From Pusillimonas caeni (GTDB lineage Bacteria; Pseudomonadota; Gammaproteobacteria; Burkholderiales; Burkholderiaceae_B): DNA of 64,000 nt. Positions 1 to 64,000 of this stretch are shown piece by piece. The position numbers and the translations under genes were made by a program. Numbering within the stretch: position 1 is the stretch's first letter; each line of letters begins with the position of its first letter. The DNA lies in the NCBI RefSeq assembly GCF_003545815.1, contig NZ_PDUW01000003.1:372001-436000 (forward strand), written 5' to 3'. The notes below the pieces were generated by a model. The model did not search any database. It worked only from the letters and a program-made list of their open reading frames with translations, and had not been told where the DNA came from.

Positions 1-123
1 CACGTGCAGGGCTTGCGCTATGTGTTCGCGCGCATGCTCGTCCTCCGAACGGATATCCACGAGCACGGCTCCCCGGTCCAGTTGTTGGCGGGCGGCTTGA
101 GGCGAGAGGGGCTTCAGTGACAT
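1..123 (-). CDS. Rhodanese-like sulfurtransferase, N-terminal part
   Basis: Partial gene entering from the left edge; only the first 41 codons are present. The start MSLKPLSPQAARQQL followed by GAVLVDIRSEDEHAREHI matches the N-terminus of single-domain rhodaneses of the YgaP type (the VDIR strand and the xEHIxxA segment). The catalytic cysteine loop lies outside the window. It is on the minus strand directly after the ArsR regulator (12 bp between genes), so the two are probably one transcript. Rhodaneses move sulfane sulfur between thiols, which fits the sulfide-oxidation genes on the other side of the regulator. Whether a YgaP-like membrane tail follows cannot be seen. Confidence 0.75.
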   Translation of the reverse strand, partial: MSLKPLSPQAARQQLDRGAVLVDIRSEDEHAREHIAQALHV

Positions 124-135
124 AGGGGCTTCCAG

Positions 136-453
136 CTAACGAGAGGGACAGTAGATTTCCTTGAGTGTGGCGATCAGCTTGGCGACATCGGCGTTTTCGA
201 TCCGGTAATACAGGGTCTGCGCTTCGCGCCTGTAGGTCACCAGGCCTTCTTCGCGCATTCTCGCCAGGTGCTGGGACAGCGCCGACTGGCTCAGGTCGAT
301 GTACTCGTGCAGGCTGCCGACGGGCATCTCCCCATATTCGATCAGCAGACACAGGATCAGCAGGCGATGAGGGTTGCCGATGGCCCGCAGCATGGCGGCG
401 GCCTTGGCCGACCCTTCTTCGAAAAACAGGCGATCTTGAGCGTTCATGGCCAT
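136..453 (-). CDS. ArsR-family persulfide-type repressor (SqrR/BigR/YgaV-like)
   Basis: 105-aa winged-helix protein of the ArsR family: recognition helix region LSQSALSQHLARMREEG, wing around TLYYRI. Two cysteines lie at residues 35 (LLILCLL) and 102 (EIYCPSR), the spacing seen in the SqrR/BigR/YgaV group, where the pair forms a polysulfide bridge with reactive sulfur species and releases DNA. It is transcribed divergently from the sqr locus and shares its promoter region, with a palindrome at 481-496. The likely role is repression of sulfide oxidation until sulfide or persulfide appears. Start: ATG at 453; a second ATG two codons later is also possible. Confidence 0.85.
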   Translation of the reverse strand: MAMNAQDRLFFEEGSAKAAAMLRAIGNPHRLLILCLLIEYGEMPVGSLHEYIDLSQSALSQHLARMREEGLVTYRREAQTLYYRIENADVAKLIATLKEIYCPSR

Positions 454-480
454 AACGGATTTTATATCAGTTTTTGCTAA

Positions 481-496
481 ATTAGAATATACTAAT
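481..496. promoter_or_regulatory. Candidate operator of the ArsR-type sulfur regulator
   Basis: ATTAGAATATACTAAT has matching 5-bp arms (ATTAG/CTAAT) around an ATAT centre. It sits in the AT-rich divergent intergenic region between the regulator (start 453) and the rightward sqr transcription unit (start 539). Palindromes of this kind are typical ArsR-family sites. The assignment rests on position and symmetry only. Confidence 0.5.
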
Positions 497-538
497 TAAA
501 AAATAGGCTGCTGGAGCATTCACTGGAGGATCCCGCCC

Positions 539-715
539 ATGCAAGCAACTGTACAGGTCCAGGCGTTTTTCGACGAACCGGCCAACACCGTGTCCTACCT
601 CGTCGGCGATCCGGCCACCCTGCATCAAGCAAGAGACCGGTGCGGCCTGCGTATCCTACCGCATGGACGATGCCTTGTTCGTGGGCGATCAACGACACAA
701 GGGGCCGCGACATGA
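539..715 (+). pseudogene. Remnant of a persulfide dioxygenase (Blh/ETHE1-like metallo-beta-lactamase fold)
   Basis: A GGAGGA ribosome site at 525-530 precedes an ATG whose first codons read MQATVQVQAFFDEPANTVSY, the usual N-terminus of bacterial persulfide dioxygenases. Conservation in this frame stops after about 26 codons. In another frame come IKQETGA and then ACVSYRMDDALFVGD, which correspond to two separate interior parts of the family (the latter precedes the conserved GDTLF). The zinc-binding HxHxDH and the C-terminus are gone. The shifted frame runs 58 codons to a TGA at 713-715 that overlaps the sqr start as ATGA. Several internal deletions therefore removed the enzyme but left a translatable leader. 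Confidence 0.75.
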
Positions 716-2067
716 CAAGCCGAACGAACGGCATGCAGCCGAAGGAAGAGGCCTTGACACCATGGATGAAGCAACGCCGCCTGCTGATGTCGGCGGGCGT
801 GGCCGGGGCGATGGCTGCCGCAATGCCGCGTCCGGCGCGGAGCGCGGCCAGGGTCGAGACGAACGCGCGCATCGTCATCGCCGGCGCCGGTGCGGCCGGG
901 CTTTCCGTCGCGTCCAGGCTGGCGGCGGGCCTCGAGGGCGCTCGCATCACCCTGATCGATGCGCGCAAAGCGCATCTTTATCAGCCGGGCTTCACATTGG
1001 TGGGGGCTGGAATAAAGCCCAGGGAGTACGTGGTGAGCCGCACGGCCGACTATCTTCCCCCGGGCGTGCAGCTGGTCGCGGAACGCGTCGCCGAATTCGA
1101 TCCGGACGGAAACAAGGTCGTGACCGAAAGCGGCGCATCGTACGGCTACGACTTCCTGATCGTTGCCACGGGATTGCAGCTCGAATATGGCCTGATCGAA
1201 GGCATGGACGTGGGGCTGATAGGCAAGCACGGCATAGGCAGCCTGTACAACGGCCCGGATGCGGCCTTGGCCACCTGGGAAGCCATGTCTGCGTTTGCCG
1301 ACCGCGGCGGCACGGGAATATTCCTGCGTCCCGCCACCGAGATGAAGTGCGCGGGCGCGCCGCTGAAATACGCCTTCATCACCGAGGACTACCTGACGCG
1401 ACGGGGCCGCCGGGGCCAGGCGCGCATCGTCTACAACGCACACAACAAAGAGCTGTTCAGTGTGCCCATCGTTTCCGAGAAAGTGCGGATGCTGTTCCAG
1501 CAGCGGGATGTCCAGGTCAATTACCAGCGGGTGTTGAAGGCCATCGATCCGGGCCGGCGTACTGCCACGTTCAGCACGCCCGACGGCACCGAGGAACAAC
1601 GATACGACTTCATTCATGTGATTCCCCCCATGCGCGCGCCCGAAGCCGTGCGCAACAGCCCCTTGCCGTGGCGCAGCGGGCAATGGGCCGCCGAAGGGTG
1701 GCTGGAGGTCGACAGGGGCACGCTGCGCCATATGCGCTATCCGAACGTGTTCGGCGTGGGCGACGTGGCGGGCGTACCCAAGGGCAAGACGGCCGCCAGC
1801 GTGAAATGGCAGGCGCCCGTGGCGGTGGACCATATCGTGGCCGAGATACGCGGCGCGACGTCCCAGGCGCTCTACACCGGCTACACATCGTGTCCCTTGA
1901 TCACGAGGCTGGGCCGGGCCATGCTGGTCGAGTTCGATTACCAGAACAATCTCGTGCCGTCCTTCCCGGGCGTCATCGCCCCCCTGGAAGAGCTATGGAT
2001 CAGCTGGGTCATGAAGACGGCCGCGCTGAAGCCCACTTATCTCAGCATGTTGCGCGGCCGCGCCTGA
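712..2067 (+). CDS. sqr: Sulfide:quinone oxidoreductase
   Basis: FAD flavoprotein of about 451 aa that oxidises sulfide to sulfane sulfur and passes electrons to quinone. A Rossmann motif, VIAGAGAAGLSVASRL, follows a Tat-like leader (KQRRLLMSAG then an Ala-rich stretch), suggesting a periplasmic, membrane-attached position. The two redox cysteines are C213 (MKCAGAPLK) and C394 (YTSCPLIT); both contexts match the mitochondrial-type (type II) SQR. A C-terminal VFGVGDVAGVPKGKTAASV FAD segment is present. The start was chosen at 712 because it overlaps the stop of the dioxygenase remnant (ATGA) and would be translationally coupled. A later ATG at 766, just before the twin arginines, is an alternative. 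The sulfane acceptor enzyme normally paired with it is broken. Confidence 0.9.
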   Translation: MTSRTNGMQPKEEALTPWMKQRRLLMSAGVAGAMAAAMPRPARSAARVETNARIVIAGAGAAGLSVASRLAAGLEGARITLIDARKAHLYQPGFTLVGAGIKPREYVVSRTADYLPPGVQLVAERVAEFDPDGNKVVTESGASYGYDFLIVATGLQLEYGLIEGMDVGLIGKHGIGSLYNGPDAALATWEAMSAFADRGGTGIFLRPATEMKCAGAPLKYAFITEDYLTRRGRRGQARIVYNAHNKELFSVPIVSEKVRMLFQQRDVQVNYQRVLKAIDPGRRTATFSTPDGTEEQRYDFIHVIPPMRAPEAVRNSPLPWRSGQWAAEGWLEVDRGTLRHMRYPNVFGVGDVAGVPKGKTAASVKWQAPVAVDHIVAEIRGATSQALYTGYTSCPLITRLGRAMLVEFDYQNNLVPSFPGVIAPLEELWISWVMKTAALKPTYLSMLRGRA

Positions 2068-2079
2068 GGAGCCGAAACC

Positions 2080-2481
2080 ATGAAAGAGCTGGATCCGACC
2101 GTTCTGCTGGCGGTGCTGAGGGAAATGCTGGGGCCGTTGTTCTGGCCGCTGTCCGCCGTGCTGGTGCTCGGAGCGCTGGCCCTGGCGGCGTTGCTGCTGC
2201 GAGAGCGACGCATCTTGCTGCGCAGGCTGGGGCGTTCGCATGTGCTCGGGCTGCTGCGCAGGCTGGGGCGTTCGCATGTGCTCGGGCTGCTGGGCGGGCT
2301 GGGCGCGCTCGTGTTGATGCGGGTTTCGGCCGCCGGCTTCGTGGCCGTTGGTGGACCGGTCGACTGGCTTTTGCTCGGTCTGGTCTTTGTCCTTGGGGTG
2401 CTCGGCGGTGCCGCCGCGTTCTACACCCTTGGCGGATGGTGGTCGATCGTCAAGCGCCGCAGACGGCCCGGCGTTCGATAG
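2080..2481 (+). CDS. Small membrane protein of the sqr locus
   Basis: 133 aa, 12 bp after sqr, so probably the same transcript. About three hydrophobic segments are visible (residues 18-40, 65-85 and 92-115), with a basic tail (KRRRRPGVR). I do not recognise a named family; membrane proteins of this size are often found beside type II SQR genes. A perfect 36-bp in-frame duplication gives RRLGRSHVLGLL twice in the loop after the first helix. No catalytic residues stand out. A role in anchoring SQR or in sulfur or quinone contact would be a guess. Confidence 0.7.
   Translation: MKELDPTVLLAVLREMLGPLFWPLSAVLVLGALALAALLLRERRILLRRLGRSHVLGLLRRLGRSHVLGLLGGLGALVLMRVSAAGFVAVGGPVDWLLLGLVFVLGVLGGAAAFYTLGGWWSIVKRRRRPGVR
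2221..2292 (+). repeat. Perfect 36-bp tandem duplication inside a coding region
   Basis: Two identical 36-bp copies (2221-2256 and 2257-2292) encode the same 12 residues twice in the small membrane protein. Length is a multiple of three, so the frame is kept. The copies have no differences, which points to a recent slippage or recombination event. Confidence 0.95.
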
Positions 2482-2502
2482 GCCGGCAGGCGTGGCGCGA
2501 CG

Positions 2503-2934
2503 TCAGGCCCCGCAGGAGCCCGGCAGCGCCGAGGCGTGATAGCTCTGGATCAGCCACTGTCCCGTCAGCTTCTGAGCCGTAATCGACAGGCAAGCGGGGC
2601 GCAGCCGCCGGTCGGCTTCCACGAAGGTCACCTTGGCGTGGCCCGAGATGATGTCGGGAGTCAATGAGACGGCTTCGATGTCTTCGATGAGCGCGCTGGT
2701 ACCTTCGGGTACGCGCCGGTAGTAGTCCCGTACGGCTTCGCGCCCCGACAGCAGCGTGGGTGCCAGCCCCTGGAACAGGACGTCGGTGGCGAACAGGCCC
2801 GCCAAGGCATCGGCGTCGTGATTGTCGAAGGCGGCTTGCCATAATCCCAGCAAGGCATGCAACGTGTCGCTGCCCTGGTCAGGCGTGGAGGAATGCTCGG
2901 GTTTCTTGGCGTGGTGGCCGTTGTCGCTGTTCAT
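2503..2934 (-). CDS. SnoaL-like / NTF2-fold protein
   Basis: About 143 aa from the ATG at 2934 (an upstream start at 2970 is possible). The sequence [30 protein letters not shown] then [13 protein letters not shown] is typical of the SnoaL/DUF4440 alpha-plus-beta cone fold. These proteins bind small hydrophobic ligands or act as isomerases; no specific substrate can be read from the sequence. Its start overlaps the 3' end of cysG by about 56 bp on the same strand, so it is probably translated from the cysG message. Nothing in it points to sulfur metabolism. Confidence 0.7.
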
Positions 2935-4342
2935 GCTGAGTGGCCTCGAGATGGTCGATATGCGTACCATACCAGCTCAGGCGGGGACCAAGCGCCGCGA
3001 CTTCTCCTACAACCAGCAAAGAGGGCGCCTGGAAGCCGTGGTAGGTCGCCAGGGCGGCAAGTTCCGACAAGCGTCCCGTGAGGGTTCGCTGGCCGGCCCG
3101 GGTGCCGTTCTCTATCAGGGAGAATGGCGTGTCGCCGGAGCGTCCGTGCGTCAACAACTGCCGTTCAAGCCATTTTATCTGACTGACGCCCATATAGAAG
3201 ACCAGGGTCTGTTTTTCGCGCGCCAGCGAGGGCCAGTCCAGGGCGTCGTCCTGCTTGCTGCTGTGGGCGGTGAGGAAGCGCACCGATTGGGCATGAGTCC
3301 GATGCGTCAACGGTATGCCCGCATAGGCGGTGCAGGCCAGCCCCGCCGTCAGGCCGGGGACCACCCGATAGGGAATGCCGTGAGCGGCGAGATATTCGAG
3401 CTCTTCGCCGCCGCGGCCGAAGACGAAGGCGTCGCCTCCCTTGAGCCGCAGGACGCGCCTGCCGGCCAAGGCATGCTCGCGCATCAGCTCATGGATGCGC
3501 GTCTGCGTGGCGTGATGGTCTTCGCCCGGCGTCTTGCCCACGAAGACGCGCTCGGCGTCGCGCCGCGCCAGGTCCAGCACTTCGTCGCTGACGAGCCGGT
3601 CATACAGGATGACGTCGGCCTCGTTGAGCGCGCGCAGGGCTTTCAGCGTCAGCAGTCCGGGGTCGCCCGGGCCGGCGCCGACCAGCAGGACTTCACCCGC
3701 GGCGGTTTTTTCGGGTTTCGACAGCTCGTCGAGCAAGGCCCGCTCGGCGTCATCGAAGCGCTGGGCGCCGAGCGCGGAGGACACCGGACCGTCCAGCAGC
3801 CAATCATAGAACTCCCGGCGGCGCTGCAGGCCGGGCCGCAGCCGGCGTATGGCGCCGCGATGCAGGGCCGCCAGGGCGGCCAGCGCGCCCAGAGAATGGT
3901 CGAACATGGCTTCGATGCGTTCACGCAGCCGCCGCGCCAGCACGGGCGCAGCGCCCGACGACGAGATGGCGATCGTCAGCGGCGAGCGGTCGACGATGGA
4001 CGGAACCTGAAAGGACGACAGTTCGGGATCGTCCACGACGTTGATGAATAGGCGCTTTTGTTCCGCCAGCTGCGCGATGCGGCCATTCAGGTCGCGGTCG
4101 TCGGTCGCAGCGACCGCAAGCCAGACGCCTTCCAGCCATTCGGGCCGGAAGGCCTCTTGCAGCAGGGTGATGGGCGCCTCGCGCGCCAGTTCCAGCAAAG
4201 CGGGCGTGAACGCCGGCGCGCCCGCCACGACATCGGCGCCCGCGGCCAGCAGGCTGCGGACTTTGCGCTCGGCGACCGCGCCGCCGCCCACCACCAGCAC
4301 GCGGCGGCCTTTCAGGTCGGTGAAGATCGGAAACAGCTTCAT
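2879..4342 (-). CDS. cysG: Siroheme synthase (trifunctional)
   Basis: 487 aa, full length. The N-terminal half (residues 1-150) is the NAD-dependent precorrin-2 dehydrogenase/ferrochelatase, with [19 protein letters not shown] near the start. The C-terminal half is uroporphyrinogen-III C-methyltransferase, with [18 protein letters not shown], the YDRLVS segment and [17 protein letters not shown]. The enzyme turns uroporphyrinogen III into siroheme, the prosthetic group of sulfite reductase. It is followed on the message by the SnoaL-like gene and preceded by cysI (21 bp), so siroheme supply is co-transcribed with its user. Confidence 0.97.
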
Positions 4343-4363
4343 GATGAATCCAGGGCCTGGTCT

Positions 4364-6061
4364 TCAGGCGGTCTCGAGCACGATGGGAATCAGGCGCTGT
4401 TCGGGCGCGGGCATCACGCCCGTGCGCACCAGAAAGTCGCCGAAATGCTCGCCGTCCAGGCCGCTGCCCGCATAGGCCGCAAACAGCTCGTCGAGCACCG
4501 CCAGGATCTCGGGTTCGGTGATGTTCTCGCGATGCAGGGTGTTGATCCGCTGGCCGGTGAAGTCGGCCGCCAGGCGCAGGTCGTAGCGTCCCGGGGCGCG
4601 GCCCACCAGCGCGATCTCGCCCAGATAGGGGCGCGAACAGCCGTTGGGGCAGCCCGATAGGCGCAGCAGGATGGGGGCGTCCGTCAGGCCGTGGCGCGCC
4701 AGCAGCGCTTCGAGCTTGGGCAGCAGAATGGGCGCATAGCGTTCGCTCTCGGCCATGGCCAGGCCACAGGTGGGCAGGGCCACGCAGGCGATGCTGTGGC
4801 GGCGGATGCCGCTTTGGCTGGCATAGCCGTCCAGGCCGTACCGGCGCACGAGTTTGTCGATGCGAGCCTTGTCTTTCTTGTCGACATTGGCGATGACCAG
4901 GTTCTGATTGCAGGTCAGGTGGAATTCGCCGGTGTGGACGCGGGCGATTTCACGCATGCCCGTCAGCAGGCTCAGGCCGTTCTCGTCCCACAGACGGCCC
5001 GCCTCGATATACAGGCCCAGATGCCATTTGCCGTCGTCGCCCTGCAGCCAGCCGTAGTGGTCGCCGTTGTTGTCGAAATGATAGTCGCGCACCGGCCCGA
5101 GCTCGAAGCCGATGCGCTTCTCGAGTTCGGCCTTGAACCACTCCAGGCCCAGGTGGTCGAGGGTGTACTTCAGGCGGGCATGCTGGCGTTCGGAGCGATT
5201 GCCGTGGTCGCGCTGCATGGTGACGATGCCCTCGGCGGCGGGAATCAGTTGCTCGGGCGTGACGAAGCCGATGACACTGCCCAATCTCGGGTAGGTGGTC
5301 GGGTCGCCGTGGGTTGCTCCCATGCCGCCGCCGATCGCCACGTTGAAGCCCTGCAGTTCACCGCTCTCGATGACGGCGATCAGGCCCAGGTCCTGGGCGA
5401 AGACGTCGATGTCGTTCAAGGGCGGAATGGTGACGCCCATCTTGAACTTGCGCGGCAGATAGGTGGGGCCGTAGATCGGTTCTTGCTCGACGTCGCCGGT
5501 GATCTTCTCGCCATCGAGCCAGATTTCGTGATAGGCGCCGGTGCGGGGCAGGAAATGGTCGGACAGCTTCTGGGCCCATTCGTGAACCAGGCGGTGCCGG
5601 CTGGACAGATTGGGGTTTACGGCGCCGACCACCTGCCGGTTCACGTCGCCGCAGGCAGCCAGCGTCGTCGCCATCGCGTCGTGAATCGCCCGCATGGTGG
5701 CCTTCAGGTTGCGCTTGACGACGCCATGCCACTGAAAAGTCTGGCGCGTGGTGATGCGCAGGCCGCGCGTCGCCCAGGTGGTGGCGATGCGGTCCAGCGC
5801 CAACCATTGCTGCGGCGTCACCACGCCGCCGGGCAGCCGCGCCCGTATCATGAACGAATGGGCCGGTTCCAGCTTGCGCTTGCGCCTTTCGTCGCGCACG
5901 TCGCGGTCGTCCTGCTGGTAGCTGCCGTGAAACTTCAGCAGCTTGTTGTCGTCGTCGCTGATGGCGCCCGTGACGGGGTCGTTCAGGCCTTCTTCTATCG
6001 TGCCGCGCAGGTAGCGGCTGTCTATCTTGATCTGTTCCAGATGGGAAATCGGCGAGGTCAT
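4364..6061 (-). CDS. cysI: Assimilatory sulfite reductase, hemoprotein subunit
   Basis: 565 aa, the usual CysI length. It reduces sulfite to sulfide with six electrons on a coupled siroheme/4Fe-4S centre. The four cluster ligands are in [14 protein letters not shown] and [10 protein letters not shown]. Siroheme-anion residues are in the N-terminal ferredoxin-like repeat ([22 protein letters not shown]). The start [20 protein letters not shown] matches family N-termini. It lies 15 bp downstream of cysJ and 21 bp upstream of cysG, forming a cysJ-cysI-cysG-SnoaL operon on the minus strand. Confidence 0.97.
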
Positions 6062-6076
6062 GCTGGTCCTGTTCTC

Positions 6077-7906
6077 TCAATACACGTCGCGGGCGTAGCG
6101 GCCCTGGGCGGCCAGTTCGTCGAGCCAGTGCCTGGCCTGGGCGGGGTCGAGCCCGCCTTCCTGGCGTGCAATCTGCTGCAGCGTCCGGTGCACGTCCTTG
6201 GCCATGCGGTTGGCATCGCCGCAGACATAGACATGGGCGCCGCCCTGTATCCATGCGTACACGTCGGCCGCGTGCCCGAGCAAACGGTCCTGCACGTAGA
6301 TCTTCTGCTCCTGGTCGCGCGAGAAGGCGAGGTCCAGGCGGTGCAGCTGGCCGTCGCGCAGTGCCGCCTGCCATTCGGTCTGGTAGAGGAAGTCCGAATC
6401 GAAGCGGGGGTTGCCGAAGAACAGCCAGTTGCGGCCGTTGGCGCCTTGGGCGGCACGTTCCTGGACAAAGGCGCGGAAGGGCGCCACGCCTGTGCCGGGG
6501 CCGATCATGATCACGTCGCGCGATGGGTCGACCGGCAGGCGGAAGCGCGAGTTCTCTTCGATGAAGATGCGCAGCCGCTCTCCCTCGGCCAGCCGGCTGA
6601 GGTAGCCCGAGGCCGCGCCGCTGCGCGCATTGCCTTCGAACTCGTAGCCGACGTTGGCGACGGTGAGATGCACTTCTTCATCGACACAGCTTTGGCTGGA
6701 GGCGATGGAGTAGAGTCGAGGAGCAAGGGGCCGCAGCGCCTTCACCAATGCTTCCGCTGTCCAGGCGGCCGGGTGCTTGCGCAGCACGTCGATCAATTGA
6801 TGGGTGGAAACCAGGTCGCGGAAGGCGTCGGATCGATCCGGCTGTAGCAGGGCGGCCAGTTCTTCGCTTTGCGACAGTTCGGCGTGGGCCTGCAGGAAGG
6901 GCCGTGTCAGTTGCGTGAGCTCGCGGTGTTCGCCCAGCCATTCCTTCAGGGGCCGCTCCACGTCGGCCAGCAACACATGCGCTTCGCCGTCGAGTCCGAG
7001 CGTCTGCAGCACTTCGGTCACCAGGGATTCGGACTGCACCGGCCAGACGCCCAGCGCGTCGCCGGGCTGATAAGTCAGTTGGCTGCCCTCGAGCGAAAGC
7101 TCGAGGTGGCGTACGTCCTTGTCGCTTTCCGGCGCGGTGATGGGCTGGTTCAGCAGCAGCTCGGCCGCGAAGGGCGCTTCTCGCGAGTAGCGGCCGGCCT
7201 TGGGATGCAGCGGCGTGATGCTGGCGCTGGGCGGCGTATCGGCCTGCTTGAGGACCGCCTGCGCCTGCGCCAGTGCTTTTTGGGTCCAGGGCCTGGCGAT
7301 GGTGTCGATGTCCAGGTCGGCCAGGCCGGTCTCGTGTACGCGTGTCGCGCCCAGTTCGGAAAGCCGCTCGTCCAGCTGGCGGGCGATGCCGCAGAAGGAG
7401 GGATAACTGGAATCGCCCAGCCCCAGGACAGCATAGCTGAGCGAAGGCAGCTTGGGCGCCCGCCGGCTGCCCAGGAACTCGACGAAGCCGATGGCGTCGT
7501 CGGGCGGTTCGCCGTCGCCCTGGGTGCTGATGACGATGTACAGCAGCTGTTCGTCCTTCAGTTCGCGGGTCGTATAGCGGTCGGCGCGCAAGAGCCTCGC
7601 GTTCAGCCCCGTCGCGCGGACCTGCTCGAAGAGCGCCTCGGCGACGCGCTTGGCGTTGCCGGTCTGGCTGCCGTAGAGAATGGTCAAGGGCCGGGGCGCG
7701 GCGGCCGGCGTGGCCGCCAGCGCCGCGAGCTTCTGGGCGGGCGCGGCGGCGGGGCCGTGGCTGGCAAGCCCCGCAAAATACCCGGACAGCCAGCTCAAGG
7801 ATTGCGTGTCCAGGTCTTCGGCAAGCTGCCTGAGCAGCACGTGCTTGGATTCGGGTAGGTGTGACAGGGCCAACATAGCAAGCTTCATGAACGAATAAGC
7901 ATTCAT
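6077..7906 (-). CDS. cysJ: Sulfite reductase [NADPH] flavoprotein subunit
   Basis: 609 aa. A flavodoxin domain (LTILYGSQTGNAKRVAEALF, residues about 73-215) is followed by the FAD-binding ferredoxin-reductase domain (LYSIASSQ, then GAASGYLSRL) and the NADPH site (MIGPGTGVAPFRAFVQER), ending in the usual YARDVY. It passes electrons from NADPH through FAD and FMN to CysI. It is the first gene of the cys operon; the 134-bp gap to the convergent-free upstream gene should hold the promoter. The start could be the ATG at 7906 or an in-frame ATG six codons later. Confidence 0.96.
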   Translation of the reverse strand: MNAYSFMKLAMLALSHLPESKHVLLRQLAEDLDTQSLSWLSGYFAGLASHGPAAAPAQKLAALAATPAAAPRPLTILYGSQTGNAKRVAEALFEQVRATGLNARLLRADRYTTRELKDEQLLYIVISTQGDGEPPDDAIGFVEFLGSRRAPKLPSLSYAVLGLGDSSYPSFCGIARQLDERLSELGATRVHETGLADLDIDTIARPWTQKALAQAQAVLKQADTPPSASITPLHPKAGRYSREAPFAAELLLNQPITAPESDKDVRHLELSLEGSQLTYQPGDALGVWPVQSESLVTEVLQTLGLDGEAHVLLADVERPLKEWLGEHRELTQLTRPFLQAHAELSQSEELAALLQPDRSDAFRDLVSTHQLIDVLRKHPAAWTAEALVKALRPLAPRLYSIASSQSCVDEEVHLTVANVGYEFEGNARSGAASGYLSRLAEGERLRIFIEENSRFRLPVDPSRDVIMIGPGTGVAPFRAFVQERAAQGANGRNWLFFGNPRFDSDFLYQTEWQAALRDGQLHRLDLAFSRDQEQKIYVQDRLLGHAADVYAWIQGGAHVYVCGDANRMAKDVHRTLQQIARQEGGLDPAQARHWLDELAAQGRYARDVY

Positions 7907-8040
7907 TCTATGAAGCCCCGCCCGTCATGCGAACGACAACATTCTTATTACTTTATGCGCTTTTAGTCGATATCTGCCGCGAGGCCCGGTGATTTGGACG
8001 AAGCGGGGCAGCGGCTGCCCTTTAGTGCCAACAGGGCTGA

Positions 8041-9231
8041 TCAGGCGCCGGGCAGAAAGTGCAGCCATCCCTGGGCCAGCCAGTCGCCCAGCATATCCAG
8101 TTCGTCGGGCTTGAGCCGCCGGCCGTGACGGCCCCGGCAATCCAGCCGCCTGTCATCGGCCAGCGCACGCAAGGCGGGGCCGGCAGGCAGTTCGGCCAGT
8201 TCTCCGTTGATGTAAAGATCGCTGCCCCGATACATCAGGCGCGTGCACCGATCCGGCACGAGCGCTCCCTCGAGCGGCCAATCCTGGACCAGGTCCAACT
8301 CCCCGGAAGCGGGTTCGAACCAGGCGGCGGGCGAAGGCTCCGTCAGCCATTGGCCCAGAAAGCGGGAGGCCAGCGCCTCGTCGAACCTTACTTGTTGCGC
8401 TGCTTCGAGCGCGGCTCGCACGAGTTCGTCGGGCAGGCGGGCGGGATGGGAAGCAGCCTTCAGCCCGCGGTCGCCATAGCGCTTGTCCAGCTTCGGCCCC
8501 GGAGCCGGCCGGTCGCCGTAAAGACCGGCATCTTCGCCGATGCGGGCCATCAGCTGGTCGCCCGCCGTCTCGAGCACGCCTCGCGCCAGCGTGGCAAGAG
8601 TCGGGGCCCGGAAGCCGATGGAGACGGTCATGCACTCGCCTTCGGCAATGCCGTCGTGGGCGACGTGGGGCGGCAGATACAGCATGTCGCCCGGTTCGAG
8701 TACATACTCTTGTTCGGGCCGGAAATGCTTGAGTATCTTGAGCGGCAGGCCTTCTTCCAGGGCGAGGTCGCGCTGCGCGCTGATGCGCCAGCGCCTTCGG
8801 CCGTGCGCCTGCAGCAAAAAGACATCGTAGCTGTCGAAATGAGGTCCCACTCCGCCGCCGTCCGACGCGACGCTGACCATGGCGTCGTCCAGGCGCGCAT
8901 CGGGAATGAAGCGAAAGCGGTGCAGCAGCTCGGCCATGCCGTCGTCGTGCGCATCGGTATTCTGGGCGAGCACCGTCCAGCCGCCGCGGCGCATGGCGGG
9001 CAGGCGCGCAAAGGGTCCCGGCTTCATCTTCCACTCGCCGCCGTCCTGCCAGATCAGGCGCGACTCCACTTCATCGCGGCGCACCAGCTCGCGGACATCG
9101 GCAATCGAAAGGGGAGGCCGAAAACCCGGAACGGCCTGGCGCACCAGCAGGGGTTTGCGCTGCCAGTGTTTCTTCATGAAAGCCGCGGGGCTGAGGCCGC
9201 CAAGCAGCTCGAGCGGGGTCTCGGGCTTCAT
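8041..9231 (-). CDS. roxA: JmjC-domain ribosomal oxygenase (RoxA/YcfD-like)
   Basis: 396 aa. A cupin/JmjC core holds the iron triad: H and D in [13 protein letters not shown] and the distal H in [10 protein letters not shown]. The start [31 protein letters not shown] and the C-terminal winged region match YcfD/RoxA, a 2-oxoglutarate and Fe(II)-dependent arginine hydroxylase of ribosomal protein L16. The start codon overlaps the mutS stop as ATGA, so translation is coupled to mutS. Function is by family; the substrate is inferred from the E. coli enzyme. Confidence 0.9.
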
Positions 9232-11873
9232 AAGTGTTGGGTGCGCAGCTGGTACAGCGCATCGAGTGCTTCGCGCGGGCTCATGTGGTCGGGATCGAGT
9301 TCGGTCAATGCGTTGATCAGCGCTTCGAAGCGCTCGCTGTGGACTGTCTCGCCGGCGGTCATGTCGTCCCCAGCCTCGGCCGAGGGCGAGGCGCCCGCCG
9401 CGGCTTCGGCGAAGAGATCGAGTTGCGGCGTGGGCGCGCCCAGCGCCTCCAGACGGGAGAGCTCGCGGCTTGCGTGGCGGATGACGGGCGGCGGAATGCC
9501 CGCTCGCTGCGCCACCTGTATGCCGTAGCTGCGGCTGGCCGGTCCGGGCCGGACCTCGTGCAGAAAGACGATGCCCGAGGCTGAATCCGCCGCCGCCAGG
9601 TGCACGTTGGCGGCGCCGGGGGCCTCGGCGGGCAGGCGCGTCATTTCGAAATAATGCGTGGCGAACAGCGTCAGCGCCTGATTGTGGGTCAGCAGCCGAT
9701 GGGCGATGGACCAGGCCAGGGCCAAGCCGTCGTAGGTCGAGGTGCCGCGGCCTATTTCGTCCATCAGCACCAGGCTGTGCGTCGTGCTGGCGGCGAGGAT
9801 GGCGGCTGCCTCGGTCATCTCCATCATGAAAGTGGAGCGCCCGCCCGCCAGGTCGTCGGCCGCGCCGATGCGGGTGAAGATGCGGTCGATCTGCCCCACG
9901 CGGGCGCTGTGCGCGGGAACGAAGCTGCCCACGCGCGCCAGCAGCGCAATCAGCGCGATCTGGCGCATGTAGGTGGACTTGCCCCCCATGTTCGGGCCGG
10001 TAATGAGCAGCATGCGCCGCGCGGCGTCCAATTCGCAATCGTTGGGCGTAAAGCGTTCGATGCTGCGCTCGACCACCGGATGGCGGCCCGCCTCGATGAC
10101 CACCTCGGGGACGTCCGTGAGCTGCGGCGCCACCCAGTCGTTCGCGCGGGCGTGATCGGCCAGCGCGGCCAGCACATCGATCTCGGCCAGGGCCGAGGCG
10201 CAGGAAGACAACTGGGCCGCATACGGCGCCAAGCTGTCCAGCACCTGTTCGAACAGCCATTTTTCGCGTGACAGGCTGCGATCTTTGGCCGACAGGACTT
10301 TGTCTTCCCAGGTCTTGAGTTCGGGCGTGATGTAGCGCTCGGCGTTCTTCAGGGTCTGTCGGCGCCGGTAGTCGGCCGGCACCTTGTCCGCCTGGCCCCG
10401 CGTGACCTCGATGAAGAAGCCATGCACGCGGTTGTATTCCACGCGCAGATTGGCGATGCCGGTGCGTTCCCGTTCACGCGCCTCGAGCTCGACGAGAAAT
10501 TCGCCGCTGTCGCTGGCCAGGCGCCGCAATTCGTCCAGTTCGGCGTCATATCCCGGGGCGATGACGCCGCCGTCCCGTACCATCAGCGCCGGCTCGGCGT
10601 CGATGGCGTCCTGCAGCAGCCTGGCCAGTTCGCCCGGCAGGTTCAGGCGCCGCAGCAATTCGTCCAGTTCGGGCGTGGCTTCGAAGGCGCTGCCGATGTG
10701 CTCGCGCACGGAAGGCAGCAGCGCCAGGGCGTCGCGCAAGCTGGCCAGTTCGCGCGGCCGTACCGATCGCAAGGCGATGCGTGTGGCGATGCGCTCGATG
10801 TCGGGGTAGCGGTCCAGCGTGTCGCGCAGCGTATCCAGGCCGGCCGTCGCATCCAGTCCGTCGTCGCCCGGCCCGGCCAGAAAGGCCTTGATCACGTTCA
10901 GGCGCGCCTGGGCCGGTCGATTGTCGCGCAAGGGGTGGTGCAGCCACCGGCGCAGCAACCGGCTGCCCATGGGCGTGCGGCAGTGGTCCAGGGTCGAGAA
11001 CAGCGACGGGCCGTCGTCGCTGCCCAGCGGCTGGCTCAGTTCCAGGTTTCTGCGCGTCACAGGGTCCAGCACCACGTAGGCGCCCGGCCGCTCGACGCGA
11101 ATGGATTGGATGTGACTCAGCGTCTGCGCCTGTGTCTGGTTGACATAGTGCAGCAGGGCGCCGGCCGCGCATACGGCGGCCGGCGCATCGTCCAGATCGA
11201 AGCTGGATAGCGAGTCGACCGCGAAATGAGCCTGCAGCACCCGCCGGGCATTGTCCGCCTCGAAGTGCCAGTCGGGCATCGTGCTGACCGCCACCGGACC
11301 GTCCAGGCGCATGCGCTTGCTTTCGGCGCACAGCAGCTCTGCCGGTGAGATCCGGTGAAGCTCGGAATCGAGCATTTCCGGCGAGCATTCCGTGACGCAG
11401 AAATCGCCATTGGCCAGGTTCATCCATGCGATGCCGCTGCGCTCGGCGCGATTGATGCGGGCCGTCCAGAGCGCGGCGATCTGCCTGTCGGCCTTGGCCG
11501 GAAGCAGCGCGTCGTCGGTGAGCGTGCCGGGCGTGACGATGCGCACGATCTTGCGCTCGACCGGCCCCTTGCTTGCGGCCGGATCGCCGATCTGCTCGCA
11601 GATCGCGACCGACTCCCCCAGCGCCACCAGCCGCGCCAGATACCCTTCCATGGCATGGAAGGGCACGCCGGCCATGGGAATGGGCGCCCCGTTGGACACG
11701 CCCCGCTTGGTCAGCGTGAGATTGAGCAGGCGCGCCGCCCGCTCGGCGTCTTCGTAGAACATCTCGTAGAAGTCGCCCATGCGGTAGAACAGCAGATGCG
11801 CGCCGGCCTCGGCCTTCAGCGCGAGATACTGGCGCATCATTGGAGTGTGCGAAGATGGCTCGGTTTTATTCAT
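9228..11873 (-). CDS. mutS: DNA mismatch repair protein MutS
   Basis: 881 aa from the ATG at 11873; all domains are present. The mismatch-probing Phe-x-Glu is in [14 protein letters not shown] near the N-terminus, the Walker A is [15 protein letters not shown], and [21 protein letters not shown] is the Walker B and signature region. The C-terminal tail ([17 protein letters not shown]) is intact. The 5' side is unusual: the integrase gene of the mobile element stops only 5 bp before this ATG, and the 20 bases upstream contain no recognisable Shine-Dalgarno. Native promoter and leader have been replaced by element DNA. Expression probably depends on read-through from the element. Confidence 0.97.
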
Positions 11874-11885
11874 ACAAATCAAATA
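11860..11885. other. Putative left junction of the ICE with the chromosome (attL region)
   Basis: Integrase stop (11879-11881) and mutS start (11871-11873) are 5 bp apart, so the element boundary must lie here or just inside either gene. The local sequence on the plus strand is TTTTATTCATACAAATC. Integrases of this class lie next to their attachment site and read towards it, as here. The right end is outside the window, so the direct repeat that would define the core cannot be checked. Confidence 0.45.
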
Positions 11886-13144
11886 GTTACTGTTTCTTCG
11901 CGGTTTTCTTGGGACAAATTTGGGACAATTTGACGCATGTTTTGCATGCTCTCCCAGATACGTTCCAGCTCGCTGGGAGACTCTGAATCTATCCAGCGCG
12001 CGTACACTTGCACGAGCATGGAGTAATCATTGTGGCCCATCTGATTGGCGATAAAGGCCAAGTTTCCGCGAGCCGTCAGATTCCAGCATGCGTAGGTGTG
12101 CCGCGTCTGATAGGGTGGGCGTGGGCGAATCTCCGCCCGTCGGACCAGGTTGCTCCATTTGGTATTCCAGGCGCTGGGCACAAAGAATTCGTTGACTTCC
12201 TTCCTGCGTGCTTGAGTTTTGGGCGACAGGAGAACGCGCACGCGGTCGGTACGCGATTCATGGCGGTTTAGCCAGACTTGCAGATCAGCGGGCTTGCGAT
12301 GTTTGGCGTCCTCGATAAGCACCCGCAGTGCCTCACGGGCGGGCGGGAACAGCAAGACGGTGCGTTCCTTGTTTGTCTTGGGAACCTTGAACGTCATGGA
12401 TTGGGTCACTGACCGGCGTACCGTAATCTTGCTCAGGTCGGTGGCCACGTCCTCCAAAGCCAATGCCAGCAGTTCGCCGGGGCGTAGTCCGGTATAGACC
12501 GCCAACGTGACTGCCGCCCGGTCAATCGGGTGTATGCAGCCTTTATCAATGAGCAACTGATACTCCTCGAAGCTCAACGGGTCGGGGTCTTTGTGGCTTT
12601 TGGTGAAGCGGGTGCAATGCTTGGCCAGATCCTTGCAGTATCCGTTGTCTTCGCACCAGTACAGGAAGCCGGAGAAGGTTGCGAGGTAGTGGTTGACGGT
12701 AGAGACCGCGCGGGTGGCGATCAGATCGACTCGCAACTGCTGGATGTCGGCGGGCTTGAGCGCGTCGACTTGGCGGTCGCGGCCGATCGTCTCCAGGCAG
12801 ACGTTTAGCGCGTTCTCGTAGCGTGACTGTGTTTCCGGTGTGATGTCGACCGCCTTGAGCGGCTTGTAGCGGTCGCACAGGTCGACCAGGCGCTTGCTGG
12901 TTTGGGCAGTGCTTTCCGCTGGGCGCGTGTGCGGAAACATTTCTGCTTCGTTGTAGGTGCCGGTGCGCAACGCATACAGAGCCGCACTGCGCAGACGCGC
13001 GGCGTGCTTGAGGTTTGCTTTGGTGGGGTCAAGTCCAAGCGTATGCCGATGGCGCACGCCCTGGTGCATGAAGTCCACGCGGATCGATTTGCCGTGTATC
13101 CAGATGCCGGGGAAGCCGGTCTTCGCTACTGCTTCGACTGCCAT
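11879..13144 (-). CDS. int: Tyrosine-type integrase
   Basis: 421 aa from the ATG at 13144, chosen for its AGGAG site nine bases upstream; an open frame continues further but lacks family similarity. The N-terminal Arm-type domain ([25 protein letters not shown]) is followed by a SAM-like core-binding domain and the catalytic domain. Catalytic residues are visible: Arg in [13 protein letters not shown] (about 219), Arg in [12 protein letters not shown] (about 346), His in MGHNDYSM (about 370) and Tyr in VQVYARW (about 380). It should carry out site-specific integration and, with an excisionase, excision. It reads out of the element into mutS and is preceded by a Cro-like gene and an excisionase gene on the same strand. 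Confidence 0.93.
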
Positions 13145-13167
13145 CACGATGCTCCTGCTGCTTATGC

Positions 13168-13392
13168 TTACTCCGCCTTCGTTTGCTCGTTCAAGGGCCA
13201 TTGGCCGGTCTTGAGCATGAAAAGCTCGAAAAGACCGGGAGGCATGGAACGGTCGCCCGCCTCCCAACGCTGCCATGCGCGCAGCGATACCCGCACAATT
13301 TGCGCGGCTTCCGTTTGAGTAAGGCCAGCTACGATGCGGGCATCACGAATGGTGGCGACCGGCGGGCTTTGCTGCTTCGTCGATTCAGACAT
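13168..13392 (-). CDS. Cro/XRE-type HTH regulator of the integrase
   Basis: 74 aa. The HTH is plain: ARIVAGLTQTEAAQIVRVSLRAWQRWEAG, the form seen in small phage and plasmid regulators that read PPGLFELFMLKTGQW at the C-terminus. The ATG at 13392 was preferred to a TTG six bases earlier. It ends 23 bp upstream of the int start, so it is likely co-transcribed with int and controls it. Confidence 0.8.
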   Translation of the reverse strand: MSESTKQQSPPVATIRDARIVAGLTQTEAAQIVRVSLRAWQRWEAGDRSMPPGLFELFMLKTGQWPLNEQTKAE

Positions 13393-13515
13393 AGACAAGA
13401 ATGGTGGAAACCTGCGCGTTTGCAGCTAATCCCCGAATTATATACGACCATTGGTCGTATTGCAAGAATTGCCATTCCCAACAGGTGACGGATGCTTATG
13501 CCTTCTAAACGTCAC

Positions 13516-13719
13516 TCAGAAGGATCTGGCGTGCGCTGTGCTTTCCACCCATCGTTCGAACTCTGCAAGGTTCAAAAAGATACGGCCATCCGGCGCTTTG
13601 CGCCAGATGCGACCTTCCAGCCAAATTCCGCCTTTAACCTTGTGGCGCACCGCGTTCTCGCTGTAGCCAGTGACTTCGGCAAACCGCTTGACGAGTACCC
13701 ATCGGCTTGGATTGCTCAC
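13516..13719 (-). CDS. xis: Excisionase
   Basis: 67 aa from a GTG at 13719 with GGGAGA just upstream. SRWVLVKRFAEVTGYSENAV, then GGIWLEGRIWRKAPDGRI and NLAEFERWVE, is the winged-helix pattern of phage-type excisionases that introduce the DNA bend needed for excision. It lies in the order xis, HTH, int on one strand. This is a second recombination-directionality candidate in addition to the RdfS-like protein at 25789-26073. That raises the possibility that this trio belongs to a smaller nested element. Confidence 0.8.
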   Translation of the reverse strand: MSNPSRWVLVKRFAEVTGYSENAVRHKVKGGIWLEGRIWRKAPDGRIFLNLAEFERWVESTAHARSF

Positions 13720-14017
13720 GGCGTTCTCCCTGTGTTGTCGGTGCCACAATGCAACCGAACCAGCATGGGGAAATTGTTGCCGGGGTTTGTTATTGGGGAA
13801 ACTTGTGTGGGCGTAGTTGAGCGTAGGCGGGTGTGTGGGGTGGCCTCGGGGTATGTCGTCTCACCGATAGGCCTGGAGCCAGGAGCAGTCGCGTTCGCGG
13901 GGATGCGCCCGCCCGTGCTTCAAGTCATGGTTATCCGGCATGACACCTTCGGTCCGTCTGGTTGAGTCGGGTCTGCGCGTTACGTTTGCTAAAAACAAAC
14001 AGTGTGTGCAGATTTTT

Positions 14018-17000
14018 TCATGGTTCGGATTCAAATGATTGAAAATATTCAGCGATAATTTTTAAAGACATGAAATGCCCTTCAGCAAAGCTTAAAAATT
14101 TTCGACAAATATGCTCCCAAAGGGCGTGGTGCGTCCCTGTTCTGAAGAGCATGTACTTCATAACCTTTGCTAGTCGAAGTTCCGTGTAGCCCTTGCCAAA
14201 TGAGAGATATAGGCTGAGTCCGTGATTAAATACATGATCGGTGAAAATCTGCCAAGGTGTGTAGCGTGGCCATAGAGTTCTGAGATCTCCGCCAAAGGTA
14301 TAGCGACTGGACAGATGAACAAAAATCAAATGGAGCAACAGCTCGGATTCCCCTTCATCTGAAAAAATTTGGCGACCGTGATTTTTTATCAGTTGGAACA
14401 GAATGAAACTAGCCAACGGATTTGGTGTTTGTGCTAGCGAATGGAGATTTTGGGCAGTGAATGCCAGTGGAAGGGCGCCAACAGAGTAAAGTAAAAAGCC
14501 GTGTCGCAGACTCTCAAAGTCGAACTCTTCTTTTGACACAGCCCGAAGAACTATAGCGGCTACATTTGCCGTAGGACTCTTGTTGGCGTGGTGTAAAGCA
14601 GAAAAAGCCCCATCCATACAAAACCAAGGAATGTTATTGGCCATGGAAAGCTGAATGGCATCGTAGACGGTAGCGTCTATCCCTTCCTTGATTGAAAAAA
14701 CCTCAAGATTTGCATCATGAGCCATCGGATAGGCTACAGATGAATTGTCCAGCACTAATTGCAGCGTCTCTACTATGTGTGCGCTATTTTCGCGAATATC
14801 CGATGCCGTGGTTCGAACAAGTCTTCCACTATCCGTCACACCTAAGAGCATGAACTTTTCATCGGAGATCTCATTGATGAACTGTGTCAGCTTCTCTTTG
14901 GTGGCTGCGGGTAAAATAAATGAAATGCCAGCATCTAGTACTGCGCGGACTAGGTTTGTAGTTGCTAAGTAGCCAATGCCGTAAGCGTCAAGCACAATGG
15001 CATTAGGGCTAGCCTCACCTTGATTCCATAGGGGTGATTTGGGAATCCGGACGTCAGGCCAGCAATTCAAAGCGCTTTTAAAAGCATCGTTTGGATAGAG
15101 CGCATGACCACGAATATATAACGGTAAGGCATCAACCTCTTCCAGTTGCTTGCGACGCTCAGCATCTGAATTTTGGCCGAGTTTTTTCTCTAAATAGGGT
15201 ACTAACTCAGCAGGGTCAGATGGCATCTGCATCATGACGAAGCAATCGCTGCCATCGTTGTGGATATGTCGCAGTCTTAATGCAAGACGTAAACACCCCA
15301 CGTAAGGGGGCAGGCGGTCTATCACCCTGTAAGTAGCCATTCCCAAATTGGCGCTTTCGCCTTTCGGCAGATCTTGCAGCAGCCTCCCCAAGTGGCTGGA
15401 GGACCTCAATGTGTATTCACCGGAGTTTTGGTCGTCCTCAACGATCAGCCGAGTCTGAATATTTCCTTCCTGCTCATACTCAATGGCAACTGCGCACTGC
15501 TCTAATGTAGCCGAGACATCTAAGTCTAAGTCGGTCATGAGGCCTGTGCCAAAGTGGAAATTTACCAAGTCGACGGCTCGGTCTCTGGGGGATTGGATGA
15601 ACCAATCCACCCACAGCGGCTCTACGCGTTTGAAGTTCCCGGCTCGGGTAAGAAACCCAAGAATGGCCATGACCTCGGGAATCGGAGATTGCAGCACAGC
15701 ATCAGGTATCCTCTGATGAAAAAGCTGTTGCTCGGCTAAACTCTGATGGCGCGCTCGAAGGTGGCAGCCCTGATACCATGCATATGCCATATCAGGTGCA
15801 TACTCGACCATGAGATCACTAAATTTCAGTGCAGATGTGATATCCCCCATTCGCTCGGCTTTCATCGCACTGAGGTTTAAGATCATTACAGACTTTTCTG
15901 CATCTTTGATTTTGTCGATCACCTTCTCGAATGTTTCGTACTGCTCCGCTTCAAGTAAGCATCTCAGATAGGCTACGACGAACTGAGACGGCCATAACGT
16001 GTCATCGGGTATGAGACGGGAGGTGAACTCGATTGCCTTATTAGGTAGTTTGCTGGCGGATAGCTTTTCTGCCAATTCAAATACCACTTCCGGCATCAAG
16101 GTCGTTATGTCGTTCCCCCATCGCGAAATGAAACGATCCGCGTGCTGGGCCAATTCCTGTCTCTGCCGTGCACTATGGTTATCTTCATCGTGCTTAAGGG
16201 CGTGGACTAACAGTCGAACGTAAGCTTCCTCCATTTCAGAGGCGTCATTTAGTATATGCTCACGACCCACCCATTCTTCGAGCTCGGGTGGTGTTGCCAG
16301 TCGAAGGAAGGGCATTATGTCGCTGATTGGGTGACTATTCGCTGCAAGGAACTGGTTGCACCAGGCAGTGCGCTTTTGAGGATTTTCAGTTGCCGCTTTC
16401 AGCTCCCTCTGTGATTCGTTCAGCGCGGTCTCGTCACCTAAAGCAGCCTTGCACATCGCAATAGAAGCAGATCGAGTGGGATCAAGATTCGGAAGGTGCT
16501 TTTTCAGCGTTTTGAATAAGCTGAGTGGTGCGTAGCCCTGATAAGCGTTGAAAATGGAGCAGGCCAGTTCCTGGACGCGTATATCGGTGCCTTCCGATTG
16601 CTCGAATAGCTGAGCAGTGTGGTCAGCCAGATCGTCCAGCCCTTCCTTCACTGCGGGCCGGTTCAACCAAAAGTGACATTTAGCAAGATCAGGGTTGAAC
16701 TTCATGCCTGTTGCGATGGTAAGAAGCACCTTGGAGTTGTAGGAGGGAAACCACGTATCCAAGTGCTTGGCCATTCGCAGCATCAGATCTGTTAGTTGCA
16801 GTCGGGCGGCACCCTCAACGATCCCAGTCAGTTCTGCCTCTGTGGGGTTTCCTTTTCCCGCTGCCTCCAGGTACTCCTTGTCTGCGTACAAACGTAGATA
16901 CGTCTCTTGGGAGTACGGTCCGGGAGGCGATTTTCCTTCAAAAAGGTCTCTCGCCGCCTGTTCGCGATCAGTACCACTTGACAACTTCAGGAGCGCCGCT

Positions 17001-17332
17001 AAGCACATGTCCTTAACCACATGATTGCTTGCGGTCGAGATGATCTTCGCAACGGTTTTCCAGGCGTCATCGTGATCTTGAGCTTCAACCAGTCCGCTAT
17101 AGATTGAAATGACCTCTACCAAGGCGGCAGCTTCAGGGTCTCGCTGGGCCATGGCTTTGAGCATGACCATCTGGGTTTTGGCCGTAGCATTATCCTTTTT
17201 TCGAAGGCTTTCGAGCACCAAATCCATTGGAGGAATCAGATCAGCCGGAGCCAGCGATTTGATCTGGACCATGATCTTATCGCCAGCCACGTTATCACCA
17301 ACACCGGTGTGGCTCTGCTCAATTGTGCTCAC
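14018..17332 (-). CDS. Large helical-repeat protein with PIN-like domain; putative anti-phage effector (GapS6b-like)
   Basis: 1104 aa from a GTG at 17332. Residues 2-20 carry the motif SHTGVGDNVAGDKI, shared with the C-terminus of the upstream small protein. Residues about 30-700 look like an alpha-helical repeat scaffold (many LxxAxxY/W helices, e.g. SALKFSDLMVEYAPDMAYAW, TPR-like). Residues about 775-960 look like a PIN nuclease: IVLDAYGIGYL at the first acidic strand, ISFILPAATKEKL, then DAIQLSMANNIPWFCMDG at the second acidic strand. PIN domains are metal-dependent RNases. The size and gene pairing recall the GAPS6 anti-phage system of Vibrio islands; this is from memory and not checked. 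Codon use is AT-richer than the ICE core, suggesting separate acquisition. Confidence 0.7.
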   Translation of the reverse strand: MSTIEQSHTGVGDNVAGDKIMVQIKSLAPADLIPPMDLVLESLRKKDNATAKTQMVMLKAMAQRDPEAAALVEVISIYSGLVEAQDHDDAWKTVAKIISTASNHVVKDMCLAALLKLSSGTDREQAARDLFEGKSPPGPYSQETYLRLYADKEYLEAAGKGNPTEAELTGIVEGAARLQLTDLMLRMAKHLDTWFPSYNSKVLLTIATGMKFNPDLAKCHFWLNRPAVKEGLDDLADHTAQLFEQSEGTDIRVQELACSIFNAYQGYAPLSLFKTLKKHLPNLDPTRSASIAMCKAALGDETALNESQRELKAATENPQKRTAWCNQFLAANSHPISDIMPFLRLATPPELEEWVGREHILNDASEMEEAYVRLLVHALKHDEDNHSARQRQELAQHADRFISRWGNDITTLMPEVVFELAEKLSASKLPNKAIEFTSRLIPDDTLWPSQFVVAYLRCLLEAEQYETFEKVIDKIKDAEKSVMILNLSAMKAERMGDITSALKFSDLMVEYAPDMAYAWYQGCHLRARHQSLAEQQLFHQRIPDAVLQSPIPEVMAILGFLTRAGNFKRVEPLWVDWFIQSPRDRAVDLVNFHFGTGLMTDLDLDVSATLEQCAVAIEYEQEGNIQTRLIVEDDQNSGEYTLRSSSHLGRLLQDLPKGESANLGMATYRVIDRLPPYVGCLRLALRLRHIHNDGSDCFVMMQMPSDPAELVPYLEKKLGQNSDAERRKQLEEVDALPLYIRGHALYPNDAFKSALNCWPDVRIPKSPLWNQGEASPNAIVLDAYGIGYLATTNLVRAVLDAGISFILPAATKEKLTQFINEISDEKFMLLGVTDSGRLVRTTASDIRENSAHIVETLQLVLDNSSVAYPMAHDANLEVFSIKEGIDATVYDAIQLSMANNIPWFCMDGAFSALHHANKSPTANVAAIVLRAVSKEEFDFESLRHGFLLYSVGALPLAFTAQNLHSLAQTPNPLASFILFQLIKNHGRQIFSDEGESELLLHLIFVHLSSRYTFGGDLRTLWPRYTPWQIFTDHVFNHGLSLYLSFGKGYTELRLAKVMKYMLFRTGTHHALWEHICRKFLSFAEGHFMSLKIIAEYFQSFESEP

Positions 17333-17354
17333 GTATGCGGTTCCTGATTATTGA

Positions 17355-17696
17355 TCACTGGGTGATTTTGTTGCCTGCTACATTGTCGCCACTGCCGTTG
17401 TGAGTTTGAGTGACGGTATTGATTGTGGATGGCGTAGCTATGGCAGCCTTTGCGTTGATTTCTTGAAGTAGGGTGAGTAATTGCGAGGAATTTTCTAGGC
17501 GGCGATTAATGGCTAGCTCACTTAACTCGTCGTTGATATTGAGTTTCGCAAGTTCGGTGGCCAAAGCATCAGCAACCACCTCGTCTTTAATCCAGCTACC
17601 TAAACGACTCTTTAGAATATCGCCGCTTAATTGAGCGCCGCGTTTCAATACGTCGTAAATCGTGCTTGCGATGACTCCGGTAGTAATGAAATCCAT
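17355..17696 (-). CDS. Small partner of the PIN-like protein (GapS6a-like)
   Basis: 113 aa, start ATG at 17696 with AAGGAA upstream; it ends 22 bp before the large gene. N-terminal residues 1-85 are predicted helical and amphipathic (MDFITTGVIASTIYDVLKRG, then AQLSGDILKSRLGSWIKDEV). The last 22 residues carry THNGSGDNVAGNKI, nearly the same motif as at the N-terminus of the large protein but with different codons. C-terminal motif on a small helical protein and N-terminal motif on a large neighbour is the layout known for bacterial amyloid signalling pairs. I recall this family as GapS6a, the partner of GapS6b in a phage-defence system; unverified. Confidence 0.65.
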   Translation of the reverse strand: MDFITTGVIASTIYDVLKRGAQLSGDILKSRLGSWIKDEVVADALATELAKLNINDELSELAINRRLENSSQLLTLLQEINAKAAIATPSTINTVTQTHNGSGDNVAGNKITQ

Positions 17697-17699
17697 TCT

Positions 17700-18403
17700 A
17701 GATATTCCTTTGGTGTGAGAAAGGTGGTTTTTACGGCAGCTATCTGGGGAACATGGTGTAGGCTACAGCCGAACGAATGACTGGATGGCAATATGTGCCC
17801 GACCAGCATTGCCACTTCTTGTCGTCTCTTGCCACGAAAGGCAGTGGCGCCCCTCAAGAATGTATCAAAAATGAACAGGGCGGTGTTGTCGCTGTTGAAG
17901 TTCATCACCTAATCAAACCATAGCGTCTGCGCTTCGCGCACCACGCTGCTCCAGGTTCGCTCCCGCTCATCCCTGACGGGACTGCCTATCGCCAGCCTTC
18001 CACATCCCTGACGCCTACGGCCCGGCTTCCCCGCTTCGGGCCTGCGCGCTTCGCTTGCCTGCGGGCGACACCAAAGACCTGGCCGTTGCCTGCTCAACCA
18101 TCTTTCCTGACTTCATCACCTTGTCCGCGACTGTAGCCCGTGGCCGCGTGCCGTCAAGGCGCGCCAGGCCGTGTCCTCGGCTGCGCCTGCGGGCCGCACC
18201 CTCCTGACGCTTCTTTCCTTGACGGCCCCCGTTCGTGGGCTCCTGACCGTCGCGGGCGACGAACTCAGGAAAGACGGTGGCAACGAGGCCAACCGGGTTC
18301 TTCGTGCCGACCGCACAACAACAGCTCAAAAGCGTTGGGCTTCCGAATCTTGGAATCCGGTGTGCGGTGAACAGCAAACCCTTTCTTTGTCAGGAGAAAT
18401 CCC
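17700..18403. other. Intergenic region between defence pair and DUF932 gene
   Basis: About 700 bp between two divergent genes. No open frame here has protein-family character. The part from 17700 to about 17905 is AT-richer and should hold the promoter of the defence pair. From about 17909 the sequence changes to the high-GC style of the ICE core and forms a long leader in front of the DUF932 gene, ending in a CAGGAG ribosome site. The change of style marks a probable insertion border. Confidence 0.5.
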
Positions 18404-19228
18404 ATGCTTGCATCCCGCTTCGCTCCCCATTCCCCCGTGCTTCGCAGCGACCGCCCACTATCGGACGATCAGATCAGGGCGGTGGTGCCGTCCATCTATG
18501 CCGATGCTCCACACGAAAGCCGTTCAGAACGCTACAGCTACATCCCCACGGCGGCAGTGCTGACGGAGCTACGGAAAGAAGGTTTTGAACCCTTCATGGT
18601 GACGCAGACCCGGGTACGTAACGAAGACCGGCGCGAACACACCAAACACATGATTCGCCTGCGCCATGCCAATCAGGTGAATGACAGCATTGCCAATGAA
18701 ATCATTCTTTTGAACTCGCACGATGGCACGAGCAGCTATCAGATGCTGGCGGGCGCGTTCAGATTTGTTTGCGCCAATGGGCTGGTGTGCGGCGACACCG
18801 TCGCCGATGTTCGCATCCCGCATAAAGGCGACATTACCGGGCAGGTCATCGAAGGTGCTTATGAAGTGCTAGACGGTTTCGAGCGGGTACAGGAATCCCG
18901 CGAAGCCATGCAGGCGATCACGCTGGACGCGGGAGAAGCCGAGGTTCTCGCACGCGCAGCACTGGCCCTGAAGTACGACGACCCCGACAAACCTGCACCT
19001 ATCACCGAAAGCCAGATTCTGATGCCGCGCCGGTATGACGACCGCCGCCCCGATCTGTGGATGACCTTCAACCGCCTGCAAGAAAACCTCACCAAAGGCG
19101 GTTTGCGTGGCCGCAGCGCCAACGGTCGCCGCCAAAGCACCCGAGCGGTGCAGGGCATTGATTCCGACATTCGCCTGAACCGTTCCCTGTGGCTGTTGGC
19201 CGAGGGTATGCGCCAGTTGAAAGCCTGA
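18404..19228 (+). CDS. DUF932 domain protein of the ICE core
   Basis: 274 aa. HESRSERYSYIPTAAVL, then HMIRLRH, DGTSSYQMLAGAFRFVCANGLV and the conserved internal IPHKGD match the DUF932 (phage/plasmid TIGR03299-like) family. The biochemical role is unknown; members are common on plasmids and ICEs and some have been linked to resisting host defences or to DNA recombination. It is the first gene of a rightward group that continues with parB. The start was taken at the ATG following CAGGAG. Confidence 0.8.
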   Translation: MLASRFAPHSPVLRSDRPLSDDQIRAVVPSIYADAPHESRSERYSYIPTAAVLTELRKEGFEPFMVTQTRVRNEDRREHTKHMIRLRHANQVNDSIANEIILLNSHDGTSSYQMLAGAFRFVCANGLVCGDTVADVRIPHKGDITGQVIEGAYEVLDGFERVQESREAMQAITLDAGEAEVLARAALALKYDDPDKPAPITESQILMPRRYDDRRPDLWMTFNRLQENLTKGGLRGRSANGRRQSTRAVQGIDSDIRLNRSLWLLAEGMRQLKA

Positions 19229-19309
19229 TTCCCCTACGCGGCAGGGGCAGGCAGCCACCCTTGCCGCGCTTTTCATGGCTGCAATGCAAAACCTCAAGGA
19301 GTGTTCACC

Positions 19310-21343
19310 ATGAACGCGATCAACCACACCGAAGCCCAAGCTATCGACACCGCTACGCCCGAAGCCGCCGCCCCGGCGCAAAACCTGATTCTCGTACCGC
19401 TGTCGCAGCTTCGCGTTTCAAAGCGCAACGTGCGCAAGTCCAAGACCGCAGGCCAGTCGATTGATGCGCTGGCGGAAAGCATCGCCCGCGTGGGGCTGCT
19501 GCAAAACCTCACCGTCATCGCCGCCGTCAATGGCGAGCATTACGAGGTCGTGGCCGGTGGCCGCAGGCTGGCGGCGCTCAAGCTGCTGGCGAAAAAGCGC
19601 CGCATCGCCAAGGATTGGGAGGTTCCATGCCTGCTGGTGCCGGACGCCAGCGCCCGCACCGTGAGCCTGACCGAAAACGTGCAGCGTGAGGCCATGCACC
19701 CGGCAGACCAGTTTGAAGCGTTTGCGGCACTGGTCAAGGAAGGCCGACCCATTGAAGACATTGCGGCGGATTTCAGCGTCACCCCGCTGGTGGTGCAGCG
19801 CCGCTTGAAACTGGCGAACGTCTCGCCGCGCCTGCTGGCCGATTACCGCGCCGATGCCGTGAACCTTGATCAGTTGATGGCCCTTGCCATCACAGACGAT
19901 CATGCGGCACAAGACGCCGCGTTTTATGACGCGCCCGAATGGCAGCGCAGCCCCCATGCCTTGCGTGATCGGTTGACCGAGCGAGAAATTGACGCAGGCC
20001 ATGCGCTGGTGCGCTTCGTCGGACTGGACGCCTACGAAGCCGCAGGCGGCGGCATTCGTCGTGATTTGTTCGCGCAGGACGATAGTGGCGTGTATGTCAC
20101 CGACGCGGCACTGTTGGAAACGCTGGTGCGCCAAAAGCTGGACGACCACGCGGCCACAGTGAAGGCGGAGGGGTGGGCTTGGGTGGATGCCACGCCCTTT
20201 GCCACCTATGCCGACCTGCAAGCCTTCCAGCGAGCCCCACGTGAGCGGCGCAATCCCACCAAGCGGGAGGCCGAGCGCATGGAGCGGTTGGAAACCAAGA
20301 TGCAGGCCACTGGTGCAGCGATTGATGCGGCATTGAGCGATGATGACGAGGAAAAAGCCGATGCCTTGCAGGAGCAGGGCGACAGCTTGGGCGAACAATT
20401 GCAGGCGCTGGAAGATCGCTTGCTGGATTACGCCCCGAACGTGAAAGCCGCCGCAGGGGCCATTGTTACCCTTGATCGGCAAGGGGAAATTGTGGTGTAT
20501 CGCGGTCTGATGCGTGAAGCCGAAGCGAAGGCGCTGCGCACTTTGGAGCGGCTGCGCCAAGGCTTCGGCGGTGAGGATGACGTTAACGGCGAAGGCGAGG
20601 ATGACGAACAGCCCAAGGCCGCTTCCATGACCGACCGGCTGGCGCAGCGCTTGAGCGCCCACCGCACCGCTGCGCTGCAAATCGAACTGGCCCGGAATCC
20701 ACAAGCTGCCCTGGCCGCTGTGGTGCATGGCATGGTGCAGACGGTTTTGCAGCGTGATCGCTATCATCGCGACGGCTTGCCACTGGAAATACGCTTGACC
20801 GTGCAAGACCGGCTGGAAAGCATGGCCCCGGACTGGCCGGAATCTCCCGCCGCCGTGGCGCTGGCAGAATTGCAAAAGGTCTTGAGCGAAGGCTTGCCGC
20901 AGGACAGCGCCGACCTGTTCACCGTCTTGCTGGCAACGCCGCAAGATGCACTGGTGCGGCTGCTGGCAGTATGCGCGGCGGCAACGGTGGACATCATCAC
21001 CCCCCGCGCTACCGCACAGCAACCGGGTGCGGAGCTCGCGCAGGCCGTGGGGCTGGACATGGCGGCATGGTGGCAGCCGACCGCCGAAGGCTACTTCAAG
21101 CACATTTCCAAGGCCGTGATTCTGGATGCCGTGGGCGAGTTCGCGCCTGATCAGGTGTCGCGGCTGGCGAAGCTGAAAAAGGCCGATATTGCCAGCGAAG
21201 CCGAACGGCTGGTGGCCGGTATGGGATGGATGCCCGCCATCTTCCGGGTGGCAGCCTCGCAGGACATGGCGGCAGACGAAGATGGTGAAACCGTCGAGGA
21301 TGCCGATACGCTGAATGATGCGGTGAATGCCGTCGCCGCATAA
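19310..21343 (+). CDS. parB: ParB/RepB/Spo0J-family partition protein
   Basis: 677 aa, start ATG at 19310 with AAGGAG upstream. The N-terminal ParB/Srx domain reads LILVPLSQLRVSKRNVRK, then GLLQNLTV, VVAGGRRLAALKLLAKK and SLTENVQREAMHPADQFEAF, followed by the HTH (DIAADFSVTPLVVQRRLKLANVSP). The very long C-terminal half (residues about 250-677), with coiled-coil acidic stretches, is typical of ICE and large-plasmid ParB-like proteins. ParB proteins load on centromere-like sites and use CTP; here it probably stabilises the excised circle or acts in regulation. It is separated from parA by about 6 kb. A strong hairpin follows. Confidence 0.88.
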   Translation: MNAINHTEAQAIDTATPEAAAPAQNLILVPLSQLRVSKRNVRKSKTAGQSIDALAESIARVGLLQNLTVIAAVNGEHYEVVAGGRRLAALKLLAKKRRIAKDWEVPCLLVPDASARTVSLTENVQREAMHPADQFEAFAALVKEGRPIEDIAADFSVTPLVVQRRLKLANVSPRLLADYRADAVNLDQLMALAITDDHAAQDAAFYDAPEWQRSPHALRDRLTEREIDAGHALVRFVGLDAYEAAGGGIRRDLFAQDDSGVYVTDAALLETLVRQKLDDHAATVKAEGWAWVDATPFATYADLQAFQRAPRERRNPTKREAERMERLETKMQATGAAIDAALSDDDEEKADALQEQGDSLGEQLQALEDRLLDYAPNVKAAAGAIVTLDRQGEIVVYRGLMREAEAKALRTLERLRQGFGGEDDVNGEGEDDEQPKAASMTDRLAQRLSAHRTAALQIELARNPQAALAAVVHGMVQTVLQRDRYHRDGLPLEIRLTVQDRLESMAPDWPESPAAVALAELQKVLSEGLPQDSADLFTVLLATPQDALVRLLAVCAAATVDIITPRATAQQPGAELAQAVGLDMAAWWQPTAEGYFKHISKAVILDAVGEFAPDQVSRLAKLKKADIASEAERLVAGMGWMPAIFRVAASQDMAADEDGETVEDADTLNDAVNAVAA

Positions 21344-21356
21344 CCCTGACGAGCAA

Positions 21357-21386
21357 CCAGCGCCCCGGTTTCAGCCGGGGCGCTGG
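21357..21386 (+). terminator. Hairpin after parB
   Basis: Perfect 12-bp arms CCAGCGCCCCGG / CCGGGGCGCTGG with a 6-nt loop, 14 bp after the parB stop. No clear T-run follows, so termination may be weak, but its position fits transcript end or 3' protection. Confidence 0.7.
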
Positions 21387-21407
21387 CGGTTCATGGGTTT
21401 ATTTCGC

Positions 21408-21442
21408 ACCGTCCACAATGTCTCCCCGTCATTGTGGACGGT
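21408..21442. repeat. 13-bp perfect inverted repeat downstream of parB
   Basis: ACCGTCCACAATG and its exact reverse complement CATTGTGGACGGT are separated by 9 nt. It lies only 65 bp after parB and is not followed by a U-tract. It could be an operator, a ParB-binding (centromere) site or a second hairpin. Confidence 0.75.
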
Positions 21443-22061
21443 GGGCAAAATCCGGACGCGGCATCGCCGCGCCCGGTGATAACAGCCAAAGCGAAAAGCC
21501 AAATCAGCCGTTCGCCGCCCACCGGGCCAGCGGCGACCGGAGCCTATGACACAAGCGCGCCTGGGGGCGGGCGGCCATCGCTGCGCTGGACAAATAGCAG
21601 CCCATCCAGGCGCAAGGCACGGAATGACAAGGGCTGTCATAAAGTCTTCATCTCTTATGCACAGGCTTGCTCACAGAATCTGTGGATAAATCCGTGCGTG
21701 TCGGCGCACGCGCCGCCGGGCTGTCGGGCAGCGCCACATGCCGGCTTTGCCGTCACGGCCATTCGGCTTCCATCCCTCACGCCTTCGCGTCGGGGGGCGC
21801 TGCGCACTGCGCGTGCACGTTGCGCGACCCGCAACGATTAAAGTCTGGCTGCGTTGCACGCAGAGGATTCCAACGCAAAACCCAGTGACACGGTGGGGGC
21901 TGTTTTACTCCCGGTCATTGTGTCATGTCGTTCTTATTTTCAAGGGCGGCGCGTCGCCGTGGGCGCCGCTTGCGGCCGCTGGCCGTCTTTGACCCTTGAA
22001 ACCTGCGCTGCGCCATGCCTTCGGGTTCCGGGCAATCCCGCCCTGAACACTGGAGAGCATC
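21443..22061. other. Long non-coding leader before radC
   Basis: About 620 bp of GC-rich sequence with no supported gene. Short open frames on both strands lack family resemblance and are rich in Arg, Ala and Pro as expected for shadows. Promoter and long leader for radC are the likely content. Confidence 0.5.
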
Positions 22062-22589
22062 ATGAACAACACCATCGCCGCACTGAGCTATGACAACATG
22101 GACGAGACATACGCTCTGTATGTACGCAGTCCCAGCGGCCGCTACAAGCTGGCCAGCGACGAGCAGATTCTGGCGGCGGGCCGCACGGCTGCGGAAAGCC
22201 TGGTTTCCCAATCGTCGCCGGTCGATCAGCCGACCAAGGTGAAGCAGTTTTTTCAGGCCAAGCTGGCCGGGCTGGGACACGAATGCGCCGCCTTCCTGTA
22301 TCTAGACTCACGTTTCAAGCCGATTCGCTATATCGAGCAGGGGTCGGGCACGTTGAGTCAGGCCAGCGTCTATCCCCGCGAGATCGTTAAGACGGCGCTG
22401 CGTCTGAACGCAGCCGCGCTCATCATGGCGCATAACCATCCGTCGGGTTCAACCGAGCCAAGCATGGCGGATCTGAACCTGACCAAACATCTGAAAAACG
22501 CGCTGGCGATGGTAGACGTACGGCTTCTCGATCATGTCCTCGTGACGGCGGCAAGCACAACCTCACTGGCAGAGCGGGGGCAACTGTAA
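22062..22589 (+). CDS. radC: RadC-like JAB-domain protein
   Basis: 175 aa. The MPN/JAB metal site is intact: MAHNHPSGSTEPSMAD (His-x-His...Asp, about residues 122-136), with the upstream acidic residue in the YIEQGSGTL segment. RadC-like proteins of mobile elements are predicted metalloproteases or DNA-processing factors; the historical link to radiation repair is not supported for the family. It stands alone between long leaders, as is usual in Tn4371-type ICEs. Start ATG follows GGAGAG. A perfect hairpin follows the gene. Confidence 0.88.
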   Translation: MNNTIAALSYDNMDETYALYVRSPSGRYKLASDEQILAAGRTAAESLVSQSSPVDQPTKVKQFFQAKLAGLGHECAAFLYLDSRFKPIRYIEQGSGTLSQASVYPREIVKTALRLNAAALIMAHNHPSGSTEPSMADLNLTKHLKNALAMVDVRLLDHVLVTAASTTSLAERGQL

Positions 22590-22595
22590 AGCTCC

Positions 22596-22634
22596 GACAA
22601 CAGCACAGGGCGCGTTATACCCTGTGCTGTTGTC
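22596..22634 (+). terminator. 15-bp hairpin after radC
   Basis: GACAACAGCACAGGG and its perfect reverse complement flank a 9-nt loop, starting 7 bp after the radC stop. It lacks a T-run but is otherwise placed as a terminator. Confidence 0.65.
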
Positions 22635-23228
22635 AGATAGGCAGCCTCAAGTGCTTTCGGTTTTTATATGGCGCCCCGCCAAACGGCGGCGCGGGTCACG
22701 CTACGCCTGGGCTTGCTGGCGCAGGTTGCACGCAAGCGTGCCGTCCTCGATGCTGGCGGTTGTTTGTCTGGACATCAGGAGGGGCGGTTCACCGACACGC
22801 TGCCCGGTCTGGCTTATGGAGCTTCCACACCGCGTTTTCGACGACAGCGCCGCCACTTGCGGCGGGTGCGTTTTCACCCCATATTGGGAGCCTGGTTCTT
22901 GCCCGCATCAGGGCGCTTGCCGGTCAAGCCTGTATGCGGAGAAACCGAGTTCGCCACCTCTCTTTGCAGGACGGTCGGCCTGTACGTCCTTGTCTTGTCG
23001 TGAATCCTGGCGGGGGACGGCAAGCCTTCGGGCTTATTGGTCGCAACCGTCCAGCACAAACAATTTCCCCGCCGCCGCGGGCGGCTTCCTCGCGGGACAA
23101 ATTCTTTGTGCTTCCCGGCCCTTCACGTTGTTACGGCCGCTGGCGCGGTGCGGCCCGCCCACCCCCGCCGACCGGATCACAACAAGGACGCACTGGCGCG
23201 ACCTTGAATTCCTGAAAGGAGAATCATC
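22635..23228. other. Non-coding region before the DUF736 gene
   Basis: About 590 bp without a credible gene; open frames crossing it do not resemble any family and have shadow-type composition. It ends in AAGGAGA before the DUF736 start. It may contain a promoter and a structured leader; nothing specific could be recognised. Confidence 0.5.
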
Positions 23229-23543
23229 ATGGCTAACATCGGCACCTTCACCGCAGACAAAGATGGCTACACCGGCACCCTGCGCACCCTGACGCTCAAT
23301 GTCAAGGTCAAGCTGGTTGCCAACGACAAGGGCGAAAACGACAAAGCCCCCGACTTCCGCTTGCAGGCGGCGAGTCATGACATCGGCGCGGCGTGGAAGA
23401 AAACCAGCGAGGCCGGGCGGGAATACCTGTCCGTCACCCTGGACGACCCCACGTTCCCGGCCACGGTCTATGCCCGCCTGATCGAAGGCGAGGACGGCAC
23501 GCATGATCTGCTGTGGTCGCGCAGCAAGCCGCAGGCGGCTTAA
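23229..23543 (+). CDS. DUF736 protein
   Basis: 104 aa, beginning MANIGTFTADKDGYTGTLRT, the diagnostic start of DUF736, and continuing with DFRLQAASHDIGAAWKKTS and SVTLDDPTFPATVYARL. These small single-domain beta proteins are near-constant in ICEs and large proteobacterial plasmids; their function is unknown, although the fold suggests nucleic-acid binding. Strong AAGGAGA ribosome site. Monocistronic, with a terminator hairpin 7 bp after the stop. Confidence 0.9.
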   Translation: MANIGTFTADKDGYTGTLRTLTLNVKVKLVANDKGENDKAPDFRLQAASHDIGAAWKKTSEAGREYLSVTLDDPTFPATVYARLIEGEDGTHDLLWSRSKPQAA

Positions 23544-23550
23544 ACCACCG

Positions 23551-23572
23551 CGCCCCGCCTTTCGGCGGGGCG
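23551..23572 (+). terminator. Hairpin after DUF736
   Basis: CGCCCCGCC, 4-nt loop TTTC, GGCGGGGCG. It begins 7 bp after the DUF736 stop and lies between it and the convergent XRE gene. Confidence 0.75.
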
Positions 23573-23616
23573 CCTGTTCACCTAACAGCCCATGGCGGCA
23601 CAGCCGCCCCAGACCT

Positions 23617-23913
23617 TTATTCTGAGACCTTGCCTTGGGCAAGCTGGGCTTCTGTCCGGGTCATGAGCACGGCCGTGCTGCATTCCAGCGCGCCGGCGAT
23701 CTTGAAGATAATCGCCAGGGTGGGCGTGTGTTCGCCGCGCTCGATCTTGCCCAGATGGGAGCGTTCAACATTGGCGAGGTTCGCCAGCATTTCCTGGGCG
23801 ATGCCGCGTTCCGTGCGCAGCGCACGCACCGCTGTACCGAAGGCGTGCGCCAGTTCGGCATCATAGGTAGTGGCGCCGGGTGGCCGGCCGCGCTGGATGG
23901 GACGCTTTTGCAT
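23617..23913 (-). CDS. XRE-family transcriptional regulator
   Basis: 98 aa from the ATG at 23913 (MQKRPIQRGRPPGATTYD). HTH: FGTAVRALRTERGIAQEMLANLANVERSHLGKIERGEHTPTL, a standard Cro/C1 type domain. The short basic N-terminal tail RGRPPGAT resembles an AT-hook-like arm. It is divergent from the DUF2958 gene and convergent to DUF736. In related ICEs an XRE repressor in this area restrains excision and transfer; that role here is an inference from position. Confidence 0.85.
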   Translation of the reverse strand: MQKRPIQRGRPPGATTYDAELAHAFGTAVRALRTERGIAQEMLANLANVERSHLGKIERGEHTPTLAIIFKIAGALECSTAVLMTRTEAQLAQGKVSE

Positions 23914-24177
23914 AGACACAAGCGTCGTTTGGCGGCACAATTAAAACCACGTTATCTTTAACTCATTCATCCAGATTTCAGCTTTTTCTTGTGTAATGAC
24001 GCAAACCCGTCAAGGTGGATTCCTTTTAAAGCGCAGATGCGCAAGCGTGCTTTTCAGGGCTTGCGCACAATCGGCATTACGATTGCCCGCTTTTACGGAT
24101 TCGAGACAAACCGCTTTCGGGTCTTCGCACAAATGCACAAAGGCAGATCAGCGGTTTTACGTTTTGGCAGAGCACAC

Positions 24178-24528
24178 GTGAACCTTTCACTCATCACCGA
24201 CGACGAACGCGCACAACTGCTCGCTCACGGGCAGGCCCGCGCTGCGGGCCAGCGTATCGACCCGCCGCCGGTCGTGCGGCTTTTCACGCCGGACGCGCAT
24301 GCGACCTGGCTGCTGACCGCACTCGATCCGGCTGATGGCGACACGGCGTATGGGCTGATCGACCTGGGGATAGGCATGCCGGCGCTGGGCACTGTGCAGC
24401 TTTCCGCCTTGGCCTCCATCGTCGGCCCACGCAAGCAGCCCGTGATGCGCGACCGCTATTTCCAGGCGGTGCGCCCGCTCTCGGAATACGTGCGCCTGGC
24501 GCAAGAAAACGGTTCGATCACGGATTAA
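24178..24528 (+). CDS. DUF2958 protein
   Basis: 116 aa from a GTG at 24178 (NLSLITDDERAQLLAHGQA). The body VVRLFTPDAHATWLLTALDP, GLIDLGIGMPALGTVQLSAL and the end RDRYFQAVRPLSEYVRLA match DUF2958. The frame stays open further upstream but the extra residues do not fit the family. Function unknown. In ICEs it regularly lies near the activator and excision-factor genes, as here. Confidence 0.85.
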   Translation: MNLSLITDDERAQLLAHGQARAAGQRIDPPPVVRLFTPDAHATWLLTALDPADGDTAYGLIDLGIGMPALGTVQLSALASIVGPRKQPVMRDRYFQAVRPLSEYVRLAQENGSITD

Positions 24529-24898
24529 CAGGCAGTCGCAATACGAGCCGCGCAGCCCATCTCATCCAGGCGCATTGTGACTATTTCAGTCATGTTCAAG
24601 ACCGTGACGGTCTGAATCATGAGTCTTGCATGAATACGCGACGGCCCAGACTTAAATAGTCATGATCTTCTGCGCGAAATGCGGCAGGGTCATGGATGCT
24701 GCTTGCTGATTCTTCAGCGGTGCCATCATCGCATTCTGATCACTGGTGCAATGGTTAAGACGCAATCGGACTTGATGTTTTTAGTTTCATTTTATGCGAT
24801 TGGTAGTTAAATCTTAACGTATTGAAACTGGCTTGTGTTTATTGGCTCGTGTTTATTTTCCGATGGTGCTGCCCCGCTGAGTCAAAGGGGGTTGCGTC
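24529..24898. promoter_or_regulatory. Regulatory gap before the DUF2285 activator
   Basis: 370 bp, AT-richer than its surroundings, without a gene. It holds a perfect 15-bp palindrome (AGACCG-TGA-CGGTCT, 24599-24613), a 9-bp inverted repeat TGACTATTT (24578-24586) / AAATAGTCA (24654-24662), and an imperfect tandem GGCTTGTGTTTATT / GGCTCGTGTTTATT (24831-24858) close to the next gene. This concentration of symmetric sites suggests a controlled promoter for the activator of excision. Confidence 0.5.
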
Positions 24899-25705
24899 AT
24901 GGCCGATTCGCTCGCCAAGCACTGGCATCCGGTTGCCGCGTATCTCTACATCCTGCACTTGGATGGCCCGGCGCTGGCCTGGGAATATCTGCGCCGCCAT
25001 CCTGATTACCGGCAAGATTGGCTGCGCCATTCCCAGCAGCCGGAAGCCGCGCAGCCCACGGCGCAGCGCTGGGGCTTGCGCCTGCTGGAAGACCCCGCCC
25101 TGGATGCGCGTGACGCACATCCGATCTGGTTCCCTAATTCTCATGGCGTTCATCTTTACCCGGACGCCGACCCCATGCCGGGTGCCACGCTATTCACGCT
25201 CTGGCGCATCCCCGGTGACAAATCCCTGATTCACGACGGTGTACGCCTGGTGCTGCGGGTGCGTTGGCCGGGTAGCTGCCTGCGGCTGGCGGTGGCCCCT
25301 GGCCTGGCAGACGGCATGGCCTACGTCTATGCCGTGCGCGCCGGCGCCGATCTTCTTGCGCACGCGCAAGCGCTCACGCTGGAAATGAACAATCTGGCTC
25401 TGGTCAACGACGCCGTTCCCATTGCCGTGGTGCGGCCCCGGCCCGCCTTGTCGGCCTTGCAGGAACTGCACACCTTGCAAGCGCTCGACGCGACCCTGGC
25501 GGGTGCGTCCTTGCGCGACATCGCCGAAGGGCTGTTTGGCTCCAAGGCGGTGGCCCGCGACTGGCATGCCGATGGCGCTATGCGCGCTCGCATGCGCCGC
25601 CTGGTTCGGCGAGGCGATGCGCTGATGCGCGGCGGCTACCGCCGCCTGGCACAGTTGCCCGAGCCTGTACAGGGACGATCTTCATCCCCTGCAAAACGTC
25701 CCTGA
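24899..25705 (+). CDS. DUF6499-DUF2285 activator protein (FseA-like)
   Basis: 268 aa. The N-terminal part, GPALAWEYLRRHPDYRQDWL, is the DUF6499 signature. The C-terminal part, LHTLQALDATLAGASLRDIAEGLFG then MRARMRRLVRRGDALMRGGYRRL, is the DUF2285 DNA-binding domain. In ICEMlSymR7A these two domains are encoded by separate genes joined by programmed frameshifting into FseA, the activator of the excision factor rdfS. Here they are one continuous frame, immediately upstream of an RdfS-like gene. The inferred role is activation of excision and transfer genes. Confidence 0.8.
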   Translation: MADSLAKHWHPVAAYLYILHLDGPALAWEYLRRHPDYRQDWLRHSQQPEAAQPTAQRWGLRLLEDPALDARDAHPIWFPNSHGVHLYPDADPMPGATLFTLWRIPGDKSLIHDGVRLVLRVRWPGSCLRLAVAPGLADGMAYVYAVRAGADLLAHAQALTLEMNNLALVNDAVPIAVVRPRPALSALQELHTLQALDATLAGASLRDIAEGLFGSKAVARDWHADGAMRARMRRLVRRGDALMRGGYRRLAQLPEPVQGRSSSPAKRP

Positions 25706-25788
25706 GCAAGTCGCCCGGCTTTGTTGAGACTGTCTCCATCCGGCAGCACTGGCGCCGCCGGCTCTACCGACCGATGGAGGTTCATCTC

Positions 25789-26073
25789 ATGCGACCCGCT
25801 CCCTTACGGCCCGCCGCCGCACCCATTGCCACGCCCGCGCAGCCCCAACGCTACTTGACCAACGACGAAGCCGCCCAGTACCTGCGCCTGTCGCCGCGCA
25901 CGCTGGAAAAGCAGCGCGTGATCGGCGGCGGGCCGACGTTTCGTAAATTCGGCCGGCGCGTCATGTATGCGGTGGCCGATCTGGACGCCTGGGCCGATGC
26001 GCGCAGCTACGAGGCGACATCCGACCCGGAATACGCCGAGCGCCATGAGGGTGATTATCGTGACGGTCGCTGA
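25789..26073 (+). CDS. RdfS/AlpA-like HTH protein (putative recombination directionality factor)
   Basis: 94 aa, start ATG at 25789 with GGAGG seven bases upstream. YLTNDEAAQYLRLSPRTLEKQRVIGGGPTF then FGRRVMYAVADLDAWADA is the MerR-like winged HTH of excisionases and AlpA-type regulators. It lies 84 bp after the DUF2285 activator and directly before repA, the same order as rdfS and its activator in related ICEs. The probable role is excision and/or control of the rep-par-tra genes downstream. Confidence 0.8.
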   Translation: MRPAPLRPAAAPIATPAQPQRYLTNDEAAQYLRLSPRTLEKQRVIGGGPTFRKFGRRVMYAVADLDAWADARSYEATSDPEYAERHEGDYRDGR

Positions 26074-26099
26074 GCGTTCGGGTGCGGGCGGCCATCGCC

Positions 26100-26960
26100 A
26101 TGTCCAGTCCTTCGCAGTCATCACGGCTGCGACCCCCGCCGCAGCGCGAACAACTGGCGTTGTTCCGCGCACTACCGGGCGAGGACATGGCGCCGCGCGA
26201 TGCTCAGGATTTGATGGCCTATCCCTTCTTCTCGTTGGCGAAGTCGCGGCGCGTTGCGCCCATCGACTTTCACAGCGGGAACGTCACCATCCGCGTGGAG
26301 GGTACACAGGAACACGGTATTGCCACGATCTGGGATGCCGACATTCTGATCTGGGCCGCCAGTCAGATCGTGCAAGCCCGCGATGCGGGCATCCGCAGCT
26401 CACGGTTGATGCAGGTGCGTCCCTACGAGATCCTGCGCTTCATTGGGCGCGGTACGTCCTTGCGCGACTACCAGCGCCTGAAAGCCGCCCTCGACCGGCT
26501 GCAATCGACCAGCGTGGCCACATCCATCCGCGAAACCACGGGGCGGCGGCTGCACCGCTTCTCGTGGATCAACGAATGGAAGGAGCTGGCCGATGCCGAT
26601 GGCAAGCCGCTGGGCATCGAACTGATTTTGCCGGACTGGTTCTATGCCGGGGTGATGGATGCGGCCCTGGTGCTGACCATCGACCCGGCATACTTCCGCC
26701 TGACGGGCGGCATCGAACGCTGGCTGTACCGCCTGGTGCGCAAGCACGGCGGCAAGCAGCCGGACGGCTGGCAATTCGACTTCCGGCACCTGTACCGCAA
26801 ATCGGGCAGCGTAGCGCGCTTCTACGACTTTGCCGCCGACTTGCGCGCCTTGGTTGCGCGCCAATCGCTGCCGGGCTACGTCCTGGGCATCGAACTCGTA
26901 CCGGAGGACAAAACCGAACTGCTCACGTTCCGGCCCGTGCCGCCCACGGCACGGGGATAA
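26100..26960 (+). CDS. repA: Replication initiator protein A
   Basis: 286 aa from the ATG at 26100; an in-frame ATG at 26082 is also possible. REQLALFRALPGEDMAPRDAQDLMAYPFFSL, then HGIATIWDADILIWAASQI and RQSLPGYVLGIEL, match the RPA-type initiator family (Pfam RPA) of plasmids and ICEs. It contains winged-helix DNA-binding segments (RPYEILRFIGRGTSLRDYQRL). It is immediately followed by a cluster of iterons and DnaA-like boxes, so the excised circle probably replicates. Weak ribosome site, so translation may be coupled to the HTH gene. Confidence 0.88.
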   Translation: MSSPSQSSRLRPPPQREQLALFRALPGEDMAPRDAQDLMAYPFFSLAKSRRVAPIDFHSGNVTIRVEGTQEHGIATIWDADILIWAASQIVQARDAGIRSSRLMQVRPYEILRFIGRGTSLRDYQRLKAALDRLQSTSVATSIRETTGRRLHRFSWINEWKELADADGKPLGIELILPDWFYAGVMDAALVLTIDPAYFRLTGGIERWLYRLVRKHGGKQPDGWQFDFRHLYRKSGSVARFYDFAADLRALVARQSLPGYVLGIELVPEDKTELLTFRPVPPTARG

Positions 26961-26963
26961 ATC

Positions 26964-27141
26964 TGTGGGTAAGTTGTGAATATCCTGTGGATAGTGTCGT
27001 GCTATCAGGCAACGGAACACTCGTGCTATCAGGCAACACATCCTCGTGCTATCAGGCAACAAAAATGGCCGCAACCCGGCGCCATTGCTGGCTTTGCGCG
27101 CCCCTTAACTTACCTAACTTAACTACTCTAACTTTTAATAG
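26964..27141. other. Candidate replication origin (oriV)
   Basis: Two near-consensus DnaA boxes, TGTGGGTAA (26964-26972) and TGTGGATAG (26986-26994), each 8 of 9 to TTATCCACA on the other strand, precede three 17-bp iterons (26997-27060). An AT-rich tract of TAACTT-like repeats (27103-27141) follows. DnaA sites, iterons and a melting tract next to repA is the standard layout of an iteron origin. Confidence 0.7.
26997..27060 (+). repeat. Three identical 17-bp iterons
   Basis: TCGTGCTATCAGGCAAC occurs at 26997-27013, 27021-27037 and 27044-27060. Start-to-start distances are 24 and 23 bp, close to two helical turns, so the copies face the same side of DNA. They are the likely RepA binding sites. 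Confidence 0.92.
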
Positions 27142-27273
27142 AGAAGCGCCATATCGGTGGGCAGCTTCCAAAAACCAACAATCGGGACGGTCTGAACAGC
27201 AAAATCAGCCGAAGCACCATGCCCGTCTGGCAAGGCAAAAACAGACAGGCATTCCAGGTGGGAGGGCTGCGCC

Positions 27274-27912
27274 ATGATTATTGCCTTGCTCAACCAGAAA
27301 GGGGGCGCCGGCAAGACCACACTCGCCACCCACATCGCTGGAGAACTCGCGCTGCGCGGTCAGCAGGTCATCCTGCTGGACGCCGACCCGCAGGGTTCCT
27401 CACTGGACTGGACGCAGCGCAGAAGTCAGCAAGGTTTGCCAAGGCTGTTCAGCGCCGTGGGCCTTGCTCGCGAAACACTGCATCAGGAAGCGCCGGAGCT
27501 GGCCAGACGGGCCGATCATGTCGTGATCGACGGGCCGCCACGCATCGCCGCCCTGGCGCGCTCCGCGCTGCTGGCGGCCGACTACGTGCTGATTCCCGTT
27601 CAGCCCAGCCCTTACGACTTATGGGCCAGCGCCGAGATGGTGGCGCTGATTCGCGAGGCCCAGGTGTTCCGGCCCGCCTTGCAAGCGGCCTTTGTCATCA
27701 ATCGACGGGTCAGCACCACCGTCATTGGGCGCGAAGCGCGCCAGGCGCTGGCCGATCTGCTGCTGCCGACGCTGCGCGCCGAGGTCCGGCAAAGAATCAT
27801 CTTTGCCGACAGCGTGGCCGCCGGGCGGCTGGCACGCGAGACAGCGCCCGACAGCGCGGCGGCGCGTGAAATCACGGCCCTGGTCGATGAACTGCTGCGG
27901 TGGCCGACATGA
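27274..27912 (+). CDS. parA: ParA-type partition ATPase
   Basis: 212 aa. Deviant Walker A at the N-terminus, LLNQKGGAGKTTLATHIAGEL; Walker A' VILLDADPQGSSLDW; Walker B VVIDGPPR. It is short with no N-terminal HTH, so it belongs to the small ParA class (type Ib) that works with a small RHH partner. That partner is probably the next gene, which overlaps by 4 bp. It should segregate or stabilise the extrachromosomal form. Confidence 0.92.
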   Translation: MIIALLNQKGGAGKTTLATHIAGELALRGQQVILLDADPQGSSLDWTQRRSQQGLPRLFSAVGLARETLHQEAPELARRADHVVIDGPPRIAALARSALLAADYVLIPVQPSPYDLWASAEMVALIREAQVFRPALQAAFVINRRVSTTVIGREARQALADLLLPTLRAEVRQRIIFADSVAAGRLARETAPDSAAAREITALVDELLRWPT

Positions 27913-28193
27913 GAGCGAGGCTGCCACCGAACAGCAAACGCCCGGCCAAGCGCGTCGGAATAGGTATGCGTCCGCCCGTGAATCCACACGCCGAGGCGTG
28001 GATTCGCCAGGGCGACGCCGGCGCACTGAACAAGGGCGACTGCTACACCGCCCGCCTGACGCTGGACATCACCCCCGCGCTGCGCGCACGCATCAAGGTG
28101 TCGGCCTTCACGCAAGGCGTGACCGTGGCCGACCTGCTGCGCGGTCTGCTGGAGCGCGAGTTTCCAGAACATCGCAAAGAGGACACGCCATGA
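27909..28193 (+). CDS. Small RHH-like partition partner
   Basis: 94 aa, ATG overlapping the parA stop (ATGA). A basic, flexible N-terminus (LPPNSKRPAKRVGIG) leads to a ribbon-helix-helix-like C-terminus, YTARLTLDITPALRARIKVSAFTQGVTVADLLRGLLEREF. That arrangement fits ParG/Omega-like proteins that bind the centromere and stimulate ParA. No centromere was identified. The gene after it overlaps by 4 bp. Confidence 0.7.
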   Translation: MRARLPPNSKRPAKRVGIGMRPPVNPHAEAWIRQGDAGALNKGDCYTARLTLDITPALRARIKVSAFTQGVTVADLLRGLLEREFPEHRKEDTP

Positions 28194-28735
28194 ATACATC
28201 CGCTTCGCCTGCTTTTGGCGCGGCGACGGCGGCATCGCTGCCGCTATCCGCCACGCTTGCCAACCAAGCCAACAGCGTGCCGCTGACGCGGGTGGCGCTC
28301 GCCACGATCGAACCGCATTTCAATCTCTATCTGCGTTTTGGCGAACCGGCACATATGATCCGGCTGGATCGCTGGCGGCGCTGGGCGGTGTTTATGCCGG
28401 GCGTGATGTTCTGCCGCGTCCGCTGGCAGGCCAACGATTACGGCACGGTACGCTGGCAGCTCATGGTAATGCAGGCTTGCACACCGTTGGACGCGGCGCA
28501 GCGCATTCCCGGCGTGCAGCCCGGTGCGCGTTTGCTGCTGAACGTCGAAGGTAATCATCCAGTTCGTTCTGTGCTGGAGCGCATTGACGCCATCGAGGCG
28601 CTGGGCATCGTGCCCGCCGCTACATCGCCAGCGTACTGGCGCACGCTGGGCAACCGTTTGGCGGCCCGCCTGGCGTTGCCCGAATACACCATTGAGCGGC
28701 ACACTGCCTGGCTGGCTGGGAGGGCGCTGTCATGA
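28190..28735 (+). CDS. DUF2840 protein
   Basis: 181 aa. VALATIEPHFNLYLRFGEPAHMIRLDRWRR, FMPGVMFCRVRWQANDYGT and the C-terminal YWRTLGNRLAARLALPEYT match DUF2840, a family of unknown function found between parA and traF in Tn4371-type ICEs and related plasmids. It is joined to both neighbours by ATGA overlaps, so it is part of one translationally coupled operon parA to traF. No membrane segments or catalytic motif were recognised. Confidence 0.85.
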   Translation: MNTSASPAFGAATAASLPLSATLANQANSVPLTRVALATIEPHFNLYLRFGEPAHMIRLDRWRRWAVFMPGVMFCRVRWQANDYGTVRWQLMVMQACTPLDAAQRIPGVQPGARLLLNVEGNHPVRSVLERIDAIEALGIVPAATSPAYWRTLGNRLAARLALPEYTIERHTAWLAGRALS

Positions 28736-29331
28736 CCCCCGATTCCACCACCGCCCGCACACCCGAAGTCGCGCCGTTTCCTCGCTCACGCGTGCGCGCT
28801 CGCATCGTCCTGGCGGGCTTCGCCGCCGTTGGCCTCGCGGCGCTCGCCTGGGCGACGTTCGTGCAGCCGCTACCGCGCCTGATCTACAACCCGTCCAGCA
28901 GCGTTCCGGCCGGCTGGTATCGCGTCAAACCATTCCAACATCAGTCCGGTTCGCTGCCCCGTCGGCTGGAAGTGGGCAGTATTGTTCTGACTCGATTGCC
29001 TGCTGACGCCGCCGTACTGGCCGCGCAGCGCGGCTACCTGCCCGCACATATCCCGCTGCTCAAACGTGTGGGCGCCGTCGCGCCGCAGCACGTCTGCATT
29101 ATCGACGGTCAGGTGCGTATCGACGGCGTGCCGGTGGCCGCCGCACTGCCTGCCGACCGGCTAGGCCGGCCGCTGCCCTTCTGGCCGCATTGCCGACCAC
29201 TCCTTGAGAGCGAACTGTTCCTGCTGAGCGCCACACATCCGGCGTCGTTCGACAGCCGTTATTTCGGCCCGGTCAGCGCATCCGGCGTGATTGGCGTCGC
29301 GCATCCGATCTGGCTGGAGACACATCCATGA
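28732..29331 (+). CDS. traF: TraF-type conjugal transfer peptidase (S26 family)
   Basis: 199 aa. One N-terminal membrane segment (IVLAGFAAVGLAALAWATFV), then the S26 signal-peptidase box YNPSSSVPAGWYRV with the nucleophile Ser, and LLKRVGAVA with the general-base Lys. PLPFWPH and DSRYFGPV fill the later conserved boxes. In RP4, TraF matures and cyclises the TrbC pilin in the inner membrane; a TrbC lies at 62.1 kb, so the same partner is expected. The gene overlaps DUF2840 by 4 bp. Confidence 0.92.
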   Translation: MTPDSTTARTPEVAPFPRSRVRARIVLAGFAAVGLAALAWATFVQPLPRLIYNPSSSVPAGWYRVKPFQHQSGSLPRRLEVGSIVLTRLPADAAVLAAQRGYLPAHIPLLKRVGAVAPQHVCIIDGQVRIDGVPVAAALPADRLGRPLPFWPHCRPLLESELFLLSATHPASFDSRYFGPVSASGVIGVAHPIWLETHP

Positions 29332-29791
29332 TGGCCGCCGATTCGCTGCACGTTGCCGTGCATCTCATCGTGCCATCGGGCATGCTGTTCCGGCTGCTGC
29401 CGCCGTGTCGTCGCGCGTGCAGCACGGGCGCATTCGCGCCGCGCCTCGCGCAACATCCGGCGCAGCCGTCCAACGAGCAGGCGTCTTGCCTCGAACGCGC
29501 CCGGCCTGCGGCCATTGGCGCGTTCGCCGGCGGGCTGGCTGTCGGCAGCACAGCGCTGCCGGACCGCCGACGCCCGGAGCGAAAGCGACAGGCAAAGGCG
29601 GAAGGCAAGACAAAAGGGGGCGGCACACAGCCGCCCGCAAAGCCAGTCTGCACGTGGGGGTGGCGCGGCACGACGCGGCGTTGCCGTCGTGCCGCTGGGG
29701 GCGCGAGGCTCGCGCCAAGAGAGGGCTTGCCGCGTGCTTCACACGACCGGCTACGCCGCAGCTTCAGTCAGAACTTACAGAAAGCGTAGCC
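29332..29791. other. traF-relaxase gap with candidate oriT
   Basis: 460 bp without a convincing gene. It contains a perfect 10-bp inverted repeat CGGCACGACG / CGTCGTGCCG (29667-29695, 9-nt loop), then 5 bp later a perfect 8-bp one GGCGCGAG / CTCGCGCC (29701-29717). Paired hairpins just upstream of the relaxase gene are expected at an origin of transfer. No nic motif could be assigned. An open frame spanning most of the gap starts as ATGA on the traF stop but is rich in Arg and Ala and has no family character. Confidence 0.45.
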
Positions 29792-31795
29792 ATGAGCGAC
29801 CGCCGCGATGATGATTTCCGGGTGCGCCCCAGCGCCCCGAAGAACCGGGGCAAGGGTCAAGGCCAAGGTTTTATTTCCAAGGTGCTCAAGCAGACCGGCA
29901 AGGCCAGCGGGGGCAAGTCCTCGATGCGTCATTCCGCAGCCGGTAGCCGTGGCGCACGCACCGGTCAGCGTCCCGGCGCACGCCTGGGTCGCGGCCATAC
30001 GGCGGCGCGCTTCGCAGGCGCCAATCTCACGCCATTCTCGCGGCGCGTGACCATTAAGACGCTGCTGGTCAATCAGCAACGTGCCAGCCCACAGTCGCTT
30101 GCCAAGCACCTGCGCTACGTCGAGCGTGACGGCGCGGGCCGCAATGGCGAGCCAGGCCAAGCCTATGGGCCACAGACGGACGTCGCCGATCTGGATGCCT
30201 TCAAGGAACGCTGCGCAGACGACCGGCATCATTTCCGCTTCATTGTCTCGCCCGAAGATGGCGCGGAGCTGGGTGACCTGCGCACCTACACCCGGCATCT
30301 GGTGAACCGCATGGAAGCCGACCTGGGCACGCGCCTGGATTGGGTGGCGGTGGATCACTGGAATACCGACAACCCGCACACCCACCTGATCGTGCGCGGG
30401 CGCGACGAGACCGGTCAAGACCTCATCATTGCGGGCGACTATATCGCCCAGGGCTTGCGTCATCGCGCTTCTGAGCTGGCGACCGAATGGCTGGGGCCGC
30501 GCACCGAGCTGGAAATCCAGCAGGCCATGCAGCGCGAAGTGGAGCAGGAACGGTGGACGAGCCTGGATCGCACCCTGCAACGTGAGATCGGAGAGGATGG
30601 ACGGGTGCAGATCCAACGCTTCAATGAGCCGACATTGCAACGCCAGCGCCTGTTGCTGATCGGTCGCCTGCAACGCTTGCAGCGCCTAGGGCTGGCCGAT
30701 GAAATACAGCCCGGCACCTGGGCCATGCACACCGACGCTGAAAAAATCTTGCGCGCCCTGAGCGAGCGGGGCGACATTATCCGCACCATGCAGCGGGCCA
30801 TGAGCGGAAAACAACGCGAACTTGCCGTATTCGAGCCGGGCCAAGATGATGATGGAGGTGGACGCGTCATCGTTGGGCGCGTGGCGGCCAAGGGGCTGGA
30901 TGATGAGCTGCGCGACCGGGGCTATCTGGTGATCGACGGCGTGGACGGCAAGGCCCATTACGTTGCACTCAATGCTCGCGACGAACCGGCCAACTATCCA
31001 ACCGGCGCGGTGGTGGAAGTGAAGGGTTCCGCCGACATTCGAGCGGCTGACCGCAACATCGTGGAACTGGCAAGCGACGGTTTGTATCGTATCGATCACC
31101 ACCTTGCTATTGAGCAAGGTCGCGCCAAAGCTGGTCGCGACCCGCAGGAAGTCGTCGCGGCGCATGTTCGCCGGCTGGAAGCCCTGCGCCGCGCCGGAAT
31201 TGTGGAGCGCGTGGCTGATGGACTATGGAAAGTACCGCGTGACCTCCCCGAACGTGGCCGCCAGTATGACGCGCAGCGGCAGGGAGGTGTGGCGGTGGAA
31301 CTGAAATCACCCCTTCCCATCGAGCGGCAAACTCGCGTGATTGGGGCCACCTGGCTTGATCACCAGTTGATTGGCCGCGGCAAGGGGCTGGAGGATATGG
31401 GTTTTGGTGGCGAGGCCAAACAAGCCATGCAGCAGCGCGCCGACTTCCTCGAAGAGCAAGGACTGGCCCAGCGGCGCGGGCAGCGCGTGATCCTGGCGGG
31501 CAATCTGCTGAGCACGCTGCGCAATCGGGAACTGGCGCGGGCTGCCAAGGACATTGCCGCCGAAACCGGTCTGGAGCATCGGCCCGTGGCTGATGGGCAG
31601 CGCGTGGCCGGTATCTACCGACGCTCAATCATGCTCGTCAGCGGGCGTTACGCGATGCTTGATGACGGCATGGGGTTCAGTCTGGTGCCGTGGCGACCGG
31701 TGATCGAGCAGCGGCTGGGCCAGCAGATCGCCGCAACAGTGCATGGCGGTGGGGTGTCGTGGGAGATTGGGCGACAGCGCAGCCCTTCCGTTTGA
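29792..31795 (+). CDS. Relaxase with DUF3363 domain (TraR/RlxS-like)
   Basis: 667 aa from the ATG at 29792. The N-terminal region is basic and low-complexity. The relaxase domain follows with the likely catalytic region around LLVNQQRASPQSLAKHLRYVERDG, and the metal-binding motif is VDHWNTDNPHTHLIVRG (about residues 185-201). The C-terminal half is DUF3363. It nicks oriT and pilots the strand into the recipient through the TraG/Trb channel. Open frame continues upstream of the chosen ATG, but family members begin near MSDRRDDDFRVRPSAP. The cargo island begins directly after the stop. Confidence 0.92.
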   Translation: MSDRRDDDFRVRPSAPKNRGKGQGQGFISKVLKQTGKASGGKSSMRHSAAGSRGARTGQRPGARLGRGHTAARFAGANLTPFSRRVTIKTLLVNQQRASPQSLAKHLRYVERDGAGRNGEPGQAYGPQTDVADLDAFKERCADDRHHFRFIVSPEDGAELGDLRTYTRHLVNRMEADLGTRLDWVAVDHWNTDNPHTHLIVRGRDETGQDLIIAGDYIAQGLRHRASELATEWLGPRTELEIQQAMQREVEQERWTSLDRTLQREIGEDGRVQIQRFNEPTLQRQRLLLIGRLQRLQRLGLADEIQPGTWAMHTDAEKILRALSERGDIIRTMQRAMSGKQRELAVFEPGQDDDGGGRVIVGRVAAKGLDDELRDRGYLVIDGVDGKAHYVALNARDEPANYPTGAVVEVKGSADIRAADRNIVELASDGLYRIDHHLAIEQGRAKAGRDPQEVVAAHVRRLEALRRAGIVERVADGLWKVPRDLPERGRQYDAQRQGGVAVELKSPLPIERQTRVIGATWLDHQLIGRGKGLEDMGFGGEAKQAMQQRADFLEEQGLAQRRGQRVILAGNLLSTLRNRELARAAKDIAAETGLEHRPVADGQRVAGIYRRSIMLVSGRYAMLDDGMGFSLVPWRPVIEQRLGQQIAATVHGGGVSWEIGRQRSPSV

Positions 31796-31810
31796 AATTT
31801 TACTTTGTGA

Positions 31811-32407
31811 TTAGTCATCCGCCTCAGTGATTAACCACTCCCTGAATGCCGCTAGTGTGGGTAGATTGGCGCACTCGGGTCGGTAAACGATGTAATAAGA
31901 GGCATTCAACGCTAAGCTGATGTCTGGGAATAGCCTCACGAGGCGCCCGCTCGACAGATCGTCGCGGGCCATGATGCTGCGTGCGAGCGCGATGCCATGC
32001 CCCTCAATAGCTGTCTGCAGCACGGCTGCAGAGTTATTGAGGGGCATGCCGCGATGGATCGTCGCTGTGTCGCTAACGCCGGCTTTCTTCATCCATTCCT
32101 CCCAGGTCGGGAAGCCCGCATGGCCGGCCATCGTCAAGTCATGGATCAGCGTTTCGCGAATTAGATTACTTGGCTTGCGTAGTTGCCTGAACTGATGCAG
32201 CAGCTCAGGGGAGCATACGGGAAAAGCTTCTTCATCCATGAGCTTGTCGGCCTTCAGGCCTGGCCAGTCCCCCATGCCGTAGCGCACACCGATATCGATG
32301 CGCTGGGCTGCGAAGTCTACCGATTTGTGGTTGGTGTCCAAGCGTACATCGATGTCCGGACAAGCTGTCTGGAATCGATCTACCGAGATGAAGTGCAGTC
32401 CCCGGGC
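31811..32407 (-). pseudogene. LysR-family regulator fragment (GcvA-like), HTH missing
   Basis: About 198 codons of the effector-binding domain: HFISVDRFQTACPDIDVRLD, then DIGVRYGMGDWPGLKADKL, AFPVCSPELL and a C-terminal YYIVYRPECANLP. An in-frame TAA lies immediately before the homologous region, and there is no winged-HTH upstream; instead the ccmI 3' end follows within 70 bp. It is the truncated tail of a GcvA-like LysR gene cut at the cargo border. A TTG at 32341 could start a 176-aa peptide, but without a DNA-binding domain it would not be a regulator. Confidence 0.75.
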
Positions 32408-32475
32408 TTATATGCGAGAAACCGATTAGCTGGTTTGAAGGCGATTTCCAAGCGAGTTCGAAGTATGCTGATGGG

Positions 32476-33324
32476 TTATGGAGAGGCGGCACCAGCACTT
32501 CGTCGAGCCATATCAATGCCATTTAGTACCGCCTGGGCCGCTTCCGAACCGGCCGGGAACTGTTCTAGTAATTGTTGCCAATAGCCAATGGCCGCCTGAT
32601 ATTCGCCGCGCTCGAATGCAGCCCTTCCCGCCAAGGTGAGGGCGAATGGTTCGTCCGGGTCGAGGGTAAGGGCGCGGTCAAGTAGTCGCGTCGCTTCTTG
32701 GGTAAATCCGCTTGCGCTGCTGCGTGCGATCACTTCGGCATATTCCGCCAGGGAAAGCGGGTCCGCCTCGATGATGGGAGCAGCTTTGGAAAAAGCTTGG
32801 GCTGCATCTGCATATCTTCCAAAGTATCGATAAGAGCGGCCCAACATCAGCCAGCCCTCGGGATCGTCCGGATTTTCTTTCAGGCGCGCCTCTAGAGATT
32901 CCACCATCTTCTGCACATCAGCCTGAGTCATTGTGGCAGCACTGGGAGCTGGGGCGGGCCGCGTTGCGGCCGGGCTGCCAAGGTATGCGTACACCAGCAG
33001 GGCGGCCACAGGCAAGACGATGCCCACTACCGCGGCTGCTCGTCGGCTGTTATGCGCACCGGTAGCGGGAGCCGAGCCAGGTATCGCCTCATCCAGCGCG
33101 CGGCGCTGCAACTCTTGCTTGGCCACGGAAAAATCGTGCTCGGATAGTGTACGGTTTGCGACGTCTCCTTCCAATTCAGCCAATTGATCGCGCAAAACTG
33201 TTGCGTTGACCGAGTGATGCCCGATCTCATCACCTTGGCCTGGGCCGCGCCAAAGGGCGCGGCCGAGCCACAATGCCACCGTTGCGCAAAGCAACGACAC
33301 AATGCCAGCGAAGAGCAAGCTCAT
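32476..33324 (-). CDS. ccmI: Cytochrome c maturation protein CcmI
   Basis: 282 aa. Two membrane segments (residues 3-22 and about 95-115) enclose a cytoplasmic leucine-zipper-like loop (LRDQLAELEGDVANRTLSEH), and a periplasmic TPR domain follows (PDDPEGWLMLGRSYRYFGRY, DPDEPFALTLAGRAAFERGEY). CcmI binds the C-terminus of apocytochromes and hands them to CcmF/H. Last gene of the ccm operon; overlaps ccmH by 4 bp. Confidence 0.92.
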   Translation of the reverse strand: MSLLFAGIVSLLCATVALWLGRALWRGPGQGDEIGHHSVNATVLRDQLAELEGDVANRTLSEHDFSVAKQELQRRALDEAIPGSAPATGAHNSRRAAAVVGIVLPVAALLVYAYLGSPAATRPAPAPSAATMTQADVQKMVESLEARLKENPDDPEGWLMLGRSYRYFGRYADAAQAFSKAAPIIEADPLSLAEYAEVIARSSASGFTQEATRLLDRALTLDPDEPFALTLAGRAAFERGEYQAAIGYWQQLLEQFPAGSEAAQAVLNGIDMARRSAGAASP

Positions 33325-33788
33325 GATGAATTACCTTTTGAATGAGTTTCGCTGGTGCTGCGCTGTAAAAGGGCGTCAGCCATGCGTTGTTCGTCATCGT
33401 CAAGCGGGTCAGGCGCGGCGTTTCTATTTCGGCGCCGCAGTGTCATGGCGAGCACCAGGAGCCCGCCCACCATCAGCAGCATGGGTCCGAGCCACAGAAA
33501 GAGCGTGGTAGCTTTCAATGGCGGCCGATAGAGTATGAAGTCGCCATACCGCGCCACCAGGAAATCCTGAATCTGAGCTTCTGACCGTCCCGCCTTGATC
33601 TGATTACGAATCAGCTCCCGTATGTCCCTCGCAAAGTCAGCGCGCGAGGCGGCAATTGATTCGTTCTGGCACACTAGGCAGCGCAACTCGGTGGCGATAT
33701 CCAGCATTCGCGCCTCAATCGCGCTGCCGTTGCTCCAGACGGGATGGCAAACCGATGCGCAAAGCAGCAACAGCCATATGCGCTTCAT
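33321..33788 (-). CDS. ccmH: Cytochrome c maturation protein CcmH
   Basis: 155 aa. Cleavable-type signal at the N-terminus, then the LRCLVCQN redox motif (C37 and C40), a three-helix domain (RADFARDIRELIRNQI) and a C-terminal membrane helix (LFLWLGPMLLMVGGLLVLAM). It reduces the heme-binding cysteines of apocytochrome c in the periplasm. It is the short form, with CcmI separate. Overlaps ccmG and ccmI by 4 bp each. Confidence 0.95.
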   Translation of the reverse strand: MKRIWLLLLCASVCHPVWSNGSAIEARMLDIATELRCLVCQNESIAASRADFARDIRELIRNQIKAGRSEAQIQDFLVARYGDFILYRPPLKATTLFLWLGPMLLMVGGLLVLAMTLRRRNRNAAPDPLDDDEQRMADALLQRSTSETHSKGNSS

Positions 33789-34309
33789 TTTTGCAGCTCT
33801 CGAACCAGGGGCAGGATGGTGTCGCGAGCATCGCCGAAGCTGACCGCGCCGATATGCTTGTAGCGGATGACACCCTGTTTATCGATGATATATGTTTCCG
33901 GCACGCCATAAACACCATAGTCGATACCGACGACGCCTTCGGGATCTGTGATCACTGCTTCATAGGCATCGCCATGGCGCTGTAGCCAGGCGATTGCATC
34001 ATCAGCCATATCCTTGTAATTCAGACCGACAATCGACAATCCGTGGGTGGTCGACAAATCGGTAATGACGGGGTGCTCTTCAAGGCAGGGCGGGCACCAC
34101 GAGGCCCAGACATTCAGCAGCCACACCTTGCCGTCCATGGATTGCGGCGAGAATGTTTCGTCCGGGGCTGCCAACTTGGGCAAGCTAAAGACGGGTGCCG
34201 GTTTGCCGATAAGCGGAGAAGGCACTTCACTGGGCTTCAACGTCAAGCCGATAGCCAATAGGCCTATCAGTAACAGCAGTCCGGCCAAAGGCCAAAAAAA
34301 ACGATTCAT
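33785..34309 (-). CDS. ccmG: Thiol:disulfide interchange protein CcmG/DsbE
   Basis: 174 aa, N-terminal membrane anchor followed by a thioredoxin fold with WASWCPPCLEEHP (C72, C75) and the family insert around GLNYKDMADDAIAWL; cis-proline in GVPETYIID. It passes reducing equivalents from DsbD/CcdA to CcmH and apocytochrome. A full DsbD is encoded in the same cargo at 48.5 kb, so the pathway is self-contained. Confidence 0.95.
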   Translation of the reverse strand: MNRFFWPLAGLLLLIGLLAIGLTLKPSEVPSPLIGKPAPVFSLPKLAAPDETFSPQSMDGKVWLLNVWASWCPPCLEEHPVITDLSTTHGLSIVGLNYKDMADDAIAWLQRHGDAYEAVITDPEGVVGIDYGVYGVPETYIIDKQGVIRYKHIGAVSFGDARDTILPLVRELQK

Positions 34310-36276
34310 GCGTCAACTCCATGGGCAGCCGTGTCTGTTTGGCGCCGGCGGCGTTTAAGCCGGTAGCGTCGATCGCTGATGGCCAACAGCCCGCCAAGTG
34401 CCATCAAGATACAGCCGATCCAGATCCAATCGACAAACGGCTTGAAGTAGACCCGCACGCTCCACGATCCACCGCCCAGAGGTTCCCCCAAGGAGACGTA
34501 CACGTGCCGCAGGCCGTTGGCGTCAATGGCCGCTTCCGTCATCGGCATGTCCGATGAAAAGTAATCGCGTTTCTCGGGATGGAGTGTGCGCAGCGCTTTG
34601 CCGTTCTTTGAGAGCAGCACGTCGCCAATTTCCGCCTCGTAGTTGGGGCCTGTTGCCTTGGTGACCCCGCGGAACGTCAAGTCATAGCTTCCCGCCTGCA
34701 CCGTAGCGCCGGGTTCCATGCGTAGGTCTTGTTCGGTTTCATACCCCATGACTAGCGTGACGCCCGTGACAAACACGGCAATGCCAAAATGAGCCAGATG
34801 CATTCCCAGCCAGCTGCGCGGCTGTTTCAGCGGGCCACTGCGGGTGGCGCGCACACGTTGCATCACGCCGATGGCCACCGACGCCGCGATCCAGGCCGCT
34901 AGGCCCAGTCCCAGCGCTATCAGCACAGACCATCGCCCCAGCAAGAGCGGGGCACCGATGCCGACGATCAGCGCTATCCATGCGGGATGCAGAAGCTGCT
35001 TTGTCAAGGCCGCGATTTTCGCCGATTTCCAGTTGGCTGCGGGCCCTATGGCCATAAGCAGCAGGGCGGGAATCATCAGCGGCACGAAGATGGCATTGAA
35101 GTACGGGGGACCGACCGAAATCTTGCCTAGGTCGAAGCCGTCGAGCAGCAGCGGATACAGGGTTCCGAGGGTTACGGCGCCGGCCGCTGCAGCCAGCAGC
35201 ACATTGTTCACCAGCAAGAGAGTCTCGCGCGACACCAATGAGAATTGGCCGCCTGTGCTTACTTTGGGGGCGCGCAGAGCAAAGAGCACTAATGATGCTC
35301 CCACCACAACAGCAAAAAGAATGAGCAGGAACACGCCTCTTCGGGGATCGGTGGCAAAGGCGTGCACGGACGTCAGCACACCCGAACGCACCAGAAAGGC
35401 CCCCAGCAGGGAAAATGAGAACGTACAGATGGCAAGGAGCACTGTCCAGTTCTTGAAGCTGCCGCGTTTTTCCGTCACGGCCAAGGAGTGAATCAGGGCA
35501 GTGCCGACAAGCCAGGGGATGAAGGACGAGTTTTCCACGGGATCCCAGAACCACCATCCGCCCCATCCGAGTTCGTAATAGGCCCACCAGCTACCCAGGG
35601 CGATGCCCAGTGTCAGAAACAACCAGGCAGCCGTAGCCCAGGGCCGGGACCATCGCGCCCAGGCAGAATCCAATTTTCCGGCCAGTAAGGCGGCCACGGC
35701 AAATGCGAAAGCCACCGAGAACCCGACATACCCCATATACAGTAAAGGTGGATGAAGTATCAGGCCGATATCCTGCAGTAGCGGATTCAAGTCCATCCCC
35801 TCCATGACGGGAGGCATCAGCCGCTCGAACGGATTGGAAGTTGCCAGTACAAACAGCAGAAATCCGACGGTGACCAAGCCCAGCACGCCCAGTACGCGCG
35901 CCACCATAGCCTCCGGCAGTTGTCTTGAAAAAAAGCTTACGGCAAACGCCCATCCGGTTTGCATCAGCAGCCACAACAGCAGCGACCCTTCGTGTCCACC
36001 CCACGTCGCGGCGATTCGATAGAACCAGGGAAGTTGAGAGTTGGAGTTCTGCGCCACGTAGAGAACTGAAAAGTCGTTGGCGAAGAACGACCCGCCAAGC
36101 GCGATAAAGCTGATGGACACCAAAAGAAACTGAGCGCGTGCGGCGGGACGCGCGAGGGCGATCCAGGCGGCATTGCCACGCGCGGCGCCCGCAAGGGCCA
36201 GGCTGGCCTGCGCTAGCGCCACGAACAGCGCGAGTATTAGGGAGAAATGTCCGATCTCGGGAAGCATGGCGATCAT
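34306..36276 (-). CDS. ccmF: Cytochrome c heme lyase subunit CcmF
   Basis: 656 aa with about 14 membrane segments. The tryptophan-rich WWD signature [18 protein letters not shown] is present, with heme-handling histidines in [24 protein letters not shown] and [11 protein letters not shown]. It forms the heme lyase with CcmH and CcmI and ligates heme to CxxCH. ATG overlaps the ccmE stop (ATGA). Confidence 0.96.
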
Positions 36277-36713
36277 GGCCTCCCTGCATTGGTGGCTTTC
36301 TCGGCTTCGTTCAAGGCGTGCTGAGCTTCGGGAGGCATGTAGTTTTCATCATGCTTTGCCAGTACCTCCTGGGCCAGGAACCGGCCGCCAAGCTCAAGCC
36401 TGCCTTGCACCACTACGCCCTTGCCTTCGCTGAAGAGGTCAGGGAGTATGCCCGTGTAGCTGACGGGTACCGTCTTGGCGTTGTCGGTCACGACGAACTG
36501 CACGGTTAGGCCGTCACGCCGTACGCTGCCCGCTTGCACGATCCCCCCGACGCGGAAGAGGCGTTCCTGGGGAGCTTCGCCCGCATTGACCTGCGTAGGC
36601 GTAAAGAAGAACACAAGATTATTCTGGAATGCATTGAGGACGAGCGCCGTCGCAATGGCGATGGCGGCCAGCCCGCCTCCAATGAGCAAGCTGCGTTGAT
36701 GGCGCTTCTTCAT
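36273..36713 (-). CDS. ccmE: Heme chaperone CcmE
   Basis: 146 aa; N-terminal signal anchor ([19 protein letters not shown]), OB-fold, and the heme-binding [12 protein letters not shown] motif with H121 as covalent heme ligand. It carries heme from CcmC to CcmF in the periplasm. Overlaps ccmD and ccmF by 4 bp. Confidence 0.96.
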
Positions 36714-36892
36714 TGGACTGCCTTTTTTTGCATGCGCTGCTCGCGAACTGCTTGCAGCAGCGCTGATCTACGGCGCCGTCCAAGAAGCATCTGTTCGGCG
36801 CACACAGCGATGATGGACATTCCCATGGCGCCCCATACGTATGCACCATAGCCGCCCATGGCCAGGAATTCAGTTGGACTTGACCATGTCAT
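36710..36892 (-). CDS. ccmD: Heme exporter protein CcmD
   Basis: 60 aa: [20 protein letters not shown] then a single membrane helix ([14 protein letters not shown]) and a basic tail [15 protein letters not shown]. Length, the GGY.AYVW motif and its place between ccmC and ccmE identify it. It releases heme-loaded CcmE from the CcmABC complex. Its ATG overlaps the ccmC stop and its stop overlaps ccmE. Confidence 0.9.
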
Positions 36893-37626
36893 TCTTGCAT
36901 CTCCTTCAATTCGTTCAGCCACCCGGCATGGCGCTCGCGCTCCAGAATGATGCAGCGCATACGTCTTAGTGCGGTGGCGATGGTGTACGCCCATGCGGCC
37001 AGGGCCATGAGCAGCATGCCGGCCAGCATGATCGTTGCCATGGACGGAGCGCGTGTCAGCGAGACCGAGGCCCCCTGATGCAGGGTGCTCCACCACTGGA
37101 CCGAGAAATAGATAATCGGAATGTTCACCACGCCGACAAGAGCCAGCACGGCAGCGGCCTTGTCGCCGCGTCGAGGGTCGTCCACGGCCGACTGGAGCGC
37201 AATGAAGGCCATGTACAAGAAGAACAGAATCAGTTCTGAGGTCAGGCGCGCATCCCACACCCACCAGGCTCCCCACATGGGCTTGCCCCACAAGGCGCCG
37301 GTCCATAGGGAGAGAAAGGTGAACATGGCGCCGGTGGGGGCCAGGGCCGATGCCATCATGGCCGACAGGCGGCTGTTGAGAACCAGCCCCACTGCGGCCC
37401 AGAAAGCCATCACCAAATAGATGAACATCGACATCCATGAGGCGGGCACATGCACGAAGATAATGCGGTATCCCTCGCCTTGCTGGGCGTCGGTGGGCGC
37501 CATGAAGAAACCTGCGTATAACCCCGCCGCAGTCAACAGGACGGAGGCTGCGCCAAACCACGGGATCAGGCGCCCAGCAAGCGGATAAAACGTTCTTGGC
37601 GATGCGTATTTGAACCAGTTGATCAT
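36889..37626 (-). CDS. ccmC: Heme exporter protein CcmC
   Basis: About 245 aa from the ATG at 37626 (MINWFKYASPRTFYPLAGRL); six membrane helices, with the WWD motif SLWTGALWGKPMWGAWWVWDARLTSELIL and flanking heme histidines (FVHVPASWM, STLHQGASVSLTR). It presents heme to CcmE. An upstream ATG at 37650 lies inside ccmB and is less likely. Confidence 0.95.
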   Translation of the reverse strand: MINWFKYASPRTFYPLAGRLIPWFGAASVLLTAAGLYAGFFMAPTDAQQGEGYRIIFVHVPASWMSMFIYLVMAFWAAVGLVLNSRLSAMMASALAPTGAMFTFLSLWTGALWGKPMWGAWWVWDARLTSELILFFLYMAFIALQSAVDDPRRGDKAAAVLALVGVVNIPIIYFSVQWWSTLHQGASVSLTRAPSMATIMLAGMLLMALAAWAYTIATALRRMRCIILERERHAGWLNELKEMQE

Positions 37627-37636
37627 CTGTTTTTCA

Positions 37637-38320
37637 TTACTCCAGCGCAATCTTCAGCGCGGCAGCCGTCGCCCAAGGAGCAAAAAACGCGGCCAGCACC
37701 AACATCGCTCCCAGCAGCGAAATATTCGCGCCTGTGCGTGCCCCGCCGGTGGCGACGTCAACAGCGGCCGTGCCAAAAATCAACACCGGTACGTAAAGCG
37801 GCAAAATCAGCAGTGTCAGCAGCACGCTGTTGCTGCGCAAGCCCAATGTCAGGCTGGCTCCAATCGCTCCAAGCAGGCTCAGCACCGGGGTGCCGAGCAA
37901 TAACGAGGCTGTCAGCGCGTATAGAGATGAAGGCGGCAAGTCGAATTGCAGTGCCAAAAATGGCGCCAGCAATGTCAGCGGCAGGCCGGTCAATAGCCAG
38001 TACGCGACGACTTTGCCCAATATCAGTACGCCCAACGGAGCGGGGGACAGGAGCAGTTGCTCCAGGGTCCCGTCCAGATAATCCCGTTCAAACAGGCGAT
38101 TCAACGAGATCAAGGTGGCCAGCAATGCGGCAATCCAGAGAATGCCGGGTGCAATCTGTCTGAGTATGTCTCGTTCAGCGCCAACGCCCAATGGAATCAA
38201 GCTGACCACGATGACAAAGAACGAAAGCGAAGTCAGGACTTCGGACTTGCAACGCATGGCGACTTTTAAATCATGTTTGATCACTCCATGGAAAGAAGCC
38301 AGCCCCAGGGGCGCACTCAT
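37637..38320 (-). CDS. ccmB: Heme exporter protein CcmB
   Basis: About 227 aa from the ATG at 38320, 4 bp after ccmA. Six membrane helices; the family segment LISLNRLFERDYLDGTLEQLLLSP is present. It forms the ABC-type membrane part that, with CcmA ATPase, releases holo-CcmE. An earlier in-frame start inside ccmA (38353) is possible but not needed. Confidence 0.94.
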   Translation of the reverse strand: MSAPLGLASFHGVIKHDLKVAMRCKSEVLTSLSFFVIVVSLIPLGVGAERDILRQIAPGILWIAALLATLISLNRLFERDYLDGTLEQLLLSPAPLGVLILGKVVAYWLLTGLPLTLLAPFLALQFDLPPSSLYALTASLLLGTPVLSLLGAIGASLTLGLRSNSVLLTLLILPLYVPVLIFGTAAVDVATGGARTGANISLLGAMLVLAAFFAPWATAAALKIALE

Positions 38321-38324
38321 GTGC

Positions 38325-38942
38325 TTATCCGCATGTGATGTGATACGTCGCATGCTTCAGTTTCATCTCATGATGCGTCGTGACAGCGGCTATTCCGCCA
38401 CGGCACAGGTGCCGGTCTATCGTTTCCGTCACCCATTGGGCGGCTTTGCTGTCCAAGGCGGCCAGAGGTTCGTCCAATACCCACAAAGGGCGTTTTTGCA
38501 GTACTAATCTAGCCAAGCTCACTCGACGCTTCTGTCCTTCAGACAAGAGCCGCGTCGGCAGATTTTCCTTGCCTTGCAATCCGACCTGATGCAATGCCGT
38601 GTGTATCGCACTTACGCTGGACGGTTCATTCGCCAGGGTCAAGGCAAACTGCAGGTTTTCCTCTGCATCTAGCTCTTCCTTCAGTCCTGGGAGGTGGCCT
38701 GCGTAAATGAGCTGACATCGGTATTCTTCATCCAGAGAGTCGATCTTGCGCCCGTGCCAGTACAGTGCGCCAGCAGCGGGGGCTGCCAGCCCCACAAGTG
38801 TGCGTAGCAGACTCGTTTTTCCACTACCGTTGTCGCCATGAATCACCAGACACTCTCCGGCCTTGAGATGAAAACTCAGGCCGTTGAACAAGCTGCGATC
38901 ACCGCGTACACATTCTAGGTTGAGAGCTTTGAACAACTTCAC
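38325..38942 (-). CDS. ccmA: Heme exporter ATP-binding protein CcmA
   Basis: 205 aa ABC ATPase. Walker A GDNGSGKTSLL (residues 36-46), signature LLSEGQKRRVSLARL, Walker B PLWVLDEPLAALD, and a switch histidine in VTTHHEM. First gene of the ccm operon. The upstream 390-bp gap holds a regulator-type box (39077-39093) and a nested palindrome. Confidence 0.96.
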   Translation of the reverse strand: MKLFKALNLECVRGDRSLFNGLSFHLKAGECLVIHGDNGSGKTSLLRTLVGLAAPAAGALYWHGRKIDSLDEEYRCQLIYAGHLPGLKEELDAEENLQFALTLANEPSSVSAIHTALHQVGLQGKENLPTRLLSEGQKRRVSLARLVLQKRPLWVLDEPLAALDSKAAQWVTETIDRHLCRGGIAAVTTHHEMKLKHATYHITCG

Positions 38943-39338
38943 CTCAATTTATGGGATTACTCCCAATCGGTAAAAGCGCAGGTTGCATGTGTTGATTCAC
39001 TCACACTGCTCAGCGCATTCGTATGGGTAATGACCCGTTCGATTGGGCCAATCATTACACACGATACGCCAACCCGATTAAGTCAATATTAAAGGCGCAG
39101 TGGCCGTATGTAACTCCGGTTTCAACCTTTGGGTCGCGCTGATGAACAACTCCGGTCCCTCCAAGCGGTGAGCATCGCCTAGTCAATTATGGACTTCTGT
39201 AGTAGTCATCAACTGACCACCTTGCTCTAAGCAGTAATGACCACGAGCCTAAGATTGGTACGTGCAGCATGGATGGCGGCGGCCCATCCCGCAGGATCTG
39301 AACCGAGGATAATGAGTGAGCGGTGCGTGCTCACTCGA
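38943..39338. promoter_or_regulatory. Promoter region of the ccm operon
   Basis: About 395 bp without a gene. It holds the ATTAAG-N5-ATTAAA box (39077-39093) and a nested palindrome at 39026-39058: GTAATGA / TCATTAC outside and GATTGG-G-CCAATC inside. No complete -35/-10 pair was assigned with confidence. Confidence 0.55.
39077..39093 (+). promoter_or_regulatory. PmrA/QseB-type direct-repeat box upstream of ccmA
   Basis: ATTAAG-TCAAT-ATTAAA, two TTAA(G) hexamers with a 5-nt gap, 135 bp upstream of the ccmA start. Same design as the boxes at 46278-46294 and 48440-48456. Confidence 0.6.
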
Positions 39339-39660
39339 TCAATCCAAGTGTTGCTTGACGAAATTGTTCAATTGCGTTTTTCCAATCGCTCCTGCCGTTC
39401 GATCCGCGAGTGAGCCGTTCTTGAATGCTAGGACTGCCGGTATGTTCTGAACCCCCGAAGCGATGTGTCAATGCCAGCGCATGATCAACGTTGATCTCAC
39501 CGAAGTGGGCGTCTTTGGCCATGTCATTGGAGGTTTGCTTGACCGGGGGCGACATGGCCCGGCACGGTCCACACCATTTAGCCCAGAAGCGCACAACGTG
39601 CACGCCGGATAGGCCTATGGTGGTGTCAAAACTCTCGGAGGTTAGTTCTCTGATTATGAT
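39339..39660 (-). pseudogene. Thioredoxin, frameshifted and without a good start
   Basis: RELTSESFDTTIGLSG, then VVRFWAKWCGPCRAM with the active site CGPC, reads as thioredoxin up to ALALTHRFG. After a run of five G (39452-39456 as C on the plus strand) the family sequence continues in the next frame: VQNIPAVLAFKNGSLADRT to KQHLD and TGA at 39339-39341. One base too many in the run breaks the gene. No ATG lies before the homologous start; the frame opens right after the ATPase gene stop. It is last in the cco operon. A sequencing error in the homopolymer would also explain the shift, but not the missing start. Confidence 0.75.
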
Positions 39661-39702
39661 TAAGTTTCCGGGCGAGAGGGATGAAAGATTTGGCGGTGCT
39701 GC

Positions 39703-41958
39703 TTAATGAGCAGCAGCCAAGCCGTCGGACTGAAATGGACGAGCAGAATTGCCGAGGACCGTCATGCTGCTTAGAAGCATGGCGACGGCGGCCGCACCGG
39801 GGGTAACGCCGATATGCAAGAACAACGCAACGATTGCAACGTTGTAGATGATCGAGAAAAAGAGGTTTTGACGGATTCGCCGCATGATGTGGCGGGCCAT
39901 TTGACGTGCCAGGACCACTTGGCTCATGCCGCCTCGCGTGATCACCACGCCTGAGGCCGTGACGGCGATGGCATTTGCACCAGTGACGGCCACACCGCAG
40001 CCGGCCGCAGCAAGGACCAGCGTGTCGTTGATGCCGTCGCCGACAAAAACAGTGTCATGCCCATGTTTCTGAAGGATTGCGACTTTGTCGTCCGGCTTGC
40101 TGGCTGCGTGAACGTGCTTCGGCGCAAAGCCAAGTTTTTCACCCACCCAGTTTGCCGCCATGGCGTGATCGCCCGTTACCAGCAGAGTTCGACAGCCTTC
40201 TTTACGCAGGAAGTTCAAGGACTTCAGCGAATCGGCCCGGATATTGTCTTGCAGTTCGATTTTGCCTTCCCATCGTCCGTTACGAGAAATGTGCGCTGTG
40301 GCGCTTGGTGCTGGGCCTGTTGCGGGATCAGCGGCTGCTTCCTCCTTCTCGGTGCAGCGCACGCCCTGCCGCTCCAGCCACTTGACGGCTCCGATCAGCC
40401 ATGTCGCCCCATCGGGCGCGATATAACGTACGCCGGCCGGATGCCGCTCCACAAGGGGCGTCAGCGGCAGATCTTCGATTCCACGAGAACGAGCATGCTG
40501 GACGATGGCGTTGGCCACAGGATGGGCAACGCCTGTTTCCGCGTTCGCGACGACTCGTAGGAGATCGTCGGGCGCCAGGTGCTCGCTTGTCATGCGCGCC
40601 ACTGTCAATTGCCCCGTCGTGAGCGTTCCCGTCTTGTCAAACGCAAATGTGCGGCCTCGCGCCAGGGCTTCGACACTGGCGGGATCCCTGAACAGGATGC
40701 CGGCGCGCGAAGCGCGAGCACTGCCTGCCGAGAATGCCAGCGGCAGGGCAAGCCCGACGGCGCAGGGGCAAGCCGCGACGAGTACCGAGAGCGAGGCTAG
40801 TAATGCGTGGTCGACGGCCATACCCATCCATAGGTGGCGCATGAGCGCAAGCAGCGATATCGCGCCAGCCACTGGAAGTAGCCATCGGGCAAATTGTTCG
40901 GCGAGTTTCGACATCGAGGACTTCGCGCCGAACAGCTCATGCATGCGCAGACCCAGTTTATCGGCATATCTTTCGCCTTGAGATTTTTCCACCCGCAGCA
41001 CTAACGGGGCCTGCAGATTCACCATGCCGGCATGCAGGTACTCGCCGGCGCTGCGCTCCAGCGGCAGAGATTCTCCCGTCAGCAAAGACGTGTCTACCTG
41101 CGACGCGCCCTTTTCTATGAGCCCGTCGACAGGTATGCGTTCGCCAGCGAGCACGTAAACTAGTGAGCCCGTCTGGACCGACTCCAGCGCAACGATTTTT
41201 TTATTTCCGTCAGGCTGGATGATGCGTGCCGTTTCCGGCATGAGCTGGCGCAGGGCGTCGATCGCTACCATGCTGTGCTTGCGTGCCTGGATCTCGATCA
41301 GCCGCCCCACCAACAGGAATGTGATAAGCATCGTGGCGGCATCGACGTATACGGCGGGCGAATTTCGAGTGAGGTTCCATAGCGACAGCAATAAGGAGCC
41401 CCAGACGCCCAGCGATATGAGGGCATCCATGCCGGGAACTCCGGCTCGCACTGTTTTCCAGCCCGCCCGATAAAAATCGAGGCCACTGTATAGAACCACC
41501 GGCAGGCTGAAAATGGTTGCGGTCCAGCCTACCAGCAAGGCATCGATACCGGCCACGGCCTCGATGCCAAAGTAAAGCATCCAGGATCCCAGCATGCTCC
41601 ACATGCCGAAGAAGGCGGCAACGATCAACTGCAGCCGTATCCGCGATGCTTGTTTTTCCAGGGATAGGTTCACCTCGTTGTCGTCCAGCAGCGGCGACAT
41701 TTCGTAGCCTAGGCCCTGCACCCGATCAAAAAGCTTTTGAAAATCGAAGCGCGCCGGTTCCCACCGAACTAAGGCGGAGCCGGAGGTGAAATTTACGTTG
41801 CTCTCCAGCACTCCCGGCGCTTTATCGATGACGCGCTGCACCGCCATGGCGCAACTGGCGCAGAACATGCCGCGCACGGAAAAAATCATGCGTCCGGCGG
41901 GGCGCAGCGACTCTAGGTCCAATGTGTTGGCTGCGGCGGCCGTTGTCGTCGACTGCAT
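39703..41958 (-). CDS. P1B-type copper ATPase (CcoI/CopA-like)
   Basis: 751 aa from the ATG at 41958, whose GAGGA site overlaps the stop of the preceding cytochrome gene. One N-terminal HMA domain with GMFCASCAMAV (C33, C36), then eight membrane helices with the metal-channel motif ACPCAVGLALPL, TGES in LLTGESLPLE, FDKTGTLTTG, the HP in GVAHPVANA, and GDGIND. The hinge part reads GDGINDTLVLAAAGCGVAV rather than the usual DAPALAAADVG. Its place within the cco operon points to CcoI, which supplies copper to the CuB site of cbb3 oxidase; copper efflux is the alternative. Confidence 0.9.
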   Translation of the reverse strand: MQSTTTAAAANTLDLESLRPAGRMIFSVRGMFCASCAMAVQRVIDKAPGVLESNVNFTSGSALVRWEPARFDFQKLFDRVQGLGYEMSPLLDDNEVNLSLEKQASRIRLQLIVAAFFGMWSMLGSWMLYFGIEAVAGIDALLVGWTATIFSLPVVLYSGLDFYRAGWKTVRAGVPGMDALISLGVWGSLLLSLWNLTRNSPAVYVDAATMLITFLLVGRLIEIQARKHSMVAIDALRQLMPETARIIQPDGNKKIVALESVQTGSLVYVLAGERIPVDGLIEKGASQVDTSLLTGESLPLERSAGEYLHAGMVNLQAPLVLRVEKSQGERYADKLGLRMHELFGAKSSMSKLAEQFARWLLPVAGAISLLALMRHLWMGMAVDHALLASLSVLVAACPCAVGLALPLAFSAGSARASRAGILFRDPASVEALARGRTFAFDKTGTLTTGQLTVARMTSEHLAPDDLLRVVANAETGVAHPVANAIVQHARSRGIEDLPLTPLVERHPAGVRYIAPDGATWLIGAVKWLERQGVRCTEKEEAAADPATGPAPSATAHISRNGRWEGKIELQDNIRADSLKSLNFLRKEGCRTLLVTGDHAMAANWVGEKLGFAPKHVHAASKPDDKVAILQKHGHDTVFVGDGINDTLVLAAAGCGVAVTGANAIAVTASGVVITRGGMSQVVLARQMARHIMRRIRQNLFFSIIYNVAIVALFLHIGVTPGAAAVAMLLSSMTVLGNSARPFQSDGLAAAH

Positions 41959-41965
41959 GGCGTGA

Positions 41966-43072
41966 TCAGTCCTCTTGTTCCGTACCCCCGCCGACGACCT
42001 TCCCGTTGACTGCCTTGCCGTAGAAGCTTTCCTCCCCATCATGGAATTCGACGCGCGCCTCTTCGAGGGTGCCGGTCTGACGGGGATCCTTGGGGCGTTC
42101 ATGGCTGTCGACGAAAGCTGCAACGTCCCAAGCTTCCTGGTCGGTCAGCGAGAATGGCTTGCCCAGCGGCATGTTGGCCTTGATGAAGCCGGCGGCCGTA
42201 TCGATACGCGCCATGCCCGCGCCCCAGTTGTAGGAGTTCGGGCCCCAGAGCGGGGGAAACACCACACCGCTGTCGGGATCTCGCTGGCCCTGGCCATCCG
42301 CGCCATGGCACAGGGCGCAGTTCTGCGCGTAGACTGTCTGTCCGCGCATCACGTCGTAGTCTTCTTCGGGTTTCTTGAGCTTGGGATAGCCTGAGCCAGG
42401 TAACTTTTCTCCCGTGGACGCACCATCGGCCATCCAATAGAAGTAGGTTGTCAAGTCGCGGTAGATATCGCTCCCGGCTGGTGGAGGCTGGCCCGATGGT
42501 GAGCCCTGTGCATTCATTGAGTACGTGAAACAGCCCTTGATGCGGTCCTCGATGGTACTGATTGACTTTGTCTTGCTTCGGTACGCTGGATAACGCACAT
42601 AGGCGCCCCACATGGGAGCTGAATTTTCTCGGCGTCCGGCATCAAGGTGGCAATTGACGCAAGCGAGCGTATTGCCGACGTGCTCGGACACCATGGTCGA
42701 CGTTTCCATGAAGATGGCGCGGCCTCGCTTGACGGCATCGCCGTAGGGACTGTCAGGAATACTGTTTTCCGATGGAGGTGAGTAATAGCCATCGGCACCG
42801 ACTGGCATGCCGGCTGTGGGCGCAGCCCTGTCTGCTTGGTGTGTCTTGCGGTCGGACTCCATGGCTTCACGTGTGTAGACCTGGCTGCCGATCTGGGTAA
42901 TGCCGCCTTTCTCGGAAGTGAAAGAGAACGACATCAGGCCGCTGTCATGAATCAGGTAGCCGGCGCCGAACAACAGGATGCCCAGTCCCGCGCTCCAGGC
43001 TAACCGCCGGGCGCCTGACATCCGCTTGCGTATGCCCGGCTCCGGCCGGTTAGAGGAATGGTTTTGTGTCAT
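41966..43072 (-). CDS. Membrane-anchored diheme cytochrome c, TsdA-like thiosulfate dehydrogenase
   Basis: 368 aa: one N-terminal membrane helix (LAWSAGLGILLFGAGYLI), then two cytochrome c domains. Heme 1 CVNCH (C138-C141-H142) is in LACVNCHLDAGRRENSAPMWG, followed by YPAYRSKTKSISTIEDRIKGCFTYSMN; this stretch is diagnostic of TsdA, in which a cysteine serves as unusual axial ligand of the active-site heme (candidate C181). Heme 2 is CALCH (C252-C255-H256). TsdA interconverts thiosulfate and tetrathionate. Located between the diheme CcoP-like cytochrome and the copper ATPase of one operon, it could feed electrons directly to the oxidase. Confidence 0.8.
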   Translation of the reverse strand: MTQNHSSNRPEPGIRKRMSGARRLAWSAGLGILLFGAGYLIHDSGLMSFSFTSEKGGITQIGSQVYTREAMESDRKTHQADRAAPTAGMPVGADGYYSPPSENSIPDSPYGDAVKRGRAIFMETSTMVSEHVGNTLACVNCHLDAGRRENSAPMWGAYVRYPAYRSKTKSISTIEDRIKGCFTYSMNAQGSPSGQPPPAGSDIYRDLTTYFYWMADGASTGEKLPGSGYPKLKKPEEDYDVMRGQTVYAQNCALCHGADGQGQRDPDSGVVFPPLWGPNSYNWGAGMARIDTAAGFIKANMPLGKPFSLTDQEAWDVAAFVDSHERPKDPRQTGTLEEARVEFHDGEESFYGKAVNGKVVGGGTEQED

Positions 43073-43087
43073 CTTGGCTCTCTATGC

Positions 43088-43906
43088 TTACTTGACAGTG
43101 TCGTCGCGGTCTCCCGGCAAGGACGCCGCATAATTGGATACCGCATACAGATCCTGGTAGGACAGTCGGCTCGCGATGTCGTCCATTAAGGATTGCGGTG
43201 AGTTGTGCCGGTGACCACCTTTCCAGGCGGCCAACTGGCCGAACAAGTATTCGGGCTGTTGCGCAGCCAGGGGCGGGAAGGAGACACCCACGCCTTGTCC
43301 CTGGTCTCCGTGGCAACTGACGCATGCAGGCACGTCCAGTTTCCAGTCACCTTTTTCGAACAGCAGGCGGCCTCTCTCCATGTCGGCATCGGAGTGCGGC
43401 AGCATCAACTGGGGGACGGGCAGGTTCGCATAGTAGGCCGTCACTTCCGCAATATCGTGAGCCGATAGTTCGCGCGCCACGTAGTGCATGGATTCGTTAA
43501 TGCGCTCGTCGGAAGCGAAGTCGCGCAGCTGCTTGGCCAGGTATTCCTTTGAAAGGCCGGCAAGACGGGGGGTGTTGCCGGCACCCTCGCCCTGATCGCC
43601 ATGGCAGGATGCGCAGCTCCACACGCTACCTCGGCCGGCATGGACCAGCTCGGGTGCATCCTGCGTCGCGATGGGAGTAGGCACTGCGGGCGTCACCGGC
43701 GCGACCGGGCCACTGGCGACCGTATCGGGCGAGCCGGAGTCCGTCCATGGAGCCAGGTCGCTTAGATAGATGCCGACGCCGGCCAGCGCCAAGGCGATGA
43801 GCACCGCCAGCAGGAAAATGGGAATCGGGCGGGGCGGCTCCCAAGGTTCGAATGTGGGATCGATGTCGTCGACACGGGGCGTTGTCGAGTGGTGATTAGT
43901 TTTCAT
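43088..43906 (-). CDS. Diheme cytochrome c, CcoP-like subunit
   Basis: 272 aa. One N-terminal membrane helix (IFLLAVLIALALAGVGIYL), a Pro/Ala linker, and two class I cytochrome c domains with WSCASCHGDQGEG (C98, C101, H102) and PACVSCHGDQGQG (C195, C198, H199). The domain order matches CcoP, but the sequence between hemes (RLAGLSKEYLAKQLRDFASDER, Met in NESMHYVA) is closer to c4/c5-type diheme cytochromes. It follows ccoO by 7 bp. Probably the electron entry subunit or donor of the oxidase. Confidence 0.8.
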   Translation of the reverse strand: MKTNHHSTTPRVDDIDPTFEPWEPPRPIPIFLLAVLIALALAGVGIYLSDLAPWTDSGSPDTVASGPVAPVTPAVPTPIATQDAPELVHAGRGSVWSCASCHGDQGEGAGNTPRLAGLSKEYLAKQLRDFASDERINESMHYVARELSAHDIAEVTAYYANLPVPQLMLPHSDADMERGRLLFEKGDWKLDVPACVSCHGDQGQGVGVSFPPLAAQQPEYLFGQLAAWKGGHRHNSPQSLMDDIASRLSYQDLYAVSNYAASLPGDRDDTVK

Positions 43907-43913
43907 GGCGTTC

Positions 43914-44564
43914 CTAACCCGCATGCCCGTCTGCCGCTGTTTCCGGACGGTGGTCATATCCGCGGTCCCTCTTCTGCAATTCCTCGTGGCTGGCCGGATA
44001 GGTGCGATCCAGGCTGAGCAGGTATTCGACGAGATCCAGCGCTTCTTTGCGAGCCACGACCACCCGGCCGCCCGGCGGCTGGAACTGGGCGGGCAGGCGC
44101 ACCACGACGTCGTCCTGCGCAGCTTCATCCTTCACGTCGAACATATAGGGATATGAAGGCATGATGCTCCAATCGAAGATGGCGCGCGGCTGGTACAGGT
44201 GCGTCAGATGCCAATCGCGGCTTTTCAGGCGGGCGCCGACGTTGAGCAGGTCGGGGCCGGTACGCATGGTGCCCAGCAGGTGGGGCGTGTCGTAGAAATA
44301 GTCTCCCGGCGTCGAGGCGCGGCCCCAGCCGCGGGCGCCGTCGAATAGCGTTTGGCCTGTGGAGCGGGGCTGCTGGCTGTGGCAGTAGATACAACCGTTG
44401 GCGACGTACTGCTGGCGTCCGAACAACTGCTGCTCGGTGTAGGGCTGGAGCTGCGCCGGCGGCTGCGATGTGCGAAGCTGCCAGGCGGGCAGAATCACCA
44501 GCATCAGTGTGGCGAGCAGCAAGACGCCAATTGCGCCAATGAGAAGTGGCAAAAGTTTGTTCAT
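43914..44564 (-). CDS. ccoO: cbb3-type oxidase monoheme subunit CcoO
   Basis: 216 aa. N-terminal membrane helix and a single CIYCH heme site (C58, C61, H62) in YVANGCIYCHSQQPR, followed by GWGRASTPGDYFYDTPHLLGTMRTGPDL and the axial Met in SIMPSYPYMF. This is the CcoO/FixO pattern. Overlaps ccoN by 4 bp and transfers electrons to the heme-copper subunit. Confidence 0.92.
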   Translation of the reverse strand: MNKLLPLLIGAIGVLLLATLMLVILPAWQLRTSQPPAQLQPYTEQQLFGRQQYVANGCIYCHSQQPRSTGQTLFDGARGWGRASTPGDYFYDTPHLLGTMRTGPDLLNVGARLKSRDWHLTHLYQPRAIFDWSIMPSYPYMFDVKDEAAQDDVVVRLPAQFQPPGGRVVVARKEALDLVEYLLSLDRTYPASHEELQKRDRGYDHRPETAADGHAG

Positions 44565-46177
44565 GACGCTTTCACAGGAGCGAACGTATCGACGGAATTG
44601 GTGCTCGATTCTTTTTTCAGCAGCAGCAAGGCGAAATGTGCGGCAAAGACGAAGTGGCCCAAGGTCATCAACGTGCCGCCGATGGATCGGCCTTCAAGAT
44701 AAGGAATCATCGATCGGGTGATTTCGGCAAAGCTCGATCCCGGATCCATCAACCCCATGCCTTGCAGGACGCCAGCGATGGTCAGGGAGACGAAGTAGAT
44801 CGTGAATCCGACCACCACCAGCCAAAAATGCGTTTGCACCAGTTTCGGGTAGGGCCAGCGCCGGCCAACGATGTGCGGCATCATGTAATAGAGAGTGCCA
44901 AACAGCACAAGCGAAACGAAGCCATAGGCGCCCAGGTGTGCGTGCCCGACGGTGTAATGGGTGAAGTGAGTGATCGAGTTGACCGAACGTATTGCCTCGA
45001 TTGAGCCCTGAAAGGAAGAGAGGGTGTACATCAGCGCGCCGATCCATACGAACCGGAGCGACATTGACTGCTTGAACGCCCACATGTTGGTGGCGACAGT
45101 GACGTGCTGGTTGATCGCAACGGCGATTACCGGGACAAACATCATGATGCTATGGACAACAGACAGCGTCACCGCCCAGGTCGGGATCGGTCCGCCCATC
45201 AGGTGGTGGATGCCGACCTGGCTGTAGAACAACGCCAGGCTCCAAAAACCGAGGAGCGAGACGTTGTATGAATACACCGGTTTGCCGATGATCTTGGGAA
45301 TAATGTAGTAGGCCATGCCAACGCCCATGGGCGTCAGCCACAATCCCAGCACGTTATGGGCGAACCACCAATTCACTGTCGCCTGCTGAGCGCCCACGTG
45401 CAGGCCGGGTATGTTCGCCACCAGGAACAAGAAGGGAAACCACACCATGCCGGCTAAGAAATACCAGCCAGACACATAGATGTGACGTGATTTCCGCCGT
45501 GCAGCAGTCTCAATCGCAGGCCAGGCAAGGAAGAAACCGCCCAATGCAAGCACCAAGTCGATTTGCCATGGGAATTCCAGCCACTCAATGCCATCGGACC
45601 AGCCGTTAGCGACGGCGATGGTCCCACCCAGAACACCCAGCGTCCAAAGAAAGGCCCCAAGATAGGCCATATTGGGCCGTCGAAGGGGCGTGTGGAAGAT
45701 TCGTGGCAACAGCCATAAAGCCACGCCGATGCCTGTGACCGAAAGCCAGCCATAGGCAACGATATTCAGATGTAGTGTGCGTGCACGGCCAAAAGTGATC
45801 TGCGCAACATCCGCGAGCCAATCTGGCCAGTGCAGCTTCAAGGATGCAATGACGCCGAATGTTGAGCCTATCAGTAGCCAGAGAATGCCAGCCGTGATCA
45901 GAACCAGAACTGGGCCCTTCCCGGCGCGATCGATGCCAGCGCGCAATACGTCGAAGTGATGTGATTCGTCCTCGTTCTGTTTACCAAAAGAGGAGCTGTC
46001 GTCGGGATGGCCGAGCTCTCCTTCCATGAAAATCGTGGAAGCCTCGGCTTTACCCACGAATATCAACTTATTGGCAACAGCCCAGACGAGAATGCCCAGC
46101 GCCACCAATGAAGCGACAAAGCTTGTCGCTAGCAAGGTTCCCAGTATAGGTGTCATAGCATACGTGTCCGCTTCCAT
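44561..46177 (-). CDS. ccoN: cbb3-type cytochrome c oxidase catalytic subunit CcoN
   Basis: About 538 aa from the ATG at 46177; an ATG at 46156 is equally possible and the frame is open to 46315. Around 13-14 membrane helices. Heme and copper ligands are in HLNIVAYGWLSVTG, WWFAHNVLGLWLTP, YYIIPKIIGKPVYSYN, YSQVGIHHLMGGPIPTW and HFTHYTVGHAHLGAYG, as in CcoN. This is the O2-reducing, proton-pumping subunit with high oxygen affinity. First gene of the minus-strand cco operon and divergent from the response regulator; a 17-bp regulator box lies in the shared region. Confidence 0.93.
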   Translation of the reverse strand: MEADTYAMTPILGTLLATSFVASLVALGILVWAVANKLIFVGKAEASTIFMEGELGHPDDSSSFGKQNEDESHHFDVLRAGIDRAGKGPVLVLITAGILWLLIGSTFGVIASLKLHWPDWLADVAQITFGRARTLHLNIVAYGWLSVTGIGVALWLLPRIFHTPLRRPNMAYLGAFLWTLGVLGGTIAVANGWSDGIEWLEFPWQIDLVLALGGFFLAWPAIETAARRKSRHIYVSGWYFLAGMVWFPFLFLVANIPGLHVGAQQATVNWWFAHNVLGLWLTPMGVGMAYYIIPKIIGKPVYSYNVSLLGFWSLALFYSQVGIHHLMGGPIPTWAVTLSVVHSIMMFVPVIAVAINQHVTVATNMWAFKQSMSLRFVWIGALMYTLSSFQGSIEAIRSVNSITHFTHYTVGHAHLGAYGFVSLVLFGTLYYMMPHIVGRRWPYPKLVQTHFWLVVVGFTIYFVSLTIAGVLQGMGLMDPGSSFAEITRSMIPYLEGRSIGGTLMTLGHFVFAAHFALLLLKKESSTNSVDTFAPVKAS

Positions 46178-46277
46178 AGGGGCTGCATCCGGTAGAGTCG
46201 TATCCGGTGCTGCCTCAGGAGATACGTGGCAATCCAGATTAAATACAGCCAAATTGGAGACACAATAAGTTGCCAGA

Positions 46278-46294
46278 ATTAAGGCAGCATTAAG
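46278..46294 (+). promoter_or_regulatory. PmrA/QseB-type direct-repeat box between cco operon and response regulator
   Basis: ATTAAG-GCAGC-ATTAAG, exact hexamer repeat with a 5-nt gap, in the 215-bp divergent region. It is 99 bp before the response-regulator start and 101 bp before the ccoN start, so it could serve both. Confidence 0.65.
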
Positions 46295-46392
46295 AGGTGA
46301 TGCGAGGGTGAGCAAAGCTTGAAAGACTGTTAAGATTTTTGCTTGATTGAGAGTTCAGAAGGTTTCCGGCGCTTGTACGCAAGGATAATGAA

Positions 46393-47070
46393 ATGCATAT
46401 TTTGCTCGTAGAAGATGATCTCCTCGTCGCGAGCGGTATTGTGGCGGGACTGAGATTGCATGGCTTGACGATCGACCACGTGAGCACGGCTAACTTGGCG
46501 GATGCTGCATTGGCGACGTCATACTTTGATGTATGCATCCTTGATCTTGGGCTGCCAGACGAAGATGGAATGGCATTGCTGCGCCGTTGGCGCGAAGAAG
46601 GTCGTGATCTTCCCGTTCTCGTATTGACGGCACGTGACGCGCTCAGCCATCGTGTGGAGGGACTACTTGGAGGGGCTGATGATTACCTGGTCAAACCTTT
46701 CGAGTTGGATGAGTTGCAGGCACGGTTGCACGTACTGACGCGCCGGGTCGCGGGCCGCAACACCGACTGCATGAATCACGGGGAACTGAAGTTCTGTTCG
46801 TCGACAGGCCGAGTATGGCTAGCCGATGAGCCGGTAGCGCTGGCACGTCGCGAGTTGTCATTATTGCGCGCCTTGCTGCAGAATCCCCAGGCCATCCTTA
46901 GTACAGAGCAGCTTTGCGATAGCGTCTATGGTTATGAGCAGAACGTGGAAAGCAATGCGATCAACGTACATATTTATCATTTGCGCCGCAAGCTCGGAAA
47001 TAATATTGTCGAAACAGTGCGTGGACTCGGTTATAGGCTTGGTTCAGCCGAGAAGGTAGTGGGAACATGA
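46393..47070 (+). CDS. OmpR-family response regulator (QseB/PmrA group)
   Basis: 225 aa. Receiver with MHILLVEDDLLVASG, phospho-acceptor D51 in VCILDLGLPDEDG, LTARDAL and the conserved Lys in DDYLVKPFEL; the C-terminal winged helix has LARRELSLLRALLQNPQAIL and VHIYHLRRKLG. AAGGA site 10 bp upstream. Stop overlaps the kinase start (ATGA). The PmrA/QseB group binds direct repeats of TTAA-type hexamers; such a box occurs before this gene, before dsbD and before ccmA, so it probably controls the cargo. Confidence 0.93.
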   Translation: MHILLVEDDLLVASGIVAGLRLHGLTIDHVSTANLADAALATSYFDVCILDLGLPDEDGMALLRRWREEGRDLPVLVLTARDALSHRVEGLLGGADDYLVKPFELDELQARLHVLTRRVAGRNTDCMNHGELKFCSSTGRVWLADEPVALARRELSLLRALLQNPQAILSTEQLCDSVYGYEQNVESNAINVHIYHLRRKLGNNIVETVRGLGYRLGSAEKVVGT

Positions 47071-48425
47071 GTCTGCGCTTGCGCCTTTTGCTGTATATCG
47101 GTATTTCGCTGACTGCGCTTTGGACTTTGGTGGCGACCTGGATGTTCATTGACGCCCGTCAGTCGTTAGGCCAGGCATTGGACAACCGTCTGGCGGCGTC
47201 CGCACGAATGGTTGCCGGGCTGGTTTCCCAATTTCCCGAACCTCAAGATATTGCCGCAATGGGTGATAAGCCATTGGACGTCGTCGCCCGAGATGGGGTG
47301 GCGTGCGAAGTAAGCCTCGTGCGCGGTGAAGTCGTGATTGAAACCGTGGCACGTACGGCAGGCAGTCCGGAACTGATGCATGCTGATCCAGGCTTCAGTA
47401 CCTATATATACGGTAATAAGCGATGGCGTACCTATGTACTGCGGCAGGGCGACGTTCAGATCGCTACCGCCGACAGCATCGACGTCAGAGAGGCATTGGT
47501 CAAAGAGTTGATCCTTTCGGCAGGGGTGCCGTTCGTTGTCGCTTTGTTTGGCACCCTGATCGTGCTGTGGTTGGGCATTACCCGTGGACTGGCGCCCGTG
47601 GAGCGTATTCGTAGCCTTCTGGCACGGCGCCGGCCCGGCGACGATAGTCCATTGCCTGAGGTGAAGGCCCCTGTAGAGTTACAGCCGCTCCTGCATACGA
47701 TCGAGCAACTTTTGGAGAGACTGCAGGACGCAATCGTGCGAGAGCGCCGATTCACCGATAGCGCGGCGCACGAATTGCGTACTCCCCTTACCGGTGTGAA
47801 AACACACATTCAAGTGGCGAAGCTTGCGTTGCAACGGCGAGATGAAAAAGCCACCATGGAAGCAGCCCTCACCAGCGCAGACCAAGGGGTACAGCAGCTG
47901 CAGAATATCCTTCAGCGTTTGCTTGATCTGGCGCGGTTAGAAGGCCATTCTGTCGCGAAGGAGGTTAGCGATCCGATTGAGGCTGCATCCATTGCAATTG
48001 AGGCATTGAAGCCAATGTACGGTGATTCTATAGGTAGGATATCGGTGCAAGGGGCTGACAACTCGCGACCGGTACGCGCCGCCCGACCACTTCTAGTTGG
48101 GGCAATTCAAAACCTAATTGATAATGCAATACGCTACGCGCCCACCGACACTCCCATTACGATTCGCTTGGAGCCGCAAAGCAATGGCACCATGCACATT
48201 AGTGTGCTGGACGAAGGCGCTGGCCTGAATGCGCAAGAGCGGGCTCAAGCAGTTAATCGGTTTTGGCGTGGAGACCCAAAAATACCCGGCTACGGACTAG
48301 GCCTATCTATTGTGAACGCGATTGCACGTCGACATGCGGGCGCATTTGAGCTTCTGGAACGGGATGGCGGCGGGCTGGAAGCACGACTTACGCTTCCAGT
48401 AGCGGGCGATACTACGCTTTCTTGA
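47067..48425 (+). CDS. Sensor histidine kinase (QseC/TctE-like)
   Basis: 452 aa. Membrane helix 1 at residues 5-27, a periplasmic sensor of about 125 residues, membrane helix 2 (VPFVVALFGTLIVLWLGI), HAMP, phospho-acceptor His in DSAAHELRTPLTGVKTH (about residue 236), N box NLIDNAIRYAP, and G boxes DEGAGL and GYGLGLSIV. The periplasmic part contains a single Cys (GVACEVSLV), so a thiol or metal signal is possible but not shown. It is coupled to the regulator by overlap. Confidence 0.92.
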   Translation: MSLRLRLLLYIGISLTALWTLVATWMFIDARQSLGQALDNRLAASARMVAGLVSQFPEPQDIAAMGDKPLDVVARDGVACEVSLVRGEVVIETVARTAGSPELMHADPGFSTYIYGNKRWRTYVLRQGDVQIATADSIDVREALVKELILSAGVPFVVALFGTLIVLWLGITRGLAPVERIRSLLARRRPGDDSPLPEVKAPVELQPLLHTIEQLLERLQDAIVRERRFTDSAAHELRTPLTGVKTHIQVAKLALQRRDEKATMEAALTSADQGVQQLQNILQRLLDLARLEGHSVAKEVSDPIEAASIAIEALKPMYGDSIGRISVQGADNSRPVRAARPLLVGAIQNLIDNAIRYAPTDTPITIRLEPQSNGTMHISVLDEGAGLNAQERAQAVNRFWRGDPKIPGYGLGLSIVNAIARRHAGAFELLERDGGGLEARLTLPVAGDTTLS

Positions 48426-48439
48426 GTTTTCTGCGAAGC

Positions 48440-48456
48440 CTTAAGCTTCCCTTAAT
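48440..48456 (+). promoter_or_regulatory. PmrA/QseB-type direct-repeat box upstream of dsbD
   Basis: CTTAAG-CTTCC-CTTAAT, close to the published PmrA box (CTTAAG-N5-CTTAAG as I recall it), 46 bp before the TTG start of dsbD and just after the kinase stop. Confidence 0.65.
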
Positions 48457-48501
48457 CCTGCAGGTGCATGATTCACCTAAGTTTACCTGCAGGAGTTCAG
48501 C

Positions 48502-50352
48502 TTGTCTGTCTATCGGATTGCCCGTGCGGCTCTCGTACTGTTTTGTTTTGCCGTTGGAAGTGCCTGGGCAGGCAATGGTCTGTTTTCGTCGGCCACGGAG
48601 CCCGAATTTCTTGAAGCCTCAGACGTATTCAAGGTAGAGGAGGTGAGGCAGCAAGGCGGAGAGTATATAGTCGAAGGGCAGATTGCCGACGGCTATTATG
48701 TCTACCGCCACTCGTTGAAGCTGGTCGACGACAACGAGAATGCTGTTGATCTGGCTCTCCCTGCTGGAACGCCCCGGCATGACGAGTTTTTTGGCGATAC
48801 CGTCATCTACACCGGCGATACGGCCCGTCTGCGCTTCCCGGCGGCTGTAACCGGCCCACTGACACTGCATTGGCAAGGCTGTGCAGAAGACGGTATCTGC
48901 TATCCACCGCAGACGATGCATATCAGCGCGCCAGCAGCGACAGCGGTAGCTGACGGTCAGGCTGTCGAGCAACCGCCTCAGGCATCGGAACCTGAATCAG
49001 TCTCGGAGCGCGGGCCTGATTCGGCCGGCATGCCTTCGGGCGCCAGTGTTGGCGAGGATCAGGCGGCTGCTCAGCGACTTGCTGCGCTGGGGCCTATTGC
49101 CGGCACGCTGCTGTTTTTCGGATTCGGCCTATTGTTGGCTTTTACGCCCTGCACTTTGCCGATGATTCCCATCGTTTCCACCATGGTCGTTGGTAGCCAG
49201 GCCAAGCCGCGTCGGGCTTTCGTTTTGTCGTCGTCATACGTCCTGGCGATGGCGGGTACCTACGCTGCAGTGGGGGTGGCGGCTGGACTGGTGGGTGCCA
49301 ATTTACAAGCCACGCTGCAGTCGCCTTGGTTGCTCAGCGCCTTCGCGGCGCTCTTTCTCATTCTGGCCAGTTCGCTATTCGGTCTGTTCGAGTTGCGCTT
49401 GCCATCCGCTGTGACGAATCGCCTCCAGGCAGCGGGGCCTGCTCGTTCGGGGGGGAGTATCACCGGTGCGGCGGTGTTGGGTTTTCTGTCGGCGCTTTTG
49501 GTTGGTCCGTGCATGACGGCTCCCTTGGCGGGTGCGCTGTTGTACATCGGGCAGACGGGCAGTGCGATCCAAGGGGGGCTGGCTTTGTTTGCGCTGGGTT
49601 TGGGTATGGGCCTGCCATTGTTGGCCATTGCTGTGTTCGGCGCCCGTGTGCTGCCCAAGCCCGGTGCGTGGATGGATCGGGTGCGCGTCGCCTTCGGCTA
49701 TGTCATGGTTGGCATGGCAGTGATGATGCTGACGCGTTTTCTGACCGGAACGACGAGTCTGTTGCTCTGGGGGGCCTGGATGCTGCTGGTGGCGGTGGGG
49801 CTCGTCGCTTGGGCGCAAGCCGTTACGAATAGGCAGCGGTTGGCGTGGAGCTTGCGTTCGGCGGCGGCGTTCGTCGGTCTGTGGTCTGTCCTGATGCTCG
49901 TGGGCGCCGCTTCAGGGGGTGACGCCGCCTTGCAGCCCCTGGCGCATCTGCGCGGCGCGCCCGCTGCGGCCACGCCAACCGCCGAGGTCAGTTATATCCA
50001 GGCGAAATCGGTGGCCGACGTGGATGCTCGCCTGGCGGAAGGCGCCGCGCGCGGCCAGTGGACCTTGATTGATTTCTACGCCGACTGGTGCGTCAGCTGC
50101 CATGTAATCGAGCGCAATGTATTCGGCGATCCCGCGGTTGCGGCGCAGCTGGCGCGTATGCAGGTCGTGCGGCCAGACGTGACGCGTAATGACGCTACAG
50201 ATAAGGAACTGCTCAAACACTGGGGCGTCATGGGGCCGCCCACGCTCATACTGGTGGGGCCGGATGGTACGGAACGGCGGGATCTGCGTGTGGTGGGTGA
50301 GATCGGTGCGCGCGAGTTTCAGGACCGCCTGGACGCGGCGGGGGTGTCATGA
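48502..50352 (+). CDS. dsbD: Thiol:disulfide interchange protein DsbD
   Basis: 616 aa from a TTG at 48502 with AGGAG seven bases upstream. Signal peptide, then the periplasmic alpha domain with C127 and C133 in WQGCAEDGICYPP, eight membrane helices with FGLLLAFTPCTLPMIPIV and LSALLVGPCMTAPLAGALLY, and a C-terminal thioredoxin domain with FYADWCVSCHVIE. It moves electrons from cytosolic thioredoxin to periplasmic partners. Likely clients here are CcmG, the two TlpA proteins and the DsbG-like protein. First gene of a long plus-strand operon. Confidence 0.95.
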   Translation: MSVYRIARAALVLFCFAVGSAWAGNGLFSSATEPEFLEASDVFKVEEVRQQGGEYIVEGQIADGYYVYRHSLKLVDDNENAVDLALPAGTPRHDEFFGDTVIYTGDTARLRFPAAVTGPLTLHWQGCAEDGICYPPQTMHISAPAATAVADGQAVEQPPQASEPESVSERGPDSAGMPSGASVGEDQAAAQRLAALGPIAGTLLFFGFGLLLAFTPCTLPMIPIVSTMVVGSQAKPRRAFVLSSSYVLAMAGTYAAVGVAAGLVGANLQATLQSPWLLSAFAALFLILASSLFGLFELRLPSAVTNRLQAAGPARSGGSITGAAVLGFLSALLVGPCMTAPLAGALLYIGQTGSAIQGGLALFALGLGMGLPLLAIAVFGARVLPKPGAWMDRVRVAFGYVMVGMAVMMLTRFLTGTTSLLLWGAWMLLVAVGLVAWAQAVTNRQRLAWSLRSAAAFVGLWSVLMLVGAASGGDAALQPLAHLRGAPAAATPTAEVSYIQAKSVADVDARLAEGAARGQWTLIDFYADWCVSCHVIERNVFGDPAVAAQLARMQVVRPDVTRNDATDKELLKHWGVMGPPTLILVGPDGTERRDLRVVGEIGAREFQDRLDAAGVS

Positions 50353-51182
50353 GCGGCATTGGTCCATTTCCTATACAGGTCGTCACGGTTATTGCCGCCG
50401 TACTGCTGGCTTGGCTGACAGCACGAATTGTCGGTCGGAGGACGCCTGATGTGTCTTACAAAGCCGCCGGATCAATGATTCTTGACGCCGTGTTTTGGGG
50501 GCTCTTGACGGCACGCTTGGCATACATTGCGCAGTGGTGGGAGGAGTACTCGGCCACACCCAGATCCATGATCGCCATCGGCGATGGTGGATTTGTCTGG
50601 TGGGTTGGCGTGCTGGTGGTCGTTGCTTACATCTGGCGGCGAACCCGGTCCGCTCAGATCTTGCGCGTCCCCGTGATGGCGGGCGTCATGGTCGGCGTCG
50701 CCGCATGGGCCCTCGCGGGCGGGGTGCTCGCTTTATTGCTGCGCGCCGCGCCGCCTTTGCCGGACCTGCAACTGGCGACGCTGGACGAACATCCCGTTTC
50801 GCTGAGCGAGTATGCGGGGCGCCCCATCGTGCTCAATCTTTGGGCGAGCTGGTGTCCGCCATGCCGACGCGAGATGCCGGTGTTTGAACAGGCTCAGACC
50901 GATTTTCCGGATGTGGCCTTCGTGTTGGTCAACCAAGGGGAAAGCGCGCAGCAGGCGCAGGCTTTTCTTGAAAGTGAGGGTTTGAGCTTGACGGATGTTT
51001 TACTTGACCCCGCTTCCGAGGCCATGCGCACAATGAACTCGCGTGGCTTGCCCACCACCTTGTTTTTCGATGCGCAAGGCCGTCAGGTGGACATGCATTT
51101 GGGCGAGATCACCATGCCCAGCCTCAAGGACAAGATGCTGCGTCGTTTTGACCTATCCTCCGGCTCGGGAGCCGAAAAATGA
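50349..51182 (+). CDS. TlpA-type thioredoxin fused to an Lgt-like membrane domain
   Basis: 277 aa. Residues 1-135 form about four membrane helices and resemble the N-terminal part of prolipoprotein diacylglyceryl transferase (GPFPIQVVTVIAAVLLAWL, LDAVFWGLLTARLAYIAQWW, IGDGGFVWWVGVLV), but the catalytic Lgt half is absent. Residues 136-270 are a TlpA/ResA fold with WASWCPPCRREMP (C169, C172) and cis-proline in GLPTTLFFD. Overlaps dsbD and the next gene by 4 bp. Probably a membrane-held periplasmic disulfide reductase driven by DsbD. Confidence 0.85.
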   Translation: MSGIGPFPIQVVTVIAAVLLAWLTARIVGRRTPDVSYKAAGSMILDAVFWGLLTARLAYIAQWWEEYSATPRSMIAIGDGGFVWWVGVLVVVAYIWRRTRSAQILRVPVMAGVMVGVAAWALAGGVLALLLRAAPPLPDLQLATLDEHPVSLSEYAGRPIVLNLWASWCPPCRREMPVFEQAQTDFPDVAFVLVNQGESAQQAQAFLESEGLSLTDVLLDPASEAMRTMNSRGLPTTLFFDAQGRQVDMHLGEITMPSLKDKMLRRFDLSSGSGAEK

Positions 51183-51730
51183 TAACCAAGCTTACACCGG
51201 CTTTACGCCTGCTCATTCTTGTTGTCGTCACCCTCATGCTGATGGCGGGCTGCAATCAGGCAGACAACGCAGAAAACTCCTCAACAGCACTGGGATTGGA
51301 AGCTGACAAGCTGGCGCAGCAGGCCGCGCTGTCTTTGCCGGACTTGCAGTTAATGACGCTGGAGGAGCGTCCCGCCCACTTGAGTTCGTATGTGGGAGTG
51401 CCGGTCGTGCTCAATCTTTGGGCGACCTGGTGCCCACCATGCCGGCGCGAGATGCCGGTGCTCGAGCAGGCCCAGGCGGCATTTCCCGATGTAGCCTTCG
51501 TCTTGATCAATCAGGGGGAAAGCGCGCAACAGGCTAAAGCGTTTCTTCGTAGCGAAGGTCTGAATTTGAAGGATGTTCTGCTCGATCCATCGTCCAAGGC
51601 GATGCAGGAAATGCGGACGGGTGGCTTGCCCACTACCTTCCTTTTCGATGCACAAGGACGCATGGTGGACTTGCATTTAGGCGAGATCACGATGAGTGAT
51701 CTCAAAGACAAGATATCACGCCATTTTTGA
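51179..51730 (+). CDS. TlpA-family thiol-disulfide reductase, lipoprotein
   Basis: 183 aa. Lipobox LMAGC (C25), then a TlpA domain with WATWCPPCRREMPVLEQAQ (C85, C88), NQGESAQQAKAFL and GGLPTTFLFDAQG. Its thioredoxin domain is very close to that of the preceding gene, so the pair comes from a duplication with different membrane anchors (lipid here, four helices there). Overlaps its neighbour by 4 bp. Confidence 0.9.
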   Translation: MITKLTPALRLLILVVVTLMLMAGCNQADNAENSSTALGLEADKLAQQAALSLPDLQLMTLEERPAHLSSYVGVPVVLNLWATWCPPCRREMPVLEQAQAAFPDVAFVLINQGESAQQAKAFLRSEGLNLKDVLLDPSSKAMQEMRTGGLPTTFLFDAQGRMVDLHLGEITMSDLKDKISRHF

Positions 51731-51765
51731 CCATTCATTTAACCCAGTACGGATAAGGAACGACT

Positions 51766-52539
51766 ATGTTTGCACCGCGGGTGCTTTTCGCTTTCATGAC
51801 TGCGGCGCCTCTCATTCTGATGCCCAGCGGAGGCCTGGCCCAAGTCACGGATAAACCGCCAGTTATCGACGCGTTGGAAGACCAAGGTGTCATCTTCAAG
51901 CAGGAGTTCGAGGCCGGTAAAGGCGTGCGCGCCTTCGCCGGTGTTCTCGGCGACAGCCCCGTCGCGGTCTACGTCCTGGCCGATGGTAATGCCGTTGCGG
52001 GCACGCGCCTGAATGCCAAGGGCGAACCGATTGACCAAGCGACACTGCAGAGCCTGGTTGCCAAGCCAATCAGCGACCAGGCGTGGGCGCAGCTGGAGTC
52101 GGCCACGTGGGTGCTGGATGGCAAGGCAGACGCGCCGCGTATCGTCTATGCCTTCACCGATGCAAATTGTCCCTATTGCCATTTGTTCTGGGAGGCCGCG
52201 CGTCCGTGGGTTGATGCCGGAAAGGTCCAGTTGCGCCACCTGTTAGTCGGCGTCATCAAAGAGGACAGCCCGGCCAAAGCGGCGGCGATTCTTGGCGCAG
52301 CCGATCCTTCAGCCGCGTTGCGAGAGAATGAAGTCAAGTTCGACCAGGGCGGTATTACGCCCGCCAAGAGCGTACCGGACGATGTACAGCGGACGCTCGA
52401 AGATAATCAGATGCTCATGCTTTCGATGGGATTTCGAGGAACCCCTGGCATCATCGTTCAGGACGATAAAGGGTTGATCCAGAAGTACAACGGCATGCCG
52501 CAACAGGGCGCGTTGACCGAAGTGTTGGGTCCGCGCTGA
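51766..52539 (+). CDS. dsbG: DsbG/DsbC-like periplasmic disulfide isomerase
   Basis: 257 aa with a signal peptide ending near GGLAQ. N-terminal dimerisation domain (residues 30-100), then a thioredoxin domain with FTDANCPYCHLFWEAA (C135, C138) and cis-proline in GFRGTPGIIVQD. The CPYC active site and the length fit DsbG, which protects single cysteines from sulfenylation. DsbD three genes upstream would keep it reduced. Confidence 0.9.
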   Translation: MFAPRVLFAFMTAAPLILMPSGGLAQVTDKPPVIDALEDQGVIFKQEFEAGKGVRAFAGVLGDSPVAVYVLADGNAVAGTRLNAKGEPIDQATLQSLVAKPISDQAWAQLESATWVLDGKADAPRIVYAFTDANCPYCHLFWEAARPWVDAGKVQLRHLLVGVIKEDSPAKAAAILGAADPSAALRENEVKFDQGGITPAKSVPDDVQRTLEDNQMLMLSMGFRGTPGIIVQDDKGLIQKYNGMPQQGALTEVLGPR

Positions 52540-52588
52540 TGGATCATCTGAGTACAGACGTACGGAATTATGTGTCAAGGCAGGGGGC

Positions 52589-53392
52589 ATGATGCTTAGT
52601 GGCGGGCTGCTTGGGCTTGTAATCGGCGCTGTCTTAGGACTCACTGGGGCTGGAGGCGGTATCTTTGCCGTACCGGCACTGGTGTTTGGCCTGGGTATGG
52701 ATATGCGTGCGGCTGCTCCTATGGCACTCATGGCCGTTGGTTCCGCAGCGATGCTTGGTGCATTGCAAGGGCTGCGCCAAGGCCTTGTTCGGTACAAAGC
52801 CGCGATTGTCTTGGCGACAGCGGGTACCATTACTGCGCCACTCGGCATCAGGCTGGCTCACTGGCTTCCTTCCCGGTGGCTGAACTTGATCTTTGTCGCC
52901 GTCATGCTTGTGGTCGCCTACCGCATGTTCATGTCTTCACGCGGTGTTCAAAACGATGGCGAGTTGCCCCTGATGCAATCTGGGATTTGCAAAGTATCCA
53001 AGGAGACCGGACGCTTCATCTGGAACCCACGCACCGTCACAACGCTGGGCGGTATCGGAGTGGTCTCGGGCCTTTTTACCGGCATGTTGGGCATCGGCGG
53101 TGGATTCATCATCGTCCCCGCGCTGGGGTACTTCAGCGAACTTCGCATGCACAGCATCGTCGCAACATCTCTGTTGGTGATTGCACTGCTATCTGTAGTC
53201 ACCGTCTTCATTGCGTCAGAACAAGGTCTTTCACTTACTGCTGCAACTTGGGCATTCTCGGCCGCCGCACTCGCAGGCATGGCGGGCGCTCGCTTGCTGG
53301 TGCCGAAGATTTCCTCAATGGTATTACAGCGAATTTTTGCCATCGCCTGCGTTGTGGTGGCGGCCATGATGCTCACGCGCAATATCGGCTAA
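52589..53392 (+). CDS. TSUP (TauE/SafE) family anion exporter
   Basis: 267 aa, about eight membrane helices in two repeats, each with the glycine-rich motif (GAVLGLTGAGGGIFAVPAL and FTGMLGIGGGFIIVPAL). TSUP proteins move sulfite, sulfoacetate or other sulfur anions across the inner membrane. The neighbours (TsdA-like enzyme, DsrE-like protein, disulfide oxidoreductase) favour a sulfur substrate; this is inference. The start may be either of two adjacent ATGs. Confidence 0.88.
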   Translation: MMLSGGLLGLVIGAVLGLTGAGGGIFAVPALVFGLGMDMRAAAPMALMAVGSAAMLGALQGLRQGLVRYKAAIVLATAGTITAPLGIRLAHWLPSRWLNLIFVAVMLVVAYRMFMSSRGVQNDGELPLMQSGICKVSKETGRFIWNPRTVTTLGGIGVVSGLFTGMLGIGGGFIIVPALGYFSELRMHSIVATSLLVIALLSVVTVFIASEQGLSLTAATWAFSAAALAGMAGARLLVPKISSMVLQRIFAIACVVVAAMMLTRNIG

Positions 53393-53466
53393 CGGTTCTT
53401 AGACAGGCGCGCTGTTGCGAACATGCTTCAACGCCCATTTCTTTAATTATGGATAAAGGGAGTTCA

Positions 53467-54834
53467 ATGCCCAACCGGAAAATCGATGTCGCCATTATTG
53501 GCGCAGGCACTGCGGGAATCACAGCATTCCATGCGATAAAAGCTGCAGGCAAGCAAGTGGCTCTCATTGATCGAGGGCCACTGGGCACGACGTGTGCCCG
53601 CGTCGGATGTATGCCGTCGAAAGCTGCGTTGCATGCGGGTATGCGCTGGAAGACCGTAAAGCAATTGCCAGATGGCGCTGTGCTCTTCCCGCGAGGACGA
53701 CAAGCTTTGTGGAAGCATGCTCGCGAGACACGGGACATGTTGGCCAACGGGGCAGCGGAGCGTACGCGCAATGCGGCAAAAGATAGTCTGATTCTGGCCG
53801 AAGCAAGCTTCATTGAACCTGGCGTCTTGCAGATAGGATCGGAGTGTCTCGAAGCCGATGCCTTTATTGTCGCTACCGGTTCTAGCCCTGTTGTGCCCAA
53901 AGCACTTGAAAGTGTTGCGACTAGAATCCTGACAACCGATACCCTTTTCGACCAGGAGTCTCTGCCGAAACGATTGGGAATTCTTGGCATGGGAGCGGTT
54001 GGCCTTGAGCTGGGTTTGGCGCTCGCTCGTCTAGACGTAGAAGTAATAGGAGCCGATCAGCGCCATACTATCGGTGGTATTCAAGATCCCATGGTTCAGG
54101 AGCGGGCCATTTCAGCATTCATAAGCGAGCTGCCGATGTGGCTGGGAGACTCGGTGGAAATCCACCTGGCGGGCGAAGGGGTACTCATGCGTACGAGTGA
54201 GCATAGTGCCGTTGTGGACCGCCTTCTGGTCGTCACAGGACGGGCTCCCAGTACTGCTGCACTGAATCTGTCGGTTGCGGGAATTTCGCTGGATGATCAA
54301 GGTAGGCCATCTATTGACCCCGTTACCATGCAGGCCTCAGATGTGCCGATTTTCTTTGCCGGCGACGTGCAACCCGACCGAGCTTTGATGCACGAGGCAG
54401 CGGATGAAGGACTAATGGCGGCGCAGGCCGCATTGTCCTACTTGCGCGATGAGCAGCGGCCAAGTACTTCACGCCGAGTGCCGATGTCGATCTTGTTTAC
54501 GGACCCGGATGTTTGCACTGTAGGGGTGTCCTACGATGCCGCGATGCAGCAGGGCGCGATCATAGGGTTGGCCGAAGGCAGTGGCAATGGTCGCTCCAAG
54601 ATACTGGGTGCACAAGATAACCTGCTGCGAGTTTATGCCGAGCCGGATACGGGCATTTTGCTTGGCGCCAGCATGCTGCTGACTCGAGGTGAACATATAG
54701 CGCACCTGCTCGCATGGGCGATTCAGGCGAAGCAAACCGTCAATGAGCTACTGACCATGCCGTACTACCATCCCTCCATCGAGGAGATGTTGCAGAGCGC
54801 TTTGAAATCGGCGTCCCAGCAAATCGGTACTTAA
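53467..54834 (+). CDS. Pyridine nucleotide-disulfide oxidoreductase (dihydrolipoamide dehydrogenase-like)
   Basis: 455 aa from the ATG at 53467 with GGGAG upstream. FAD motif DVAIIGAGTAGITAFHAI; redox pair in GTTCARVGCMPSKAALHA; NAD motif GILGMGAVGLELGLAL; second FAD site FFAGDVQPDRALMHEAADEG; dimer domain with YYHPSIEEML. The usual C-terminal His-Glu is HPSIEE. It could reduce a lipoyl, glutathione-like or mercuric substrate; no lipoyl or mer gene lies nearby. In this setting it may supply thiol reductant in the cytosol. Confidence 0.88.
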   Translation: MPNRKIDVAIIGAGTAGITAFHAIKAAGKQVALIDRGPLGTTCARVGCMPSKAALHAGMRWKTVKQLPDGAVLFPRGRQALWKHARETRDMLANGAAERTRNAAKDSLILAEASFIEPGVLQIGSECLEADAFIVATGSSPVVPKALESVATRILTTDTLFDQESLPKRLGILGMGAVGLELGLALARLDVEVIGADQRHTIGGIQDPMVQERAISAFISELPMWLGDSVEIHLAGEGVLMRTSEHSAVVDRLLVVTGRAPSTAALNLSVAGISLDDQGRPSIDPVTMQASDVPIFFAGDVQPDRALMHEAADEGLMAAQAALSYLRDEQRPSTSRRVPMSILFTDPDVCTVGVSYDAAMQQGAIIGLAEGSGNGRSKILGAQDNLLRVYAEPDTGILLGASMLLTRGEHIAHLLAWAIQAKQTVNELLTMPYYHPSIEEMLQSALKSASQQIGT

Positions 54835-54861
54835 AGTGACCCACATTCATAGGAGCCGCTT

Positions 54862-54927
54862 ATGACTGTCCATGCCCGTTCGATTTCTAGCTTTATTCTA
54901 GGATTAGTTTTTGCAATCCATATATAG
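54862..54927 (+). CDS. Possible 21-residue hydrophobic peptide
   Basis: AGGAG at 54851-54855 precedes an ATG encoding MTVHARSISSFILGLVFAIHI and a TAG. Placement and ribosome site are good, but the product may be the remaining start of a deleted membrane or exported protein (it looks like a signal peptide cut short). No relatives recognised. Confidence 0.3.
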   Translation: MTVHARSISSFILGLVFAIHI

Positions 54928-54969
54928 CGTGGCCCTCGAGCCGCCACTGCTCGATTTAATGTCCTAATT

Positions 54970-55296
54970 ATGATGAACAGTATGCAGCAAGATAATGAAC
55001 TGAAAGTTGTGTTTCACGCACCGACGTCTGAGGCGCTTCAGCGGGCGCGCAGCAACGCGATGAACTTGAGACGGGAGGATCCTGGAGCAGATGTGTGTAT
55101 CGTCATTAATGCTGAGGCGGTTGCCGAAGCCTTGGATGAGGCGCATCCAGATGCGGATGAGTTCACATGGGTGTGTCCGAATACTCTTGCTCGAATCAAT
55201 AGGGAGAATCGACAGCCGCTTCGCTTACTGGATAGAGCCGCAGTCCTTGAGCTTGTTCGCCTACAACAAAGCGGTTGGGCATACATTCGGTCGTAA
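54970..55296 (+). CDS. DsrE-like sulfur-relay family protein
   Basis: 108 aa (start at 54970 or the next ATG). [45 protein letters not shown] then [17 protein letters not shown] resembles the DsrE/DsrF-like fold of intracellular sulfur carriers. Cysteines are at VCIV and WVCPNTL; the second lies where the family has its sulfur-binding Cys. It could hold sulfane sulfur made by thiosulfate or sulfide chemistry. Followed closely by lnt. Confidence 0.75.
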
Positions 55297-55318
55297 TAGC
55301 TTGTCCATCTGGCATAGC

Positions 55319-57004
55319 GTGTTCCCAAGCATAAAGTCAGCCTCTTTCCCGGTCGGGTATTTGCGTTCCGCTACGGTGTTGACCCTGTCTGGTGGCGTAC
55401 ACGCAATGACATTCGCGATAGGCCCGCTGCCTTCCTGGTCGTTGGCGATTGTACAGATCGCATCTTTGGCGGTGCTTGTGCGTGTCGTTGGCGATGCCAA
55501 GTCGCTTAAACAAGCTGCCATACGAGGTTGGTGGTTCGGCGCGGTGAGCTTCGGAGTCGGTTTGTACTGGCTCTTTATTAGCATGAATCACTATGGAGGT
55601 CTTTCCGCTACGCTGGCTGCTGCTGGTGTAATTGCGTTATCGGCCTTTCTGGCTTTATTTACCGGTATAGCATGTGCAATTTTTTCTTGGCTGCGGCCAC
55701 CGTCTTTACGCACAGCGCCCCTAATGGGTGCTTTGGCTTGGTCGGGAGCATGGGCAAGTATGGAGTGGCTGCGCGCTGTGGCCTTTTCCGGGTTCCCATG
55801 GCTGAATATCGGCTACGCTCATGTTGATAGCCCGCTGGCAGGATGGGCGACAGTCCTGGGCGTGCATGGTACCGCGCTGTCAGCTGCGTTCGTAGCGGCT
55901 GCACTGGCCGCTCTTTGTTCGTCTCCTACTTCTTTGCGCCGGCCTGCCATTTTCACGCTGTCTGCGCTGGTAGTCGTCGTCGGCGTGGGCGAGCTTTTGA
56001 CTCATGTCGAATGGGCTTCGGCCGAAGGTAAGCCATTGAATATTCGGCTAGTTCAAGGAAATATTAAGCAGTCTCAGAAGTTTGATCCGGCATTGCTTGA
56101 ACTGGGCATTGCCAGGCACTTGCAGCTTGCGACGAAACCGCCTCTTCCTGACGAACCAGTTCCCGATCTAATCGTGCTGCCTGAGACCGTACTACCAGTA
56201 TTCCAGGACCAGCTCGAAGCCCATGTCTGGAAAGCGTGGCGCGACGTTGCCGAGCGCCAGCACAGTACGATTGCTATGGGGGCGCCTCTTCGAATCGCAC
56301 AAACGAACGGAGAGTTTCGGTATACCAATAGTGCAATTGGTTTTGACGCTAGTACGCCGGTGCAGCAGTTGATAGAAGGCACGATGCCGCAGCGATATGA
56401 TAAGCGCCACTTGGTACCATGGGGCGAATATGTACCACCGGGCTTTGAGTGGTTCGTGCAGATGCTCGACATACCCATGGGCGAGTTCGACCGCGGTCCT
56501 ATCCGACAGACTCCGTTCACGGTAGGCGAGCAGCAACTGGCCTTCAACATTTGCTATGAGGACGTTTTCGGGCCGGAAATTCTACCGGCGTTACTCGCGA
56601 GCTCCGGCAGCGACGAAGGTGCGAGCGTTATCGTCAACATAAGCAATCTCGGCTGGTTCGGTGATACGTGGGCACTTCGCCAGCATCTACAAATCGGCCG
56701 GTTGCGCAGCATTGAGACTGCTCGACCTATGGTGACTTCCACCAACACCGGCATTACGGCATCTATTGATCCGCATGGCCGTGTTCTGGCCGCATTGCCC
56801 CCACACCGCTCTGGCGTGCTGCCGGTCACGGTGCAAGGTATGACGGGCCTAACCCCGTATACCCGCTTCGGCGATAGCCCCGTGCTGATGTTGGTAGCGG
56901 TATTTCTGGTGATTGCTGTCCGATGTCGTTATAGCCGTCGCTTGTCGAGCATGTGGCACTCGAATGCGCTGCAGTCCAGCAGCGGAAGTAACGGAGGCAT
57001 TTGA
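55319..57004 (+). CDS. lnt: Apolipoprotein N-acyltransferase
   Basis: About 561 aa if started at the GTG 55319; an ATG at 55406 is the alternative but would shorten the first membrane helix. Several N-terminal membrane helices ([32 protein letters not shown]) lead to the nitrilase domain with catalytic Glu in [10 protein letters not shown], Lys in [17 protein letters not shown], and Cys in [12 protein letters not shown]. It adds the third acyl chain to lipoproteins in the inner membrane. This is an accessory copy; one of the cargo genes (the TlpA at 51179) encodes a lipoprotein. Last gene of the dsbD operon. Confidence 0.9.
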
Positions 57005-57089
57005 GAAACCGGTCATCGATGGTGGGGAAAACACCTCTAACGAGCTACGGCATTTGCTAAGTGCTCGTGGGATCAGGTCAAGCTAATTA

Positions 57090-58007
57090 ATGGAGAGTGC
57101 GGTGGAACTGCGTCATCTGCGTTGCTTTCTAGCGGTTGCTGAAGAGCTCCATTTTGCACGCGCCGCGGAGCGGCTCCACATCGAGCAGTCACCCCTGTCG
57201 CGCGCTATCAAAGAACTAGAAGATGAGTTGGGTGTTGTGTTATTCGCTCGAACTACACGAAGCACTCGACTGACCCGGGCGGGGCTGCTGTTCTTGGAGC
57301 ATGCACAACGAGTCTTCGTCTCCTTAGAGCAAGCCAGAGACAGTGTCAAAGCGGCGGCCAATGGCTTCTACGGTCAATTGCGCTTCGCGTTATCCGATGG
57401 CATTACTCCATTACGCTTACCGGCCTTGTTAGCGCTCTGCCGCCAGGAGGAGCCTCAAGTTGAAATCCGCCTATTCGAGGTGCCTGTGTCGCAGCAGCTC
57501 AAAGGGCTGCAAGAAGACTTGTACGATGTGGGGCTTGCACAATCCAATGAGGTTGGAGATGGCATAGTTGCCGAACCGGTATGGAGCGACCCGCTGATGG
57601 TAGCCGTGCCGGCGAGACATCCGTTGCTGAGTTATAAGCGAATTCCTTTGAGTGAAGTCCTGCGGTATCCACTTGTGCTGTGTGATCCTTTGGCATGTGA
57701 AGGGTTCTCCCGTCAAATAGACCGGGTGTTGCGGCAGGCCGAAGTAGAGCCTCTAATCGCAGAGCGAGTTGCATCTTACGACCTGATGATGGCATTGGTG
57801 TCGGCGGGTTTTGCACTTAGCCTAGCTAGCGCCCCACATATTGCTGCAAGCCGGGAGCCAGGTATAGTGGCACGGCCGCTAGCGGGCCGCCCGCCGATGT
57901 TGATGACGTACCTGCTGCGTCGGGATGATGATGTTTCTGATGAGTTGTCCCGCTTTATCAAGCGCGTGCAGGCTATTGACATACTCCGTCAGTTCAAGCC
58001 GATGTAA
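57090..58007 (+). CDS. LysR-family transcriptional regulator
   Basis: 305 aa, intact. HTH: ELRHLRCFLAVAEELHFARAAERLHIEQSPLSRAIKELEDELG; effector domain with LFEVPVSQQLKGL and the long C-terminal half. LysR genes are regularly found just before the traG-trb block of Tn4371-type ICEs, so it probably belongs to the ICE backbone and not to the cargo. Target unknown. Start ATG at 57090; the GTG four codons later is possible. Confidence 0.88.
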   Translation: MESAVELRHLRCFLAVAEELHFARAAERLHIEQSPLSRAIKELEDELGVVLFARTTRSTRLTRAGLLFLEHAQRVFVSLEQARDSVKAAANGFYGQLRFALSDGITPLRLPALLALCRQEEPQVEIRLFEVPVSQQLKGLQEDLYDVGLAQSNEVGDGIVAEPVWSDPLMVAVPARHPLLSYKRIPLSEVLRYPLVLCDPLACEGFSRQIDRVLRQAEVEPLIAERVASYDLMMALVSAGFALSLASAPHIAASREPGIVARPLAGRPPMLMTYLLRRDDDVSDELSRFIKRVQAIDILRQFKPM

Positions 58008-58039
58008 TCTGAAGTCGACTCTAAGGAGCAGATAGAGCC

Positions 58040-58306
58040 ATGAAACGAGTCACCCTTATTCTTCTGGTAGCCACACTAAGCGGTTGCGGCCAATCAGAAA
58101 TACCCGAACAGAAACCGGATGTCGCGACTGTAGAGGAGTTGGCTGCCGACCCGACGACGTTAAAAGAGCTACGCGAGCAGTGCAAAACAGATCGTACCAA
58201 TATGGGAGATCTACTGTGTGACCGGGTGGCTCAAGCAACGCGCCAGCGCTTCTACGGTGACGGCACTGTACCTTACACCCCATCGGATACGCCACCCAAG
58301 TTCTGA
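58040..58306 (+). CDS. EexN-family lipoprotein (entry exclusion)
   Basis: 88 aa. Lipobox LSGCGQ near residue 17, then VATVEELAADPTTLKELREQCKTDR and NMGDLLCDRVAQATRQRFYG, the EexN pattern with two cysteines. EexN lipoproteins stop a second copy of the same conjugative element from entering. Located 32 bp after the LysR gene and followed by a terminator, upstream of traG. Confidence 0.85.
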   Translation: MKRVTLILLVATLSGCGQSEIPEQKPDVATVEELAADPTTLKELREQCKTDRTNMGDLLCDRVAQATRQRFYGDGTVPYTPSDTPPKF

Positions 58307-58350
58307 TTTGTCGGCATTTTCTGACAAATCCCGTTTTTCTTTGCCAACAC

Positions 58351-58381
58351 GCCGCAGCGCGCCCACGCCTGCGGCTTTTTT
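58351..58381 (+). terminator. Rho-independent terminator after eexN
   Basis: GCCGCAG / CTGCGGC arms with an 11-nt loop, followed directly by six T. A further hairpin ATTTGTC / GACAAAT (58306-58329) overlaps the stop region of the EexN gene. Confidence 0.85.
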
Positions 58382-58539
58382 CTTGTATTCGCTCCTATAT
58401 GAATTGATGCTTTTTTCGTCAGCATTGTCCCGATAAGAGTCTTTGACCTGCACTGGCCCGGCACCGATCCTCATATGGCAGGCACACCCACGTGCCGCCT
58501 TTTTGAGGAATCAGCGCAGGAGACATCGGAGGCCAGGCT

Positions 58540-60555
58540 ATGCAAGGGACGAACGTGCTGTTCGGGCAGATCGCCGTCGTATTCGGCATCGTGATCGCCG
58601 GAGTGTGGAGTGCCACACAATGGACAGCCGCCGCCCTGGGCTATCAGCTACGCCTGGGTTCGCCCTGGTTCGATGTCTACGGCACGCCGATCTATCTCCC
58701 TTGGAAACTGTTCGAGTGGTGGTTCTTCTTCGACGCCTATGCCTCCGAGGTTTTCAATATCGGTGGTCTGATCGCGGGCGGCAGCGGCCTGATTGCCGTG
58801 GTGGTTGCCATCGGCATGTCGATCTGGCGCTCGCGCCAGGCACGGATGGTCACCACCTACGGTTCAGCTCGCTGGGCCGAGACGAGCGACATCCGTGAAG
58901 CCGGACTGACCCAACCCGTTGGCGTTTTCCTCGGTCAGCACGAGGGGCAGTACCTGCGCCACGAAGGACCGGAGCATGTGCTGGCCTTCGCGCCCACGCG
59001 CTCGGGCAAAGGCGTGGGCCTGGTGGTGCCCACCTTACTCGCCTGGCCGGCGTCGGCCGTCATTCACGACATCAAGGGCGAGAACTGGCAGATCACGGCC
59101 GGGTGGCGCGCGCGCTTCTCGCACTGCCTGTTGTTCAACCCCACAGATAGCCAATCCGCAGGGTACAACCCGCTGCTGGAAGTACGGCGCGGCGCGCATG
59201 AAGTGCGCGATGTGCAGAATATCGCGGACATCTTGGTCGATCCCGAAGGTGCGCTGGAGCGCCGCAACCATTGGGAGAAAACCAGTCATGCGCTGCTGGT
59301 GGGCGCCATCCTGCATGTGCTCTATGCGGGCGAAGACAAGACGCTACGCGGCGTGGCGAACTTTCTGTCCGACCCGGCCTGCCCGTTCGAGCTGACCTTG
59401 CATCGGATGATGACGACCCCGCACCTGGGCACGGATGGGGATGAAGGCAGACCGCATCCGGTGGTGGCCTCCGCCGCGCGTGAAGTGCTCAACAAGTCGG
59501 ATAACGAACGCTCGGGCGTGCTGTCCACCGCGATGTCGTTCCTCGGCCTGTACCGCGACCCCACGGTGGCCGAAGTCACTTCACGCTGCGACTGGCGCAT
59601 TGCCGACCTGATCGCTGCCGACCATCCCGTGTCGCTCTATCTGGTGGTGCCGCCGTCCGACATCAGCCGCACCAAGCCGCTGATTCGCCTGATTCTCAAT
59701 CAGATCGGGCGGCGGCTGACGGAATCGCTGGACGGTTCCGACGGCATCGCTCGCCGCCACAAGCTGCTGCTGATGCTCGATGAGTTCCCGGCCCTGGGCC
59801 GCCTGGACTTCTTCGAGACGGCGCTGGCCTTCATGGCCGGTTACGGCATCCGCAGCTTCCTGATCTCGCAGTCGCTCAACCAGATCGACAAGGCTTACGG
59901 CCAGAACCATTCCATTCTGGATAACTGCCATGTGCGCGTGACCTTCGCCACGAACGACGAGCGTACCGCCAAGCGGATTTCCGAAACTTTGGGTACGGCC
60001 ACCGAACTGCGCGCCCAGCGTAACTATGCGGGCCACCGGCTCGCACCCTGGTTGGGGCACCTGATGGTGTCGCGCCAGGAAACAGCGCGGCCGCTATTGA
60101 CCCCCGGCGAAGTCATGCAGCTTCCTCCCGATGAGGCGGTGGTGATGGTTTCCAGCGTGGCGCCGATCAAGGCTAAGAAGCTGCGCTACTACCTGGATGC
60201 CAATTTCAAGCATCGCGTGCTGGCGCCGCCGGTACTTGCCGCCGGGCGCTATGCGGATGCACCGCCGGCCCGTCCCGATGATTGGAGCGGTCTGTCGATT
60301 CCGGCTGTTCCCGTTGCGCCCGCCTCGGCGGGTGGCGATGGCATGGCGGGCGTGGCCGATGACGGCGGCCCGCGCCATCGGCCCGAGCTAGACGAAGCCG
60401 CCACCTACAGCCCGCAGCCAGAGTACCCCGCCAGCGACCTGGCGCTGCTCGATGACGACGATCTGGCGCCTGTTCTTCCCAGCCAGCTTGATCCGGCCAT
60501 GCAGCGCGTGGCGCGGCTGGCTGTCCTCGACCCTGATGACGGAATCCAGTTATGA
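58540..60555 (+). CDS. traG: Type IV secretion coupling protein TraG/VirD4
   Basis: 671 aa, GGAGG site before the ATG. Two N-terminal membrane helices, Walker A in APTRSGKGVGLVVPTL, VLDEFPALG-type Walker B (LLMLDEFPALGRLDF), and the RAA-like ISQSLNQIDKAYG. The hexameric ATPase links relaxosome to the mating channel. Its stop overlaps the CopG-like gene. The promoter should lie in the 158 bp after the terminator at 58381. Confidence 0.95.
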   Translation: MQGTNVLFGQIAVVFGIVIAGVWSATQWTAAALGYQLRLGSPWFDVYGTPIYLPWKLFEWWFFFDAYASEVFNIGGLIAGGSGLIAVVVAIGMSIWRSRQARMVTTYGSARWAETSDIREAGLTQPVGVFLGQHEGQYLRHEGPEHVLAFAPTRSGKGVGLVVPTLLAWPASAVIHDIKGENWQITAGWRARFSHCLLFNPTDSQSAGYNPLLEVRRGAHEVRDVQNIADILVDPEGALERRNHWEKTSHALLVGAILHVLYAGEDKTLRGVANFLSDPACPFELTLHRMMTTPHLGTDGDEGRPHPVVASAAREVLNKSDNERSGVLSTAMSFLGLYRDPTVAEVTSRCDWRIADLIAADHPVSLYLVVPPSDISRTKPLIRLILNQIGRRLTESLDGSDGIARRHKLLLMLDEFPALGRLDFFETALAFMAGYGIRSFLISQSLNQIDKAYGQNHSILDNCHVRVTFATNDERTAKRISETLGTATELRAQRNYAGHRLAPWLGHLMVSRQETARPLLTPGEVMQLPPDEAVVMVSSVAPIKAKKLRYYLDANFKHRVLAPPVLAAGRYADAPPARPDDWSGLSIPAVPVAPASAGGDGMAGVADDGGPRHRPELDEAATYSPQPEYPASDLALLDDDDLAPVLPSQLDPAMQRVARLAVLDPDDGIQL

Positions 60556-61016
60556 GCCGATATCGCCTGAATCTCTTCATCCACCCTGAACACGCCAAGC
60601 GCCTGGACGAGCTGGCCGCCAAGAAAGGGGTGTCCAAATCGTCCATCGTCGCCGCCGCCTTGGCTTCGTGGCTCTCGCCCGATGCCGGCGACCAGCGCGA
60701 AGCGGCGATGGCCAAGCGCCTGGATCGCCTGTCACGCCAGTTCGAGCGCTTGGAGCGTGACCAGAATATCCAGATCGAAACGCTGGCGCTGTTCGTGCGC
60801 TACTACCTGACGGTCAGCACGCCGGTGCCCGAAGCCCATCAGGATGCGGCCCGTGCGCAGGGCAAGGCGCGCTTTGAGCAATTCGTCGAACAGCTTGGCC
60901 GCCACCTGCTGCGCGGTCGCAGCCTGGTGCGCGACGTGGTGGATGAGTTGCACCCCGAGCCGATACGTATGGACGACGCGCCAGCGCATTTCGAAGCGCA
61001 GGAGCGTGTCTCATGA
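60552..61016 (+). CDS. CopG/RHH-type protein of the trb operon
   Basis: 154 aa. The ribbon-helix-helix is at the N-terminus: RYRLNLFIHPEHAKRLDELAAKKGVSKSSIVAAALASWL, followed by a helical coiled segment (RLDRLSRQFERLERDQNIQIETLALFVRYYL). It lies between traG and trbB with 4-bp overlaps on both sides, as in other Tn4371-type ICEs. It may autoregulate the operon or help the relaxosome. Confidence 0.85.
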   Translation: MSRYRLNLFIHPEHAKRLDELAAKKGVSKSSIVAAALASWLSPDAGDQREAAMAKRLDRLSRQFERLERDQNIQIETLALFVRYYLTVSTPVPEAHQDAARAQGKARFEQFVEQLGRHLLRGRSLVRDVVDELHPEPIRMDDAPAHFEAQERVS

Positions 61017-62083
61017 CTATCGCGCCGCAGTCCTTGCATGAACCTCGTTCGTCCGCGTCCACATCGCTGGACCGCCGCATCCAGATGCTGCGCACAGCAA
61101 TGGGGCCGCTGATCGCCGCCGCGCTGGAAGACCCGGACGTGGTGGAAATCATGCTCAACCCCGACCGCAGCCTGTGGATGGATCGGCTCTCTACGGGCCG
61201 CACGCCGTTGGGCGTCGAGCTGTCCGAAGCCGATGGCGAGCGCATCATCCGGCTGGTCGCGACGCACGTTGGCGCGGAAGTGCATCGCGGCCAGCCGCTC
61301 TTGAGCGCTGAACTGCCCGAAACAGGCGAGCGCTTCGAGGGCATCTTGCCGCCCGCCGCACCCGGCCCGGCTTTTGCGCTACGCAAGCGGGCGGTGAGCA
61401 TCCTCAGCCTGGATCGCTATGTGGCCGACGGCATCGTCACCGCTGATCAGGCCGGGTTTCTGCGGCTTGCGGTACGTGAGCGGCAGAACATCCTGATCGC
61501 CGGCGGCACCAGCACCGGCAAGACCACGCTTGCCAACGCCTTGTTGGCCGAGATCGCCGCCACGGGCGACCGCGTACTGGTGCTGGAAGACACCATTGAA
61601 CTGCAATGCGCGGCCCGTGACCACGTGCCACTGCGCACCCGCGCCGGGGTCGTGTCGATGCAGGAGCTGGTGCGCGCCACCATGCGTCTGCGCCCCGACC
61701 GCGTGGTGGTTGGCGAAGTGCGCGGCGGCGAAGCCCTGGATCTCATCAAGGTCTGGGGCACCGGCCATCCCGGCGGTATCGCCACCATCCATGCTGGCTC
61801 CGCCTTGGGTGCGCTGCTGCGCCTGGAGCAACTGATTCTGGAAGTCGCGGTGAACCCGCCGCGTGCGCTCATCGCCGAGGCGGTCAACGTCGTGATCCAC
61901 ATCGCCGGACGGGGCCGTAAGCGCCGCGTCGAAAGCATTGCCCGTGTCATGGGTTTCGATGCGGCGGGCTATCGCCTGGGGGATGCGCTGGAGACGCCGC
62001 TTTCTGCACCGTCACCTATTTCCGATGCCGCACCCGCTGCGGCGATCTTCCCATCCCCTGATTCCGTTGGAGAACTGCCATGA
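61013..62083 (+). CDS. trbB: Conjugal transfer ATPase TrbB (VirB11-like)
   Basis: 356 aa. Walker A GGTSTGKTTLANALLAEI, Asp box LVLEDTIELQ, Walker B RPDRVVVGEVRGGEAL, His box GHPGGIATIHAGS. Hexameric cytoplasmic ATPase powering pilus assembly and DNA transfer. Overlaps trbC by 4 bp. Confidence 0.95.
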   Translation: MTIAPQSLHEPRSSASTSLDRRIQMLRTAMGPLIAAALEDPDVVEIMLNPDRSLWMDRLSTGRTPLGVELSEADGERIIRLVATHVGAEVHRGQPLLSAELPETGERFEGILPPAAPGPAFALRKRAVSILSLDRYVADGIVTADQAGFLRLAVRERQNILIAGGTSTGKTTLANALLAEIAATGDRVLVLEDTIELQCAARDHVPLRTRAGVVSMQELVRATMRLRPDRVVVGEVRGGEALDLIKVWGTGHPGGIATIHAGSALGALLRLEQLILEVAVNPPRALIAEAVNVVIHIAGRGRKRRVESIARVMGFDAAGYRLGDALETPLSAPSPISDAAPAAAIFPSPDSVGELP

Positions 62084-62457
62084 CGCCTGCTGATGTATTT
62101 CGTATTTCCGTGATTCCGCTTTCTACTATGAACCGCCTGCGTCTGCTTGTCCGGCCTGCCGCGCAAGGGTTGCTGCTGGCCATGATGTTGATGCTCCTGG
62201 CCGGCGCAGCACACGCCGCTGGTTCCTCCATGCCCTGGGAAGGGCCGCTGCAATCCATTCTGGAGTCCATTCAAGGGCCGGTGGCGCGCATTGTGGCGGT
62301 CATCATCATTATCGCCACGGGGCTGGCGCTCGCCTTTGGTGACACCAGCGGAGGCTTTCGCAAACTGATTCAAATTGTCTTTGGTCTGTCCATCGCGTTC
62401 GCCGCATCTTCGTTCTTCCTGTCGTTCTTTTCGTTCTCGGGCGGGGCCGTCGTATGA
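62080..62457 (+). CDS. trbC: TrbC/VirB2-like pilin
   Basis: 125 aa. Long signal region ending AGAAHAAGS, then two membrane helices typical of VirB2/TrbC (ARIVAVIIIIATGLALAFG, IQIVFGLSIAFAASSFFLSF). It should be cut and cyclised by TraF to give the mating pilus. A later ATG (MNRLRLLVRP) is also a possible start. Confidence 0.92.
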   Translation: MTPADVFRISVIPLSTMNRLRLLVRPAAQGLLLAMMLMLLAGAAHAAGSSMPWEGPLQSILESIQGPVARIVAVIIIIATGLALAFGDTSGGFRKLIQIVFGLSIAFAASSFFLSFFSFSGGAVV

Positions 62458-62738
62458 GTGTCGACACCAAAGGCGCATCGAGCTTCGCGTCCGGCTTTGA
62501 AATTCCGCTGCATCGCTCGCTGACCGAACCCATCCTGCTGGGCGGCGCACCGCGCACCGTGGCCATTGCCAACGGCACGCTGGCGGCTGCCGTGGGGCTG
62601 GGTCTGCAATTGTGGATACCGGGCGTCGTGCTGTGGATCGTCGGCCACTCTCTGGCGGTCTGGGGCGCGCGGCTGGACCCGCAGTTCATGCAGGTGTTCG
62701 CGCGCCACATTAAGCACAAATCGTTGCTGGACGTATAA
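62454..62738 (+). CDS. trbD: TrbD/VirB3-like protein
   Basis: 94 aa. FEIPLHRSLTEPILLGGAPRTVAIANGTLAAAVGLGLQLWIPGVVLW matches TrbD, with one membrane hairpin, and it ends near ARHIKHKSLLDV. Small inner-membrane component that works with TrbE. Overlaps trbC by 4 bp. Confidence 0.92.
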   Translation: MSVDTKGASSFASGFEIPLHRSLTEPILLGGAPRTVAIANGTLAAAVGLGLQLWIPGVVLWIVGHSLAVWGARLDPQFMQVFARHIKHKSLLDV

Positions 62739-62750
62739 GAGGATACCGTC

Positions 62751-64000
62751 ATGCTGAACCTTGCCGAATATCGCCAGCGTCCCGCCTTGCTGGCAGACTG
62801 GCTGCCCTGGGCCGGATTGGTTGCGCCGGGCATCGTGCTGAATAAGGATGGTTCCTTTCAGCGCACGACTCGTTTTCGCGGACCTGATCTGGATAGCGCG
62901 ACCCAAAGCGAGCTGATCGCCACGACGGCGCGCTTGAACAATGCACTACGGCGCCTGGGGTCGGGCTGGGCGCTTTTCATTGAGGCCGAGCGCCGCCCGG
63001 CGGCGGGCTACCCCCATTCGGACTTTCCTGAAGCCCTGTCCTGGCTGGTCGATCAGGAGCGCCGCGCCGCCTTCGAAGAGGCTGGGAATCACTTCGAGAG
63101 TGCCTATTACTTGACGTTCGTGTTCCTCCCACCCGAGGAGTCTCGCGCCCGCGCAGCGGGGCTGCTCTATGAGAACCGTCCCGCCGAAGGCGTGGACTGG
63201 CGTGAGCGGCTGGCCGCATTCGTAGCGGAAACGGATCGCGTCTTTGATCTACTTGATAGCGTGATGCCAGAAATCGGCTGGCTGGATGACAGCCAGACGC
63301 TCGCGTACCTGCATTCCACCATCTCGACACGGCGTTACGGCATCGGTGTGCCGGAAGTGCCGTTCCATCTGGATGCGCTGCTGAGCGATTGCGCACTGGT
63401 GGGTGGGCTGGCACCGACACTGGGCGACGCACATCTGCGCGTGGTATCGGTGCGGGGCTTCCCGACGTCCACCTGGCCGGGCATTTTGGATGACCTTAAC
63501 CGGCTTGGTTTTGCCTATCGCTGGAGTACGCGCTTCATCTGTATGGACAAAGCCGAGGCGGAAAAGGAGCTGCGCCGCCTACGTCGTCAGTGGTTCGCCA
63601 AGCGCAAAAATGTCGTGGCGCTGCTGCGGGAAACGATTTTCCAGCAGGAGTCGCCTCTGGTCGATACCGATGCCAGCAACAAGGCCGCCGATGCAGATGC
63701 TGCCTTGCAGGAGTTGGGCAGTGATCAAGTCGCCTTTGGCTACGTCACCACTACCGTGACGATGCTGGATGCCGAACCCGCTGCGGCCGATGAAAAGCTG
63801 CGCATGATTGAACGCGTCATCCAGGGCCGGGGTTTTGTGACGATTCCTGAGACGCTGAATGCTGTGGATGCCTGGCTCTCGTCCATCCCCGGCAACGCCT
63901 ACGCAAATGTACGGCAACCGATTGTGTCTACATTGAATCTGGCGCACATGATGCCGGTATCAGCAGTGTGGGCTGGACCGGAGAAAAACAACCATCTGGA
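62751..64000 (+). CDS. trbE: TrbE/VirB4-like ATPase, N-terminal part
   Basis: Starts ATG at 62751 (MLNLAEYRQRPALLADWLPW) after AAGAGG and runs open to the window end, about 416 codons. VAPGIVLNKDGSFQRTTRFRG, the RRLGSGWALFIEAERR strand and FTYL-type central segments fit the CagE/TrbE N-terminal domain. The last residues (MPVSAVWAGPEKNNHL) just precede the Walker A. The rest of the trb operon lies to the right. Confidence 0.92.
   Translation, partial: MLNLAEYRQRPALLADWLPWAGLVAPGIVLNKDGSFQRTTRFRGPDLDSATQSELIATTARLNNALRRLGSGWALFIEAERRPAAGYPHSDFPEALSWLVDQERRAAFEEAGNHFESAYYLTFVFLPPEESRARAAGLLYENRPAEGVDWRERLAAFVAETDRVFDLLDSVMPEIGWLDDSQTLAYLHSTISTRRYGIGVPEVPFHLDALLSDCALVGGLAPTLGDAHLRVVSVRGFPTSTWPGILDDLNRLGFAYRWSTRFICMDKAEAEKELRRLRRQWFAKRKNVVALLRETIFQQESPLVDTDASNKAADADAALQELGSDQVAFGYVTTTVTMLDAEPAAADEKLRMIERVIQGRGFVTIPETLNAVDAWLSSIPGNAYANVRQPIVSTLNLAHMMPVSAVWAGPEKNNHL

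Follow-up and report, generated by a model that had tools for sequence, protein, structure and literature searches.

The locus analysed here, a window of 64,000 nucleotides from Pusillimonas caeni, raises the question of whether three short boxes, each found in the promoter region of a different operon, and the two-component system encoded between them constitute a single regulatory unit. All three boxes reported in the preliminary description were recovered where it had placed them, with the two hexamers 11 bp apart in each case (Table 1), and read in the direction of the respective genes they yield the consensus YTTAAK-N5-CTTAAT. The whole-window scan which that description had proposed detected TTAAG-N6-TTAA only at the three boxes (four matches, one of the places being palindromic); among 100 shuffles of the window, the mean was 0.12 matches and none of the 100 reached four. 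Across the genome (4.44 Mb in 23 contigs), there are seven matches at six places, three of which are the boxes. Because a reversed control pattern also produces seven matches in the whole genome, TTAAG-N6-TTAA is at background genome-wide and, showing no enrichment, was dropped as a stand-alone means of finding the regulon. The anomaly is the clustering, with three of the six places in the genome located inside 9.4 kb. One of the three remaining places is within an ORF and two are outside the longest ORFs, which were the ones retained in ORF calling, so that "intergenic" is approximate here.

Table 1. The boxes, their associated promoter elements and the surrounding genes, by position in the window.
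Feature	Position	Strand	Remarks
ccm cytochrome-c maturation operon	32476..38942	-	ORFs; CcmF and thioredoxin-like gene scanned
-10-like hexamer TATCGT	39061..39066	-	10 nt past box 1; identical in L234
Box 1, ccm promoter	39077..39093	-	TTTAAT-ATTGA-CTTAAT, read towards ccmA
Heavy-metal (copper-type) P-type ATPase	39703..41958	-	
TsdA-like thiosulfate dehydrogenase	41966..43072	-	PDB 5lo9 (TsdBA), E 7.4e-91; SoxA-TsdA domain
Cytochrome c, two haem stretches	43088..43906	-	putative TsdB, from its position
ccoO-like subunit (FixO)	43914..44564	-	FixO domain above cutoff; NCBIfam ccoO 103.9 bits, cutoff 200.65
ccoN-like cbb3-type oxidase subunit I	44561..46156	-	COX1 domain; best NCBIfam model ccoN, 253.4 bits, cutoff 583.15
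-10-like hexamer TATTGT	46262..46267	-	10 nt past box 2
Box 2, ccoN promoter, divergent from regulator	46278..46294	-	CTTAAT-GCTGC-CTTAAT
Putative extended -10 (TGN-TAAGAT), regulator-kinase operon	46331..46336	+	36 nt past box 2
Response regulator, OmpR/PhoB type, DsbR clade	46393..47070	+	
Sensor histidine kinase, DsbS-like	47067..48425	+	single conserved periplasmic Cys80
Box 3, dsbD promoter	48440..48456	+	CTTAAG-CTTCC-CTTAAT
-10-like hexamer CATGAT	48467..48472	+	10 nt past box 3
dsbD	48502..50352	+	
Two TlpA/redoxin-type genes, dsbE counterpart	50349..51730	+	
dsbG	51766..52539	+	306 bits, cutoff 124
TauE/SafE-type exporter	52589..53392	+	

Together with the -10-like hexamers located downstream, the boxes form a composite element, which was fixed for whole-genome searches as NTTAAK-N6-TTAAT-N10-YANNNT. 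This pattern has exactly three matches in the source genome, all at the ccm, cco and dsbD promoters, and its reversed control has none. The 10-nt spacing was first spotted in this window and tested afterwards: offset 10 carries the hexamer pattern in 29/29 listed promoters, and no other offset between 0 and 29 does so in more than 6, in a list that omits near-identical copies and the non-fitting loci L202, L235 and L238. Because five of these promoters were picked either with the composite pattern itself (L139, L166, L204 and L205) or by eye (L203), 24/24 is the fairer count. As for the omitted loci, L202, from a Halomonas relative, has three half-sites upstream of the regulator and lacks both the +10 hexamer and a box in front of dsbD; in L235 (genome G022), the ccoN box is followed by AAACAT at the +10 position, and one half-site of the dsbD box is changed to CTTTAG; and L238 has a box before ccoN that gives no composite match. 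The spacing between box and hexamer resembles that of PhoB-type activation. The TGN-TAAGAT block in front of the regulator-kinase operon is also kept in the alignment of relatives, as read by eye. An inverted repeat, CCTGCAGGT / ACCTGCAGG, is present at 48457-48465 / 48485-48493, directly before the dsbD start, and by eye does not recur in relatives.

Relatives of the regulator were identified at E <= 1e-75 in 26 of the 268 genomes of the family (27 matches including the window itself), and the 26 other regulator loci were fetched. The box precedes ccoN in all 15 fetched loci in which this gene adjoins the regulator start (one gene away in L139), a count that includes the near-identical copies L114 and L115 as well as L117, L137, L138 and L139, where the first or both half-sites start with G. 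The dsbD box is likewise present in 9/9 family loci whose kinase gene is followed by dsbD, and additionally in L165. In 6 of the 26 loci (L116, L118, L121, L123, L135 and L136), no box was found on the divergent side of the regulator, and none of these has ccoN on that side within contig reach. In seven aligned loci, the mean identity is 6.83 of 7 in the hexamers, 5.0 in the spacer and 3.5 in the flanks. Box 1, the spacing and TATCGT are kept in front of ccmA in the diverged locus L234 of genome G233, where ccmA is 61% identical and the surroundings differ; this locus overturned the view that only copies at 99.99% identity with the window possess box 1. Decaying copies were also observed, in which the dsbD boxes persist next to a kinase match of only 52 residues, a dsbD remnant, or a split regulator and TsdA (L121, L208 and L238).

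The composite element has 43 matches in the 26 regulator-positive genomes, with at least one in 25/26, compared with 11 matches of the reversed pattern; in 26 control genomes, 21 of which belong to one genus and are mostly larger, there are four composite matches (in 4/26) and nine of the reversed pattern. By our own sorting, 41 of the 43 accompany a sulfur gene, a gene of regulon type or the regulator itself: 16 at cco, 13 at dsbD (including a remnant before tlpA in G077 and a second dsbR-dsbD locus in G049), four at soxC, three at ccm, one each at a ttrB-like and a rhodanese gene, one in G179, which lacks the cco operon, next to the regulator, and two at the far side of a sox cluster in G050 and G053, with the -10 pointing the wrong way. 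The other two, in G062 and G063, fit no explanation. The four boxes in front of soxC belong to G077 and three g3 genomes; two of the encoded proteins score 630.6 and 636.8 bits with TIGR04555 (cutoff 420), and the other two were identified by tblastn at 97%. A further box in G077 is followed at a distance of about 150 nt by a TtrB-like gene (385.2 bits, cutoff 416) and then by one of TtrC-like type (195.7 bits, cutoff 314), and in a second locus of G075 the box precedes the rhodanese gene. Three matches taken for off-target (G049:2380718, G077:C19 and G077:C24) in fact precede dsbD, soxC and the ttrB-like gene. Among the four control matches, those in G022 and G042 (L231:6583 and L232:8350) precede genes for Blh-like sulfur dioxygenases (cutoff 625; scores 400.4 and 354.5 bits). 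One of these two genomes, G022, also encodes a relative of the regulator (53%), with cco and dsbD alongside.

The protein encoded between the boxes had been described as a PmrA/QseB-type regulator. Its OmpR/PhoB type and the likeness of the box to that of PmrA stand, but membership of PmrA or QseB was rejected on the tree placement and on the scores of the best NCBIfam models, both below the cutoff (PmrA 219.4 bits, cutoff 330; QseB 212.2 bits, cutoff 345). In a 91-row tree, it forms a 14-row clade (support 100/99) with P. fluorescens DsbR, of a regulator type linked to copper and disulfide stress, and relatives from Halomonas and Alcanivorax; L203 was left out of the regulator and kinase alignments. 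The kinase scores 191.7 bits with NCBIfam QseC, below the cutoff of 475. A single Cys column runs through the first 185 residues of the kinase in 22/22 aligned sequences, including that of P. fluorescens, in an alignment that omits L121, L135, L203 and near-identical copies. We take this Cys80 column to correspond to the residue that binds copper in P. aeruginosa DsbS.

Pseudomonas itself was also compared. In P. fluorescens P5A, the regulator is 59% identical to that of the window and is encoded divergently from dsbD; the intervening DNA contains GTTAAT-CATCG-GTTAAT-N10-CATTGT. The pattern GTTAA-N6-GTTAA-N11-CATNNT, taken from P5A, occurs once each in 18 of 40 Pseudomonas genomes (P5A among them), with no match of the control; all ten of the 18 that were inspected are directly before dsbD with dsbR on the opposite side, about 1 kb from the box in four of them (L211, L212, L215 and L216). 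The regulator clade, the aligned periplasmic Cys of the kinase, the adjoining dsbD-tlpA-dsbG genes, the spacing of the box and the +10 hexamer are all shared. The half-sites differ, being mostly CTTAAK/CTTAAT here and GTTAAT in Pseudomonas; furthermore, the boxes of the window also precede CcoNO-TsdBA and ccm, and those of relatives sox or ttr-like genes, and the system of the window resides on a mobile block. The original DsbRS paper is said to be that of Yu et al. 2022, which may already describe the DsbR motif. According to the portions of the literature available, DsbRS is copper-responsive, copper binding by DsbS stopping its phosphatase action on DsbR (PMC10141476, PMC11195947, PMC9233671), and DsbR is an activator of dsb genes (PMC11195947, PMC10141476). 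In P. fluorescens SBW25, as far as the accessible text goes, one evolved clone with a small-colony phenotype has an intergenic change in a predicted DsbR site (distances 114 and 49; PMC13101516). The equivalent position in P5A is the last base of the box, where the letter is T, whereas a change from A to C is given in that text.

Two other systems invite comparison. The protein of the window shares with PmrA (BasR) the OmpR/PhoB-type architecture and the equivalents of Asn188 and His193, but has Tyr in place of His195; box 3 fits the PmrA-box consensus CTTAAG-N5-XTTAAT, as given in the part of the source available (PMC3973317), and no lipid-A gene was seen among the box-bearing operons. In the Halomonas study, the sections at hand report a "QseB" gene upstream of tsdB-tsdA-dsbG, from which quorum-sensing control was inferred (PMC9237845). 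L201 has a DsbR-clade regulator in that arrangement; by way of difference, no binding box is described in the parts of the Halomonas paper covered here.

The operon behind box 2 had been described as an oxidase operon. The CcoNO oxidase subunits stand; because neither reaches the cutoff of its NCBIfam model (ccoN or ccoO), they are divergent relatives of these families, and neither ccoP nor ccoQ was found beside ccoN-ccoO. The TsdA-like protein has a SoxA-TsdA domain (35.9 bits, cutoff 27), a two-haem sequence and a distal Cys, and aligns to 5lo9 through the Gly-Cys-Phe stretch; the NCBIfam SoxA model reaches 52.6 bits, below its cutoff of 110. The match to 5lo9 and the SoxA-TsdA domain give the operon order ccoN-ccoO-tsdB-tsdA-P-type ATPase and refine the assignment to a CcoNO-TsdBA unit, which is predicted to oxidise thiosulfate. 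By analogy with the Halomonas protein, as presented in the part of that paper available, the distal Cys would be a haem ligand (PMC9237845). TsdA itself is common in the family, given that relatives at E <= 1e-60 are present in 107 of the 268 genomes. Matches of at least 60% identity over most of the protein occur in 18 genomes, 15 of which are regulator-positive; as for the other three, G022 has the 53% regulator relative and none was found in G194 or in G233, whose contig ends in ccoN. In the ccm operon, the genes other than CcmF and the thioredoxin-like one bear presumptive names. A 90-aa thioredoxin-like ORF at 39331-39603 covers only part of the domain and is probably a remnant.

This cargo is carried by a block of about 63 kb that spans the window from about 11600 to 64000 and extends 10.4 kb into L229. 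In two genomes of other genera, G211 and G075, the block is over 99.5% identical: the mismatches number 2 and 5 over the 40,000 bases of window positions 24001-64000 (identity over 99.98%) and 55 and 46 over the 12,401 bases of positions 11600-24000; past the end of the window, the match with both runs on for 10.4 kb at 99.98-100%. The block encodes transfer-type proteins (TraG, TrbB-type and CagX) and a ParB-like protein, and no integrase was identified among its scanned proteins. The block has the appearance of an integrative conjugative element bearing this cargo; a plasmid search with the island returned only four weak partial matches. Near the far end of the block (L229:6552-7410), a gene for an ArsR-type regulator adjoins that of a membrane rhodanese, possibly a second sulfur-responsive unit. 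The mobile block contains no composite match beyond the three. The proposed regulon covering the whole cargo would thus take in the three cargo operons, and possibly the regulator's own, but not the rest of the block.

The view that the boxes are sites of a shared regulator, already proposed in the preliminary description, is strongly supported by conservation and geometry. We consider it very likely that the DsbR-type regulator encoded between the boxes binds them head-to-tail and activates the three operons together. In such a scheme, the kinase partner, which carries the single periplasmic Cys80, would sense the signal, and dimers of the phosphorylated regulator would occupy the two half-sites, 11 bp apart, directly ahead of the -10 and in the position of a good -35. 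Activation would provide CcoNO-TsdBA and the P-type ATPase for electron transfer from thiosulfate to O2, ccm for the attachment of haem to these cytochromes, and dsbD-tlpA-tlpA-dsbG-tauE for periplasmic thiol repair and export. Copper, the signal in Pseudomonas, might act here too, or else a sulfur compound that reacts with thiols.

The same boxes could serve a different PmrA/QseB-type regulator encoded by the host, with the neighbouring regulator using other sites. The half-sites do match the PmrA-box consensus in the part of the source available (PMC3973317), the control elements in G024 and G036 have other two-component genes at most about 200 nt away (the orientation in G024 makes little sense for this), and in G194 the composite element precedes ccoN, yet no DsbR-type regulator is present in the 16 kb fetched. 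Against this, the element follows the regulator clade across positive and control genomes and the block is common to three genera as a unit, which together make control by such a host regulator very unlikely. That the boxes are chance AT-rich promoter pieces, a notion encouraged by the background frequency of TTAAG-N6-TTAA alone, appears extremely improbable in view of their conservation against diverged flanks, their exact spacing and the shuffled expectation in the window.

The direction of control also has to be considered, since the box overlaps the expected -35 region: if sigma-70 reads the promoter there, binding of the regulator would block RNA polymerase and the protein would be a repressor. 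This is unlikely, in that PhoB-like activators use such a spacing, no good -35 is apparent by eye, and the accessible parts of the reports cited above describe activation of dsb genes by DsbR (PMC11195947, PMC10141476). Activation by the DsbR-type regulator is hence the preferred reading.

From its gene content, the module is best described as one of thiosulfate oxidation, cytochrome maturation and thiol repair. More tentatively, it is possible, if somewhat doubtful, that DsbRS-type systems with a single-cysteine kinase mainly switch sulfur-oxyanion respiration (TsdA-CcoNO, Sox, Ttr and sulfur transferases) and sense thiol-reactive sulfur species, copper sensing in Pseudomonas being a specialised case. 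In the literature searched, a link between this regulator family and thiosulfate oxidation is unnamed save for the "QseB" of the Halomonas paper, in the part of it available (PMC9237845). The boxes described here offer a precise site model for a little-studied regulator family, tied to thiosulfate oxidation, and point to a mobile element whose energy module travels with a promoter code of its own.
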